Source: Sanguibacter inulinus
GTDB lineage: Bacteria > Actinomycetota > Actinomycetes > Actinomycetales > Cellulomonadaceae
Reading direction: 5' to 3'
Length of the DNA stretch: 50,081 nucleotides
NCBI RefSeq assembly: GCF_013415325.1
Contig: NZ_JACBYE010000031.1
Location: forward strand, 1 to 50,081
Part shown: positions 1 through 50,081 of the stretch, piece by piece
Position numbering within the stretch: position 1 is the stretch's first letter
How the letters are laid out: each line of letters opens with the position of its first letter
Program-made: the position numbers and the translations under genes
The notes under the pieces: model-generated
The model's input: only the letters and a program-made list of their open reading frames with translations
Databases searched by the model: none
What the model was told of the DNA's origin: nothing

Positions 1-2
1 CC

Positions 3-248
3 CCCACCCAGCGGTTCTTCGCCTGGACCCGCAGGCTCGGGATCGTCCGCCCCGCCCAGGACCGTGTCCTCGGCGGTGTCGCCGCCGCCTTCGCCGAGAA
101 GCTCGGCATCGGTTCCGGCGCGATGCGGCTCATCCTCGTCGCCCTCGTGCTGCTCGCCGGGCTCAGCCTGTGGGTCTACGTCATCGCCTGGGCGCTGCTA
201 CCCGACGGACGGACGGGGACGATCCCGCTCGAGCGCTGGATCGGCTGA
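3..248 (+). CDS. PspC-domain membrane protein, 3' end (partial)
   Basis: The gene enters from outside the window, so only the last 81 codons are visible. The frame reads an Arg-rich stretch, then RVLGGVAAAFAEKLG, then a hydrophobic segment of about 22 residues (LILVALVLLAGLSLWVYVIAWALLP) split by no charges, and ends in a short polar tail. The GG-A-A followed by one transmembrane helix with a terminal W-LLP is the hallmark of the PspC domain, found in phage-shock-type membrane proteins and in some sensor kinases of actinobacteria. Because the N-terminus is missing it cannot be said whether this is a stand-alone PspC protein or the tail of a larger one. The following gene starts about 150 bases downstream on the same strand. 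Confidence 0.75.
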   Translation, partial: PTQRFFAWTRRLGIVRPAQDRVLGGVAAAFAEKLGIGSGAMRLILVALVLLAGLSLWVYVIAWALLPDGRTGTIPLERWIG

Positions 249-396
249 GCCTGGTCCGCGGGGTGCGGTGCAGCACTCGGGCGCCAGAGCCTGAGGTCCC
301 TGGCCCGAGACCCGCTGGGTCTGGGACCATTGTCGAGGCGTCGTCCCAGGTCAGGGCGCATCGATGTGCCCTCGGCGACGCAGCAGGGAGGCGACG

Positions 397-1164
397 ATGA
401 GCCGTTCCATCCAGACCGAGCAGGACGTGGCCGAGCTCCTCGACCTGCTCTTCACCGAAGCCGCCGACCGGTGGACCGACCGAGGTGGCGCCGCCTGGTG
501 GGACAAGTTCTACGCGGACCGCGACCGTGGTGTCCCGTTCTTCTCCGACGCCCCCGAGGAGAGCCTCGTCGCGTGGCACGAGACAGGGCTGCTCCCCGTC
601 GGCCCGGGAACCCGCGTCCTCGATCTGGGCTGCGGGCCCGGGCGGAACGCCGTGTGGTTCGCCCGGCAGGGCGCGACAGTCGACGCCCTCGATCTCTCTG
701 AGACCGCCCTCCGCTGGGCGCGCGAGCGTGCCGCCGAGGCTGGCGTCGAGGTCAACCTCGTGCGGACCGACCTCTTCGACTGGTCCACCGAGCGTCGCTA
801 CGACGTCGTCTTCGACAGCGGGTGCTTCCACCACCTCCCGCCGCACCGCCGGATCGGCTACAGACGGCTCGTCGGCTCGTGGCTCGCCGACCGTGGGTAC
901 TTCGGGCTGTCCTGCTTCGCAGCGGCCGGGGACGGCATCGAGGCGATGGGCTCGGAGGTCGACGACCTGGACCTCTACCGCGAGGGCTCCCTCGCCGGAG
1001 GTCTCGCCTACACCGCTGACGAGCTCCGGGGCATCTTCGCCGACCTCGACGAGGTCGAGCTGAGGCGGCTCGCACCGCAGCCGTCAGGCTCCCCGACCTT
1101 CGGTGAGGACTTCCTCTGGGGCGCGCTGTTCGCTGTGCGGGAGGGCGCCCGCCGTCCGGCGTGA
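397..1164 (+). CDS. Class I SAM-dependent methyltransferase
   Basis: A 255-residue soluble protein. Glycine-rich motif I ([16 protein letters not shown], near residue 73) is the SAM-binding loop; an acidic residue follows at the end of strand 2 (VDALDLS), and a motif-IV-like [14 protein letters not shown] stretch is present. This is a Rossmann-fold methyltransferase of the Methyltransf_25/thiopurine-like group. The ATG at 397 is chosen because AGGGAGG lies 8 bases upstream; an upstream in-frame ATG at 364 has no such site. The substrate cannot be told from sequence, and neighbours (a PspC protein and pgi) give no hint. Confidence 0.85.
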
Positions 1165-1196
1165 CCAAGGCCCTGCGTGCCTGGTCGGCGAGCGAC

Positions 1197-1202
1197 TAGT
1201 GT
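1197..1202 (+). promoter_or_regulatory. Candidate -10 box of pgi
   Basis: TAGTGT fits the actinobacterial TANNNT -10 pattern and would place transcription start near 1209, giving a leader of about 55 bases before pgi. No convincing -35 box is seen, so this is a weak call. Confidence 0.3.
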
Positions 1203-1264
1203 CTGGAGGTGGACCTGCCGACGGACGACCGTCGCGACCGACTCGACCTGAAGGGTGTTGCCCC

Positions 1265-2923
1265 GTGGCTTCATACGACCTCTCCGGAACGGCTGCCTGG
1301 AGCGCGCTGCGCGACGGGCACCAGACCCTCGCCGCGACGACGCTCCGTGAGCTCTTCGCCGCCGACCCGGAGCGCGGCACACGCCTGACCGCCGACGCCG
1401 TCGAGCTGCACCTCGACTACTCCAAGCACCTCGTCACCGACTCGACCGTCGAGGCGCTCGTCGCGCTCGCGGAGGAGGCCGGGCTGGCCGAGAAGATCGC
1501 CGCGATGTTCGCGGGAGAGCACATCAACCTCACCGAAGACCGTGCCGTGCTGCACACGGCGCTGCGCCTGCCGCGCGACGCGTCCCTCGTGGTCGACGGC
1601 CAGGACGTCGTGGCCGACGTGCACGAGGTCCTCGACCGCATGGCGGAGTTCTCCGAGAAGGTGCGCTCCGGTGCCTGGACCGGGCACTCGGGCAAGAAGA
1701 TCACGACTGTCGTCAACATCGGCATCGGTGGCTCTGACCTCGGCCCCGTCATGGCCTACGAGGCGCTGCGTGACTACGCAGACCGCGGCATCGAGTGCCG
1801 CTTCGTGTCGAACATCGACCCGACCGACGTGTACGAGAAGGTCCACGGCGTCGACTTCGAGAGCACCCTGTTCATCGTCGCGTCCAAGACCTTCGGCACG
1901 CAGGAGACCCTGACCAACGCCCGCACCGCCCGCCAGTGGCTCGTCGAGGCCTACGCCGGTGACGAGTCGGCCGTCGCCAAGCACTTCGTGGCCGTCTCGA
2001 CCAACGCCGAGAAGGTCGCCGACTTCGGCATCGACACCGCGAACATGTTCGGGTTCTGGGACTGGGTCGGCGGACGCTACTCCTTCGACTCCGCCGTGGG
2101 CCTGGCCCTCATGCTCTCGATTGGCGACGACGGCTTCCGCCAGATGCTCGACGGCTTCCACCAGATGGACGAGCACTTCCGCACGACGCCCTTCGCCCAG
2201 AACGTGCCTGTCCTCATGGGGCTGCTCAACGTCTGGTACAACAACTTCTTCGGCACCGGCAGCCACGCCGTCCTGCCGTACAGCCAGTACCTGAACCGCT
2301 TCCCGGCCTACCTCCAGCAGCTGACCATGGAGTCCAACGGCAAGTCCGTGCGCCTGGACGGCACCCCGGTCACCGACGCGACGGCCGGCGGGTTCGCGGG
2401 CCAGACCGGCGAGATCTTCTGGGGCGAGCCCGGCACCAACGGCCAGCACGCGTTCTACCAGCTGCTGCACCAGGGCACGAAGATGACCCCGGCAGACTTC
2501 ATCGGCTTCGCGCTGCCCAACCACGACCTCGGCGAGATGCACGACCTCTTCATGTCGAACTTCTTCGCGCAGACGGCGGCGCTCGCCTTCGGCAAGACCG
2601 CCGAGGAGGTCGCAGCAGATGGCACGCCGGCCGAGATCGTCCACCACAAGGTGATGCCGGGCAACCGCCCCACGAGCACGATCCTCGCCGAGAAGCTCAC
2701 CCCGTCGGTGCTCGGCCAGCTCGTGGCCCTCTACGAGCACATCACGTTCACGCAGTCTGTGGTGTGGGGCATCAACGCCTTCGACCAGTGGGGTGTCGAG
2801 CTCGGCAAGGTCATGGCCAACCAGCTCGCCCCGAAGCTCACCTCGAGCGAGGCGCCGGCCAAGGACTCCGACGCGTCGACCGACGCGCTCATCGAGCGGT
2901 ACCGGGCCTTCCGCGGGCGCTGA
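1265..2923 (+). CDS. pgi: Glucose-6-phosphate isomerase
   Basis: A 552-residue cytoplasmic enzyme that interconverts glucose 6-phosphate and fructose 6-phosphate in glycolysis and gluconeogenesis. Visible family marks: the phosphate-binding [17 protein letters not shown], the signature [13 protein letters not shown], the catalytic Glu in MESNGKS, the ring-opening His in [15 protein letters not shown] and the C-terminal Lys in [11 protein letters not shown]. Length matches the bacterial long-form PGI (about 550). The GTG at 1265 is preferred: GAAGGG lies about 9 bases before it and the protein then begins ASYDLSGT; an in-frame ATG at 1103 would run through the preceding methyltransferase gene. 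Monocistronic, closed by a strong palindrome downstream. Confidence 0.97.
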
Positions 2924-2986
2924 CGTCCGCCGGCGTCGGCCGCCGCCCTCGCCCCCGAGCCGGGGACGGTGACCGGACGGCCGCCT

Positions 2987-3032
2987 CACGCACCAGGCCA
3001 CCACCCGACGTCGGGTGGTGGCCTGGTGCGTG
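2987..3032. terminator. 46-bp perfect palindrome after pgi, likely terminator
   Basis: Two 23-base arms meet with no spacer and no mismatch, centred between 3009 and 3010. It lies 60 bases after the pgi stop and 70 bases before the end of the minus-strand LapA-like gene, so it can end transcription from both sides. There is no T tract, as is common for actinobacterial hairpin terminators. Confidence 0.75.
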
Positions 3033-3104
3033 CTGGGGGGTGTGGTTCGTGGCGTCCTGGGAGGGTGCGGGCTCCGGGTCTGCAGGCTGCCGCCCGGGGG
3101 CGGT

Positions 3105-3335
3105 CTACTTCTTCTTGCGGCGCCTGTAGAACGCCCCGGCGACGATCCCCGCGAGGAACATCAGCGCGAGGAACAACCACAGCGGAGAGTTCACCGTCAT
3201 CCACAGCACGTGGATGGTCGTCTCGCCGCGGTTCTGCAGGATGAAGACGACGGCCAGCACCACCAGCACGATGGTGAGCCACCGCTGCTTGACGAAGGCG
3301 ACGACCGCGTTCTCGGTCTGGGCTGGCTCGGTCAT
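3105..3335 (-). CDS. LapA-like (DUF1049) small membrane protein
   Basis: A 76-residue protein with two hydrophobic helices: one around residues 15-32 (WLTIVLVVLAVVFILQN) and one around 45-65 (SPLWLFLALMFLAGIVAGAFY), ending in a basic RRRKKK tail. The arrangement helix, short loop with a conserved QN followed by polar residues and a V/P stretch, helix with GxxxG-like packing, and basic tail, fits the LapA/DUF1049 family, small inner-membrane proteins whose role in actinobacteria is not settled. The ATG at 3335 has GAGGAG 6 bases upstream; an upstream in-frame start (3521) is not supported. Divergent from clpC. Confidence 0.75.
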   Translation of the reverse strand: MTEPAQTENAVVAFVKQRWLTIVLVVLAVVFILQNRGETTIHVLWMTVNSPLWLFLALMFLAGIVAGAFYRRRKKK

Positions 3336-3529
3336 GAGGCTCCTCGGTGGTGCGGGCGGGTCAGGCTCTCTGGACGAGACGCCGGGGCTGCGCACGGGGC
3401 GGAGCAGGGGCGGCCCTCGGGCCTGACTGTGCTGGTGACAGCATCCTCCCGCGAAGCCGTGCCCCTGTGCCACCTCTTGTCGCCGGTCACCGAGCCTGTC
3501 GCGGCGCCCGTCGAGCACCACCCTGCGTT

Positions 3530-3547
3530 TTCACGCCTGCGGCGAAC
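3530..3547. promoter_or_regulatory. ClgR-type operator in the clpC promoter region
   Basis: The 18-mer TTCACGCCTGCGGCGAAC fits the published actinobacterial ClgR consensus WNNWCGCYNANRGCGWWS at every defined position except one (G for the central A). It lies about 100 bases upstream of clpC and 36 bases before a possible -10 box (TACTAG at 3583 or TAGAGT at 3586). The 313-base gap between the LapA-like gene and clpC otherwise shows no gene. Confidence 0.6.
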
Positions 3548-3648
3548 AACGGCATATCGAGCGAGACTCACCGGTTCCTGCCTACTAGAGTCGGTGCGGT
3601 CAGGTCTGGGAACCCTCCAGTTCCGGCCCGCACCTGTGAGGAGCGCAC

Positions 3649-6225
3649 ATGTTCGAGAGATTTACCGACCGAGCCCGTCGGGTGGTCGTCCTTGCCCAAG
3701 AAGAGGCACGGATGCTCAACCACAACTACATCGGGACCGAACACATCCTGCTCGGCCTCATCCACGAGGGCGAGGGTGTCGCAGCGAAGGCCCTGGAGTC
3801 CTTGGGTATCTCCCTCGACGCCGTGCGGTCACAGGTCACCGAGATCATCGGCGAGGGCCAGCAGGCTCCGTCGGGTCACATCCCCTTCACGCCGCGCGCC
3901 AAGAAGGTGCTCGAGCTGTCCCTGCGCGAGGCGCTGCAGCTCGGCCACAACTACATCGGCACCGAGCACATCCTGCTCGGCCTGATCCGTGAGGGCGAGG
4001 GTGTCGCAGCCCAGGTCCTCACGAAGCTGGGCGCCGACCTCAACCGCGTGCGCCAGCAGGTCATCCAGCTGCTCTCGGGCTACCAGGGCAAGGAGCCCGT
4101 CGCCTCGGGCGCCCCTGCCGAGGGCACCCCGGCCGGCTCGGCCGTGCTCGACCAGTTCGGCCGCAACCTGACCCAGGCTGCCCGCGAGGGCAAGCTCGAC
4201 CCGGTCATCGGTCGCGCCAAGGAGATCGAGCGCGTCATGCAGGTCCTCAGCCGACGCACCAAGAACAACCCGGTGCTCATCGGTGAGCCTGGCGTCGGCA
4301 AGACCGCCGTCGTCGAGGGCCTCGCGCAGGACATCGTCTCCGGCGACGTCCCCGAGACGCTCAAGGACAAGCAGCTCTACACGCTCGACCTCGGCTCGCT
4401 CGTCGCCGGGTCGCGCTACCGCGGTGACTTCGAGGAGCGCCTGAAGAAGGTCCTCAAGGAGATCCGCACCCGCGGCGACATCATCCTGTTCATCGACGAG
4501 ATCCACACCCTCGTCGGGGCCGGTGCCGCAGAGGGCGCGATCGACGCCGCGTCGATCCTCAAGCCGATGCTCGCTCGCGGTGAGCTCCAGACCATCGGAG
4601 CCACGACCCTCGACGAGTACCGCAAGCACATCGAGAAGGACGCAGCCCTCGAGCGCCGGTTCCAGCCGGTCCAGGTGGCTGAGCCCTCCCTCCCGCACGC
4701 GATCGAGATCCTCAAGGGTCTGCGCGACCGCTACGAGGCGCACCACCGCGTCTCGATCACGGACTCCGCGCTCGTGGCGGCGGCGACCCTCGCCGACCGG
4801 TACGTCAACGACCGCTTCCTCCCCGACAAGGCCATCGACCTCGTCGACGAGGCAGGCGCGCGTCTGCGCATCCGCCGCATGACCGCTCCGCCGGAGCTGC
4901 GCGAGCTCGACGAGCAGATCGCCGAGGCCCGCCGCAACAAGGAGTCGGCCATCGACGAGCAGGACTTCGAGAAGGCCGCTGGTCTGCGTGACACCGAGAA
5001 GCAGCTCACGCAGCAGCGCGCCGACAAGGAGAAGGCCTGGAAGTCGGGCGACCTCGACACCGTCGCAGAGGTGGACGAAGAGCTCATCGCCGAGGTGCTG
5101 GCCATGTCGACCGGTATCCCGGTCTTCAAGCTCACCGAGGAAGAGTCCTCGCGTCTGCTGAAGATGGAGGACGAGCTGCACAAGCGCGTCGTCGGTCAGG
5201 ACATCGCGATCAAGGGCCTGTCGCAGGCGATCCGTCGCACGCGTGCCGGTCTCAAGGACCCGAAGCGTCCCGGTGGTTCGTTCATCTTCGCCGGTCCGAC
5301 AGGTGTCGGTAAGACCGAGCTCGCCAAGGCTCTCGCCGAGTTCCTCTTCGGCGACGAGGACGCGCTCATCCAGCTCGACATGTCGGAGTTCTCGGAGAAG
5401 CACACCGTCTCGCGCCTCTTCGGCTCGCCTCCCGGCTACGTCGGCTACGACGAGGGTGGACAGCTGACCGAGAAGGTGCGTCGCAAGCCCTTCTCCGTGG
5501 TCCTCTTCGACGAGGTCGAGAAGGCTCACGCGGACATCTTCAACTCGCTCCTGCAGATCCTCGAGGACGGTCGACTGACCGACTCGCAGGGCCGCATGGT
5601 CGACTTCAAGAACACCGTGATCATCATGACCACGAACCTCGGTACCCGTGACATCGCCAAGGGCGTCCAGACCGGCTTCAACGCCGGCGGCGACACCGTG
5701 ACGAGCTACGAGCGCATGAAGGCCAAGGTCAACGAAGAGCTCAAGCAGCACTTCCGCCCCGAGTTCCTCAACCGCGTGGACGACACCATCGTGTTCCCGC
5801 AGCTCACGCAGGACGAGATCGTCAAGATCGTCGACCTCATGATCGCGAAGCTCGACGGACGTCTGCGCGACAAGGACATGGGCATCGAGCTCACGCCCGC
5901 CGCGAAGATCCTCCTCTCCGAGAAGGGATACGACCCGGTCCTGGGTGCACGGCCGCTGCGCCGCGCCATCCAGCGCGAGATCGAGGACGTCCTCTCCGAG
6001 AAGATCCTCTTCGGGGACATCAAGGCCGGCGAGATGATCCTCGTCGACGCCGAGGGCGAGGGTCTGCTGGGTGAGTTCACGTTCCGCGGGGTCCCGAAGA
6101 ACCTGCACAAGCGTGACGCCGTCGTCGTGGCTGCCGCCGCGGTGACAGGCGGGTCGGACGCCCCCGTCGGGCTGAACGACCTCCCGCCGACAGGTGGGGC
6201 CTCGGCCGCGGCCGACCCTGCCTGA
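3649..6225 (+). CDS. clpC: ATP-dependent Clp protease ATP-binding subunit ClpC
   Basis: An 858-residue Hsp100 unfoldase that feeds substrates to the ClpP peptidase. Domains in order: two Clp_N repeats in residues 1-145, each containing the same [13 protein letters not shown](H/R)EGEGVAA core; AAA-1 with Walker [10 protein letters not shown] near 212 and Walker B ILFIDEIH near 280; a UVR motif around 422-455 inside the middle coiled coil; AAA-2 with Walker [10 protein letters not shown] near 549 and Walker [12 protein letters not shown] near 618; and the D2 small domain with [19 protein letters not shown] near 766. Full length and intact; the last 50 residues are a low-complexity Ala/Gly/Asp tail. 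Monocistronic, with a ClgR-type box upstream and a 16-bp hairpin terminator downstream. Confidence 0.97.
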
Positions 6226-6280
6226 TCGTCGACCGCTGAGGCGGGGGACCGGCTGAGCCGGAGCCCCGCCCACAGCACTA

Positions 6281-6316
6281 CGAAGGCCCCCGGACCGTGA
6301 GGTCCGGGGGCCTTCG
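6281..6316. terminator. Hairpin terminator after clpC
   Basis: Perfect 16-base arms (6281-6296 and 6301-6316) enclose a GTGA loop. It sits between the converging clpC and the minus-strand kinase-like gene and can serve both. Confidence 0.85.
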
Positions 6317-6327
6317 TGCGTCTGAGG

Positions 6328-6966
6328 TCAGGCTGCCGCGAGCGCGCGGATCTCCTTCTCGGCCTGGGCGACGCGGACGGCCCGGCAGCCCTGCGAGGTC
6401 CAGCGGCGGACGAACCCGGGCTCGTCACGCATGAGTCCCCAGCCGCGTCGGACGAGGGTGAGCGGAGGCTTGCGAGACTCGCCGAGGTCGCGCAGGAGGC
6501 GGAACCAGAAGGTCACCAGCCGAGGTCGCGTGATGCACACGGCGTCGGCGAGGATGCCCTCGGCCCGGCAGGCGGCGACGAGCTCCGAGGCGAAGATCCC
6601 CTCGGCCACGATCACCCGTGCTCCGGTGACGTCAGCGTGCGTGGTCCCGGTGCGGGTCGACGTCGGGATGTCGTAGATCGGCAGGTCGGCGTGGCCCGTC
6701 GTGCACAGCTCGACGAGGGCACGCAGGGCGTCGTCGGCGTCCCAGCTCGCGGGGGAGTCCCAGTCGGCGATGCCGAAGCGCCTGGGCATGTCCGGGTGGT
6801 CGTGGTCGTGGTAGAAGTCGTCGAGCTGGATCGACGGCAGACCGAGCCGGCGCACCAGGCTGGACTTCCCCGAGCCCGAGGCACCCGTCATGAGGACGAC
6901 GCGCGCCGTCGGTCGACGCGTCCCCGGGGGGAGGTCGAAGAGGCCGTCGGCGTCCTGTGCAGTCAC
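6328..6966 (-). CDS. P-loop ATP-binding protein, uridine-kinase-like
   Basis: A 212-residue protein with Walker A GASGSGKSSLVRRL near residue 26, a following LDDFYHDHDHPD stretch typical of the uridine kinase/phosphoribulokinase superfamily (the DDFY acid binds the phosphoryl acceptor), a central YDIPTSTRT segment and a VIVAEGIFA Walker-B-like strand. This matches the uridine kinase-like ATP-binding proteins common in actinobacteria; the true phosphate acceptor is not shown by sequence. The GTG at 6966 is chosen for GGAAAG 8 bases upstream; a longer form from 7083 would read through a stretch without family similarity. Confidence 0.8.
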   Translation of the reverse strand: MTAQDADGLFDLPPGTRRPTARVVLMTGASGSGKSSLVRRLGLPSIQLDDFYHDHDHPDMPRRFGIADWDSPASWDADDALRALVELCTTGHADLPIYDIPTSTRTGTTHADVTGARVIVAEGIFASELVAACRAEGILADAVCITRPRLVTFWFRLLRDLGESRKPPLTLVRRGWGLMRDEPGFVRRWTSQGCRAVRVAQAEKEIRALAAA

Positions 6967-7132
6967 CCGACCATCTTTCCAGACGCCGCGGGGCTCACCG
7001 CCGGAGAGTGGGCCCGCCGGGGTGTGGTGTGCGGCACCGCGCAGCGAGACCTGCCCTGTGCGGGACGCAACCGACCCGTGCACCTCGGGCTCGCGACCGA
7101 CCTGTCCTGCCGGCTGGTCGCGTCCTAGACGG

Positions 7133-7906
7133 TCAGGCGCGGTGGCGCAGCCTGACGACCACCGCAGAGAGCAGTGCGACCGCGGCAGCAGCGGCTGCGA
7201 CAGGGGCGACGGTCGAGTCTTCGAGCGGGCCCTCCCAGCGAGCGACCGCGATCCACGCGAGCCCCCAGGCCATGGCCAGGTTGATGGCCAGGCGCCCGCC
7301 GGTGTGGACGGCGAAGCCGACGGAGATCAGCGCTGCGACCACGAGCAGCACCACGGACCACGCTGTCGCCCCGAGGCCGAGGTCGCCGGGCTCAGCAGTC
7401 TTGAGGGCTGCCGTGACGTTCGCGATGGCCGCGACGGTCACCCAGCCCAGGTAGAGCCCGAAGGTCCCGTCGACCAGCACGGTCTCGACGAGGGACGACG
7501 ACGGGGTCGCGCGCATCCGCTCGAGGATCATCACGAGCGTGGTGAGCAGCGCAGCCATGACGACGACGCTCGCCCACACCGACCCGGCCTGGACCACGAG
7601 CAGCCATCCCGCGTTGAGCAGCATGGAGACCGCGGCGAGCCAGCCCATCGACCGTTGCCGCGCCGACTCGCGCTGGGCGGGGAGCGCCTGCCACACGGCG
7701 TAGGCGATCAGCCCGAGGTAGATGACCGACCAGATCGAGAAGGCCGTGGTGCCCGGGGCGACGGGGGTCGCGCTCGCCGAGAGCGCACCGTCGGCGGCCT
7801 CGGACGTCGGCGTCCCGCCGAAGGCGCCGGCACCCCACGCGGCACCGAAGATCGCCACCACGGCGAGGACGAGCACGGACACCTGTCGGGTGAGGTCACG
7901 GTTCAT
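7133..7906 (-). CDS. Tryptophan-rich sensory protein (TspO/MBR-related)
   Basis: A 257-residue integral membrane protein with about eight hydrophobic segments. The stretch TTAFSIWSVIYLGLIAYAVWQALP and the later NAGWLLVV and FGLYLGWVTVAAIAN are diagnostic of the long TspO/MBR-related family of high-GC bacteria; the classical TspO is shorter (about 160). Ligand and role are not known for this branch. Start ATG at 7906 has GAGGG about 8 bases upstream. It follows the LuxR regulator gene on the same strand after 51 bases and could be read with the two-component operon. Confidence 0.75.
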   Translation of the reverse strand: MNRDLTRQVSVLVLAVVAIFGAAWGAGAFGGTPTSEAADGALSASATPVAPGTTAFSIWSVIYLGLIAYAVWQALPAQRESARQRSMGWLAAVSMLLNAGWLLVVQAGSVWASVVVMAALLTTLVMILERMRATPSSSLVETVLVDGTFGLYLGWVTVAAIANVTAALKTAEPGDLGLGATAWSVVLLVVAALISVGFAVHTGGRLAINLAMAWGLAWIAVARWEGPLEDSTVAPVAAAAAAVALLSAVVVRLRHRA

Positions 7907-7957
7907 GCCACGACCCTCGCACGGAGCGCGCGGCACGGCATCCGGGCAGGGCCCGAC

Positions 7958-8584
7958 CTAGCGCACGATCCCTCTGGCCCGAGCCGCAGAGACTGCAGCG
8001 GTCCGGGAGGTGACGTCGAGCTTGGAGTAGATGTGCGCGAGGTGGGACTTCACGGTGGTCTCGCTCACGAAGAGCTCTCGGGCGACCTCGGCGTTCGTCT
8101 TCCCCGCGGCGACCAGCTCGAGCACCTCGATCTCGCGGCTGCTCAGGCTCGCCTGGGGGGACCGGACCCTGTCGAGGAGCCGTGACGCGATGACCGGCGC
8201 CAGCGCGCTCTCCCCGGCGGCGGCTGCCCTGACGGCGGCGACGAGCTCGTGGGGAGGTGCGTCCTTGAGCAGATATCCGCTGGCGCCGGCCTCGACGGCA
8301 CCCAGGATGTCGCCGTCGGAGTCGTAGCTCGTCAGGACGAGGACGTACGGAGCTGCCTCGAGCGCCCTGATCTGACGGGTCGCGTCTGCGCCCGTGAGCC
8401 TCGCGCCAGGCCCGAACTGGAGGTCCATGAGCACCACGTCGGGGTTCTCCCGGCGTGCTGCCGAGACAGCCTCCTCGGGGGTGGAGGCCTCGGCGATCAC
8501 CTCGAGGTCGTCCTCCGTCCCGAAGAGCGCGACGAGCCCGGCCCGCACGATCGGGTGGTCGTCGGCGATCACCAGGCGGATCAC
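7958..8584 (-). CDS. LuxR (NarL)-family response regulator
   Basis: A 208-residue two-component response regulator. Receiver domain in residues 1-120: IADDHP acidic pair, phospho-acceptor Asp in NPDVVLMDLQFG, switch Thr in VLVLTSYDSD and conserved Lys in GYLLKDAPP. LuxR-type helix-turn-helix at the C-terminus: LSSREIEVLELVAAGKTNAE followed by VSETTVKSHLAHIYSKL. The start is a GTG at 8584 that overlaps the stop of the upstream kinase gene (GTGA), so the two are translationally coupled and surely partners. A likely binding site is the inverted repeat at 9797-9814 between the kinase and the divergent ABC transporter. Confidence 0.93.
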   Translation of the reverse strand: MIRLVIADDHPIVRAGLVALFGTEDDLEVIAEASTPEEAVSAARRENPDVVLMDLQFGPGARLTGADATRQIRALEAAPYVLVLTSYDSDGDILGAVEAGASGYLLKDAPPHELVAAVRAAAAGESALAPVIASRLLDRVRSPQASLSSREIEVLELVAAGKTNAEVARELFVSETTVKSHLAHIYSKLDVTSRTAAVSAARARGIVR

Positions 8585-9762
8585 GGTTCGCCCTCCCGCG
8601 GGAGCGTCACCGTCAGGACCGTCCCACGGCCGGGGGCAGAGTCGACGGTGAGCGCACCGCCGAGCTGCCGGACCCGTTCCCGTGCAGCCTGGAGACCGAA
8701 GGAGTCCGATCTGCCTGGTCGTGCCCCGCCGCCGTCGCTGGGGTCGAAGCCGGTGCCGTCGTCCGCGACGGAGAACCGTGTCGTCTCGTGGTCCTGCTCG
8801 AGGGTGATCGTGGCAGTCCGCGCGCGCGCGTGCTGGATGACGTTCGCGACGGCTCCCTGGGCGATCCGCAGGAGGGCGGTCTGCAGGTGCATCGGGAGGC
8901 TGACAGAGTCCGGGACGTCGACCGTCACCTCGAGGTCCTCCGCAGACCACTGGGTCCGCGCCAGGCGACGCAGCACGCCACCGAGGCCGTGGTCGTCGAG
9001 GTCTGGCGGGGTGAGCCCCTGGACGAGGCTGCGTGCGTCGGCGAGGTTCGCCGCGGCGGTCTCGCGCGCGAGGCGGACGTGCTGGAGCCCTGGACGTCCG
9101 GGGTCCGCGCGCTCGGCGGCGTGCAGGAGCATCTGGATGCTCGACAGCCCCTGGGCGAGCGTGTCGTGGATCTCGCGCGCCAGGCGGGCGCGCTCGGCGA
9201 GGACACCCGACTCGTGCTCGGTCGCCGCCAGCTGCCCGCGGGTGGCGAGCAGCTCCGTCATGAGCGCCTCGCGCTCGACAGCCTCGTGGGCGAGCGCCTG
9301 ATATCCCGACCCGATGAGCAGGGCGACCCCGGCTCCCACGAAGGGACCGACGACCCCGCCGACGGTCCACCCACCGTGGACGCCCAGCGCGACGACGACG
9401 ACGACCGTCGTCGAGCCGACCGCGACGGACCCCCACCACCGGCCGAGGAGGTGGAGGTACAGGAAGAACAGGGGGAAGACGAGATAGGCGGCGTCAGGGC
9501 TCAGCCACAGCAGGCAGGCCCACTCGAGGGTCAGCACGCCGAGCCACGCACGCCCCCGGACGAGGTCGTCGTGACGTCGGGTGAGGACGGCCCCCAGCGC
9601 GTAGGTGGCGAGCACCAGGAGCGACAGGGCGACGGTCGTGCCGCTCTGCGGCCCGGGGACGAGGACCGCGCGGGCGACGACCACGGCCGTCAGCGCGACG
9701 AAGAGTGCGTGCAGCCCGGTCCGCAGACCCACGAACACCGGGGTCAGGGGGGTGGGTGCCAT
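8581..9762 (-). CDS. Sensor histidine kinase (HisKA_3 type)
   Basis: A 393-residue membrane sensor. Residues 1-160 hold five or six hydrophobic helices with no sizeable extracellular loop, suggesting sensing within or at the membrane. A HisKA_3 dimerisation domain follows with the phospho-accepting His in RARLAREIHDTLAQGLSS (about residue 199), then a HATPase_c domain with VANVIQHARA (N box) and VADDGTGFDP (G1 box). Start ATG 9762 is the one that gives a normal N-terminus; earlier in-frame codons to 9903 run through the intergenic region. Partner of the overlapping LuxR regulator; divergent from the FtsX-type ABC transporter, which is its probable target. Confidence 0.9.
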   Translation of the reverse strand: MAPTPLTPVFVGLRTGLHALFVALTAVVVARAVLVPGPQSGTTVALSLLVLATYALGAVLTRRHDDLVRGRAWLGVLTLEWACLLWLSPDAAYLVFPLFFLYLHLLGRWWGSVAVGSTTVVVVVALGVHGGWTVGGVVGPFVGAGVALLIGSGYQALAHEAVEREALMTELLATRGQLAATEHESGVLAERARLAREIHDTLAQGLSSIQMLLHAAERADPGRPGLQHVRLARETAAANLADARSLVQGLTPPDLDDHGLGGVLRRLARTQWSAEDLEVTVDVPDSVSLPMHLQTALLRIAQGAVANVIQHARARTATITLEQDHETTRFSVADDGTGFDPSDGGGARPGRSDSFGLQAARERVRQLGGALTVDSAPGRGTVLTVTLPREGEP

Positions 9763-9796
9763 GAGGTCGACGCTACGCCCCGCGCCGGTCGGGCTC

Positions 9797-9814
9797 ATCG
9801 TCCGAAAGGACGAT
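9797..9814. promoter_or_regulatory. Inverted repeat, candidate response-regulator site
   Basis: ATCGTCC and GGACGAT are perfect 7-base arms around GAAA. The repeat lies in the 167-base gap between the histidine kinase gene and the divergent ABC permease gene, the expected place for a binding site of the LuxR regulator. Could instead be a small RNA hairpin. Confidence 0.45.
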
Positions 9815-9929
9815 CGCGCGATCCACAGACCGCGCCCGCTGTGCCGTGCTGACGGGCGATGCTGCGGCGTGCGGCGAGAGCGCAGAGTCGGAGACGTCAT
9901 CACCTCAGGTGGCCAGAGAGGAGCTCTTC

Positions 9930-10988
9930 ATGTTCGTCGCCCTGCGTGACCTGCGCTTCGCCCGGGGACGGTTCGTCCTCATCGGCGCGGTCGTCGCGCT
10001 CATCACCGTGCTCGTGGGATTCCTCAGCGGGCTGACCGGAGGGCTCGCCGCCCAGAACGTCTCGGCGGTCCTCGCGCTGCCGGCAGACCGCGTGGTGTTC
10101 GGCGGGGGCACCGAGCAGAGCTTCTCCGACTCGGTGGTCACCGAGCAGCAGGCGTCCTCGTGGGAGTCGGCCGACGGGGTGAGCGCCGTCGAACCTGTCG
10201 GGATCAGCCAGACCAGTGCCGAGGCCGGGAACGCGCGTGCCGCGGTGAGCCTCTTCGGTGTGCGACCGACCTTCGGGCCTGACGCTCCCACCCACGAGGG
10301 GACGCTCACGCTGTCGGTGGACGCCGCCGAGACCCTGGACGTCCAGGTCGGTGCCGAGGTCGCCGTCGCCGGCACCACCTACACGGTCGCGGCAGTGGCC
10401 GGCGACGGGTGGTACAGCCATGCGCCCGTCGTGCAGATGACGTTGCAGGACTGGCAGACCTACTCGGCAGCCACAGGTGCCCCGGGTGCTCACGCGACAG
10501 TCCTGGCGGTCTCCGGTGACCCGGACTGGGCGGCGACCGACGAGAGCGCCGGGACCACCTCGAGCAGCGTCCTCGGGTCGGTGACCGCGCTGAGCGCCTT
10601 CACGTCCGAGATCGGGTCTCTGCTCCTCATGGTCGTGATGCTCTTCGGGATCTCGGGGCTGGTGGTCGGAGCGTTCTTCACCGTCTGGACCATGCAGCGC
10701 CAGGGGGACGTGGCGGTCCTCAAGGCGCTCGGCGCCAGCACGCGGTCCCTCGTGCGCGACGCCCTCGGGCAGGCAGCCGTCGTGCTGCTCCTCGGGACCG
10801 GGGTCGGGCTGGGTGTCGTCGTCCTGCTCGGCACTCTCGCCGGCACCGCGCTCCCGTTCGCGCTCGGTCCCGTGACGACCCTCCTGCCCGCAGCCGTCAT
10901 GATCGTGCTCGGCCTGGCGGGAGCAGGCGTCGCGCTCCGTCCCATCATCTCCGCCGACCCCCTCACAGCCCTCGGGAGCAACCGATGA
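9930..10988 (+). CDS. ABC transporter permease (FtsX/MacB type)
   Basis: A 352-residue membrane protein: one N-terminal transmembrane helix (about residues 15-38), a long periplasm-side domain of about 190 residues, and three helices in the last third (residues 225-345) with the cytoplasmic stretch QGDVAVLKALGASTRSLVRDALGQAA that is the coupling region of FtsX-fold permeases. This topology belongs to type VII ABC systems that extrude substrates or transmit mechanical force rather than import. ATG at 9930 has AGAGAGGAG 8 bases upstream. Its stop overlaps the ATG of the ATPase gene (ATGA). Likely regulated by the divergent two-component system. Confidence 0.88.
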   Translation: MFVALRDLRFARGRFVLIGAVVALITVLVGFLSGLTGGLAAQNVSAVLALPADRVVFGGGTEQSFSDSVVTEQQASSWESADGVSAVEPVGISQTSAEAGNARAAVSLFGVRPTFGPDAPTHEGTLTLSVDAAETLDVQVGAEVAVAGTTYTVAAVAGDGWYSHAPVVQMTLQDWQTYSAATGAPGAHATVLAVSGDPDWAATDESAGTTSSSVLGSVTALSAFTSEIGSLLLMVVMLFGISGLVVGAFFTVWTMQRQGDVAVLKALGASTRSLVRDALGQAAVVLLLGTGVGLGVVVLLGTLAGTALPFALGPVTTLLPAAVMIVLGLAGAGVALRPIISADPLTALGSNR

Positions 10989-11680
10989 TCCGCCTCGACG
11001 ACGTCACTCTCACCTTCCCGGACGGAGACGCCCAGGTCACTGCCGTCGACCACGTCTCCCTCACCGCGCGCCCGGCGACCGTCACCGGCATCACCGGCCC
11101 GAGCGGGTCGGGCAAGTCGAGCCTCCTGGCCGTGGCGGCGACGCTGATCCGCCCTGACTCCGGGCGCGTGCTCGTCGACGACGTCGACGCGACGGCACTC
11201 CGGCCGGAGGAGGCGACCGCGCTCCGGCGAGAGAGCATCGGGATCGTGTTCCAGCAGCCCAACCTGCTCCCCTCGTTGACAGCGCACGACCAGCTCGCCG
11301 TGATGAACGAGCTCGGTCCTGGCCGGCGTCGCCGCACCCGCGCCGCAACGGGTCGCCGTGCTGACGAGCTGCTGGACGCCGTGGGCCTGGGTGACCACCG
11401 CGACAGGCGCCCCCACCAGCTCTCGGGCGGGCAGCGTCAGCGTGTCAACATCGCCCGTGCACTCATGAACGAGCCTCGTGTGCTCCTGGTCGACGAGCCG
11501 ACCAGTGCGCTCGACCAGGAGAACGGCGCCAGGATCATCGATCTCGTCCTCGAGCTCACGGGTCGGATGGAGACGGCGACGCTCCTGGTCACGCACGACC
11601 TCGGGTACCTGCCGCGCCTGCACGAGGTCGTGCGCCTCGTCGACGGCAGGTCGAGCGTGGTCCACGCTGGCGACCTGTAG
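10985..11680 (+). CDS. ABC transporter ATP-binding protein (LolD/MacB type)
   Basis: A 231-residue ATPase with Walker A GPSGSGKSS near residue 38, Q loop VFQQPNLLPSLT, signature LSGGQRQRVNIARAL, Walker B VLLVDEPTSALD and H-loop VTHDLGYL. The LolD/MacB branch pairs with FtsX-type permeases, matching the overlapping upstream gene. The gene converges with lutC across 58 bases. Confidence 0.93.
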   Translation: MIRLDDVTLTFPDGDAQVTAVDHVSLTARPATVTGITGPSGSGKSSLLAVAATLIRPDSGRVLVDDVDATALRPEEATALRRESIGIVFQQPNLLPSLTAHDQLAVMNELGPGRRRRTRAATGRRADELLDAVGLGDHRDRRPHQLSGGQRQRVNIARALMNEPRVLLVDEPTSALDQENGARIIDLVLELTGRMETATLLVTHDLGYLPRLHEVVRLVDGRSSVVHAGDL

Positions 11681-11738
11681 GGCCCCGTCGCGCTCGCAGC
11701 CGACGGGCCGTCGGAGGGCCGGACGCCGTCAGCGGCCC

Positions 11739-12401
11739 TCAGCCCGCGATGACCACGTGCAGCGTCCGGGGGCCGTGGACACCCTCGACGCGGGAGAGCT
11801 CGATGTCGCTCGTGGCGCTCGGGCCGGAGATCCAGGTCTGCGGACGGTCGGGGTGCTCGGCGAGGATCGCGACACCCTCAGGCACGGTCTCGACCACCTG
11901 GTCGCGCCGCACGATGCACACGTGGACGTCAGGGACGAGGCTGACGGCTCGGCGGCCCTGGTCGGGCTCGCCGTCGAGGACGATGGTGCCGGTGTCGGCG
12001 ACCGACACCCTGGAGGCCGTGATCACGGCGTCGACCTCGTCGAGCTCGAGGGCTGACATCGGGTGCTCGCGGGAGTCGTCGAGGACTTCGACTGAGGTCG
12101 GCAGGGCCGCGAGCCACGACCTGTCGATGCCGGAGGGGACGACGATGCTGCTGGCACGCGGCAGCCCGTGGACGATCTCGGCGACCACCCGCGCGACCGC
12201 GGCGTCGTCGACAGCGTGGTGCACTGTCGCCCTGTAGTCGACAAGACGGTCGACGAGCATCTCGACGGCCTCGTCAGACCCGACAGCGAGCGGGCCGCTC
12301 GTGCGGTACTCGCGCTCGACGCTCGTCACAGGAGCGCCCGAGGCGGTGACGTCCGAGAGGGCTGCCCGCACGCGCCCCATGATCTCCTCGCGTGCGCTCA
12401 T
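11739..12401 (-). CDS. lutC: Lactate utilization protein C (LUD domain)
   Basis: A 220-residue LUD-domain protein, third gene of the lutABC operon. N-terminal half carries the helical MSAREEIMGRVRAAL and the middle IVVPSGIDRSW; the C-terminal LUD core includes VDAVITASRVSVADTGTIVL and VETVPEGVA, close to the classical LutC ending with ERVEGVHGPRTLHVVI. LutABC oxidises L-lactate to pyruvate. The ATG overlaps the TGA of lutB by four bases, so translation is coupled. Its exact biochemical part in the complex is not settled. Confidence 0.9.
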   Translation of the reverse strand: MSAREEIMGRVRAALSDVTASGAPVTSVEREYRTSGPLAVGSDEAVEMLVDRLVDYRATVHHAVDDAAVARVVAEIVHGLPRASSIVVPSGIDRSWLAALPTSVEVLDDSREHPMSALELDEVDAVITASRVSVADTGTIVLDGEPDQGRRAVSLVPDVHVCIVRRDQVVETVPEGVAILAEHPDRPQTWISGPSATSDIELSRVEGVHGPRTLHVVIAG

Positions 12402-14029
12402 GCGTCGTCGCCTCCCGTCGTGCCGCTCGTCCGGCCCGCTGGCCCAGCCGGGCCGGGTTCGCTCCCGTCCTCCGGGTGCGTCCGGGCCCACCACTGCCGG
12501 AAGGTCTCCTTCGGTGGGGCGGGCAGGTCTCGTGCCCCGGTCCAGAGCGACCCCGGGTAGGGCAGCGAGGAGATGCGTCCCTTCTTCCCGGCCATGACCC
12601 GCAGCACGGCGGTGCCCTTCTCGGCCGTGGCGAACCTGTCCGCGTCGGACATCACGTAGGAGGCGGCCTTCATGGCGGCGCCCCACGCTGTCGGGCGGTG
12701 CCGGGCCTTGTCCTCCTCGACGGTCCGCGCGCGCAGGTGGACCAGCAGCGACGGGATGTCGATCTTCACAGGGCACACCTCGTAGCAGGCGCCGCAGAGC
12801 GTCGAGGCGAAGGGCAGCGTGCTGTTGGGGTCGGAGTGCCCTGTCGTCCCGGTGAGCTGCGGGGTGAGGATCGCGCCGATGGGCCCGGGGTACACCGAGC
12901 CGTAGGCGTGCCCGCCGACGCGCTCGTACACGGGGCAGACGTTGAGGCAGGCCGAGCAGCGGATGCACTTGAGAGCCGCGCGGCCGACGTCGTCGGACAG
13001 TGCCCTGGTGCGCCCGTTGTCGAGCAGCACGAGGTGGAAGTCCTGCGGTCCGTCTCCCGGGGTCACGCCTGTCCACAGGCTCGTGTACGGGTTCATCCGC
13101 TCACCGGTCGACGACCGCGGGAGCAGCTGCATGAACACCTCGAGGTCGGTGAACGTCGGCACGAGCTTCTCGATCCCCATGACGGTGATGAGGGTCTCGG
13201 GCAGCGTCAGGCACATGCGACCGTTGCCCTCGGACTCGACGACGGCGAGGGTCCCGGTGTCCGCGACGGCGAAGTTCGCGCCGCTGATCGCGACCTTGGC
13301 CGAGAGGAACTTCCGGCGCAGGTGCGCGCGGGCAGCCATCGCGAGCTCGCGCGGTGCGTCGGTCATGCCGTCGGGGGTCGACTCCATGCGGTTGAGGAAG
13401 ATCTCGCGGATCTCCGAGCGGTTGCGGTGGATGGCGGGGACGAGGATGTGCGAGGGCATGTCGTCGGCGAGCTGGACGATGAGCTCGGCGAGGTCGGTCT
13501 CGAAGGCCGCGATGCCCTCTTCGGCGAGGGCCTCGTTGAGGCCGATCTCCTGGGTGGCCATCGACTTGACCTTGACCACCTCGGTCTCGCCCGTGGCCTT
13601 GACGAGGTCGGCGACGATCCGGTTGGCCTCTGCGGCGTCGCGGGCCCAGTGGACCGTGCCGCCCCGCGCGGTGACGTTGCGCTCGAGCTCTTCGAGGAGC
13701 TCGGGCAGGCGGGCCATGACGTCGACCTTGATGTCGGAGCCGGCTGTGCGCAGAGCCTCCCAGTCGGGGACCTCACCGACGACGGCGGCGCGCTTGGCGC
13801 GGATGGTCGACGTGGCGTGCGCGAGGTTGCGGCGCAGCTGGGTGTTGCCCAGGGCCTTGCGGGCGGCCTCGGGGAAGGTGTCGCCCCAGCGCAGCGGCTC
13901 GTCGGGGTGCGGGACCTCGTCTCCGGCGATCGCCGGGGCGAGGGGCTCGGTGGCGCCGGTGCCCGTGTCACCACCGGCCCCGTGGGAGCGTCGGGAGCGC
14001 AGCGTCGGCAGGCCGAGGAAGGTGCTCAT
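12398..14029 (-). CDS. lutB: Lactate utilization iron-sulfur protein LutB
   Basis: A 543-residue iron-sulfur oxidoreductase subunit. The LUD-type N-terminal domain spans about residues 70-320 (GNTQLRRNLAHATSTIRAKR, then EANRIVADLV). It is followed by ferredoxin-like clusters CIRCSACLNVCPVYE near 353 and CGACYEVCPVKID near 411, and a C-terminal DUF3390-like tail ending in the FRQWWARTH segment. Length is slightly above the usual 470-490 because of a Gly/Pro-rich N-terminal extension and C-terminal tail. ATG at 14029 overlaps the stop of lutA (4 bases). Confidence 0.93.
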   Translation of the reverse strand: MSTFLGLPTLRSRRSHGAGGDTGTGATEPLAPAIAGDEVPHPDEPLRWGDTFPEAARKALGNTQLRRNLAHATSTIRAKRAAVVGEVPDWEALRTAGSDIKVDVMARLPELLEELERNVTARGGTVHWARDAAEANRIVADLVKATGETEVVKVKSMATQEIGLNEALAEEGIAAFETDLAELIVQLADDMPSHILVPAIHRNRSEIREIFLNRMESTPDGMTDAPRELAMAARAHLRRKFLSAKVAISGANFAVADTGTLAVVESEGNGRMCLTLPETLITVMGIEKLVPTFTDLEVFMQLLPRSSTGERMNPYTSLWTGVTPGDGPQDFHLVLLDNGRTRALSDDVGRAALKCIRCSACLNVCPVYERVGGHAYGSVYPGPIGAILTPQLTGTTGHSDPNSTLPFASTLCGACYEVCPVKIDIPSLLVHLRARTVEEDKARHRPTAWGAAMKAASYVMSDADRFATAEKGTAVLRVMAGKKGRISSLPYPGSLWTGARDLPAPPKETFRQWWARTHPEDGSEPGPAGPAGRTSGTTGGDDA

Positions 14030-14829
14030 CGGGTGCTCACCTCGACGGGGGCGGCACCTGCTGCAGCGGGTGGTCGGGTGGGTTCGGCCTGCGTGCTCGC
14101 GAGGATCTCGGCGAGGTGCATGGTCCGCACGCCGGCCCGCGTCCGGGTGAGGCCACCGCCGATGTGCATGAGGCAGGAGTAGTCGCCGGCGGTGAGGACC
14201 TCGGCGCCTGTCGACTTCACGTGGGTCATCTTGTCGCTCAGCATGGCTGTCGACGTCTCGGAGTTCTTGATCGCGAAGGTGCCGCCGAAACCGCAGCAGG
14301 ACTCGGCCTCGGGCAGCTCGACGAGGTCGATGCCGTCGACGGCGCGCAGCAGCTGCAGCGGCTTGTCGCCGACGTGCAGCATGCGCAGCGAGTGGCACGT
14401 CGGGTGGTAGGTGACCCGGTGCGGGAAGTGCGCTCCGACGTCGGTGACGCCCAGGACGTCGACGAGCAGCTCGGAGAGCTCGTAGGTCTTCGCGGCGACG
14501 GCCTCGGCCGTGGCGGCGAGGGCGTCCTGCCCGGCGCGGCGGCAGACCATCGCCTGCTGGTGGCGGATCGACCCTGTGCACGAGCCCGACGGGACGACGA
14601 CGGCGTCCCACTCGGCGTCGAGGACCGGGGCGAAGGTCTCGACGTGGTTCTTGATCACCGGGAGCGCGTCGTCGTAGTAGCCGGTGTTGACGTGCATCTG
14701 CCCGCAGCAGGTCTGCGTCGGCGGGAACACGACCTCGTGGCCGAGGCGCTCGAGGAGGGTGACTGTGGCCTGAGGGGCCTGCGGGAACATCGCGTCGGCG
14801 ATGCAGGTGGCGGCGAGGGCGATGCGCAC
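14026..14829 (-). CDS. lutA: Lactate utilization protein LutA (CCG-domain)
   Basis: A 267-residue (Fe-S)-binding oxidoreductase subunit with the two cysteine-rich CCG motifs of the heterodisulfide reductase/glycolate oxidase family, TQTCCGQMHVNTGYYDD and ESCCGFGGTFAIKN. It starts the lutABC operon. The GTG at 14829 is preferred: AAGGA lies 7 bases upstream and the protein then begins VRIALAATCIADAMFPQ, as in the family; an in-frame ATG at 14874 has no ribosome binding site and would overlap the operator. The operator at 14881-14895 suggests repression by a FadR-type GntR protein relieved by lactate. Confidence 0.93.
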   Translation of the reverse strand: MRIALAATCIADAMFPQAPQATVTLLERLGHEVVFPPTQTCCGQMHVNTGYYDDALPVIKNHVETFAPVLDAEWDAVVVPSGSCTGSIRHQQAMVCRRAGQDALAATAEAVAAKTYELSELLVDVLGVTDVGAHFPHRVTYHPTCHSLRMLHVGDKPLQLLRAVDGIDLVELPEAESCCGFGGTFAIKNSETSTAMLSDKMTHVKSTGAEVLTAGDYSCLMHIGGGLTRTRAGVRTMHLAEILASTQAEPTRPPAAAGAAPVEVSTR

Positions 14830-14880
14830 GGTGATCCTTGGGGTGGGGGCCGGGATCTGACTGCTGTCCACCATAACGCA

Positions 14881-14895
14881 TGTGGTCAGACCACA
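14881..14895. promoter_or_regulatory. FadR/LldR-type GntR operator upstream of lutA
   Basis: TGTGGTCAGACCACA is a perfect palindrome (7+1+7) and contains TGGTCNGACCA, the core bound by FadR-subfamily GntR regulators such as FadR itself and lactate regulators of the LldR type. It ends 52 bases upstream of the lutA start. A FadR-type regulator gene lies 1.9 kb away at 16784. Confidence 0.7.
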
Positions 14896-14896
14896 G

Positions 14897-14909
14897 GGAA
14901 ACGCTTTCC
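14897..14909. promoter_or_regulatory. LacI/CcpA-like half-palindrome next to the lut operator
   Basis: GGAAACGCTTTCC has complementary 5-base arms around CGC, resembling LacI-family or cre-type sites with two deviations. It abuts the GntR operator with only one base between, so the two proteins could compete or cooperate. The regulator is unknown. Confidence 0.35.
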
Positions 14910-15080
14910 ACTCGACAGAGTGTGCGGACAGGGCGACAGGTTGTGCACCTGCGGCTCACCGCGGAGCCCGGGCGATGTCAGATCGTCGAGGCGCGCCCGG
15001 CCCGGGTCGACGACAGGCGTCGACGAGCGCGCCACCGCGAGCACCTACGGCACCGCGGCGGGCACAGCAGAGGAGCTGAG

Positions 15081-15725
15081 ATGACGACGATCCGTGCAGT
15101 GTGGAACCGCTTCGCCGACAGACGGCCTGGCCTAGCCCAGCTGGTCATGTTCTCGCTGCTGAGCACCGGGATGACTGTGCTGCAGCTGATCCTCATGCCC
15201 GCCATCAAGTGGGCCTTCGGCAGGACCTCGCTCGTCGACACGGCCTTCCAGGTCTTCCAGGTCGGTGACGCCTCGGGCGGCACGCCCTTCTACGTCTTCG
15301 ACTACGCCGCGGGGGCCCTGCCGCTCGGCGGCGGAGGGCTCGCGTACTTCCTCGCCGTGCAGATCACGCTGCTCGTCGCACAGGTGATCAACTTCTTCCT
15401 GCAGCGCAGCATCACCTTCAAGTCGACCTCGAACGTGTGGTGGGCGGCGTTCTGGTACACCGTCGCCTACGTGGTGATCTCCTTCGGCGCCGCGGTCCTC
15501 CAGGCCTTCTACAAGGAGCCCGTCTACACGCTCTTCATGGAGACCTGGGGTCTGGGCGCGAGCGGGGAGGCGCTCGCCGACGTCGCGACCATGCTCATCA
15601 ACGCCTGCGTGTCCTTCTGGGTGTTCTTCCCGATCTTCAAGCTGATCTTCAAGCAAGAGCCTGCCGTCGAGGACGCGACAGAGGAGGTCGACGTCCTCGA
15701 GAGGGGCGAGGCTGCGGTCCGCTGA
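15081..15725 (+). CDS. GtrA-like membrane protein
   Basis: A 214-residue membrane protein with four main hydrophobic segments: LAQLVMFSLLSTGMTVLQLILM, LAYFLAVQITLLVAQVINFF, WWAAFWYTVAYVVISFGAAVL and LINACVSFWVFFPIFKLIF. The F-x-x-x-S/G start in helix 1, the NFFLQR-x-x-TFKS motif after helix 2 and the four-helix plan match the GtrA family, linked to translocation of lipid-linked sugars for cell-envelope glycans. The family is usually 120-150 residues; the extra loop between helices 1 and 2 (about 40 residues) makes this one longer. ATG at 15081 follows GAGGAG by 5 bases. It is divergent from lutA. Confidence 0.75.
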   Translation: MTTIRAVWNRFADRRPGLAQLVMFSLLSTGMTVLQLILMPAIKWAFGRTSLVDTAFQVFQVGDASGGTPFYVFDYAAGALPLGGGGLAYFLAVQITLLVAQVINFFLQRSITFKSTSNVWWAAFWYTVAYVVISFGAAVLQAFYKEPVYTLFMETWGLGASGEALADVATMLINACVSFWVFFPIFKLIFKQEPAVEDATEEVDVLERGEAAVR

Positions 15726-15779
15726 CCGACGGTCCGTGCGGGCGCACACCTCGCAGCGCTCGTCGCCCGCACGGCCGGA

Positions 15780-15841
15780 GCCCGTCAGCCGCCTGAGCCC
15801 GGCAGCCGCCCGAGACCGTCAGCGGCCCGAGCGCGTCAGCG
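15780..15841. repeat. 17-bp tandem repeat, about 3.6 copies
   Basis: Units at 15780-15796, 15797-15813 and 15814-15830 follow the pattern GCCCGTCAGCCGCCTGA with a few changes each; a fourth, partial unit runs from 15831 into the end of the minus-strand ABC ATPase gene, whose stop codon is the TCA within the repeat. The block sits between two convergent genes. Confidence 0.7.
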
Positions 15842-16630
15842 CGGCTGGCGGAGCTCTTCGGGCATCCCCGACGCCTGGGGCATCGCGATGGCGATCTCCC
15901 GGGTGACCGGGTGGTGCGGGTTGTTGAACAGCTGCTCGGGCGTGCCGGACTCGACGAAGGTCCCGTCCGAGAGCACGTGCACGGTCGAGCAGATCCGGGC
16001 GATCATCTCGAGGTCGTGCGAGACGAGCAGCAGACCGATCTTGCGCTCGGCGACGATCTCGGAGATGCGCCGGCCGAGCTCGAGTCGCAGCGTGTGGTCG
16101 AGAGCCGTCGTCGGCTCGTCGAGGATGAGGATGTCGGGCCGTGTCGCGAGGGCCGAGGCGAGCGCGAGACGCTGCTTCTCCCCGCCGGACAGCGTCCCGA
16201 TGGTGCGGGACTCGTAGCGGTTCTCGAGCAGGACGGTCTCGAGCACGTCCTCGACCGAGGCGCCGGTGTCGCGGCCGGCCTTGCGGGCCTTGGAGAGGTC
16301 GGCCTCGAGCGCCTTGCGGACCGTCAGGCGCGAGTCGAGCCCTGTGAACCCGTTCTGCTGGACGCGGCGGACCGACACCCCGAAGTTCTTCTTCGCACCG
16401 AGGGCGAGCTTGCTCACGGTGCGGTCGTTGAAGGTCACGCGGCCGCCGCTGGGCTTGAGGACACCGACCAGAGCGTGGATGAGTGTCGTCTTGCCGACCC
16501 CGGACTGCCCGATGACCCCGATCGGGGCACCGCCGCCGGTCAGCGTGAGGCTGACGTCGCGGATCACCGGCGTCCCCCCGTAGCCGGCCGACAGGTTCGT
16601 CGCGGTCAGGACGCTCTTCTGGTTGCTCAT
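15836..16630 (-). CDS. ABC transporter ATP-binding protein (Dpp/Opp-like, orphan)
   Basis: A 264-residue ATPase: Walker A GQSGVGKTT, Q-loop region RVQQNGFTGLDSRLTVRKAL, signature LSGGEKQRLALASAL, Walker B ILILDEPTTALD, H loop VSHDLEMIARI and a C-terminal HPVTREIAIAMPQ tail. This pattern (HPxT after the nucleotide domain) belongs to the DppF/OppF/NikE group of the oligopeptide/nickel uptake ATPases. No permease or binding protein lies nearby, so it is an orphan or serves components encoded elsewhere. ATG at 16630 has GGAG 6 bases upstream. Divergent from the GntR regulator gene. Confidence 0.83.
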   Translation of the reverse strand: MSNQKSVLTATNLSAGYGGTPVIRDVSLTLTGGGAPIGVIGQSGVGKTTLIHALVGVLKPSGGRVTFNDRTVSKLALGAKKNFGVSVRRVQQNGFTGLDSRLTVRKALEADLSKARKAGRDTGASVEDVLETVLLENRYESRTIGTLSGGEKQRLALASALATRPDILILDEPTTALDHTLRLELGRRISEIVAERKIGLLLVSHDLEMIARICSTVHVLSDGTFVESGTPEQLFNNPHHPVTREIAIAMPQASGMPEELRQPR

Positions 16631-16771
16631 CGTTCTCCGTCCGGGGCGGACCCCTGTCAAGACCTCGTGCGTGGGCGCGGGACCGCCGACGTCGACGTCA
16701 GGCGGCTGCGCACGCCTCCCACCACCTGTTCGACGGACGGGGCACGCACAACGTTCCCACCTTATGCGCCC

Positions 16772-16777
16772 TACGCT
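16772..16777 (+). promoter_or_regulatory. -10 box of a leaderless GntR transcript
   Basis: TACGCT ends six bases before the GTG start codon at 16784, so transcription should begin on or next to the start codon. No ribosome binding site precedes the GTG. The -35 region is not recognisable. Confidence 0.55.
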
Positions 16778-16783
16778 GACCGG

Positions 16784-17509
16784 GTGAGAACACACGAGCG
16801 CGTGCTGGCCCGCATCGAGGCCGACCTCGCCGCCGGGCGGTGGGCCGTCGGCGAGCGGCTCCCGGGCGAGCGTGCGCTGGCCGAAGAGCTCGAGGTGTCC
16901 AGACCGTCGGTGCGCGAGGCTCTGCGGGTCCTCGAGGCGATGGGCATCGTGCGGACGGCCGTCGGGTCAGGGCCGGACTCGGGGGCGACTGTCGTCGACC
17001 ACCCGGCCGCAGGCCTGGGGTCGGCGGTGCGCCTGCACCTCGCCTCGGGGGCGCTGCCCGTCCAGGACGTCGTCGAGCTCCGCGTGCTGCTCGAGACGTG
17101 GGCCGTCGGCGCCGCGGCGCGACGCACCCCGGCCCCGTCCTTCGACGAGGCCGAGGCGCTGCTCGACCAGATGGACGCACCGGGGGTCGGCGTCGAGGAG
17201 TTCCTCGAGCTCGACACGGCCTTCCACGTCGCGCTCGCAGCCGCCTCGGGCAACGTGCTCGTCGAGGCGGTCATGCTCGGGCTCCGCGGGGCGATCGGTG
17301 CCTATGTCACGGAGGGGACGCGACGGCTCGACGACTGGCAGGCGACAGCCGAGCGCCTGCGCGCAGAGCACCGCGAGGTGCTCCGTGCGGTCCGTGACGG
17401 CGCAGCGAGCGAGGCTGGCAGCGCCGTCGCGGCGCACATCGACGGGTTCTACAGGGACACGGGACTGGAACGCCGTGGGCCCGGGGGAGCGGAGGGTCCG
17501 CGCGCCTGA
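16784..17509 (+). CDS. FadR-subfamily GntR transcriptional regulator (FCD domain)
   Basis: A 241-residue regulator. The winged helix-turn-helix at residues 3-75 includes GERLPGERALAEELEVSRPSVREALRVLEAMGIV, the GntR hallmark. The C-terminal FCD helical domain (about 95-225) carries the metal/ligand residues in ELDTAFHVALAAASGNVL and AEHREVLRAV (Asp-x3-His and His). Such proteins often bind TGGTNNNACCA operators and respond to organic acids. The nearest good operator is the perfect palindrome upstream of lutA, so a role as the lactate regulator is plausible but inferred. The transcript appears leaderless (GTG right after a -10 box). Confidence 0.85.
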   Translation: MRTHERVLARIEADLAAGRWAVGERLPGERALAEELEVSRPSVREALRVLEAMGIVRTAVGSGPDSGATVVDHPAAGLGSAVRLHLASGALPVQDVVELRVLLETWAVGAAARRTPAPSFDEAEALLDQMDAPGVGVEEFLELDTAFHVALAAASGNVLVEAVMLGLRGAIGAYVTEGTRRLDDWQATAERLRAEHREVLRAVRDGAASEAGSAVAAHIDGFYRDTGLERRGPGGAEGPRA

Positions 17510-17540
17510 GGGCCCGGCGGACCTGGACGCCGGTCAGGCG

Positions 17541-17855
17541 TCAGTGCACGACCTTGAGCCCGACCACGCACGCGACGATGCCGAGCAGCAGCAGGATGCG
17601 GACGAGGGACGCGGGCTCCGCGCCTGTGAGCATCGCGTAGGTCACGGTGCCGACGGCCCCGATCCCGACCCACACTGCGTAGGCGGTCCCGGTGGGGAGC
17701 TCGCGCATCGCGTACGCGAGCCCGGCCATGCTGATCACGAGCCCTGCTCCGAAGACGACAGTCGGTGCGAGCCTGCTGAGCCCGTCGCTGCGGCCGAGGG
17801 CTGTGGCCCAGACGGCTTCGAAGACACCAGAGACGACAAGAACGATCCACGCCAT
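17541..17855 (-). CDS. gdx: Guanidinium exporter of the SMR family (Gdx/SugE)
   Basis: A 104-residue small multidrug resistance protein with four transmembrane helices and no soluble domain. The essential Glu13 lies in SGVFEAVWATAL, and the GTAYAVWVGIGAVGT motif in helix 3 marks the Gdx (formerly SugE) branch, which exports guanidinium ion in exchange for protons, rather than the polyaromatic-drug branch. Encoded alone. The leader carries a guanidine-III riboswitch directly in front of the GGAGG ribosome binding site, which fixes both the start (ATG 17855) and the likely function. Converges with the GntR gene. Confidence 0.93.
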   Translation of the reverse strand: MAWIVLVVSGVFEAVWATALGRSDGLSRLAPTVVFGAGLVISMAGLAYAMRELPTGTAYAVWVGIGAVGTVTYAMLTGAEPASLVRILLLLGIVACVVGLKVVH

Positions 17856-17861
17856 GAGAGA

Positions 17862-17866
17862 CCTCC
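17862..17866 (-). promoter_or_regulatory. Ribosome binding site of gdx
   Basis: GGAGG lies 6 bases before the ATG and starts only 2 bases after the riboswitch core, so folding of the aptamer can plausibly change access to it. Confidence 0.75.
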
Positions 17867-17868
17867 AC

Positions 17869-17910
17869 GCGCCGTCTTGTCGCTGACCGGGTACGGCGCA
17901 CCTCGTCCGG
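17869..17910 (-). ncRNA. Guanidine-III riboswitch
   Basis: Read on the minus strand, the 42-base segment begins CCGGACGAGGTGCGCC and ends ACAAGACGGCGC. From memory this agrees almost base for base with the structurally studied Thermobifida guanidine-III (ykkC-III) aptamer; one extra base is present in the GTCAGCGACAAG joining region. The GCGCCGT and ACGGCGC segments can pair to form the class's pseudoknot. It lies immediately upstream of the GGAGG and of a gdx gene, the classical target. A mini-ykkC (guanidine-II) fold was tested and does not form. Confidence 0.9.
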
Positions 17911-18050
17911 GGTGCCTTGTGGCGATGAGATCAGGAAACCATGGCGTGCGTGTCGCGGCAACAGCCCTCGGTGCGTCTGATCTGGTACGAGCGTACCACT
18001 TCTGGGGCAGTCAGCAAGAGGCGCGGTGCCGCGGGGCACCGGGAGGTGCT

Positions 18051-18106
18051 GCGCGGGCCTCAGCAGTGACGCGCGGGCCTCAGGCGCAGGGACGCGGGGG
18101 CCTCAG
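18051..18106. repeat. Three copies of a GCGCGGGCCTCAG repeat
   Basis: Copies at 18051-18063 and 18071-18083 are identical; a third at 18094-18106 differs by one base. Period is 20-23 bases. The third copy includes the stop codon (TCA on plus) of the cupredoxin-like gene, so the repeat looks like an amplification of that gene's 3' end. Confidence 0.65.
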
Positions 18107-18603
18107 GCGCCCGTGACCTCGATCGTCAAGGTCATCCCGGCCGCGCGGTGTCCGCTCACGCTGCACCAGCCGTCGAGGTCTTCGTCGACGACCCCGAGGT
18201 CGAGGGTCGCGGACGAGTCGCGCGCCAGCAGCTCGGTCGACAGGTCGTTCTCGAACACGAGGTCGTGCGGCATGGAGTCGGCGTTCGTGGTCTCGAGGAT
18301 CACGTGGGTCCCCGGCTCGACCTCGATCACCGAGGGCTCGAAGCGCATGTCCTTCATAACGACCGAGACCGTCATGGTCCCGTCGGCGGCGACGGTCGTG
18401 CCGCCAGCAGGTTCGGGGTCCGTCGAGCAGCCTCCGAGGGCGGCGACGGCGAAGACCGTCGCGCAGACGGCGACGCGGCCGACGGCAGTCGCGTGGCGGG
18501 GGTGCGAGGCGCGCGGCACGGTCACGCGGCGTGGCCGGGTGTGCCGGCAGAGGCGGTTCGCAGGGTTCAGACGGGTCGAGTGGCGGATATCGCGGTGGAA
18601 CAC
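18103..18603 (-). CDS. Cupredoxin-like lipoprotein
   Basis: Up to 166 residues. A hydrophobic segment VAVCATVFAVAALGGC ends in a lipobox with the lipid-modified Cys, followed by STDPEPAGG and a small beta domain: MTVSVVMKDMRFEPSVIEVEPG, MPHDLVFENDL, and WCSVSGHRAAGMTLTIEV. His, Cys, His and Met in that order (PHD, WCSVSGH, GM) form a type-1 copper site, so it probably binds copper at the outer face of the membrane. Start choice is open: the GTG at 18603 lies exactly where a leaderless transcript from the promoter at 18604-18639 would start but gives a long basic N-terminus; GTG at 18525 gives a more usual signal peptide. Confidence 0.72.
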   Translation of the reverse strand: MFHRDIRHSTRLNPANRLCRHTRPRRVTVPRASHPRHATAVGRVAVCATVFAVAALGGCSTDPEPAGGTTVAADGTMTVSVVMKDMRFEPSVIEVEPGTHVILETTNADSMPHDLVFENDLSTELLARDSSATLDLGVVDEDLDGWCSVSGHRAAGMTLTIEVTGA

Positions 18604-18639
18604 GGCTCTACTGTACGGCGGTGCACGACGGGCTGTCAG
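18604..18639 (-). promoter_or_regulatory. Promoter of the cupredoxin gene, inside the oxidoreductase 3' end
   Basis: On the minus strand CTGACA (18639-18634), an 18-base spacer and TACAGT (18615-18610) make a good housekeeping promoter; start would fall on the GTG at 18603. The TGA inside the -35 box is the stop codon of the upstream oxidoreductase gene. Confidence 0.6.
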
Positions 18640-19808
18640 ACGGCCCAGGGGGCGCCGGCCGCCGCGAAGGTCTGAGACCGGGCTGCCACCCGCTCGCACC
18701 ACTCCTCGACCTCCGTGACGACGGGGCGCCTGTCGCCGCCCTCGCCGACCCAGCGGACCAGGTCCTCCGGGACCCGTCGCGGCGCGGGAGCCGAGCGGAC
18801 CGCCTCGACGACCTGCGTGAAGGCGCCCGCCGCGTCGAGGGAGCACAGCAGCTCGCGCTCGGCACGGTGCTCGCGGACGTCCAGCAGGTCGTCGAGCAAC
18901 GGCACGCGGTCACCCTGGACGAACCGCACGCCCTCGGGCAGCTGCACCTCGACGCGGTCGGTCTCGTAGTAGAGCACCACCCGACCGAGGGTGCCGTAGA
19001 CCGTGATGCGCGACGGCGTGCGGACCGGGGCGCACAGGCTCAGCCCGAAGCCGAAGGTCACGCCGCTCGTCGCGACCACGCGGACCGAGGAGGTGTCGTC
19101 GGCCTCGATCGGGTTGGCATGGAAGAGGTCGACCTCGACCTCCGCGACGTCATCGGTACGACGGACACCGCCGACCCGCAGCGCCGTGGCGACGGCGTGC
19201 GCGAGCGGGTTGGTGACGACGCCGTCGACCACCTCGACGCCGTCCAGGACGCGTCGCCCGGCCCACGGGGCGCGTGCCCAGTAGCTCGCGGGGCGGGTCC
19301 ACGTGCCGACGGTCCCGACGCTGACGACCTCACCGATCTCGCCCGAGGCGACGATGCGCTCGACCTCGGCGACGGCTGTCGAGCCGAAGGTCTGGAACCC
19401 GACCTGGCACAGCTGCCCGGTCTCCTCGACCAGCCTGAGGAGCGTGGCGTGGTCGGCGGCCGACGGGACCGGGGGCTTCTCGAGCATGACGTCGCAACCG
19501 GCCCGCAGCGCCACCTCGGTGATAGGCAGATGGGTGTGGATCGGGGTGGAGACGATCACGACGTCCGGGCGGACGGCCGGGTCCTCGCTCGCGAGGTTCT
19601 CCTCGAGGGTGCGGAACCACGGCGTGCTGTCGGGGAGGTCGTCGAGGCCGGCGGGGTCGTCGGGGGAGACCACGGCGCCGAGCCGCACGCGGCCCTGCGC
19701 GGTGAGGGCTGCGAGGCGCGCCCTGTACGTGGCACCGAAGCCGCGCGGGCCGACGAGGGTGACGGTGTGGACGACGGTGGCGTCGTGCCGGGGAGTCGCG
19801 GTGCTCAT
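18636..19808 (-). CDS. Gfo/Idh/MocA family oxidoreductase
   Basis: A 390-residue NAD(P)-dependent sugar oxidoreductase. Rossmann domain at residues 10-140: TLVGPRGFGATYRARL dinucleotide loop, VVIVSTPIHTHLPI and the EKPP motif (VMLEKPPVPSAADH) carrying the conserved Lys. The C-terminal GFO_IDH_MocA_C-type domain follows with VTNPLAHAVATAL. It is last of a two-gene unit after the DUF6807 gene, whose stop lies 2 bases before this ATG; a GGGAGG sits 9 bases upstream of 19808, favouring this over the ATG at 19817. Substrate unknown; partnership with DUF6807 points to a sugar acid or keto-sugar pathway (inference). Confidence 0.85.
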   Translation of the reverse strand: MSTATPRHDATVVHTVTLVGPRGFGATYRARLAALTAQGRVRLGAVVSPDDPAGLDDLPDSTPWFRTLEENLASEDPAVRPDVVIVSTPIHTHLPITEVALRAGCDVMLEKPPVPSAADHATLLRLVEETGQLCQVGFQTFGSTAVAEVERIVASGEIGEVVSVGTVGTWTRPASYWARAPWAGRRVLDGVEVVDGVVTNPLAHAVATALRVGGVRRTDDVAEVEVDLFHANPIEADDTSSVRVVATSGVTFGFGLSLCAPVRTPSRITVYGTLGRVVLYYETDRVEVQLPEGVRFVQGDRVPLLDDLLDVREHRAERELLCSLDAAGAFTQVVEAVRSAPAPRRVPEDLVRWVGEGGDRRPVVTEVEEWCERVAARSQTFAAAGAPWAV

Positions 19809-19810
19809 GG

Positions 19811-20803
19811 TCAGCATCCTCCCGCGAGGGCCTGGTCTGCGCGGGCGACGAGCTCGGGGACGGCGTGGGGCTCGACGGGGCCGTCAACCAGGACGGCGAC
19901 GAGCTCGAGCGTCAGCTGACGGCCGCGTGGCACGCTCACTCGCTCCGACCATGCCGCGGCCGGGCCTGCTCCGTCGTACTCGGAGGCGCGCAGGAACCAC
20001 GGTCGGCGGTCGGTGTCCGGCTGGACGAGCACGAGGGTCGTGGTGACCGCCTCGGTGCTCTGCACGAAGGCCACCCAGCGCGACGTCGAGCCGTGGGCGA
20101 CCTCCTCGCCGGTGCCGTCCTCGGAGAGCACGACGGTGACGTCCGCGTCGCCCAGGCGCCAGAACAGACCGCCGTACCCAGCGCCGGGGCGTCCGTTGGT
20201 CGCGGGGCTGCCGAGGCTGAGGTCGCGGACGTCGGCGCGCAGCGTGCTGGTCCAGCGGAGCGTCCACGCGTCGCCGAGGGTGCGTGCGGTGAGCGTCCTG
20301 ACCTCGTGCAGGACGGGCGCGTCGTGCTCGTCGTCCCAGGTGAGCAGCTGGACGACGTCGGCACCGGCACGCTCGCGCTCGTCGTCGGTCGAGGGGATGC
20401 GGGTCTCGGTGACCCGCTGGCGACCGTGGTTGGTGAGCAGCGTCGACCCCTGGTCGCGCACAAAGGTGCGACCGCCCCAGAACGAGGTGCCGTCGACGTC
20501 CGGCAGCGCTGCCGAGAGCCCGAGGTGGTGCAGGTGGTCTGCGGGTGCGAGGTCGGTGAGCACTGTGCCGCCGAGCGTCCGGACCGGGTGCAGGAAGGGG
20601 CGGGGGGAGTGCACCCTGTCGACGGTCGAGCCGTGGTCGTAGCGCGCGAGCTCTGCTCCGGCGAGCGTCAGGGTGGTCGCGCCGCGCGTCGGACGCCAGG
20701 TCCCCGCGGCGGGGTCGGCGGTCGCGGTGGCGCGGGCCGTGCTGCTGGTGCTGCCGGGGCTGGCTGTGGCGACGGTACCGCCGGGCTCGATCGTGGGACT
20801 CAT
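19811..20803 (-). CDS. DUF6807 (PmoA-like) family protein
   Basis: A 330-residue protein of the DUF6807 family (PF14100, earlier labelled PmoA although unrelated to particulate methane monooxygenase). After a low-complexity Ser/Thr/Ala N-terminus, a beta-rich core shows FLHPVRTLGGTVLTDL, DHLHHLGLSAALPDV, GTSFWGGRTFV, NHGRQRV and GAGYGGLFWRL. The clustered His/Asp residues in HPVRT, DHLHH and NHG look like an active or metal site. No signal peptide. Family function is not established; it is frequently seen with Gfo/Idh/MocA enzymes, as here. The gene forms an operon with the oxidoreductase and is about 37 percent similar by eye to the C-terminal half of the next gene. Confidence 0.8.
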   Translation of the reverse strand: MSPTIEPGGTVATASPGSTSSTARATATADPAAGTWRPTRGATTLTLAGAELARYDHGSTVDRVHSPRPFLHPVRTLGGTVLTDLAPADHLHHLGLSAALPDVDGTSFWGGRTFVRDQGSTLLTNHGRQRVTETRIPSTDDERERAGADVVQLLTWDDEHDAPVLHEVRTLTARTLGDAWTLRWTSTLRADVRDLSLGSPATNGRPGAGYGGLFWRLGDADVTVVLSEDGTGEEVAHGSTSRWVAFVQSTEAVTTTLVLVQPDTDRRPWFLRASEYDGAGPAAAWSERVSVPRGRQLTLELVAVLVDGPVEPHAVPELVARADQALAGGC

Positions 20804-20842
20804 GGGTGCCTCGCTCCGTTGCGTGGTGATGACGACGCGGCA

Positions 20843-20848
20843 AGCGTA
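20843..20848 (-). promoter_or_regulatory. -10 box of the DUF6807/oxidoreductase operon
   Basis: TACGCT on the minus strand, preceded by TGGGA. The perfect operator at 20853-20866 lies immediately upstream, in the spacer position, so a bound repressor would block polymerase directly. Confidence 0.45.
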
Positions 20849-20852
20849 TCCC

Positions 20853-20866
20853 AGAAACCGGTTTCT
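20853..20866. promoter_or_regulatory. LacI-type operator, perfect copy
   Basis: AGAAACCGGTTTCT is a perfect 14-base palindrome with the central CG typical of LacI-family operators. It lies 50 bases upstream of the DUF6807 gene and 53 bases downstream of the LacI-DUF6807 fusion gene. Best copy of a six-member set in this window. Confidence 0.8.
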
Positions 20867-20918
20867 CAGAAGGCGGCAGAAGCCGTGCCTGTGGGCCGAG
20901 CCGCGCCGTCCAGCCCGG

Positions 20919-22976
20919 TCAGACGGCCAGCACGCGCTCCGCGAGCTCGTCACCCTCGTCGGGGAGGATGCGCCTGTCGAGCATGAGCCCGACGAGGTCG
21001 AGGCGCAGCGACCGGCCGGACTCGACCCTGAGTGCCGTGTCCCAGGCGAGGGCCGGTCCGGCTCCGGGGAAGGTCGCGGCCCGCACGAACCACGGCGCCG
21101 GGTCGCCGGGCTGGGCGAGCAGGAGCGTCGTCCAACGGTCCCCGCGCCGCTGCGTGAGCGCGAGCCACGGAGACCTGGACCCGTGGGCCGCTCGCTCGCC
21201 CTCGCCGTCGTGGCTCAGCACGTGCGTCTCGTCGGCCGTGGAGAGGCGCCAGAAGAGTCCGCCGTACCCGGCTCCAGGGCGGCCGGCAGCCCCGGGGCTC
21301 GTGATGGTGAGGTCGCCGTGGTCGGCGACGAGGTCGCTCGTCCAGCGCAGCGCCCAGCCGTCGAGGTCCGCCAGGAGCGAGCCGCGCAGGGTCCGTCGCT
21401 CGGTCAGCAGGGGATCGCCGTGCTGGTCGAGCCACGCGACGGTGTCGTCGAGCGTGGGCCCGGGGGTCTCGGCGAGCGCCGTCGCCGTCGACACCTGCTG
21501 GCCGTGGTTGGCCAGGAGCGTCGGCCCGACGTCCCTGACGAAGGTCCGCCCTCCCCAGAAGCTCGTGCCGTTGACGTCGGGGATGGCGACCGAGAAGCCG
21601 TAGTGGTGGCGGTGGTCCACGGGGCTGGTCTCGGTCATGAGCGCGCCGGCGAGCGTGCGCACGGGGTGCAGGTGCGGTCGTGGTGCGTGGACGGCGGGGA
21701 CACCCTGGCCTGTCGTGTAGCGGGCCAGCGCGACGTCGCCGCTGTCGAGCACGACGGCCTGGCCGTCGAGGCGCCACGTGAGGGTGCCGCCGGGGGCGTG
21801 GTCGGTCGTGCTGCCCGCGGTGCCTGCCGCTGCACGGGCTGCGGGGTCTGCCGTGGCGTCCTCGGTGGACCGGGTCGTGCTGGCTGGCACGGTGGGTCCC
21901 GCGTCGGCCTTCGGGCTGTCGACGAGGGACCCCTCGCTGGCGGGCAGCCGGGCCGGCACCGGTCCGGTGCTCGCCCGCACCTCGAGACGCGGCTCGAAGC
22001 GGGTGATCTCGGCTGCTGTCGCCGCGCCGGTGATGACGTCCTGGAGCCGGTGCCACGCGTGCCGCCCGAGCTCGGCCTGCGGGATCGCGAGCGTGGTGAG
22101 CGACGGCGTCGCGTACCGGGCGAGCTCGATGTCGTCGCAGCCGACGATCGAGATGTCGTCGGGCACGGCCACGCCGGTCTCGTTGAGCCTGGACAGCAGC
22201 CCGAAGGCGACGAGGTCGTTGAAGGCGACCACGGCCGTCGCGCGCGTGGCGAGGACCTCCTCGACGACGGCGTACCCGTCCCCGACGGTCGGTCCGCACT
22301 CGAGGATCGTGAGGTCGATCTCCGGGTGCACGAGGCGCGCCTCGGTGAGCCCCGCGAGCCGCCAGGAGTTGGAGGCCGAGCGGGCCGGTCCGGAGAGGTA
22401 GACGAGCCGCGTGTGGCCGAGGGAGACGAGGTGGTCGACCACTGCGCGCATGCCGCGGACGTAGTCGACGGACACGCTCGGCGCCTGCCCCTGCGGGGCC
22501 GTCCGGTTCACGAGGACGGCGGGTCCGACCTGCGGGAGCAGCTCGGCGAGGACGTCGTCGGGCATCCGCGGTGACACGAGCACGAGGGCGTCGCAGCGCT
22601 GACGGGCCTCGAGGGCGATCTCGGCCTCGTCGTCGGTGGACTCGCCGGTGTCGGCGACCAGCACCCTGTAGCCCTCGGGGGCGGCGGCGCTCGTGACTCC
22701 GCGGAGGATCTGCTGGAACATCGGGTTGCCGAGGTCGGGGACCACGAGGGCGATCGTGTTGGTCCGGCCCAGGGACAGCGAGCGGGCGACGTTGCTGGGC
22801 CTGTACCGCAGGCGGGTCGCGGCGGCCTCGACGCGCTGCGCGATGTCGGCGGCGACGGTCGCCCGGCCGTTCATCACGCGTGAGACCGTGGCCCTCGAGA
22901 CCCCTGCAGCGTCGGCGACGTCACCGATGGTGGCAGCGCCCGAGCGTCGTCGTGGTCCCGCGTCTGCTGTGGCCAT
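20919..22976 (-). CDS. LacI-family regulator fused to a DUF6807 domain
   Basis: One uninterrupted 685-residue frame with two complete modules. Residues 13-65: LacI helix-turn-helix (TIGDVADAAGVSRATVSRVMNG, then YRPSNVARSL hinge). Residues 70-335: periplasmic-binding-like effector domain (TIALVVPDLGNPMFQQIL, VAFNDLVAFGLLSRL, ISIVGCDDIELARY). Residues 340-397: Ala/Ser/Thr/Pro linker. Residues 398-680: full DUF6807 domain with HLHPVRTLAGALMTE, DHRHHYGFSVAIPDV, GTSFWGGRTFV and NHG motifs. Start ATG 22976 has CAGGAG 9 bases upstream; an ATG at 23033 lies in the operator and is rejected. A normal LacI regulator ends near 340. Probably represses its own promoter and the six AGAAACCGGTTTCT-type sites; the fused domain might sense or convert the inducer (inference). 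Confidence 0.88.
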   Translation of the reverse strand: MATADAGPRRRSGAATIGDVADAAGVSRATVSRVMNGRATVAADIAQRVEAAATRLRYRPSNVARSLSLGRTNTIALVVPDLGNPMFQQILRGVTSAAAPEGYRVLVADTGESTDDEAEIALEARQRCDALVLVSPRMPDDVLAELLPQVGPAVLVNRTAPQGQAPSVSVDYVRGMRAVVDHLVSLGHTRLVYLSGPARSASNSWRLAGLTEARLVHPEIDLTILECGPTVGDGYAVVEEVLATRATAVVAFNDLVAFGLLSRLNETGVAVPDDISIVGCDDIELARYATPSLTTLAIPQAELGRHAWHRLQDVITGAATAAEITRFEPRLEVRASTGPVPARLPASEGSLVDSPKADAGPTVPASTTRSTEDATADPAARAAAGTAGSTTDHAPGGTLTWRLDGQAVVLDSGDVALARYTTGQGVPAVHAPRPHLHPVRTLAGALMTETSPVDHRHHYGFSVAIPDVNGTSFWGGRTFVRDVGPTLLANHGQQVSTATALAETPGPTLDDTVAWLDQHGDPLLTERRTLRGSLLADLDGWALRWTSDLVADHGDLTITSPGAAGRPGAGYGGLFWRLSTADETHVLSHDGEGERAAHGSRSPWLALTQRRGDRWTTLLLAQPGDPAPWFVRAATFPGAGPALAWDTALRVESGRSLRLDLVGLMLDRRILPDEGDELAERVLAV

Positions 22977-23021
22977 CGCTCGTTCTCCTGCGTCGTCGTG
23001 CCGCGCCTCGGCTGGGTCTTG

Positions 23022-23027
23022 AAGGTA
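23022..23027 (-). promoter_or_regulatory. -10 box of the LacI-DUF6807 gene
   Basis: TACCTT on the minus strand, 8 bases downstream of the operator at 23035-23048. Transcription would start near 23015, giving a leader of about 40 bases. Confidence 0.4.
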
Positions 23028-23034
23028 CACCACG

Positions 23035-23048
23035 GGAAATCGGTTCCT
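23035..23048. promoter_or_regulatory. LacI-type operator, autoregulatory copy
   Basis: GGAAATCGGTTCCT matches 11 of 14 positions of AGAAACCGGTTTCT. It lies just upstream of the fusion gene's -10 box, suggesting weak autorepression. Confidence 0.55.
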
Positions 23049-23114
23049 CAGGTCCTCTGGCCTGGGGCCGCGCGTCTCGTCGCCGAGGTCCCCGCGGCCG
23101 CGCCGACCTCGGGC

Positions 23115-23834
23115 CTACCGGGTGCGCAGCGCGGACCGCTGGTTCCCGTCCGCGTCGAAGTTCTCGGGCGCGAGCCAGGCCTCGAAGCCCTTCTTGGCCT
23201 GCGGCCAGTCTCGGTCGAGGACCGAGAGCCACGTCGTGTCGCGGTTGCGCCCCTGGTAGACCACGGCCTGGCGGAACGTGCCCTCGTAGGTGAAGCCCAG
23301 GCGCTCGGCGGCCCGGCGGGACGGGGCGTTGAGGCTGTCGCACTTCCACTCGTAGCGGCGGTAGCCCAGCTCGTCGAAGACGTAGCGCATGAGCAGGAAG
23401 TGCGCCTCGGTCGACAGCGGCGTGCGCTGCATGGCGCGGGAGAAGACCACCCACCCCACCTCGACAGCACCGTTGCTCGGGTCCTGCCTCATGAGCGCGA
23501 GGGTCCCGACGGCCCGTCCGGTCGAGGCGTCGACGACTGCGTAGTGCCACGGGTCGTCGTTCTGAGCCTGCCGGCGTGCCCAGTCGCGGTACTGCTCGCG
23601 TGAGCCGAACGGTCCGACCGGGAGGTAGGTCCAGTCGCTGTCGTCAGGGGCTGCGGAGTACGTGGCGTAGAGGTCGTCGGCATGACGTTCGACGTCGAGA
23701 CGCTCGAGCGTGCAGTACCGGCCGCGCAGCTGGTCGGCGGCCGGTCGTGGCCGAGGGGTCCAGCCGGGCAGGGCCGGACCGATGGGCTGGCCGTGCTCGT
23801 TCGTCCTGGGTGTGCCGGTGTTCTGCGCGCTCAT
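23115..23834 (-). CDS. GNAT family N-acetyltransferase
   Basis: A 239-residue acetyltransferase of the RimJ/RimL-like (Acetyltransf_3) group. Seen: LRGRYCTLERLDVERHADDL at the start of the fold, VGTLALMRQDPSNGAVEVGWVVFS (beta strand 4 region), then LGYRRYEWKCDSLNAPSRRAAERLGFTYEGTFRQA, the acetyl-CoA pyrophosphate loop and the family's typical C-terminal segment. Substrate unknown. The ATG at 23834 has no ribosome binding site but lies 6 bases after a TAGCCT -10 box (23846-23841), which suggests a leaderless transcript. It is unrelated in role to the surrounding sugar genes as far as can be seen. Confidence 0.87.
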   Translation of the reverse strand: MSAQNTGTPRTNEHGQPIGPALPGWTPRPRPAADQLRGRYCTLERLDVERHADDLYATYSAAPDDSDWTYLPVGPFGSREQYRDWARRQAQNDDPWHYAVVDASTGRAVGTLALMRQDPSNGAVEVGWVVFSRAMQRTPLSTEAHFLLMRYVFDELGYRRYEWKCDSLNAPSRRAAERLGFTYEGTFRQAVVYQGRNRDTTWLSVLDRDWPQAKKGFEAWLAPENFDADGNQRSALRTR

Positions 23835-23840
23835 GGATCA

Positions 23841-23846
23841 AGGCTA
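23841..23846 (-). promoter_or_regulatory. -10 box of leaderless GNAT transcript
   Basis: TAGCCT on the minus strand ends six bases before the ATG at 23834; same spacing as three other leaderless candidates in this window. Confidence 0.45.
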
Positions 23847-24041
23847 CGAGGGCGGTGGTCTCTCGTTGACGGGGCACGAGATCGGACCTGACGCGCCAGC
23901 ACGAGGTGACCGGGCGCGGCTGCCTGCCGGTCAGTCCCCGATGACGCCCTGGAGGTCGACGGCCGCCTGGATCGAGGTGATCGTCTCCTGCACGTGCAGG
24001 CCGGCGCCCTGTCGCGACTGGGCGGATGCCCGGTCGTCGCG

Positions 24042-25736
24042 TCAGAGGGCGAGGTTCACCGAGAACGGTCCGAAGGTGGCTCGTGCGCTCGACCCTGACG
24101 CGTCGAGGGCAGGCGGCCCGACGGGACCGCAGGCGAACAGGCCGAGCTCTGCGCCGATCCAGCGGCCCTCCCTGGCTGTGAAGGTCTGCTCTGCCTCCTG
24201 CCACGGTCCCTGTCCGAGCCGCCACGAGAAGGTGACCTCGCCGTCAGCGGCCGTCGACGACCGCAGGCCGAGGGCGACCGGTGCCTCAGCCTCCACGTGC
24301 TGGTCGAGCAGGACGGGTGCGTGGAGATCGCGTTCTGCGGGGCCGGCGTCGCCCGCCTCGTCAGGGTCGACGCTCTCGCGGCACACGAGGTGCGTGACGC
24401 CGTCGGTGACCTCGATGCCGATCCAGGCGTAGGCAGTCCCGAGGACGACCAGCCCTGCTCGGTGGTCCGGCGTGCTGGAGACTCCGGGACCACCGGGGAG
24501 GCCGACCGCGAGCAGCAGGCTCGTCGTCGCCGTGTGCGGGGTGCCGGGGAGCTGTTGACCGAGCACCGCGGGGACCTCGCGCAGGGAGCCGCGGTCGACG
24601 GGCTCGATGCTCAGCCGGACGACGCCGTCTCCGTCGAGACGGGCCCAGTGCTCGGACGGGTTCGCCTGCCAGTGCCACCGCGGTGCGAGCGTGGTCGCGC
24701 GGAAGTCGTCGTCGCGGGACGGCTCGGAGGCCGCGCGGTCGACCACCGGGCCCGTGGCTCCACGCGTGGCCGAGGGGGTGAGCGGTACCTGGTCGGGACG
24801 GTCGGCCTGGTCGCCGCCGCCAGCAGGACCCGCGCTCCCCGGCATCGCGTGCGTCCGCGCAGGGTTCCCCGCGTGGGCCTCGTCGTCGGTCGTCGCGCCG
24901 ATGCGCGGCCACCCGTCTGGCTGCCACACCATCGGCTGCAGGTGCACGACCCGGCCGTAGGGGCCGCGGTCCTGGAAGTGCACGAACCAGTCGGTCCCGT
25001 CGGTCGCCTCGACCCAGGCGCCCTGGTGCGGTCCGTTGACGTCGCTCGGGCCCTGCTCGAGGACGGTCCTGTGCTCGTAGGGACCGCGGACGTCACGCGA
25101 CCTGAAGGCGTACTGCCACCCCGTCGCGACGCCGCCACCCGGCGCGAAGATCCAGTACCAGCCGTCGCGGCGGTGCATCTTCGGCCCCTCGAGCGTGCTG
25201 CACCCAGGGATCGCGTCCCCGTCGACGACAGTGCTCGACGGACCGACCACCGAGCGAAGGCCTGCGTCGACCTCGACGAGGGTCAGGCGGTTCTTCGCGC
25301 CGCTGCGGCTCTTGGCCCAGCCGTGCACCAGGTAGGTGCGGCCGTCGTCGTCCCAGAGCGGGCACGGGTCGATGATCCCTCGGCCGGCGAGCAGCAGGTG
25401 CGGGGCGCTCCACGGTCCTCGTGGATCTGTCGCCGTGAGCACGTAGATGCCGTGGTCGGGGTCTGGGTAGGTGAGGTAGAACGTCCCGTCGTGGTGGCGC
25501 AGGCTGGGTGCCCACACACCCCCGCCGTGCCGAGGCAGGCTGAAGTGGTCGAGGGGCGGGAGCGCGGACAGAGCATTGGTCACGTGCTCCCACGTCACGA
25601 GGTCACGGGAGTGCAGGACCGGGAGGCCGGGTGCGCGGTTGAAGCTCGAGGCGACGAGGTAGTAGTCGTCCCCGACCCGGACCACGTCGGGGTCGGGCCA
25701 GTCGGCGTCGAGCACGGGGTTCGTGTAGGTGGTCAT
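24042..25736 (-). CDS. Glycoside hydrolase family 43 protein
   Basis: A 564-residue enzyme without signal peptide, so it acts on imported oligosaccharides. N-terminal five-bladed beta-propeller (about 1-300): NPVLDADWPDPDVV with the general-base Asp (Asp15), GIIDPCPLWDDDGR with the pKa-setting Asp near 123, and STLEGPKMHRRDGWYW with the general-acid Glu near 183. After a Gly/Ala/Pro linker a C-terminal beta-sandwich of the GH43_C2 type runs from about 355 to 564 (PRWHWQANPSEHWARLDG to ATFGPFSV). Family members are beta-xylosidases, arabinofuranosidases or exo-galactanases; the RG-I setting suggests side-chain trimming. Divergent from the binding-protein gene with LacI-type operators between. 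Confidence 0.9.
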   Translation of the reverse strand: MTTYTNPVLDADWPDPDVVRVGDDYYLVASSFNRAPGLPVLHSRDLVTWEHVTNALSALPPLDHFSLPRHGGGVWAPSLRHHDGTFYLTYPDPDHGIYVLTATDPRGPWSAPHLLLAGRGIIDPCPLWDDDGRTYLVHGWAKSRSGAKNRLTLVEVDAGLRSVVGPSSTVVDGDAIPGCSTLEGPKMHRRDGWYWIFAPGGGVATGWQYAFRSRDVRGPYEHRTVLEQGPSDVNGPHQGAWVEATDGTDWFVHFQDRGPYGRVVHLQPMVWQPDGWPRIGATTDDEAHAGNPARTHAMPGSAGPAGGGDQADRPDQVPLTPSATRGATGPVVDRAASEPSRDDDFRATTLAPRWHWQANPSEHWARLDGDGVVRLSIEPVDRGSLREVPAVLGQQLPGTPHTATTSLLLAVGLPGGPGVSSTPDHRAGLVVLGTAYAWIGIEVTDGVTHLVCRESVDPDEAGDAGPAERDLHAPVLLDQHVEAEAPVALGLRSSTAADGEVTFSWRLGQGPWQEAEQTFTAREGRWIGAELGLFACGPVGPPALDASGSSARATFGPFSVNLAL

Positions 25737-25801
25737 CTCGGGCTCCTCGGCGCGGGCGGGCTGTCTGGACCGGCTCTGGTCACGATGTCGGCACGACTAT
25801 G

Positions 25802-25815
25802 GGAAACCGGTTCCC
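25802..25815. promoter_or_regulatory. LacI-type operator (GH43 side)
   Basis: GGAAACCGGTTCCC, 11 of 14 positions of AGAAACCGGTTTCT, 65 bases upstream of the GH43 start. Its centre is 34 bases from that of the next operator. Confidence 0.6.
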
Positions 25816-25822
25816 TGCATGG

Positions 25823-25828
25823 TAGCGT
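25823..25828 (+). promoter_or_regulatory. -10 box of the sugar-binding protein gene
   Basis: TAGCGT between the two operators. Start of transcription would fall near 25835, so the operator at 25836-25849 would cover the first transcribed bases. Confidence 0.35.
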
Positions 25829-25835
25829 CCACGAC

Positions 25836-25849
25836 AGCAACCGGTTTCT
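25836..25849. promoter_or_regulatory. LacI-type operator (binding-protein side)
   Basis: AGCAACCGGTTTCT, 13 of 14 positions of the AGAAACCGGTTTCT palindrome, 87 bases upstream of the binding-protein start. Confidence 0.7.
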
Positions 25850-25936
25850 GGTCGTGGGGACCGGTGTCATCGACCACTGACGGTCGAGATCCCTCAAGAT
25901 CCCTCAATGACGAGAGAACGACGGAAGAAGGCGACG

Positions 25937-27286
25937 ATGCGATTCACATCACGGACGCGTTTCGTGGCGGTCGGGGCCGTGGCGGCCCTCGCTGCGCTGA
26001 CGGCCTGCGGGGCGCCAGGGGGCGGCGACAAGGCCGAGGCCGGTCCCGCGGTCGACGACGTCGCGGCCTGGGGCGAGGCGACAGGCACGGTCCAGTTCTG
26101 GGATACGAACTCGACGCCGGAGCTCAAGGCGAAGTGGGCCGAGCTCATCGACAGGTTCGAAGAGGCCAACCCGGACATCACCGTCGAGTACCTGGGCATC
26201 CCGAACTCCTCGTACCTCGAGAAGGTCGACAACGCGCTGGCCTCGGGTGAGGTCCCTGACGTCCTGCTCATCGGCAACGACGTGGCCGGGTTCATCGCCC
26301 GGGACGCCTTCGAGAAGATCGACGGGCCGTTCTCCGAGTCCCTCGAGGCGTCGACCGACCCCGTGCAGGTCGCGACCGAGCGGGAGAACGCCCCGGACGG
26401 CGGTCTGTACAAGGCCCCGCTGAGCGCGATCTCCGACGTCATCTGGTACCGCACCGACTGGGTCGAGGCCGCGGGCCTCGAGCAGCCGACCTCCTACGAC
26501 GAGTTCTACGAGCTGACCGAGCAGATGACGGCCGCCGACGAGGGACGCTTCGGCTTCGCCTTCCGCGGCGGGCCCGGCTCGATGCCGCCCATGTTCTCGA
26601 TGGCCTACGGCATGGCCGGTATCGGAGAGTTCTTCACCGAGGACGGCCAGTCGACCTTCGACGACCCCGCGGTGGTCGCGGGCCTCGAGCGCTACGTGTC
26701 GCTCTTCGACTCGGTGTCGGCGCCGGCCGACCTCACCAACGACTACACGAAGATCGTGGCGGCCTTCGGCGGCGGGTCCGCATGGTCGATGCACCACAAC
26801 CTCGGCTCGTACCAGGACCACCTGCGCAACCTCGGCGGCGAGAACGTCATGGGCGTGCAGTCCTTCCCCGACGCCGACGGTGTCTCGACGGTGACCTCGC
26901 CGGGGATCTCCGGTCTGTCGATCCTCAAGGAGGCCGACAACAAGGCGGCCGGCTGGAAGTTCGTCGAGTTCATGGCGACCGAGGGCAACTCGGACTGGTC
27001 CGAGGCCATCGGCCAGGTGCCCGCCAACCTCGAGGCGCAGAAGGCGCCGTGGGTCGCCGAGTCGCAGCCCCTCGAGGCCGTCGTGGCCCTCACCGAGAAC
27101 CCTGACACCCAGTACCTGCGCCTGCCGACGTACCTGCCCGAGTACGGGTCGATCCTCAAGACCGAGATGGAGCCCGACTTCCAGGGGATCCTGCAGGGGA
27201 CCATGACGGCCCAGGAGTTCGCGACGAAGTACGCAGACCGCTTCGAGGCGTCGCTCGCCGACTACGAAGAGTTCGTGCAGAAGTAA
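25937..27286 (+). CDS. Sugar ABC transporter substrate-binding lipoprotein
   Basis: A 449-residue extracytoplasmic solute-binding protein of family 1 (CUT1 type). Signal peptide with lipobox VAALAALTACGAP; lipidated Cys at about residue 24. The mature protein starts VQFWDTNSTPELKAKWAELIDRFEEANPDITVEYLGIPN, a classical binding-protein opening, and includes DVIWYRTDWVEAAGLEQPTSYDEF. ATG at 25937 with GAAGG upstream is chosen over 25907. It is read alone from a regulated promoter and closed by a 20-bp hairpin; the permeases are on the opposite strand 2.2 kb away, and the ATPase (usually a shared MsiK-like protein) is not in the window. Confidence 0.93.
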   Translation: MRFTSRTRFVAVGAVAALAALTACGAPGGGDKAEAGPAVDDVAAWGEATGTVQFWDTNSTPELKAKWAELIDRFEEANPDITVEYLGIPNSSYLEKVDNALASGEVPDVLLIGNDVAGFIARDAFEKIDGPFSESLEASTDPVQVATERENAPDGGLYKAPLSAISDVIWYRTDWVEAAGLEQPTSYDEFYELTEQMTAADEGRFGFAFRGGPGSMPPMFSMAYGMAGIGEFFTEDGQSTFDDPAVVAGLERYVSLFDSVSAPADLTNDYTKIVAAFGGGSAWSMHHNLGSYQDHLRNLGGENVMGVQSFPDADGVSTVTSPGISGLSILKEADNKAAGWKFVEFMATEGNSDWSEAIGQVPANLEAQKAPWVAESQPLEAVVALTENPDTQYLRLPTYLPEYGSILKTEMEPDFQGILQGTMTAQEFATKYADRFEASLADYEEFVQK

Positions 27287-27316
27287 CGCTGCACGACCAC
27301 GCCACGAGACGTGGCA

Positions 27317-27360
27317 CAGACCGCGGGGCCGGTGCCGGGGGGCACCGGCCCCGCGGTCTG
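27317..27360. terminator. Hairpin terminator after the binding-protein gene
   Basis: Perfect 20-base arms (27317-27336 and 27341-27360) with a GGGG loop, 31 bases after the stop. It separates the gene from the converging Abi-like gene. Confidence 0.85.
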
Positions 27361-27386
27361 CCCAGAACTGAGGTACGAGCTGCTCG

Positions 27387-28124
27387 TCAGGGACGCTGCG
27401 CTATCGCCCACGCGACTCGAGACTGGCGGTCGAACCATGGTTTGAGATCGGGGTCGATGTCGTTCAGCACACGCCTCATCGCCAGCGTGTCATCGAAGAT
27501 CTTGGTCGTGTCGAGGACTGGCTCGTAGTGGGCGATGCGGTTTCGCAGCCTGAGGATCCGGTTGACGTCGAAGGTGAGCGCACCATGATTTCTCCTCAGA
27601 TGAGGAAAAGCGTCTTTGACGTTGGAGTCCCACAGTCGCTGCGTGAACGAGACGTTGCCTGACGCTGGAGGGAGAAGATAGCGCCAGGTCCCGAGCGTGG
27701 TCTGTGCGACAAAATCTCCATGTGTCGGAGCGCGGCCCTTTCCTCTGATGGCTTTGTCGACGTTGTCCTTCAGCGCAGCAAACCTCTGCGCTCCCTGACT
27801 GTTGCTGAGGAGAGGGTGGGGCTCCGCGAGCCAGTTCCGCCCGTAGGTCCTCCCGCCCGCCGGAGGAGCCGTCAGCTGCCACGCACCGACGTGCGGGTCG
27901 ATCGCGTTCCGCAGGGCGACCTCGAAGAGCCCGAGGACCTCCTGGATGGTCGACGCGACGAGGAGGTTCCACCTGTAGAGCGTGAAAGCGGCCGCGTCAT
28001 CGTTCCCGCATGCAGCGAGATAGGGGGCGAAGCGCTCGTCGGCGATGGCGACCTGGATCTGCGCCCGGCTGAGGACCGGCACAGGTGCAGCAGGAGGGCT
28101 GGAGGGTTGAGGACTTGTGGGCAC
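27387..28124 (-). CDS. Abi-like protein with a HEPN-type R-x4-H motif
   Basis: A 245-residue soluble protein of the Abi_2 (AbiD/AbiF-like) family. Seen: RAQIQVAIADERFAPYLAACG, TLYRWNLLVASTIQEVLGLFEVALRNAI and LRLRNRIAHYEP, where RNRIAH gives the R-x4-H motif of HEPN RNases. Such proteins act in abortive infection or as toxins. Codon use differs clearly from its neighbours: many A/T third positions around 27400-27780, so the gene was probably acquired. No antitoxin gene is visible next to it. GTG at 28124 follows a TAGCCT -10 box by 6 bases and lacks a ribosome binding site, indicating a leaderless mRNA. It lies at the boundary between the binding-protein gene and the permease operon. Confidence 0.8.
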   Translation of the reverse strand: MPTSPQPSSPPAAPVPVLSRAQIQVAIADERFAPYLAACGNDDAAAFTLYRWNLLVASTIQEVLGLFEVALRNAIDPHVGAWQLTAPPAGGRTYGRNWLAEPHPLLSNSQGAQRFAALKDNVDKAIRGKGRAPTHGDFVAQTTLGTWRYLLPPASGNVSFTQRLWDSNVKDAFPHLRRNHGALTFDVNRILRLRNRIAHYEPVLDTTKIFDDTLAMRRVLNDIDPDLKPWFDRQSRVAWAIAQRP

Positions 28125-28130
28125 ACGCGT

Positions 28131-28136
28131 AGGCTA
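28131..28136 (-). promoter_or_regulatory. -10 box of leaderless Abi-like gene
   Basis: TAGCCT on the minus strand ends six bases before the GTG at 28124. Confidence 0.5.
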
Positions 28137-28172
28137 ACGAACGAAGGCGGGCCGTAAAGCTCGTTCAGTTGT

Positions 28173-28210
28173 GCTTCAGGCCCATCGACTTACGTCGTTG
28201 GGCCTGAAGC
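28173..28210. terminator. Hairpin terminator of the permease-esterase operon
   Basis: Twelve-base arms (28173-28184 and 28199-28210) plus an inner CGAC/GTCG stem, one T-T mismatch and a 4-base loop. On the minus strand it follows the esterase stop by about 120 bases and insulates the Abi-like gene. Nothing else is seen in 28211-28327. Confidence 0.75.
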
Positions 28211-28327
28211 ATTTCTCCAGGTCAGTGTCGTGCGAGCGGGCGCAACGCCCTTGCAGCCGGGCGTGGACTCGTGCTGTCTCTCTGTCGGGCACCGCGGAGT
28301 CCTGGCGATGTCAACCCGTGTCGGGGT

Positions 28328-29464
28328 TCAGCGGAGCGTCCTCGACCCGAGCCGGGAGCTCAAGAAATCCCCAGCAGTCGCCTGCATGGCGGCGTCGAAC
28401 CTGTGCGGGCCGGGGACGAAGACGCCCGTGTGGGACCCGGGACCCGTGGCGAAGAGCTCGGCGAGCCGGGCGTCGGCGTCGTGCATGCCGTCCCGGGGGA
28501 ACAGGGCGTCGTCCTCCGCGGAGATCACCAGCTGGTGGTGCGCTAAACGGGCTGCGGCGACGTCGGGCCAGTCGAGCTCGCGCGCGAGGCCGGGGGTCTG
28601 CAGCAGCCACGAGTGCGCGTCGAGGTAGGCGGGGACCAACGAGTCGAAGGTCGTCATCATGCAGACGACGACACTGGCCTGGACCCGGGGGTCCAGGTGG
28701 GACAGGACGGCCGCCCGACCACCACCTCCCGAGAACCCGACGACCCCGAGCCTGCCGGCGTCGACGTCGGGCATGGACGAGAGGACGCCGAGGGCCGCGA
28801 GGTCGTCGTGCGCGACGGTCCCCGCGAAGGACGTGCCGAGCAGGCCGGCCGCCTTGGCCAGCGTCGACTCGTGCTGAGCAGCGGCGGCGTCGTAGCGCTC
28901 GGCCTCGGTCGGCACGTGACTGCGGGCCGCCCAGACCTCGTCGTGCAGGTCGAGGGTGTCGCGGGTCCGCCACGGCGGCGGGTCGAACGTGACGCGGCGC
29001 GAGCCCCAGGCGAAGGTGTCGTGGGCGAGGACGACGAAGCCGCGCCGCGCGAGGTCGGAGGCGACAGACCGACCCTCGTAGCTCGACGCGCGGACGCGCT
29101 CTGCCTCGGGCGTCGACCAGGGGGTCCGGACGAGGCGGTCGGCGCCGACCCACTTGACCCCGGCGTGGCAGTGCAGCGCGAGGACGCCCGGCAGGGGTGT
29201 GTCGGGTGAGACATCGGCAGGGGCGAGCCGCCAGGCGCGCGTCGGGGGGCCGAAGCCGGTCTGCCACTCGAGCTCGGTGCCCATCACCCCGTCGTCCTCC
29301 CAGGTGCGCACGACCCGCGCCGCGCCCACGTCGAGCGGGCGCGGCACAGGGACACCGAGCAGCCGGGCGAGGCACGCCGTGTGCGCGTCCCCGTCGAGCA
29401 GGGGAGCGGACCGCAGGTACCCGGCCCAGTCCTCGTACCCGCCGATCGCGCTCGGGCGGCTCAT
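28328..29464 (-). CDS. Alpha/beta hydrolase, acetylesterase-like
   Basis: A 378-residue cytoplasmic hydrolase. Nucleophile Ser near residue 245 lies in VGFSGGGGRAAVL (GxSxG); the acidic member is probably in LVISAEDDALFPRDG and the His in VPGPHRFDAAM. Upstream, FVVLAHDTFAWGSRR and the oxyanion-side LALHCHAGVKWVGADRL match the acetyl xylan esterase-like/abhydrolase 7 group (dienelactone-hydrolase relatives) often found in polysaccharide loci. It overlaps the permease gene by four bases (ATGA), so it belongs to the transporter operon and probably removes acyl groups from imported pectic oligosaccharides (inference). Confidence 0.78.
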   Translation of the reverse strand: MSRPSAIGGYEDWAGYLRSAPLLDGDAHTACLARLLGVPVPRPLDVGAARVVRTWEDDGVMGTELEWQTGFGPPTRAWRLAPADVSPDTPLPGVLALHCHAGVKWVGADRLVRTPWSTPEAERVRASSYEGRSVASDLARRGFVVLAHDTFAWGSRRVTFDPPPWRTRDTLDLHDEVWAARSHVPTEAERYDAAAAQHESTLAKAAGLLGTSFAGTVAHDDLAALGVLSSMPDVDAGRLGVVGFSGGGGRAAVLSHLDPRVQASVVVCMMTTFDSLVPAYLDAHSWLLQTPGLARELDWPDVAAARLAHHQLVISAEDDALFPRDGMHDADARLAELFATGPGSHTGVFVPGPHRFDAAMQATAGDFLSSRLGSRTLR

Positions 29465-30372
29465 CCCTTCACGGCGCCCGACGACATGCCCTTGACGAGG
29501 AACTTCTGCACGTAGGCGAAGACCAGCACGACGGGCACGACGGCGATCACACCGCCCGCGGCGAGCGCCCCGAAGTTCACGGCGTTCTCACCGATCATGT
29601 AGTTGAGGCCGACCGGGATCGTGAACTTGCTCTGCGAGTTGAGGAACATCAGCGCGAAGAGGAAGTTGTTCCAGGCGCCGATGAAGGCGAAGGAGCTGAT
29701 CGCGACGATGCCGGGCAGCAGGAGCGGCAGCACGTTCGCTCGGAATCCCTGGAGCCGGCTGCACCCGTCGATCCACGAAGCCTCTTCGATCTCGATCGGG
29801 ACGTTCCTGATGAAGCCCGTCATGAGCATGATCGACAGGGGCATCTGGAACACCGTGTCCGCGATGATGATGCTCCAGAGCGTGTTCGTGAGGTTGACCG
29901 ACCTGAACACCTCGAAGAGCGGGATGAGCAGCATCGCGCCCGGGACGAACTGCGTGCAGAGCAGCCCGACGAGGATGACGTTCTTGGCGCGGAAGTCGTA
30001 GCGCGCCATCGCATACCCGGCGAGCAGCGAGATGATCGTGACGCAGATGAGCACCATCAGCGCGATCATCACCGAGTTGCGGAAGAACACCGCGAAGCCC
30101 GAGCCGTTCCAGACGGTGTCGAAGTGCTCGAGCGTGAAGTCGTCACCGACGGGGAAGAGGGTGTCCGAGCCGTCCTTGCGGAAGGCGAACATCGCGATCC
30201 AGTAGAACGGGACGAGCGTGAAGAGCAGGTACAGCCCGAGCGGCAGGTAGATCGCCAGGCGGGGTGTGCGGCGGGCCTTCTCGAGGCCGCGCTGCGCGTC
30301 GGAGATCTTCTTGGCCCGTCGCTGCGGGCTCGGGGGAGTCGCGCTCGGCGCGTCCAGGGTCGCGGTGCTCAT
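29461..30372 (-). CDS. Sugar ABC transporter permease (MalG-like)
   Basis: A 303-residue permease with six transmembrane helices. The EAA loop reads EEASWIDGCSRLQGFRANVLPLLLPG (EAA then G at +4 and LP), which docks the ATPase, and the helix WNNFLFALMFL follows as usual in CUT1 inner subunits. N-terminal 35 residues are polar and cytoplasmic. Overlaps both neighbours by four bases (30369-30372 with the first permease, 29461-29464 with the esterase). Confidence 0.93.
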   Translation of the reverse strand: MSTATLDAPSATPPSPQRRAKKISDAQRGLEKARRTPRLAIYLPLGLYLLFTLVPFYWIAMFAFRKDGSDTLFPVGDDFTLEHFDTVWNGSGFAVFFRNSVMIALMVLICVTIISLLAGYAMARYDFRAKNVILVGLLCTQFVPGAMLLIPLFEVFRSVNLTNTLWSIIIADTVFQMPLSIMLMTGFIRNVPIEIEEASWIDGCSRLQGFRANVLPLLLPGIVAISSFAFIGAWNNFLFALMFLNSQSKFTIPVGLNYMIGENAVNFGALAAGGVIAVVPVVLVFAYVQKFLVKGMSSGAVKG

Positions 30373-31316
30373 GACTTCCCCTTCTGGCCCATGCGGGTGA
30401 GCCACAGGTAGGTGATCGAGAAGAGGGACAAGATGACGAAGGCGGCCATGGTCAGGGCCGACCCGTAGCCGAACTCCTTGGTGACCGTCGCGGTCTGCGC
30501 GACGTAGAGCGGCAAGGTCGTGGTGGCCCGGGCCGGGCCTCCACCGGTCAGCGTGTAGAGGAGGTCGACGTTGTTGAACTCCCACACGGAGCGCAGCAGG
30601 GTCGCGAGCACGAGGGCTGCCTTGATGTGCGGGAAGGTGATCGCCGTGAACCTGCGGACGCGCCCGGCGCCGTCGACCTCGGCGGCTTCGTAGAGGTCTC
30701 CGGAGATCGACTGGAGGTCGGCGAGGATGAGGATCGCGAAGAAGGGGACGCCGCGCCAGAGCTCTGCCAGGACGGCGGCCCAGAAGGCCGAGTCGCCGTC
30801 GGCGAGCGGGCTGACGCCGTAGGCGACGTGCCCCTGCTCGGCGAGGATGTGCGGGAAGCCGACGGTCGGGTTGTAGATGAGCAGCCAGATGGTCGTGGTG
30901 AGCACACCCGAGACGGCCCAGGGGGAGAACACCAGGGCGCGGGCGAAGGCGCGGCCGACGAAGGTCTCGTTGATGACGAGAGCGAGGGCCAGGCCGAAGA
31001 TCATCTGCAGGCCGACCTCGACGACGACCCACTTGGCGGTGAACTGGAGCGAGTCCCAGAACAGCGGGTCGCCGAGCATCTTCTCGTAGTTGCCCAGGCC
31101 CACCCAGCCGTCCATCCACGGCTTGTTGGGGTTGTACTGGTACAGGCTCGTCCGCACGACGGTGAGGATGGGGTAGGCGATGAACACCGCGATGAGCGTC
31201 AGCGTCGGGGCCAGCAGCAGGTACGGGGTCCAGCGTCCGCGGATCTTCCGCCGCAGCCGGGGAGGGCCTTCGACGTCGCCCGTGCTCTCGGGCGCCTGGT
31301 GTTCTAGCACGGCCAT
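30369..31316 (-). CDS. Sugar ABC transporter permease (MalF-like)
   Basis: A 315-residue permease with six transmembrane helices (first LLLAPTLTLIAVFIAYPIL). EAA loop: YEAAEVDGAGRVRRFTAITFPHIKA. The short N-terminus and absence of a large P2 loop place it with the CUT1 oligosaccharide permeases. First gene of the permease1-permease2-esterase operon; ATG at 31316 has GAGGAG 7 bases upstream and the LacI-type operator is 58 bases upstream. Confidence 0.93.
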   Translation of the reverse strand: MAVLEHQAPESTGDVEGPPRLRRKIRGRWTPYLLLAPTLTLIAVFIAYPILTVVRTSLYQYNPNKPWMDGWVGLGNYEKMLGDPLFWDSLQFTAKWVVVEVGLQMIFGLALALVINETFVGRAFARALVFSPWAVSGVLTTTIWLLIYNPTVGFPHILAEQGHVAYGVSPLADGDSAFWAAVLAELWRGVPFFAILILADLQSISGDLYEAAEVDGAGRVRRFTAITFPHIKAALVLATLLRSVWEFNNVDLLYTLTGGGPARATTTLPLYVAQTATVTKEFGYGSALTMAAFVILSLFSITYLWLTRMGQKGKS

Positions 31317-31373
31317 GGTGCTCTCCTCGGTGTGGGGCGTCTCTGCCGCAGGTCGGTGGGGCCTCGCTGCCCC

Positions 31374-31387
31374 AGAAACCGATTTCC
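31374..31387. promoter_or_regulatory. LacI-type operator (permease operon side)
   Basis: AGAAACCGATTTCC, 12 of 14 positions of AGAAACCGGTTTCT, 57 bases upstream of the permease operon start. Confidence 0.65.
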
Positions 31388-31449
31388 CACATTCAACGCG
31401 ATGAGCGTCCGAAGGTCAACAGGCTGTGGTGATCTGGCTCACCGTGGCC

Positions 31450-31455
31450 TAGGAT
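31450..31455 (+). promoter_or_regulatory. -10 box of the oxidoreductase-uxaA operon
   Basis: TAGGAT lies six bases before the operator at 31462-31475, so the operator would span the transcription start. Confidence 0.4.
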
Positions 31456-31461
31456 GAAGCG

Positions 31462-31475
31462 AGAAACCGGTTGCT
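31462..31475. promoter_or_regulatory. LacI-type operator (oxidoreductase-uxaA side)
   Basis: AGAAACCGGTTGCT, 13 of 14 positions of the palindrome, 81 bases upstream of the oxidoreductase start. Confidence 0.7.
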
Positions 31476-31556
31476 CGACCTGAGGTCCGCACGCCGCCCT
31501 GCGCCGGTGCAGGGAGACACCGCAGGTCGTCGCGCCGATCGACGAGAGGTTCGACG

Positions 31557-33092
31557 ATGCCCTCCGGAACACCTGACCCGACGACCGCCCCAGCACCCAC
31601 CTCTGCTGGGGCTGCACCTACTGCTGCTGGAGCTGCTCCCGCCGCCGCTGGAGCGCCAGCGCACGCCGCCGCCGCGGCAGCCGGACCCGCGGGACCCCCC
31701 GTGCCTGCTGCGACCCGCCGCCGGCACGCCGTCGTCGGGACAGGATCCCGCGCGGGGATGTTCGTCAGGTCGATGCTCACCACCCACTCGGAGGTCGCCG
31801 AGCCCGTCGCGTGGTGCGACACCAACGACGTCCGCATGGACCTCTACGACGAGCTCCTCGCCGAGCACGGTCGCGCGCCGCTCCCGCGCTACACCCCCGA
31901 CGACTTCTCCAGGATGCTCGACGAGCAGGACCCGGACGTCGTGGTCGTGACCTCGCCCGACAGCACGCACGCGCGGTACGTCGTCGAGGCCCTCGACCGC
32001 GGCGTCGACGTGGTCTGCGAGAAGCCGATGACCATCGACGTCGACGGCCTGCGAGCCATCACCGAGGCTGCCCGCCGCTCGACGGCCGAGCTGGTCGTCA
32101 CCTTCAACTACCGTTACTCGCCCCGCAACAGCGAGGTGCGCCGCCTCGTCTCCGAGGGCGCGATCGGCGACGTCACCTCGGTGACCTTCGAGTGGTTGCT
32201 CGACACCGTCCACGGCGCCGACTACTTCCGTCGCTGGCACCGGGAGAAGGCGAGCTCGGGTGGGCTGCTCGTGCACAAGTCGACGCACCACCTCGACCTC
32301 GTCAACTGGTGGATCGACGACGTGCCCGAGGTGGTCAGCGCGCTCGGCCGGCTCGCCTTCTACGGCGAGGACAGCGCTGCAGCGCGCGGTCTGGGCCCGC
32401 GCCCGGCGCTCGGCCGCGACGGGGCGGCCGACGACCCCTTCGCCCTCGACATGGCCGCCGACGAGACCCTGCGCCCCCTGTACCTCGAGGCCGAGGAGGC
32501 CGACGGCTACGTCCGCGACCGCGACGTCTTCGGCCCCGGCATCACGATCGAGGACAACCTCGCGGTCCTCGTCGGCTACCGCGGGGGACCCGTGCTCAGC
32601 TACTCCCTCAACGCGCACAGCCCGTGGGAGGGCTACAGGGTGGGGATCAACGGCACCCGGGGCCGGCTCGAGCTCGAGGTGGTCGAGCGCACCCACGTCC
32701 ACCCCGGGTCGGCCGGGAAGATGCTCGGCCCCGACGGCAAGAAGGCGCCCGTGGTCGACCCGAGCGTCACGCACGTCGACGCCGCTGGCGGGGCCCGGGC
32801 CTTCGGCTCACGGCTCGTGCTGCAGCAGCACTGGGACGAGGCCCGCGAGCTCCCGATCCCCGAGGGGGTGGGCGCGCACGGCGGCGGCGACGCGATGCTG
32901 CTCGACGACGTGTTCCTCGGCGTCGGCGACGACCCGTTGGGCAGGCAGGCGCACTACGTCGACGGGGTCCGCAGCGTGATCGTCGGCATCGCGGCCAACG
33001 AGTCGATCCGCACCGGCGAGACCGTGCGGTTGAGCACGCTCGGCATCGAGCTCGACGCCCCCGCAGAACTGTCCGCACCGACGAGAGCCTGA
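31557..33092 (+). CDS. Gfo/Idh/MocA family oxidoreductase
   Basis: A 511-residue NAD(P)-dependent oxidoreductase. The fold begins only at residue 55 with RRRHAVVGTGSRAGMFVRS; before it is a low-complexity leader made of repeated GAAPAAAG-like units. Rossmann domain includes VVVVTSPDSTHARYVVEAL and the catalytic-lysine motif VVCEKPMTIDVDGL; the second domain contains VTFNYRYSPRNSEVRR and GGLLVHKSTHHLDLVNWWI, with the His pair typical of the active site. The length (over 450 without the leader) marks the larger subgroup seen in pectin and glycoside loci. ATG at 31557 is supported by GAGAGG; no in-frame ATG lies nearer the fold. Two bases separate it from the altronate dehydratase gene. Confidence 0.87.
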   Translation: MPSGTPDPTTAPAPTSAGAAPTAAGAAPAAAGAPAHAAAAAAGPAGPPVPAATRRRHAVVGTGSRAGMFVRSMLTTHSEVAEPVAWCDTNDVRMDLYDELLAEHGRAPLPRYTPDDFSRMLDEQDPDVVVVTSPDSTHARYVVEALDRGVDVVCEKPMTIDVDGLRAITEAARRSTAELVVTFNYRYSPRNSEVRRLVSEGAIGDVTSVTFEWLLDTVHGADYFRRWHREKASSGGLLVHKSTHHLDLVNWWIDDVPEVVSALGRLAFYGEDSAAARGLGPRPALGRDGAADDPFALDMAADETLRPLYLEAEEADGYVRDRDVFGPGITIEDNLAVLVGYRGGPVLSYSLNAHSPWEGYRVGINGTRGRLELEVVERTHVHPGSAGKMLGPDGKKAPVVDPSVTHVDAAGGARAFGSRLVLQQHWDEARELPIPEGVGAHGGGDAMLLDDVFLGVGDDPLGRQAHYVDGVRSVIVGIAANESIRTGETVRLSTLGIELDAPAELSAPTRA

Positions 33093-33094
33093 CC

Positions 33095-34669
33095 ATGACC
33101 AGCACCCTCACGCCCCGCACCGACGGACCGGGCGAGCAGCTCGCCCTCGGCGACGTCCTGCTCCTGCTCCGGGCCGGTGACGACGTCGCCGTCACCACCC
33201 GGGACCTGCGCCTCGGCACGGTGCTCGTCGACGGCGATCGACGGCTCGAGGTCCTCGACAGCGTCCCGCGCGGCCACAAGATCGCCCTCACGGACGTCGC
33301 CGTCGGCGACCAGGTCCGCAAGTACGGGCAGTCGATCGGCGTCGCGACCCGGGCTGTCGTCGCGGGGCAGCACGTGCACAGCCACAACCTCGGCATGGAC
33401 CTCGCCGAGCGCGTCCACGAGCTCGCGACGGTGCACCACGAGCTGCCCGTGCCCGCTGGGCCCAGACCGACCTTCGAGGGGTACCGGCGGGCCGGCGGGA
33501 AGGTCGGGACGCGCAACTACATCGGCATCCTCACGTCGGTGAACTGCTCGGCGAGCACGGCACGGATGATCGCCGACCAGTTCCGCGGACCTGTCCTCGA
33601 CGAGTACGAGCACGTCGACGGGGTCATGGCACTGACGCACGACTCCGGCTGCGGACTGGTGCCCGAGAACGAGGGTGCCAAGATGCTGGTCCGCACCCTC
33701 AAGGGCTACGCGGAGCACCCGAACTTCGCGGGGATCCTCGTGGTCGGGCTCGGCTGCGAGATGATCGCCGTCGGGTCGCTGCTCGACGGCCTCGACCTCT
33801 CGCCCGACACCGTGGTCCAGCACCTGACCATCCAGGAGTCGGGCGGGGTCCGGGCCACGGTCCGTCAGGGCGTCGCCGCTGTGCGCGCGATGCTCCCGGA
33901 CGTCGAGAGCCGTCGCCGCGAGACCTGCGACGTCTCCGAGCTGATCGTCGGACTCAACTGCGGAGGCTCCGACGGGTACTCGGGCATCACCGCCAACCCG
34001 GCGCTCGGGGTCGCCTCGGACCTGCTCGTCTCCTACGGCGCGACGACAGTCCTGGCAGAGACCCCCGAGGTCTTCGGCGCGGAGCACCTGCTGACGCGCC
34101 GTGCCGTGACCGAGGAGGTCGGGCGCAGGCTGCTGCGCCGGCTCGACTGGTGGCAGGACTACGCGGCGGCCGGTGGCGGCTCCCTCGACAACAACCCGTC
34201 GCCCGGCAACAAGGCGGGCGGGCTGACGACCATCCTCGAGAAGTCCCTCGGCGCCGTCGCCAAGGGCGGCCAGGCCGACCTCGTCGAGGTGTACGAGTAC
34301 GCGGAGCGCATCACGGCCTCGGGCTTCTGCTTCATGGACACCCCCGGCTACGACCCGGTGTCGGTGACAGGGCTCATCGCGGGCGGTTCGACAGTCGTCT
34401 GCTTCACGACTGGGCGTGGCTCGGTGCTGGGTGCCAAGCCCACGCCGTCGATCAAGCTCGCCACGAACAGCGAGCTCTACGCCCGCCAGGCCGAGGACAT
34501 CGACATCAACTGCGGGCGCATCGTCGACGGCACCGCGACGCTCGACGAGGTAGGACGCGAGATCTTCGACGAGATCCTTGCTGTCGCCTCGGGCAAGGAG
34601 ACGGTCTCGGAAGACCTCGACCTCGGCCAGGACGAGTTCATCCCCTGGCAGCTGGGGACGGTGACCTGA
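33095..34669 (+). CDS. uxaA: Altronate dehydratase
   Basis: A 524-residue enzyme of the UxaA/GarD family that dehydrates D-altronate to 2-keto-3-deoxygluconate in galacturonate breakdown. N-terminal SAF domain (about residues 15-95) with GHKIALTDVAVGDQVRKYGQSIG, then the catalytic domain from about 120: GYRRAGGKVGTRNYIGILTS, LTHDSGCGL, GLGCEMIA, LNCGGSDGYSGITANPA, NPSPGNKAGGLTTI and GRGSVLGAKPTPSIKLATN. These match altronate rather than galactarate dehydratase by context with UxaC; the two are not always separable. Full length, no signal peptide. Co-transcribed with the preceding oxidoreductase. Confidence 0.9.
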   Translation: MTSTLTPRTDGPGEQLALGDVLLLLRAGDDVAVTTRDLRLGTVLVDGDRRLEVLDSVPRGHKIALTDVAVGDQVRKYGQSIGVATRAVVAGQHVHSHNLGMDLAERVHELATVHHELPVPAGPRPTFEGYRRAGGKVGTRNYIGILTSVNCSASTARMIADQFRGPVLDEYEHVDGVMALTHDSGCGLVPENEGAKMLVRTLKGYAEHPNFAGILVVGLGCEMIAVGSLLDGLDLSPDTVVQHLTIQESGGVRATVRQGVAAVRAMLPDVESRRRETCDVSELIVGLNCGGSDGYSGITANPALGVASDLLVSYGATTVLAETPEVFGAEHLLTRRAVTEEVGRRLLRRLDWWQDYAAAGGGSLDNNPSPGNKAGGLTTILEKSLGAVAKGGQADLVEVYEYAERITASGFCFMDTPGYDPVSVTGLIAGGSTVVCFTTGRGSVLGAKPTPSIKLATNSELYARQAEDIDINCGRIVDGTATLDEVGREIFDEILAVASGKETVSEDLDLGQDEFIPWQLGTVT

Positions 34670-34734
34670 GACCGGTCGAGGGGCGAGAGGGTCCGCCCCT
34701 CAGCGGCCCGATGACTGGCATCCGAGGGGCTCCC

Positions 34735-34765
34735 GGGAATTCTGTGGCGGCCTGCTGGTTATAAT
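34735..34765 (+). promoter_or_regulatory. Sigma-factor gene promoter: TATAAT, with overlapping SigH/SigR-like elements
   Basis: A perfect TATAAT at 34760-34765, preceded by TGG, is the best -10 box in the window. Overlapping it, GGGAAT at 34735-34740 and GTT at 34758-34760 are 17 bases apart, as in promoters read by stress sigma factors of the SigH/SigR type. Either or both may be used. Confidence 0.6.
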
Positions 34766-34834
34766 GGAGGAACACGGCTCCGGACGATCCGTCGTAGCCC
34801 CTTCCTTCACCGATGGTCTCGTGTGAAGCTCATG

Positions 34835-34873
34835 CACCCCGACGGCAGCTGGTCGAACCAGCACTGCGGGGTG
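34835..34873 (+). other. Strong hairpin in the sigma-factor leader
   Basis: Outer stem CACCCCG/CGGGGTG (34835-34841 with 34867-34873) and inner stem GCTGGT/ACCAGC (34848-34853 with 34857-34862) closed by a CGA loop. It lies in a leader of about 190 bases between the TATAAT box and the sigma gene. It is not followed by a T tract; function unknown. The rest of 34670-34959 shows no convincing gene. Confidence 0.45.
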
Positions 34874-34959
34874 GCACCTCTTCCTCGCGGGCGGCGTGTG
34901 GAAGGCACGGTACGACGGCCGAGGGCTGCGGCCCCACGGCTTGATGATGGAGAACACTG

Positions 34960-35979
34960 ATGACTGCGGCAACCTCAGCACGGACCCCGATCACCCCCCA
35001 GACCGACGACGGCTTCGTCCTGTCGACGGACGAGGAAGACGCACCAGCACCCACAGTCCTCGCGGCGGGTGCCACTGCTGACCCCGTCAAGGACTACCTG
35101 AAGATCATCGGACGCGTCCCGCTGCTCAACGCCGAGCAGGAGATCGAGATCGCGATGCGCATCGAGGCGGGCATGCTCGCCACGCACCTCCTCGAGTCCG
35201 GCGAGTACCCCAAGGGTGCGACCAAGCGCGAGCTCGAGGTCATCGCCGCCGATGGCATCCGCGCCAAGAGCCACCTCGTCGAGGCCAACCTGCGCCTCGT
35301 GGTGTCGATCGCCAAGAAGTACACAGGCCGCGGTCTGCTGTTCCTCGACCTCATCCAGGAGGGCAACACCGGCCTCATCCGCGCTGTCGAGAAGTTCGAC
35401 TACGCCAAGGGCTTCAAGTTCTCGACCTACGCCACCTGGTGGATCCGTCAGGCCATCACCCGCGGCATGGCCGACCAGGCCCGCACCATCCGTATCCCCG
35501 TGCACATGGTCGAGGTCATCAACAAGGTGTCCCGCGCCCAGCGCCAGATGCTCCAGGACCTCGGCCGCGAGCCCACCCCGGAAGAGCTGGCCCTCGAGCT
35601 CGACATGACGCCTGAGAAGGTCCTCGAGGTGCAGAAGCACGGCCGCGAGCCCATCTCGCTGCACACCCCGCTCGGTGAAGAGGGCGGCAGCGAGTTCGGT
35701 GACCTCATCGAGGACACCGAGGCCGTGGTCCCCGCGGACGCCGTGAACTTCAGCTTCCTGCAGCAGCAGATCCACGGGATCCTCGACACGCTCTCCGAGC
35801 GCGAGGCCGGCGTCATCACCATGCGCTACGGCCTCACGGACGGCCTGCCGAAGACCCTCGACCAGATCGGCCACGTCTACGGCGTGACCCGTGAGCGGAT
35901 CCGCCAGATCGAGTCCAAGACGATGTCGAAGCTGCGTCACCCGAGCCGCTCGCAGGTGCTGCGCGACTACCTCGACTGA
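34960..35979 (+). CDS. Sigma-70 family RNA polymerase sigma factor (group 1/2, SigB-like)
   Basis: A 339-residue sigma factor with complete regions 1.2 to 4.2: [21 protein letters not shown] (1.2), [21 protein letters not shown] (2.1), [20 protein letters not shown] and [19 protein letters not shown] (2.2-2.4, -10 recognition and melting), [13 protein letters not shown] (3.0), then [17 protein letters not shown] and [20 protein letters not shown] (4.2, -35 recognition). It lacks the long basic N-terminus of the actinobacterial principal sigma, so it is better seen as a SigB/HrdB-like group 2 factor. ATG at 34960 has GGAG 8 bases upstream. Single gene between its own promoter and a strong terminator. 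Confidence 0.93.
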
Positions 35980-36023
35980 CCAGCACGGCTGCTGGGGCTC
36001 GCGCGCAGCGAGCCAGCACAGCA

Positions 36024-36070
36024 CAGACGAGAAGGGCCCCGACGGACAGGCGGGGCCCTTCTCGCGTCTG
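36024..36070. terminator. Hairpin terminator after the sigma-factor gene
   Basis: Fourteen-base perfect arms (36028-36041 and 36051-36064) with a 9-base loop, extended by CAGA/TCTG after a 2-base bulge. It serves the sigma gene and possibly the converging flavodoxin-like gene. Confidence 0.85.
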
Positions 36071-36131
36071 CGGCTGGTCTGGTCGCCGGTGAGGGCCTGG
36101 TGAATGGAGCCAGCGCGGTCGGTGGGTTGCG

Positions 36132-36743
36132 TCAGCCCGCCGGGTAGGGGGAGTCGCGTAGCAGCCGCGCCAGGTGCGCGGTGTTGAGGGCGAGCGTCGC
36201 CGTCGCCTTCGCGACTGCCTCGGGGACCTCGTCGAGGTCCTTGTAGTCGATGCCCTCCATGGCGCGCCCCACCCAGTAGGTGACGGCGTTCGCGGGGATG
36301 GTGAAGCCGACGTCGTCGAGGGCCTGGTACAGCTCGGCGCTCACGTGGTGCGCGCCGTCCTCGTTGCCGACCACGGCCACCGCCGCGACCTTGCCGGAGG
36401 TGAGCATCCGCCCTTCCTCGTCGGTCTCGGACAGCTCGGCGTCGAGCCGCTCGAGAGCGCGCTTGGTCACGCTCGACGGCTGACCCATCCAGATGGGCGT
36501 CGCGACCACGAGGATGTCGGCCGCGAGGACCTGCTGGCGGACGAGCGGCCACTGGTCGCCGTCGCCCATGTCGACCTCGACCCCCGGGCGGATGTCGTGG
36601 TCGGCGAGCCGGACGACCGACCCGACGACCCCGTGCTCGGCGAGGGCGTCGAGGACCTGACGCCCGAGGACCTCGCTGCTCGAGGGCTCGGACGAGGACT
36701 TGAGGGACCCGACCAGGACGACTGCGCTCAGTGCTGTGCTCAT
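36132..36743 (-). CDS. Flavodoxin-like NAD(P)H-dependent oxidoreductase
   Basis: A 203-residue flavodoxin-fold protein (NADPH-dependent FMN reductase/flavodoxin_2 type). Seen: VVLVGSLKSSSEPSSSEVLGRQVLDAL (FMN phosphate loop), ILVVATPIWMGQPSSVTKRALERLDAEL (second FMN loop) and AVAVVGNEDGAHHVSAELYQAL (third loop). Such enzymes reduce FMN or quinones with NAD(P)H. ATG at 36743 has GGAGG 4 bases upstream. It stands alone between the sigma gene's terminator and uxaC. Nothing is seen in 36744-36867. Confidence 0.83.
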   Translation of the reverse strand: MSTALSAVVLVGSLKSSSEPSSSEVLGRQVLDALAEHGVVGSVVRLADHDIRPGVEVDMGDGDQWPLVRQQVLAADILVVATPIWMGQPSSVTKRALERLDAELSETDEEGRMLTSGKVAAVAVVGNEDGAHHVSAELYQALDDVGFTIPANAVTYWVGRAMEGIDYKDLDEVPEAVAKATATLALNTAHLARLLRDSPYPAG

Positions 36744-36867
36744 GCCTCCAGGCTCACCGCGGGCCGGGGATCGTGCGCGACGTCGCCTGTGGACAAGAGA
36801 GGTCGGGGAGCCCCGCCCGACAGGGCGATGGTGGGCGGCCCCCCCCGGCCCGCCGCCGCGCCGCAGC

Positions 36868-38346
36868 TCAGCCGCGTCGCGCGTACGCCGCCTTCGGGAG
36901 CGTGTACGCGAGGTCGACGGCAGTCTCCGTCGCCTCGTCGAGGTCCAGCCTGTGCTCCACGACCAGTCGCGCGAGGTACCCGGCGTCGACGCGGCGGGAC
37001 AGGTCGTGGCGGGCGGGAATCGAGCAGAACGCCCGGGTGTCGTCGACAAATCCTGTCGTGTTGTAGAAGCCGGCGGTCTCCGTCGAGGTCTCTCGGAAGC
37101 GGCGCATGCCGTCGGGGGAGTCGAGGAACCACCACGGCGCCCCGAGGCGCATCGCCGGGTACACACCGGCGAGCGGTGCGAGCTCGCGGGAGTAGACCGT
37201 CTCGTCGATGGTGAAGACCACCAGGCGGAAGCCCGGGTGGTGCCCGAAGGCCTCGAGCAAGGGGCGCAGCGACCGCGTGTACTCCGCCTGCACGGGGATG
37301 TCGTAGCCCTTGTCCGCGCCGAAGGTCGCCAGCACAGACCTGTCGTGGTCGCGCAGCACGCCGGGGTGCAGCTGCATGACCAGCCCGTCCTCGGCTGACA
37401 TCGCCGCCATCTGGAAGAGCATGTGACCGCTGAAGGCCTGCGCCTCGGCGGGGCTCGGGGCGACCCCGCTGAGCGCCAGGTCGAAGATCCTGTGCGCCTC
37501 GGCGTCGGAGAGCGGCGTGGTGTCGGCGAGCAGGTGGCCGTGGTCGGTCGCTCGCGCCCCGGCCGCGACGAAGGCGGCGCGGCGCTCGCGGAGCGCCTCG
37601 AGGTAGGTCGGGTACGACGTGACGTCGAGGCCAGCGGCCGCCGAGAGCAGATCGACGTCGCTGCACCACCCGGGGCGGTCGAGGTGCAGCAGCGGGTCGG
37701 GGCGGAAGGTCGGCACCACGCGCTCGCCCCACCCGGCCGCGGCGAGGTTCGCGTGGTGGGTCAGCGGGCTCCATGCGGGGTCGGTCGAGGCGAGGATCTC
37801 GATGTCGAAGCTGTCGAAGAGCGCGCGCGGCCTGAAGGCGTCGCTGCGCAGCGCGGCGTCGAGGTGGTCGTAGATCCTGTCGGCGGACTCCGCCGACGGA
37901 CGCTCGGCGACGCCGAAGACCTCGACGAGCTCGTGCTCCATCCAGTACCGGGTGGGGGTGCCGCGGAACAGGTGCCAGCTCTCGCAGAAGCGACGCCACA
38001 CGGCACGCGGGTCCTGCTCCGGGACCACAGAGCTTGCCGGGTCGACGGGGGCGACACCGAGCCTGTCGACGCTCGCACCCTGGGAGACGAGCATCCGCAC
38101 GAGGTAGTGGTCGGGGACGACCAGCAGCTCGGCGGGGTTGCCGAAGGGCAGGTCCTCGTCGATCGTCTGCGCCTCGACGTGGCCGTGCATCGACACGATC
38201 GGCAGGGCCCGGGTCTGCTGGTAGATCTCGCGGGCGGCGGCTCGGGTCGACGGGTCCGCCGGGAGCGCGCGGTCGCCGTGGAGCTGCCACGGCCGGGCTC
38301 CGTCGGGCAGGGCGTAGGTGGTCGTGCTGGGTGTCGCGGTGCTCAC
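36868..38346 (-). CDS. uxaC: Uronate (glucuronate/galacturonate) isomerase
   Basis: A 492-residue amidohydrolase-superfamily isomerase that converts D-glucuronate to fructuronate and D-galacturonate to tagaturonate. Metal site His-x-His in LPIVSMHGHVEAQ (residues 54-56), RRFCESWHLFRGTPTRYWMEHEL, FDSFDIEILASTDPAWSPLTHH, DHGHLLAD, and MQLHPGVLRDHD. The SMHGH variant is found in the actinobacterial branch of the family, somewhat apart from E. coli UxaC (about 470 residues). GTG at 38346 is chosen: GAGGAG lies 7 bases upstream; the ATG at 38475 lies beyond the operator. Divergent from a LacI regulator gene, with LacI-type operators on both sides. Confidence 0.92.
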   Translation of the reverse strand: MSTATPSTTTYALPDGARPWQLHGDRALPADPSTRAAAREIYQQTRALPIVSMHGHVEAQTIDEDLPFGNPAELLVVPDHYLVRMLVSQGASVDRLGVAPVDPASSVVPEQDPRAVWRRFCESWHLFRGTPTRYWMEHELVEVFGVAERPSAESADRIYDHLDAALRSDAFRPRALFDSFDIEILASTDPAWSPLTHHANLAAAGWGERVVPTFRPDPLLHLDRPGWCSDVDLLSAAAGLDVTSYPTYLEALRERRAAFVAAGARATDHGHLLADTTPLSDAEAHRIFDLALSGVAPSPAEAQAFSGHMLFQMAAMSAEDGLVMQLHPGVLRDHDRSVLATFGADKGYDIPVQAEYTRSLRPLLEAFGHHPGFRLVVFTIDETVYSRELAPLAGVYPAMRLGAPWWFLDSPDGMRRFRETSTETAGFYNTTGFVDDTRAFCSIPARHDLSRRVDAGYLARLVVEHRLDLDEATETAVDLAYTLPKAAYARRG

Positions 38347-38370
38347 GGTCGTCTCCTCGTTGAAACACTC

Positions 38371-38384
38371 TGTGATCGTTTGCA
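38371..38384. promoter_or_regulatory. LacI-type operator upstream of uxaC
   Basis: On the minus strand TGCAAACGATCACA, fitting TGNAAACGNTNNCA at all fixed positions, 24 bases before the uxaC start. Different class from the AGAAACCGGTTTCT set (central ACG, not CCGG). Confidence 0.6.
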
Positions 38385-38492
38385 GGCCATCGTGCCTCGA
38401 TGTCGGTCGAGGGTGCAAGGGTGCTGGAGCCAGCACTGGTGCGCAGTGATCCCGGGGAAGGGGCTCAGTGAACATCTCCGGGGCAATGCCGG

Positions 38493-38522
38493 TTGACAGA
38501 AGACTGGAAACGTTTGCAGACT
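38493..38522 (+). promoter_or_regulatory. Promoter and operator of the lacI-type gene
   Basis: TTGACA (38493-38498) is a perfect -35; CAGACT (38517-38522) is a plausible -10 at 18 bases. The operator TGGAAACGTTTGCA (38505-38518) fills the spacer. Together with 38371-38384 it suggests repression of both divergent units by the adjacent regulator. Confidence 0.6.
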
Positions 38523-38617
38523 GGAGTCGGTCCTGTGCGACGGGCCGACAAGAGTCAGTCAGCGCCGGGCGCCAACCCGTGATGCCGGGCTACGAGGAGC
38601 GACGAGGAGGTCGGCTG

Positions 38618-39664
38618 ATGGCGACGGTGCGTGACGTGGCAGCGCTCGCGGGAGTCTCGATCTCGACGGTCTCCCGTGCGCTCTCCGCGCCGGGCATGGT
38701 CTCGGACGCGACGCGCGAGCGGGTCGAGCAGGCCGCGAAGAAGCTCGACTACCGCCCCAACCCGGCCGCCCGAGGTCTCCGGGTCGGCCGGACCACCACC
38801 CTCGGGCTGCTCGTCCCTGACCTCGAGAACCCGTTCTTCGCCTCGATCACCAAGGCTGTGCAGAGCCGCGCGCGGACGCACGGGTATGCCGTGCTCGTCG
38901 CGGACTCCGACGAAGACGCCGGGCAAGAGCTCGAGCTGGTCTCGATGCTCGCAGCGCAGGTCGACGGGCTCGTGCTCGCCTCGCCGCGGTCGTCGGACCT
39001 CTCGTTGCTGACCGCTGTCGACGGTCGCCCGGCCGTGCTGCTCAACCGCGAGGTCGAGGGGCTCGCCTCGCTCGTCATCGACAACGCGGGTGGTGTGCGT
39101 CAGTCGCTCAGCCACCTCAAGGCCCTCGGGCACCGCAGGGTGGCCGCCGTGAGCGGCCCGGCCGGCTCGTGGTCGGGCGCCGAGCGCCGCCGCGGGATCG
39201 AGACCGCGGGCCGTGAGACCGGCGTCGAGGTGGTCGACGTCGGGCACTTCCGTCCGACCTTCTCCGGTGGCGTCGCCGCCGCCGACCTCGTCGTAGCGAG
39301 CGGTGCCACCGCCGTGCTGACCTACAACGACCTCCAGGCGCTCGGTCTCGTCGACCGCCTGCGTCACCGCGGGCTCCAGGTCCCGCGCGACCTGTCCGTC
39401 GTCGGCTTCGACGACGTCTCGGTCGCGACCCTCGTCTCCCCGGCCCTGACCACGGTGAGCATCCCGCTCGCGGCGCTCGGCCGCGGTGCGGTCGACCGCC
39501 TCGTCGAGCAGCTCGACCGCGACACGGGAGAGAGTCGCGAGGACGACCTGGCAGACCTGACAGACCTGGCGGAGGACGAGCCGCCAGCCCGGCCGCGCCT
39601 GCCTGTCGAGCTCGTCGTCCGCGGCACGACCGCCGAACCTCGCCCTGACGGACCGCGTGCCTGA
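38618..39664 (+). CDS. LacI-family transcriptional regulator (uronate genes)
   Basis: A 348-residue repressor. Helix-turn-helix at the N-terminus: ATVRDVAALAGVSISTVSRALS, hinge YRPNPAARGLR, effector domain TLGLLVPDLENPFFASITKAVQ and TAVLTYNDLQALGLVDRL, DLSVVGFDDVSVATLVSPALTT. C-terminus is acidic and low in complexity. ATG at 38618 follows GAGGAGG by 8 bases; an in-frame ATG at 38468 lies upstream of the promoter. It sits between uxaC and the uronate reductase gene and probably responds to a uronate or its derivative (inference). Confidence 0.93.
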   Translation: MATVRDVAALAGVSISTVSRALSAPGMVSDATRERVEQAAKKLDYRPNPAARGLRVGRTTTLGLLVPDLENPFFASITKAVQSRARTHGYAVLVADSDEDAGQELELVSMLAAQVDGLVLASPRSSDLSLLTAVDGRPAVLLNREVEGLASLVIDNAGGVRQSLSHLKALGHRRVAAVSGPAGSWSGAERRRGIETAGRETGVEVVDVGHFRPTFSGGVAAADLVVASGATAVLTYNDLQALGLVDRLRHRGLQVPRDLSVVGFDDVSVATLVSPALTTVSIPLAALGRGAVDRLVEQLDRDTGESREDDLADLTDLAEDEPPARPRLPVELVVRGTTAEPRPDGPRA

Positions 39665-39760
39665 CGCAGCCTCGCACCTGACGGACCAGCCCAGAGCACC
39701 GCAGCACCTCAGCCCCCGACCACGACCCTCGAGGCACCGCCCGACCGAAGGATCTTCTCG

Positions 39761-41416
39761 ATGACGAGCACCGACCCGATCGACCGCACCCCCACCACGC
39801 CCCGCGCGTCGCGCAGGCTCAGCCTCGACACCTGCCGCGAGGTCTCACAGCGGCCGGGGGTCACCGGGCCGGCTGTCGACCCGAGGGCCGTGACCGTGGG
39901 GATCGTGCACCTCGGCATCGGGGCCTTCCACAGGGCGCACCAGGCCGTCTTCACCGAAGACGCCGCCGCAGCCACGGGCGAGACGCGCTGGGGGATCCTC
40001 GGTGTGACGCAGCGGTCTGCCACCGTCGTCGAGCAGCTGGTGCCCCAGGACGGTCTCTACGGGGTGCGGACCGTCGGCACGGACTCCTCCTCGCTGCGCG
40101 TGATCGGCTCGGTCCGCGGGGTCGCGTACCCGCGTGAGGAGACGCAGCGCGTGCTCGACGCGATCGCCGCGCCGACCACCCACGTCGTGACCCTCACGGT
40201 GACCGAGAAGGGCTACACAGCGGGCCCGGACGGCCGGCTCGACCTCTCTGACGGCGACGTCCGCGGTGACCTCGACGCTCTCGTCGGGGAGATCCGCGGC
40301 GCTGCCGCCCTCGCCCGCCAGACCGGCACGGAGGTGCAGGGCGCGGCGACGACCCACGTCGTCGTCGAGGACGCCGTGCCTGCGCGCAGCGCGATCGGGC
40401 TGCTGGTCCGCGGTCTCGCGGCCCGAGCCCGCGCCGGCGGCGAGCCGCTCACTGTCCTCACCTGCGACAACCTGCTCGACAACGGGCACGTCCTCGAAGG
40501 CCTGGTCGGCCAGGCCCTCGACGCGGCCGCCGGGGTCACCGGCGCGGACCCCGAGCAGGTCGAGCGCCTGCGGGCGTGGGTGCACGCCTCGGTGACCTTC
40601 CCCTGCACCATGGTCGACCGCATCGTCCCGGCTACGACCGAGGACGACCGTGCGGCGGCCGAGGCGGCGACCGGGGTGCGCGACGAGGGTCTGGTCGTCG
40701 CGGAGCCCTTCATGCAGTGGGTGATCGAAGACAGGTTCGCCGGCCCCAGGCCGGCCTGGGAGCTCGCCGGAGCCACGCTCACCGACGACGTCGCTCCCTT
40801 CGAGCGCGCCAAGCTGCGCATGCTCAACGGCACGCACTCGCTGCTCGCCTACCTCGGGTCGATCGCCGGGCACAGGTTGATCGCCGACGCCGTGGCGGAC
40901 CCGGCGCTGCTGTCCGCCGCGCGGTCGCTGCTGCTCGACGACGTGATCCCGACCCTGGTCGCACCGGAAGGGCTCGACCTCGCGGCCTACGCCGAGTCGC
41001 TCCTCGAGCGCTTCGCCAACCCCGCGCTCGGCCACACGACGACCCAGGTGGCGATGGACGGCTCGAAGAAGCTGCCCATCCGCTTCCTCGCGACGGCTGC
41101 CGACAGGCTCGCGGCAGGCGCCGTGCCCGACGCCGTCGCGCAGGGGGTCGCGGGCTGGGTCGTGTTCGTCGCGGCCGGTCGCACCGTGACGGGCGAGCCG
41201 CTGCGCCTCGACGACCCGATCGCCGACGAGCTGCGCGCCGCAGCCGCCGAGGTCGCCGCGCCTGACGAGGTCGCCCCGGCCCATGCCGAGGCTCTCGTGC
41301 GGCGGATGCTCGCCGTCGAGCAGGTGTTCCCGGCTGAGATCCGTGACCACGCGGGGTTCCGGGACGCCGTGGTCGCGCACGCGGAGCGGCTGCTCGCGGG
41401 GTACGCGCAGCACTGA
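39761..41416 (+). CDS. Mannitol dehydrogenase family uronate reductase (UxuB/UxaB-like)
   Basis: A 551-residue NAD-dependent polyol/uronate oxidoreductase. N-terminal Rossmann domain with IVHLGIGAFHRAHQAVFTED and THVVTLTVTEKGYT; the active-site segment AKLRMLNGTHSLLAYLG carries the conserved Lys, Asn and His. The sequence looks closest to fructuronate reductase (UxuB), which makes mannonate, but the window has altronate dehydratase and no mannonate dehydratase, so tagaturonate reduction to altronate is equally likely. Slightly long because of a 40-residue N-terminal extension. ATG at 39761 has AAGGA 9 bases upstream. Probably read with the LacI gene 96 bases upstream. Confidence 0.87.
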   Translation: MTSTDPIDRTPTTPRASRRLSLDTCREVSQRPGVTGPAVDPRAVTVGIVHLGIGAFHRAHQAVFTEDAAAATGETRWGILGVTQRSATVVEQLVPQDGLYGVRTVGTDSSSLRVIGSVRGVAYPREETQRVLDAIAAPTTHVVTLTVTEKGYTAGPDGRLDLSDGDVRGDLDALVGEIRGAAALARQTGTEVQGAATTHVVVEDAVPARSAIGLLVRGLAARARAGGEPLTVLTCDNLLDNGHVLEGLVGQALDAAAGVTGADPEQVERLRAWVHASVTFPCTMVDRIVPATTEDDRAAAEAATGVRDEGLVVAEPFMQWVIEDRFAGPRPAWELAGATLTDDVAPFERAKLRMLNGTHSLLAYLGSIAGHRLIADAVADPALLSAARSLLLDDVIPTLVAPEGLDLAAYAESLLERFANPALGHTTTQVAMDGSKKLPIRFLATAADRLAAGAVPDAVAQGVAGWVVFVAAGRTVTGEPLRLDDPIADELRAAAAEVAAPDEVAPAHAEALVRRMLAVEQVFPAEIRDHAGFRDAVVAHAERLLAGYAQH

Positions 41417-41425
41417 CCCAGCAGG

Positions 41426-41857
41426 TCAGTCGCTGGACGCGGTCTCGGCTGCCAGCGCCTCGACACGCGCCAGGAGCATTGGTCGAGCCTGACGGCGCTT
41501 CCGGACGGCCTCGAGCACGGTCCGTCTCTTGGCTCCGACCACCGTGAGGTCCAGCCCCGGGGCGGCGAGCAGCACGTCGTAGAGAGGCTCGAGCTTCTCC
41601 TCGGGGAAGTTGCCCAGTGCCGCGAGCGTCGTCAGCGGGGTGTTCCCGCCTCTCGAGAGGGCGTTGACGTCCGCTCCCGCGTCGAGGAGGGTCGTCACCA
41701 CCTGGGCATCCTGGCGGGCGTCGCGCTGGCCGTGGGGCGCGAGCGCCAGCTGCAGCACGCCTGCCCGCGCTGCTGTGCGGAGCGTGGCGTCGGCTCCGTG
41801 GGCGAGCAGCAGCGGCACGAGAGTGGTCCGTACGTCGAGAGAGGAGCTCCGCAGCAC
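41426..41857 (-). pseudogene. Ankyrin-repeat protein, C-terminal part cut off by a stop codon
   Basis: Continues, in the same reading frame, the ankyrin gene at 41918-42526. After the TAG at 41918-41920 the frame stays open: YTPADATAVDPETGDSLLHAV and then, from a GTG at 41857, VPLLLAHGADATLR, VVTTLLDAGADVNALSRGG and NTPLTTLAALGN, clear ankyrin units, to the stop at 41426. No ATG, no ribosome binding site and no promoter precede the GTG, so independent translation is unlikely. Read as one frame, 42526 to 41426 would encode 366 residues. Confidence 0.7.
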
Positions 41858-41917
41858 GGCGTGCAGCAGGCTGTCGCCGGTCTCGGGGTCGACCGCCGTC
41901 GCATCGGCCGGCGTGTA

Positions 41918-42526
41918 CTACGCGAGGATCTCGTCGAGCGTCTGCCACCTCGCCGTCTGGGTGAGCGGCTCGCCGACGGGCGTCTGGCCCGTCCGGTCGA
42001 GGTACGCCATGACGTGCTCGAGCAGCTGGGGACGATAGGTCCGACGGTTCCGCGACCGGTCGAGCACCGACAAGCCCGCCGGGTTGGGGTCGAGGAGCAC
42101 GAGCCCCGGTCGCTCGAAGAACGCCTGGTAGTACGGCTCGTGCTGCTCTGGCGAGAGCTTCGGATGGTCGACCACCTCCACGGGGCGGTCCATGCGCCGG
42201 CCTGCTACCCGGTTCATGTCGGCCCCGGCGGCGATCAGTCGCCGCACCAGCGGCGGGTCGATCTCGGGATCGCGTGGGTGGCGCCCCAGCAACCCGTGGA
42301 GCAGCGTGTACCCGTGCGAGAGTGCGGCGGCGTCAGCGCCGTCGTCGAGCAGCCTGTGCGCGATGAGCGAGCGGGTCGCGGGGTCTGGGTTGTCGATCGC
42401 GCTCCAGAGCAGTGGCTTCCGGCGTACCCGGTCGACGCCGCTCGGCCACGTCTCGGGATCGTACGCGTCGAGGAACTCCTCAGCGGTAGCGTCTCCCAGC
42501 CAGTACCCTGACACGTCTGCCGTCAT
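41918..42526 (-). CDS. Ankyrin-repeat protein, N-terminal part (ends at in-frame TAG)
   Basis: A 202-residue product with degenerate ankyrin repeats: RRKPLLWSAIDNPDPATRSL, IAHRLLDDGADAAALSHGYT, LLHGLLGRHPRDPEIDPPLV and RRLIAAGADMNRV. ATG at 42526 has AGGA 8 bases upstream. The TAG at 41918 falls between repeats and the frame continues beyond it with further good repeats, so this is probably the front half of a longer protein. Either the gene is a recent pseudogene, the base is an error, or the TAG is read through. Role unknown; such proteins mediate protein-protein contacts. Confidence 0.75.
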   Translation of the reverse strand: MTADVSGYWLGDATAEEFLDAYDPETWPSGVDRVRRKPLLWSAIDNPDPATRSLIAHRLLDDGADAAALSHGYTLLHGLLGRHPRDPEIDPPLVRRLIAAGADMNRVAGRRMDRPVEVVDHPKLSPEQHEPYYQAFFERPGLVLLDPNPAGLSVLDRSRNRRTYRPQLLEHVMAYLDRTGQTPVGEPLTQTARWQTLDEILA

Positions 42527-42621
42527 CTCGGTCCTGTCTGCTCGAGCGGTCGCCGTCGGGTGCGCAGCGGCTCACCACAGAGGTTAGGCGGTACGCCCGA
42601 CACGGTCGTGCACTGCCGGGG

Positions 42622-42951
42622 TCAGTCCTGCGTGGCCTCCCGGGTCTGCACGATGACGACGGTCATCTCGGTGTCGGCCCACGAGGTGTGCTGCTCGCCC
42701 TTCGACCAGCGGACCGTGGTGCCAGGGCCGACGGGGTGCTCGACGCCGTCGTCGGAGGAGACCCGGCCTCTGCCGGCGAGCACGGCGAAGACCTGGTCCG
42801 TGCCGGCCGCGTGCCGGGGGAGGGTGCTTCCCGGGGCGAGGGTCGCGACGTCGATGCGGGTGCGGCCGGTGGTCTTGCCGTCGAGCAGCTGGGTCATGCC
42901 GATCCCGGGGGCGTCGTGGAAGAAGGTCGGGGTCTCGGTGGTGATGTCCAT
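42622..42951 (-). CDS. Small cupin-domain protein
   Basis: A 109-residue single-cupin protein. Motif 1 is reduced: LAPGSTLPRHAAGTDQVFAVLAGRGRV keeps the His, an acidic residue and the glycines; motif 2 reads VGPGTTVRWSKGEQHTSWA with its His. A metal site is likely but the substrate is not evident. ATG at 42951 follows AAGG by 9 bases; a TAAGGT that could also serve as a leaderless -10 overlaps this. The longer frame starting at 43062 is not needed. Confidence 0.75.
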   Translation of the reverse strand: MDITTETPTFFHDAPGIGMTQLLDGKTTGRTRIDVATLAPGSTLPRHAAGTDQVFAVLAGRGRVSSDDGVEHPVGPGTTVRWSKGEQHTSWADTEMTVVIVQTREATQD

Positions 42952-43083
42952 GCGAGACCTTAGCGCGCCTCGACCGTTGACATCCTTCACCCGCTCTGAG
43001 AAGGTCGTGCTCGACGACGGCAAGCGCTTCCCATTGATCGGCGTCGGGTCCGGGATGTTCATCGACGAGCATCCACGATGGCT

Positions 43084-43095
43084 TGAATCGATTCA
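43084..43095. promoter_or_regulatory. LacI-like operator upstream of the RG-I enzyme gene
   Basis: TGAATCGATTCA is a perfect 12-base palindrome with central CG, overlapping a possible -35 (TTGAAT) and 12 bases before a possible -10 (TAGAAA at 43107). It resembles neither of the other two operator sets. The remaining part of the 312-base gap (42952-43263) shows no gene. Confidence 0.55.
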
Positions 43096-43263
43096 TTCTG
43101 TAGTTGTAGAAACACCTCGCTCCACCTCCCGCTCGGCAACAGCGCCGTGCACGCCCGTGACGAAGACCCTCGGGTGCAGACGGTGGCGCGGCCCCTGTCG
43201 CCCGGGCACAGACGCACGGGCGCCGGAACTCACCGACCGAGATTCCACGAGCAGGAGACCTTC

Positions 43264-46200
43264 ATGCACAGCACCATCCCCGGGGCACCGACCCCGCGGA
43301 GCGGCGGGCCGCAGACGCCCCGCCGCCACCGGAGCAGAGCCCTGAGAGCCGTCGTCGCCGGAGCGGCCGCAGCGTCGACAGCACTGACGGCTGTCGTCGT
43401 CGCACTCCCCGCGACGGCAGACGACACCGTCCCGGGCGCCCCCGCCAGCGCGAGCACCCAGGTCGTCGACGCCGGCACGACCACGACCACGACCCCGGTC
43501 GAGACACCGGCCCCGCCGACAGCCCCGCCGTCAGCTCCGACGACCGTGGACGAGGCCACGACCGACAGCGGTGCTCTGGACCCTGGGACCCCCACGACGG
43601 AGATCCCCGACGACGGTGCAGCAGAGACGCCCGACGCACCGACGGCGCCGGACGCGCAGGTCGCGCCCGAGACCGACGTGGCGGGAGCCGACGAGACCGC
43701 CGCTGCAGACGACCCGGCCGGCCCTGTCGTGCCCGGTCTCGCAGCCCCCGCGTGGGTCCGCACGGCGCACGTGACCGAGTCGGCCGTGACGCTGCGCTGG
43801 GACCAGGTCGCGGGTGCGACGGGCTACGTGCTGACCCGCTCGGGAACCGTGGACGGCACGTACACCGAGGTCGGGCGCACGGGTGAGCGGACCTTCAGCC
43901 TCGTCGACCCTGACGCCGACACCGCGACCGTGGGGTACTACCGCGTCGCCGCGACGACAGCCGCTGGTCGTTCGGAGTACTCCGCGGCGACCGCCACCCC
44001 CGTGGCGACCCCGGCCGCGCTCCCCGAGGGTGGGGTCCTGCGCCTCGACCTCGGACCCGGCGCCGTCGAGGAGGGCTGGACCGGCCTCGACGCGTCGACC
44101 GCCTACACCGCAGAGTCCCGTCTCGGGTTCGTCGACACGGCCCAGGTGACGGGCACCGACAGGGGCGGCGACGACGCGCTCCGCGGCGACTTCGTCACCG
44201 TCGGCGACACCGAGCTCGTCGTCGACCTCCCGGCGGGCGACTACACAGTGACCCTCGTGGCCGGTGACCCCACAGGCCCGACGGACATCTCGATCACGGC
44301 CGAGACCGTCGCCAAGGTGCAGCCGACCACGAAGCCGGCCGGCGAGACCCTCGAGATGTCCTTCGACCTCGCTCTCGTCGACGGCCAGCTCAACCTCGAG
44401 CTCGGCGGGACCGCCGCGAACCTCGCGGCCCTGACCATCACCCGCCTCCCGGACCGCGTGGCTGCCGGGACCCCGACGGCCTTCCTCACCGGCGACTCGA
44501 CGGTCCAGACGTACACCTCTGACTACGCCCCGCAGGCGGGCTGGGGGCAGATGCTGCCGCGGTTCCTCGCCGACGACGTGACCGTCGCGAACCACGCGAT
44601 CGGTGGACGCAGCACCAAGAACTTCATCAGCCAGGGACGCCTCGACGAGGTGCTGCGGCAGATCGAGCCGGGCGACTACCTGTTCGTGCAGTTCGGCCAC
44701 AACGACAACTCCTTCGGTGTGGACGACCGCTACGCAGCCCCGGCCGACTACGCGGACTACCTGCGGACCTTCGTCGACGGTGCTGTCCAGCGCGGTGCCA
44801 CCCCGGTCGTCGTCACGCCTGTCTCGCGGCGCGCCGTCGATGCGCAGGGCGCGTTCACGGTCTCCTTCCCCGAGTACGTGCAGGCCGCGACAGACCTGGC
44901 CGCGGCCGAGGGCGTGCCGCTCGTCGACCTCTCCAGGCTGAGCCGGGAGTACCTCGACTCGATCGGGGCCGAGGCCGCGAAGTCCGTGTTCCTGCACGTG
45001 CCGGCCGGGGTCTACCCGGGCCGCCCGTCCGGGACGACCGACGACACGCACTTCCAGGAGTACGGCGCGATCCAGATGGCGCGCCTCGTCGCGGGGGCCG
45101 TCGCAGGGCTCGACATCCCGCTCGCCGGGTCTGTCCTCGAGGTCGAGCCGCCCGCCGCGGTCCCCGCAGCACCCGTCGGGCTCGTCGCAGGCGACGTCTC
45201 CAACGCCGGCGCGCTGCTGCGCTGGACACCCGTCGACGGCGCCGACATCTACACGGTGTTCCGCAAGGACGCCGCCGCGGGCGACGACGCCTACGCGCTC
45301 GTCGGCTCGTCGACGCTCCCGCAGTCGGCGGTCTCGGGCCTCACCGAGGGCGCGTCCTACGACTTCCGCGTGGTCGCGGTCAACGGTCGGGGTGACTCCG
45401 AGCCGTCGGCTCCGGTGCGGGTCACCACCTCCCTCGCGCGCTACAAGTTCGACGTGCAGCTGGCCGGGAACCCGCTCATGCCCGGCTACACCGAGCTGAA
45501 CCAGAACAGCCTCTACACACCCGAGAAGGGCGTCGGCTTCCTCGACGTGACAGGGCTCGGGGGCCGCGACCGCGGGACCGGCTACACACCGCCGCCGGAC
45601 GACCTGCAGCGGGACTTCCTGCTGCCCGGCCCGCAGCACGTCTTCGCGCTCGACGTGCCGAACGGCACGTACGCCGTCAAGACCTACAACGGCGACTGGA
45701 TCGGCAGCAGCCGGTCGAACGTCGTCATCGAGGGCAAAGACTTCGGGGCGTCCAACGCCGGGGCCGCGTCGGTCTCGCAGAAGACCAGCTCGCCGGTCCT
45801 CGTCACCGACGGCCAGCTGAACATCCAGCTCACCGGAGCCTCGTCCCGTCTCAACGGCATCGAGGTGACACCGCTGCTGCTCGCGCCGCAGACGCTCGCC
45901 CTCGACGACCTGTCGATCGACGGCACTGCGGTCTCCACCTCGATCTCCTGGCAGCCCGTCGACGTCGCGGTCGCGTACCGCGTCTACCGTCAGGGTGCCA
46001 ACGAGCAGACCCCGGTCCGGGTGGCCGAGCAGCCCGGGACGACGCTGGTCGACACCGGCGCGGCCGTCGGGCAGGTCTACACGTACACGGTCACGGCCGT
46101 CGACGCCGCAGGCATGGAGTCTGTCGCGTCGAACGCGCTCGAGGTCGTCACGGTCGACGAGGGCGTCGCCGCGCCGGCCGCACCCACGGGCCTGACCCTC

Positions 46201-48921
46201 GGCGCCGTCGGCAAGAACGACGTGACCTTCACCTGGGACACCCAGGACGACGCGATCGCCTACTCGGTCTACCGTGCGTCCACGGCCGACGGCGACGCCG
46301 TCCTCGTCGGCAGCTCGTCGACCGCGACGTTCACCGACACCACGGTGCTCACCACGGTGCCGTACTACTACGAGGTCGCCGCCGTGAACGCGGGCGGCGA
46401 GTCCGCACGCTCCGAGCGGCTCGCCTCGACGGCCGGCACGGTCCTCGCCCGGCAGGCCGAGCACCTCGACCGCTCGCCCGTCGCCGTGAAGGTCGACGAG
46501 GGTGTGTACCTCGGCTGGCGGATGCTCGGGCTCGACCCTGAAGAGATCGGCTTCACAGTCCAGCGCGACGGCACGACGATCACGCCGCGCCCGATCACCA
46601 CGAGCACCAACTACGTCGACCCTGACGGCACCGCCGAGTCCACCTACACGGTGACGCCGGTCTACGCAGGCCTGCGGTCCGAGCCCACAGCCGAGTTCGG
46701 GGTGTGGGCCGACGGCTCGTACGACGTCCCGCTCGACAAGCCGGCCGACGCCTACACCAAGGACGGCCAGCCGTACTCCTACTACGCAGGCGACACCACG
46801 GTCGGCGACCTCGACGGCGACGGCGAGTACGAGCTCGTGGTCATGTGGTCGCCGAGCAACGGCAAGGACAACTCGCAGTCGGGCTACACCGGGACCGTCT
46901 ACGTCGACGCGTACAGGCTCGACGGGACGCGCCTGTGGCGCATCTCGATGGGCCCGAACATCCGCGCCGGTGCGCACTACACGCAGATGGTGGTCTTCGA
47001 CCTCGACTCTGACGGTCGGGCCGAGATCATGCTCAAGACCGCCGACGGCACCGTCGACGGCGTCGGCACGGTCATCGGCGACCCGGACGCCGACTACCGC
47101 AACTCCGGCGGCTACGTCCTCACCGGGCCGGAGTTCCTCACGGTCTTCGACGGTGAGACCGGAGCCGCTGTCGACACCGTCGCCTACGACCCGCCGCGCG
47201 GCGACGTCGGCGCGTGGGGCGACACCTACGGCAACAGGGTCGACAGGTTCCTCGCCGGGGTCGCGTACCTCGACGGCGAGCACCCGAGCGCGATCTTCAG
47301 CCGTGGCTACTACACGCGCACGGTCGTCGCGACGTACGACTTCGACGGCACGTCGCTCACGCAGCGCTGGGTCTTCGACTCCGACGTCGCCGGTGACCAG
47401 TACCGCGGGCAGGGCAACCACAACCTGTCGGTCGCCGACGTCGACGGCGACCAGAAGGACGAGATCGTCTTCGGCTCGATGACCCTCGACGACGACGGCA
47501 CGGTGCTCTACTCGACAGGGCTCGGGCACGGCGACGCGATGCACGTCTCCGACCTGATCCCGTCACGGCCCGGTCTCGAGGTCTTCGCTGTGCACGAGGA
47601 GGCCCCGAGCTCGAAGGGCATCGGCGCGACCATGCGCGACGCCGCCACGGGCGAGGTCCTCTGGTCCATGCCCGCCACCCGCGACGTCGGGCGCGGTGCC
47701 TCCGCGGACATCGACCCGACGCACGACGGCGCCGAGTCCTGGGCCGTGACCGCCGACGGGGCCTGGGACAGCCGTGCCGGGCAGATGCGCGCCGCCGACG
47801 GCACGCTGATCTCCGAGACCATCCCGGCGGCGAACTTCCTCACCTGGTGGGACGGCGACCTCCTCCGGGAGATCACCGACCACGACTTCTCGACGGACAC
47901 ACGCGTCGGCGTGCCCTCGGTGTCCAAGTGGGACTGGGAGGACCAGCAGACCGTGCGCCTCGAGACCCTCGAGGGGACCCGGACGAACAACGACACCAAG
48001 GGCAACCCCGCCCTCCAGGCGGACCTCTTCGGCGACTGGCGCGAAGAGCTCGTGTACCGCACGGACGACTCGTCGGCGCTGCGCGTCTTCACGACGACCG
48101 ACGTCACCGAGCACCGCCTGCGCACCCTCATGCACGACCCCGTCTACAGGCTCGGGGTCGCGTGGCAGAACGTGTCGTACAACCAGCCCCCGCACACGAG
48201 CTATCTCCTCGGGGAGGGGATGGAGACACCTGCGGCACCGTCGATCGTCTACACGGGGCACGACGGGTCGGGCGTCGTCACCTCGCCGGCAGGACCGCCC
48301 GTGCCGGTGGACGAGTCTGCGCTGCTGCCCGGCCTCGAGGGTCTCGTCACGGTGCCGGGCGGAGAGCACTCGCCGGGCGACACCGTGCCGGTGACGCTCG
48401 TGGACGACTCGCGGACCGGTGAGTGGATGTCGGTGTGGCTGCGCTCCGACCCTGTGCTGCTGGGTGACTGGCAGCAGGTGTCCGACGCGTCCACGCTCAC
48501 CGCGGTGATCCCGCTCGACGCCGCGCCGGGGGAGCACAGGATCGTGGTCCAGGACGGCAGCGACGAGGTGGTCGGCTGGACCGCCCTGCTCGTCGCCGCC
48601 GAGACCGACCCGGGGACCGGTCCCGGGACCGAACCCGACCCGGGGACAGCTCCTGATCCGGGGACCGACCCCGGAGCCGGACCCGAGACAGGTGGTGCCG
48701 CCCCGGGCACCGGACCCGGTGGGGGCTCGGGGACGGGCGGTGCCGCAGGCTCTGGCTCGACTGTCGGGACCGGCTCGGGCACGAGCCCCGGTTCGCTCAG
48801 CGCGACGGGCGCCGAGATCGGCGTCGCCGTCGGTGCGGGAGTGCTCCTGCTGCTCGCCGGCGCCGTGCTGCTCGTCGTCCGCCGCCGGCGTGGCCAGACC
48901 GGCACGACAGGTCTGGTCTGA
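43264..48921 (+). CDS. Cell-wall-anchored rhamnogalacturonan acetylesterase / PL11 rhamnogalacturonan lyase
   Basis: A 1885-residue secreted multidomain enzyme. Order (approximate residues): signal peptide 1-55 ending PATA; Thr/Pro/Ala linker 55-155; fibronectin-III 157-250; beta-sandwich 253-397; SGNH/CE12 rhamnogalacturonan acetylesterase 400-619 with the Ser in LTGDSTVQTY, Asn in FVQFGHNDNSF and DTHF Asp/His; FN3 629-723; second beta-sandwich 724-879; two FN3 880-1059; PL11 rhamnogalacturonan lyase 1060-1672 (LARQAEHLDRSPVAVKVDEG to YKLGVAWQN-like end, with many DxDxDG calcium loops); Ig-like 1680-1779; Gly/Pro/Thr spacer; LSATG sorting motif at 1845, transmembrane helix and RRRRGQ tail. 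ATG 43264 has CAGGAG upstream. It should deacetylate and cleave RG-I backbone at the cell surface. Confidence 0.9.
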   Translation: MHSTIPGAPTPRSGGPQTPRRHRSRALRAVVAGAAAASTALTAVVVALPATADDTVPGAPASASTQVVDAGTTTTTTPVETPAPPTAPPSAPTTVDEATTDSGALDPGTPTTEIPDDGAAETPDAPTAPDAQVAPETDVAGADETAAADDPAGPVVPGLAAPAWVRTAHVTESAVTLRWDQVAGATGYVLTRSGTVDGTYTEVGRTGERTFSLVDPDADTATVGYYRVAATTAAGRSEYSAATATPVATPAALPEGGVLRLDLGPGAVEEGWTGLDASTAYTAESRLGFVDTAQVTGTDRGGDDALRGDFVTVGDTELVVDLPAGDYTVTLVAGDPTGPTDISITAETVAKVQPTTKPAGETLEMSFDLALVDGQLNLELGGTAANLAALTITRLPDRVAAGTPTAFLTGDSTVQTYTSDYAPQAGWGQMLPRFLADDVTVANHAIGGRSTKNFISQGRLDEVLRQIEPGDYLFVQFGHNDNSFGVDDRYAAPADYADYLRTFVDGAVQRGATPVVVTPVSRRAVDAQGAFTVSFPEYVQAATDLAAAEGVPLVDLSRLSREYLDSIGAEAAKSVFLHVPAGVYPGRPSGTTDDTHFQEYGAIQMARLVAGAVAGLDIPLAGSVLEVEPPAAVPAAPVGLVAGDVSNAGALLRWTPVDGADIYTVFRKDAAAGDDAYALVGSSTLPQSAVSGLTEGASYDFRVVAVNGRGDSEPSAPVRVTTSLARYKFDVQLAGNPLMPGYTELNQNSLYTPEKGVGFLDVTGLGGRDRGTGYTPPPDDLQRDFLLPGPQHVFALDVPNGTYAVKTYNGDWIGSSRSNVVIEGKDFGASNAGAASVSQKTSSPVLVTDGQLNIQLTGASSRLNGIEVTPLLLAPQTLALDDLSIDGTAVSTSISWQPVDVAVAYRVYRQGANEQTPVRVAEQPGTTLVDTGAAVGQVYTYTVTAVDAAGMESVASNALEVVTVDEGVAAPAAPTGLTLGAVGKNDVTFTWDTQDDAIAYSVYRASTADGDAVLVGSSSTATFTDTTVLTTVPYYYEVAAVNAGGESARSERLASTAGTVLARQAEHLDRSPVAVKVDEGVYLGWRMLGLDPEEIGFTVQRDGTTITPRPITTSTNYVDPDGTAESTYTVTPVYAGLRSEPTAEFGVWADGSYDVPLDKPADAYTKDGQPYSYYAGDTTVGDLDGDGEYELVVMWSPSNGKDNSQSGYTGTVYVDAYRLDGTRLWRISMGPNIRAGAHYTQMVVFDLDSDGRAEIMLKTADGTVDGVGTVIGDPDADYRNSGGYVLTGPEFLTVFDGETGAAVDTVAYDPPRGDVGAWGDTYGNRVDRFLAGVAYLDGEHPSAIFSRGYYTRTVVATYDFDGTSLTQRWVFDSDVAGDQYRGQGNHNLSVADVDGDQKDEIVFGSMTLDDDGTVLYSTGLGHGDAMHVSDLIPSRPGLEVFAVHEEAPSSKGIGATMRDAATGEVLWSMPATRDVGRGASADIDPTHDGAESWAVTADGAWDSRAGQMRAADGTLISETIPAANFLTWWDGDLLREITDHDFSTDTRVGVPSVSKWDWEDQQTVRLETLEGTRTNNDTKGNPALQADLFGDWREELVYRTDDSSALRVFTTTDVTEHRLRTLMHDPVYRLGVAWQNVSYNQPPHTSYLLGEGMETPAAPSIVYTGHDGSGVVTSPAGPPVPVDESALLPGLEGLVTVPGGEHSPGDTVPVTLVDDSRTGEWMSVWLRSDPVLLGDWQQVSDASTLTAVIPLDAAPGEHRIVVQDGSDEVVGWTALLVAAETDPGTGPGTEPDPGTAPDPGTDPGAGPETGGAAPGTGPGGGSGTGGAAGSGSTVGTGSGTSPGSLSATGAEIGVAVGAGVLLLLAGAVLLVVRRRRGQTGTTGLV

Positions 48922-48944
48922 CCTCGGACGTGGTGCTGCGCAGT

Positions 48945-48985
48945 CCCTCGCCGCCCGGCTGCCTCACGCACCCGGGCGGCGAGGG
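48945..48985. terminator. Hairpin terminator after the RG-I enzyme gene
   Basis: Perfect 14-base arms (48945-48958 and 48972-48985) with a 13-base loop, 24 bases after the stop codon. Confidence 0.8.
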
Positions 48986-49021
48986 CGTGCGCCCAGGCCC
49001 CCGACCTGCCAAGGTGAGCAG

Positions 49022-50008
49022 ATGACGGTCAACCTCAGCCCGCTGGGACTCGGGACCTCCCAGCTCGGGAACCTCTACCGCGAGACGACGGACGCCGAGG
49101 CCTCAGGCGCGGTCGATACAGCGTGGGACGGCGGCGTGCGGTACTTCGACACCGCCCCCGCCTACGGCCGCGGCCTCTCAGAGCGACGCCTCGGCGCGCT
49201 GCTTGCCGAGCGGCCCCGGGACGAGTACGTGCTCTCGACCAAGGTGGGTCGCCGGCTCGTCCCCTCGCCCGAGACCGCCGACGAGCGCGACCCCATGTTC
49301 GACGTCCCCGCAGACCACAGGCTCGAGGACGACCTCAGCCGCGACGGCATCCGCCGGTCCCTGCACGAGAGCCTCGACCGCCTGGGGCTCGACCGCGTGG
49401 ACGTGCTCTACCTCCACGACCCGGACGACCACGAAGAGCAGGCGCTGACGACCGCCATCCCCGCGATGATCGAGCTGCGCGAGGAGGGTCTGGTCCGCGC
49501 CGTCGGTGCGGGCATGAACCAGACGGCGATGCTCACCCGCTTCGTCGAGGAGACCGACATCGACCTCGTGCTGTGCGCGGGGCGTTACACGCTCCTCGAG
49601 CAGGGCGCGCTCGCGGACCTGCTGCCGGCCGCGCTCGCCCACGACGTGGGTGTCGTGATCGGCGGGGTGTTCAACTCTGGGCTGCTCGCCCGACCGCGTC
49701 CGCCCGAGGGTGCTCTCTACAACTACTCCGAGGCCCCAGCACCGCTGCTCGAGCGCGCCCGGAAGATCGCCGACGCCTGCGAGCACCACGGCGTGACGCT
49801 GCCTGCCGCGGCCCTCGCCTTCGTCCGTGCGCACCCCGCGGTCGTCTCGACGGTGGTCGGGGCGCGCGGCGCAGACCAGGTCTCGGCCTTCCTCGAGGCG
49901 GCCCGGACCCCTGTGCCTGTCGAGCTGTGGGCGGAGCTGCGGGAGGCTTGGTTGCTCGACCCGATGGCCCCGGTGCCGCACGCGAGCCTGCCGGACATCA
50001 GCATCTGA
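49022..50008 (+). CDS. Aldo/keto reductase
   Basis: A 328-residue NAD(P)-dependent enzyme of the aldo/keto reductase superfamily, (beta/alpha)8 barrel. Catalytic tetrad: Asp43 and Tyr48 in VRYFDTAPAYG, Lys74 in VLSTKVG, and His near 133 in VDVLYLHDPDDH. The subgroup with GLGTSQLGNL at the start and FVRAHPAVVSTVVGARGADQV at the end includes D-threo-aldose (L-fucose) 1-dehydrogenase and pyridoxal 4-dehydrogenase, so oxidation of a deoxy- or 6-deoxy-sugar from RG-I is possible but unproven. ATG at 49022 follows AAGGTGAG by 4 bases; the in-frame start at 48692 would lie inside the preceding gene. Confidence 0.88.
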   Translation: MTVNLSPLGLGTSQLGNLYRETTDAEASGAVDTAWDGGVRYFDTAPAYGRGLSERRLGALLAERPRDEYVLSTKVGRRLVPSPETADERDPMFDVPADHRLEDDLSRDGIRRSLHESLDRLGLDRVDVLYLHDPDDHEEQALTTAIPAMIELREEGLVRAVGAGMNQTAMLTRFVEETDIDLVLCAGRYTLLEQGALADLLPAALAHDVGVVIGGVFNSGLLARPRPPEGALYNYSEAPAPLLERARKIADACEHHGVTLPAAALAFVRAHPAVVSTVVGARGADQVSAFLEAARTPVPVELWAELREAWLLDPMAPVPHASLPDISI

Positions 50009-50020
50009 GAGGTCGCTACC

Positions 50021-50054
50021 CTGGTCAGGGCCGCACCGTCGCGGTCCTGACCAG
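50021..50054. terminator. Hairpin between the aldo/keto reductase and the next gene
   Basis: CTGGTCAGG/CCTGACCAG arms (50021-50029 and 50046-50054) with an inner CCGC/GCGG stem and a G-T pair. It may end the aldo/keto reductase transcript or lie in the leader of the next gene; TACCCT at 50017-50022 could be a -10 box. Confidence 0.5.
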
Positions 50055-50078
50055 TCCCGTGATCACAGGAGATCCGTA

Positions 50079-50081
50079 GTG
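50079..50081 (+). other. Start codon of the next gene (cut by window end)
   Basis: A GTG at the very end of the window is preceded by AGGAG 10 bases upstream, a good ribosome binding site. Nothing of the protein is visible. Confidence 0.4.

Follow-up and report, generated by a model that had tools for sequence, protein, structure and literature searches.

A repressor of the LacI type and a DUF6807 domain are joined in Sanguibacter inulinus, a bacterium of soil type, in one polypeptide, which is real, conserved among relatives and no accident. The window, i.e. the whole stretch of 50,081 nucleotides that was analysed, carries the fused gene on the minus strand from 22976 to 20919, with the start ATG at 22976, an AGGAG just 5' of it, and the stop codon at 20919-20921. 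The first-pass annotation had described an uninterrupted 685-codon frame of LacI, linker and DUF6807 without giving its strand; the reading of the open frame, which has no internal stop, and the Pfam matches bear this out.

All parts of the protein are encoded on the minus strand. The LacI helix-turn-helix (residues 16-61, positions 22794..22931; PF00356, 54.2 bits with a cut-off of 27) is followed by the LacI-type effector-binding domain (residues 73-342, 21951..22760; Pfam Peripla_BP_3 at 180-337, 109.2 bits), by a linker (residues 343-395, 21792..21950) and by the DUF6807 domain (residues 396-685, 20922..21791). The latter gives a full-length match to PF14100, in which residues 408-679 cover profile positions 2-269 of 270 with 205.1 bits (cut-off 27). 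The His-rich motifs HPVRTL, DHxHHxG (here DHRHHYG) and NHG, which had been pointed out in this domain, were all found, and the linker rich in Ala, Ser, Thr and Pro was confirmed as a stretch of about 50 residues that is disordered by prediction and variable among relatives. NCBIfam returned no full-length LacI model above cut-off for the fused protein and no model at all for the stand-alone DUF6807 protein of the window. In the AlphaFold model of the full-length protein (alignment of 46 sequences), the mean pLDDT was 86.3 and 477 of 685 residues reached at least 90; values below 50 were obtained for linker residues 344-393 and for residues 453-455, where the DHRHH motif begins.

A single frame kept across genomes

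The search for proteins combining LacI and PF14100, which had been proposed together with the annotation, was done in a scan of named genomes that spanned all species in the collection, and the resulting loci were read by tblastn. LacI and DUF6807 share one frame at 79 of the best 80 of 555 relatives, ranked by likeness to the DUF6807 of the fused clade itself, and this figure describes the LacI-fused clade and not DUF6807 at large. The 80 named loci span six families by record, with genera including Cellulomonas, Isoptericola, Promicromonospora, Cellulosimicrobium, Demequina, Kribbella, Brachybacterium and Actinophytocola, and Pfam confirmed the architecture in all six named loci tested and also in L030. 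Among the matches listed for the family of the window, at least 80 of 221 genomes hold LacI-DUF6807 in one frame, in at least 87 copies, at least 106 hold a DUF6807, and at least 31 showed no DUF6807 outside a LacI fusion, all of these being lower bounds. A gene was counted as fused if a single match ran from residue 100 or earlier to residue 500 or later, or if one open frame contained both a LacI and a DUF6807 match; eight LacI-part matches had no DUF6807 partner among the matches listed.

In the phylum sample, DUF6807 was detected in 21 of 396 genomes. Three of the 31 loci examined were LacI-fused, one of them the window's own, and one was Gfo-fused (a few of the matches listed had no locus to examine). 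Among 14 control genomes outside Actinomycetota, only Caulobacter vibrioides has DUF6807; relatives occur in four plasmid records, and none were found in viral contigs. PF14100/DUF6807 proteins formerly carried the label PmoA-like, which is also found on a plasmid record. A paper on a LacI-DUF6807 protein was not found in the open-licence PMC literature.

Both halves are under purifying selection in relatives, so that the frame goes far beyond chance: over 26-27 independent pairs, the median dN/dS was 0.109 for the helix-turn-helix, 0.105 for the effector domain and 0.161 for DUF6807, compared to 0.378 for the linker. The linker also shows the lowest conservation of all parts in the alignment of relatives, with a mean of 45% gaps.

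It is extremely improbable that a frameshift or misassembly joins two genes here, or that an internal start gives two proteins, although some observations point in this direction. In G600, the nearest relative from the same genus (LacI part 87% identical, DUF part 73%), LacI and DUF6807 lie in different frames (locus L142), with the change in the linker just past the effector domain. One copy in G537 also has its two halves out of frame, and L116, the single exception among the 80 named loci, has a frame shift within the effector domain. The changes in G600 and G537 are either fission or sequencing error. Furthermore, 72 of the 79 named-locus linkers contain GTG codons, and 28 have a start codon of some kind together with a Shine-Dalgarno-like site. 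However, the frame is open at 79 of 80 named loci and in at least 80 family genomes, an ATG with a Shine-Dalgarno-like site is present in just 6 of the 79 linkers, and no internal start conserved among them was detected. A linker frameshift in related strains, named in the first-pass annotation as speaking against the fusion, thus exists in G600 and is absent from the 79 open loci, while its suggestion of two proteins from an internal start did not hold. Hence, assembly artefact and internal start were both rejected, with G600, one G537 copy and L116 as exceptions.

The DUF6807 domain and its partner gene

When the DUF6807 domain was modelled alone by AlphaFold (pLDDT 92.2, pTM 0.91), a galactose-mutarotase-like beta-supersandwich fold was predicted. 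This assignment relies on a separate fold search and not on Foldseek alone, which gave weak results (best E 1e-4, TM 0.43, YidC among the first ten rows), and fold searches with the full-length fused protein were dominated by LacI-type proteins. By sequence, no PDB relatives of DUF6807 were found (the sole row, E 1.4, is unrelated). A protein with this predicted fold may be expected to act on carbohydrates at the anomeric carbon or close to it. No DUF6807 activity was found in the literature searched, and the label enzyme therefore rests on fold and conservation. An excerpt of one paper mentions a PF14100 gene that possibly shares an operon with two unusual beta-galactosidases (PMC5342196), and an excerpt of another treats DUF1080 and not DUF6807 (PMC9007349).

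Conservation was compared with 22 sequences that are not LacI-fused, in which 31 DUF6807 columns are identical. All 38 fused sequences tested retain 21 of these columns, including D454, H455, H458, W474, E526, R566, Y571 and R577, and 33-37 of the 38 retain a further 8. All 22 outgroup sequences share N472, the Asn before WGG, which 37 of the 38 fused copies have exchanged, for Ser in the window; G559 is replaced in 25 and kept in 13. Since both residues are mostly replaced, the fused clade may have an altered function. One could go further and assume that DUF6807 has lost its enzymatic role in the fusion and serves as a second sensor or an oligomerisation module, tuning repression through a bound sugar or partner dimer, for example with two dimers on paired operators, a reading which we place on the unlikely side. 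The clade-wide replacement of N472 could mark a lost or changed catalysis, and mutarotase-like folds often act as sugar-binding modules. Nevertheless, most of the outgroup-invariant residues are retained, and outside the clade DUF6807 is mostly situated beside or in frame with gfo1, though lacI adjoins it in L017 and L018.

The gene gfo1 (18636..19817, minus strand; PF01408, PF22725) encodes a Gfo/Idh/MocA oxidoreductase and was recognised as the partner gene of DUF6807 by co-occurrence. In the family of the window, a gfo1 match at E<=1e-40 is present in 98 of 221 genomes, 94 of which also have DUF6807 (Fisher 3e-43, kinship of the genomes uncorrected); 12 of the 106 DUF6807 genomes are without such a match. 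In 58 of the 79 named fused loci, the gene follows downstream at no more than 174 nt from the DUF6807 match, and in the other 21 it is not directly downstream. Moreover, Gfo1 and DUF6807 share one frame in 10 family genomes, five of which also hold the LacI fusion. G601 and G602 from the window's own genus carry such fusions, as confirmed by Pfam. Single Gfo/Idh-DUF6807 frames, a naturally occurring alternative to fusion with LacI, were located in this genus at L143:1865-4096 (minus) and L144:1939-4452 (minus) and in the phylum sample at L016:373-2289 (plus). Elsewhere the gene order is gfo1-DUF6807, extended to gfo1-DUF6807-lacI in L017 and L018, and in L031 lacI and DUF6807 are separate, overlapping frames. 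Given the co-occurrence, the adjacency and both types of fusion, DUF6807 accompanies Gfo1 in this group and can be joined to Gfo1 or to the repressor.

These arrangements also bear on the rather doubtful idea that repressor and enzyme merely share chain and promoter for co-expression, with the linker as a tether and without functional coupling. DUF6807 is indeed found fused to gfo1 or encoded separately, in a gene that overlaps or adjoins its neighbour (L017, L018, L031), natural fission may exist in G600 and L031, and the linker is long, variable and disordered. But the LacI fusion has been kept in six named families with few exceptions, which suggests a benefit, and tying the enzyme supply to DNA occupancy would be a coupling in itself.

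The window contains a stand-alone DUF6807 paralogue as well (19811..20803, minus strand; PF14100, 208 bits; start checked). In a tree of 66 DUF6807 rows, the LacI-fused copies fall in a clade of 42 rows (support 100/100), which also takes in the stand-alone and the split copy of G600, L031 and, at a loosely defined position, the stand-alone copy of the window. Three label changes are required on this tree, and one gain followed by two losses would fit. A third DUF6807 of the same genome (L001, contig 79, 977-1897, minus strand) is placed outside the LacI-fused clade, among other stand-alone copies. The first-pass annotation saw in the fused domain a copy of the enzyme-like domain that the regulator controls. 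This is correct for the window and not for most of the relatives examined, because tblastn above 60 bits revealed no second DUF6807 at any of the 80 named loci, which span 4.5-21 kb, and only fused copies were found in the 31 or more genomes mentioned above. A spare copy was hence rejected as the general case; outside the window, the regulator often carries the sole DUF6807 copy.

Candidate operators and pathway setting

The operator motif AGAAACCGGTTTCT proposed in the first-pass annotation proved to be real: the window has 6 sites at up to 3 mismatches, compared to 0.42 expected, distributed over four intergenic regions. A site with 3 mismatches lies 5' of the fused gene (23035..23048), and a perfect AGAAACCGGTTTCT upstream of the stand-alone DUF6807 gene (20853..20866). 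Two sites 34 bp apart are found between the genes for GH43 and the solute-binding protein (25802..25849), and another two, with a spacing of 88 bp, between the gene for the ABC permease and a second Gfo/Idh gene, gfo2 (31374..31475). In relatives, operators of the AACCGGTT type likewise precede the fused gene and the divergent transporter. The 80 named loci contain 126 sites at up to 2 mismatches, compared to 0.67 per shuffle (three shuffles). When up to 3 mismatches are permitted, a site is present in the 400 bp upstream of the fused gene at 64 of the 80 loci and within 2.3 kb at 77. Wherever a transporter gene diverges from the fused gene (68 loci), at least one site lies between the two, and at 67 of these loci at least two do. 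The operator is not universal, since no AACCGGTT-type site at up to 3 mismatches was found in 3.8 kb at L019 and L030, which are LacI-fused and belong to another family.

Among the 82 spacings of 20-130 bp between neighbouring sites, 74 amount to 33-35, 45-46, 87-88 or 97-99 bp, i.e. about 3.3, 4.3, 8.3 and 9.3 helical turns. Both the tandem operators in nearly all divergent loci and these preferred spacings would be consistent with two dimers brought together by a non-catalytic DUF6807. However, the class-level P value of 0.064 makes the helical phasing suggestive only, many spacings are shared by descent, and ordinary LacI regulators have tandem sites without any DUF6807, as described in parts of a survey of LacI regulons (PMC4052901). 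According to the same parts, autoregulation is common (72%), even palindromes usually have a central CG, and multiple sites occur in about 20% of the regulated operons, their distances peaking at 13, 22 and 32 bp (PMC4052901). As multi-site operons are thus familiar, the near-universal tandem sites are a step beyond the usual situation and not a new principle. We infer from sequence that the fused protein itself would bind the candidate AACCGGTT operators.

Several neighbouring genes are putative regulon members: the GH43 glycoside hydrolase (24042..25736, minus strand; PF04616) and the ABC solute-binding protein (25907..27286, plus strand; PF01547), both with the operator pair at their 5' ends, ABC permease 1 (30369..31316, minus strand; PF00528) and gfo2, a Gfo/Idh/MocA oxidoreductase (31557..33092, plus strand; PF01408, PF02894). 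ABC permease 2 (29461..30372, minus strand; PF00528) and a UxaA-like altronate/galactarate dehydratase (33095..34669, plus strand; PF20629, PF04295, PF08666) are also present, as are a glucuronate isomerase, a mannitol-dehydrogenase-family protein and a family-11 rhamnogalacturonan lyase. The RG-I setting assumed in the first-pass annotation agrees with the lyase, the altronate dehydratase and the isomerase. Pectate lyase/pectinesterase and RG lyase occur in addition at related loci; together with the GH43, dehydratase, isomerase and lyase genes of the window, this makes a regulon for pectin/RG-I oligosaccharides likely.

Some further observations concern the surroundings. The rhamnogalacturonan lyase domain, which is full-length, belongs to a 1924-codon frame at 43147-48921 (plus strand, start uncertain) that also encodes a GDSL-type esterase domain and whose product resembles multidomain proteins near several fused loci. 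A second, unfused LacI regulator is encoded at 38468-39664 (plus strand), between the glucuronate isomerase and mannitol-dehydrogenase-family genes. At L069:16532-18814 (minus strand) a luciferase-like monooxygenase is fused to a FAD-binding/berberine-bridge domain, and a related protein is encoded near the LacI-DUF6807 gene in 23 of the 80 loci by crude gene calls.

Proposed role and comparison with known systems

Our preferred reading, the simplest one to cover most of these observations and one which we consider an evenly balanced call, is that the fused protein acts as a self-regulated LacI-family repressor of the uptake and catabolism of pectin/rhamnogalacturonan-type oligosaccharides and doubles as the DUF6807 protein of this pathway. 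An imported sugar or a derivative would bind to the effector domain, the repressor would leave its operators, and the derepressed operon would yield more of the repressor-enzyme along with Gfo1. Induction would raise repressor-enzyme and dehydrogenase together, as an operator-like site precedes the fused gene and gfo1 frequently follows it. The DUF6807 half may then act on the substrate or keto-product of Gfo1 by anomer conversion, hydration/hydrolysis or binding, and the flexible linker would allow both halves to work independently. Once the sugar is exhausted, the same molecules would go back to the operators. In this scheme, the anatomy of the protein, its conservation, the operator-like sites and the partner gene come from the computations, and we infer catalysis, effector and coupling. 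Repressors are usually scarce, which suits an enzyme poorly unless it is autoregulated, and this was counted against the repressor-enzyme. It is fairly improbable that the mutarotase-fold domain converts the repressor's own inducer, or a Gfo1 product acting as inducer, such that an operator-tethered enzyme switches transcription and paired, phased operators hold two dimers.

If DUF6807 is enzyme-like, a conserved LacI branch would join sensing and catalysis in one chain, and the regulator may carry out a step in the very pathway that it regulates. The function of DUF6807 becomes testable, with the partner gfo1, the pectin/RG-I setting and the candidate operators now defined, and the genomes in which only repressor-fused DUF6807 was found represent natural test cases.

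LacI is the textbook one-component sugar switch. Like CcpA, PurR, RbsR and LacI, members of the LacI/GalR family, the fused protein has a helix-turn-helix and a periplasmic-binding-protein-like effector domain. However, these regulators normally end after the effector domain, whereas the fused protein adds about 290 C-terminal residues of DUF6807. The candidate operators match those of the family, which are even palindromes with a central CG near own and target promoters, and the usual targets, the own gene and a divergent ABC transporter, are likely targets of the fused repressor, too. Regulators of the family have two domains and a rigid domain structure, according to parts of the LacI survey (PMC4052901). 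The fused protein is thus a variant of the LacI/GalR family in which the two-domain criterion is broken by the DUF6807 match at 408-679. As a member of PF14100, the domain is full-length, above cut-off and keeps most invariant residues, but other DUF6807 proteins are stand-alone or gfo1-fused, while the window copy is joined to a repressor. With the galactose-mutarotase-like superfamily (GalM, hexose-6-phosphate mutarotase, LacZ domain 5, PL26), the fused DUF6807 shares about 10% identity, and no Pfam mutarotase or aldose 1-epimerase model matched the fused protein at E<=1e-3. PutA, BirA and NadR are bifunctional enzyme-regulators, and their folds differ from LacI-DUF6807. By analogy, the fused protein could likewise unite a repressor and a pathway enzyme in one chain.
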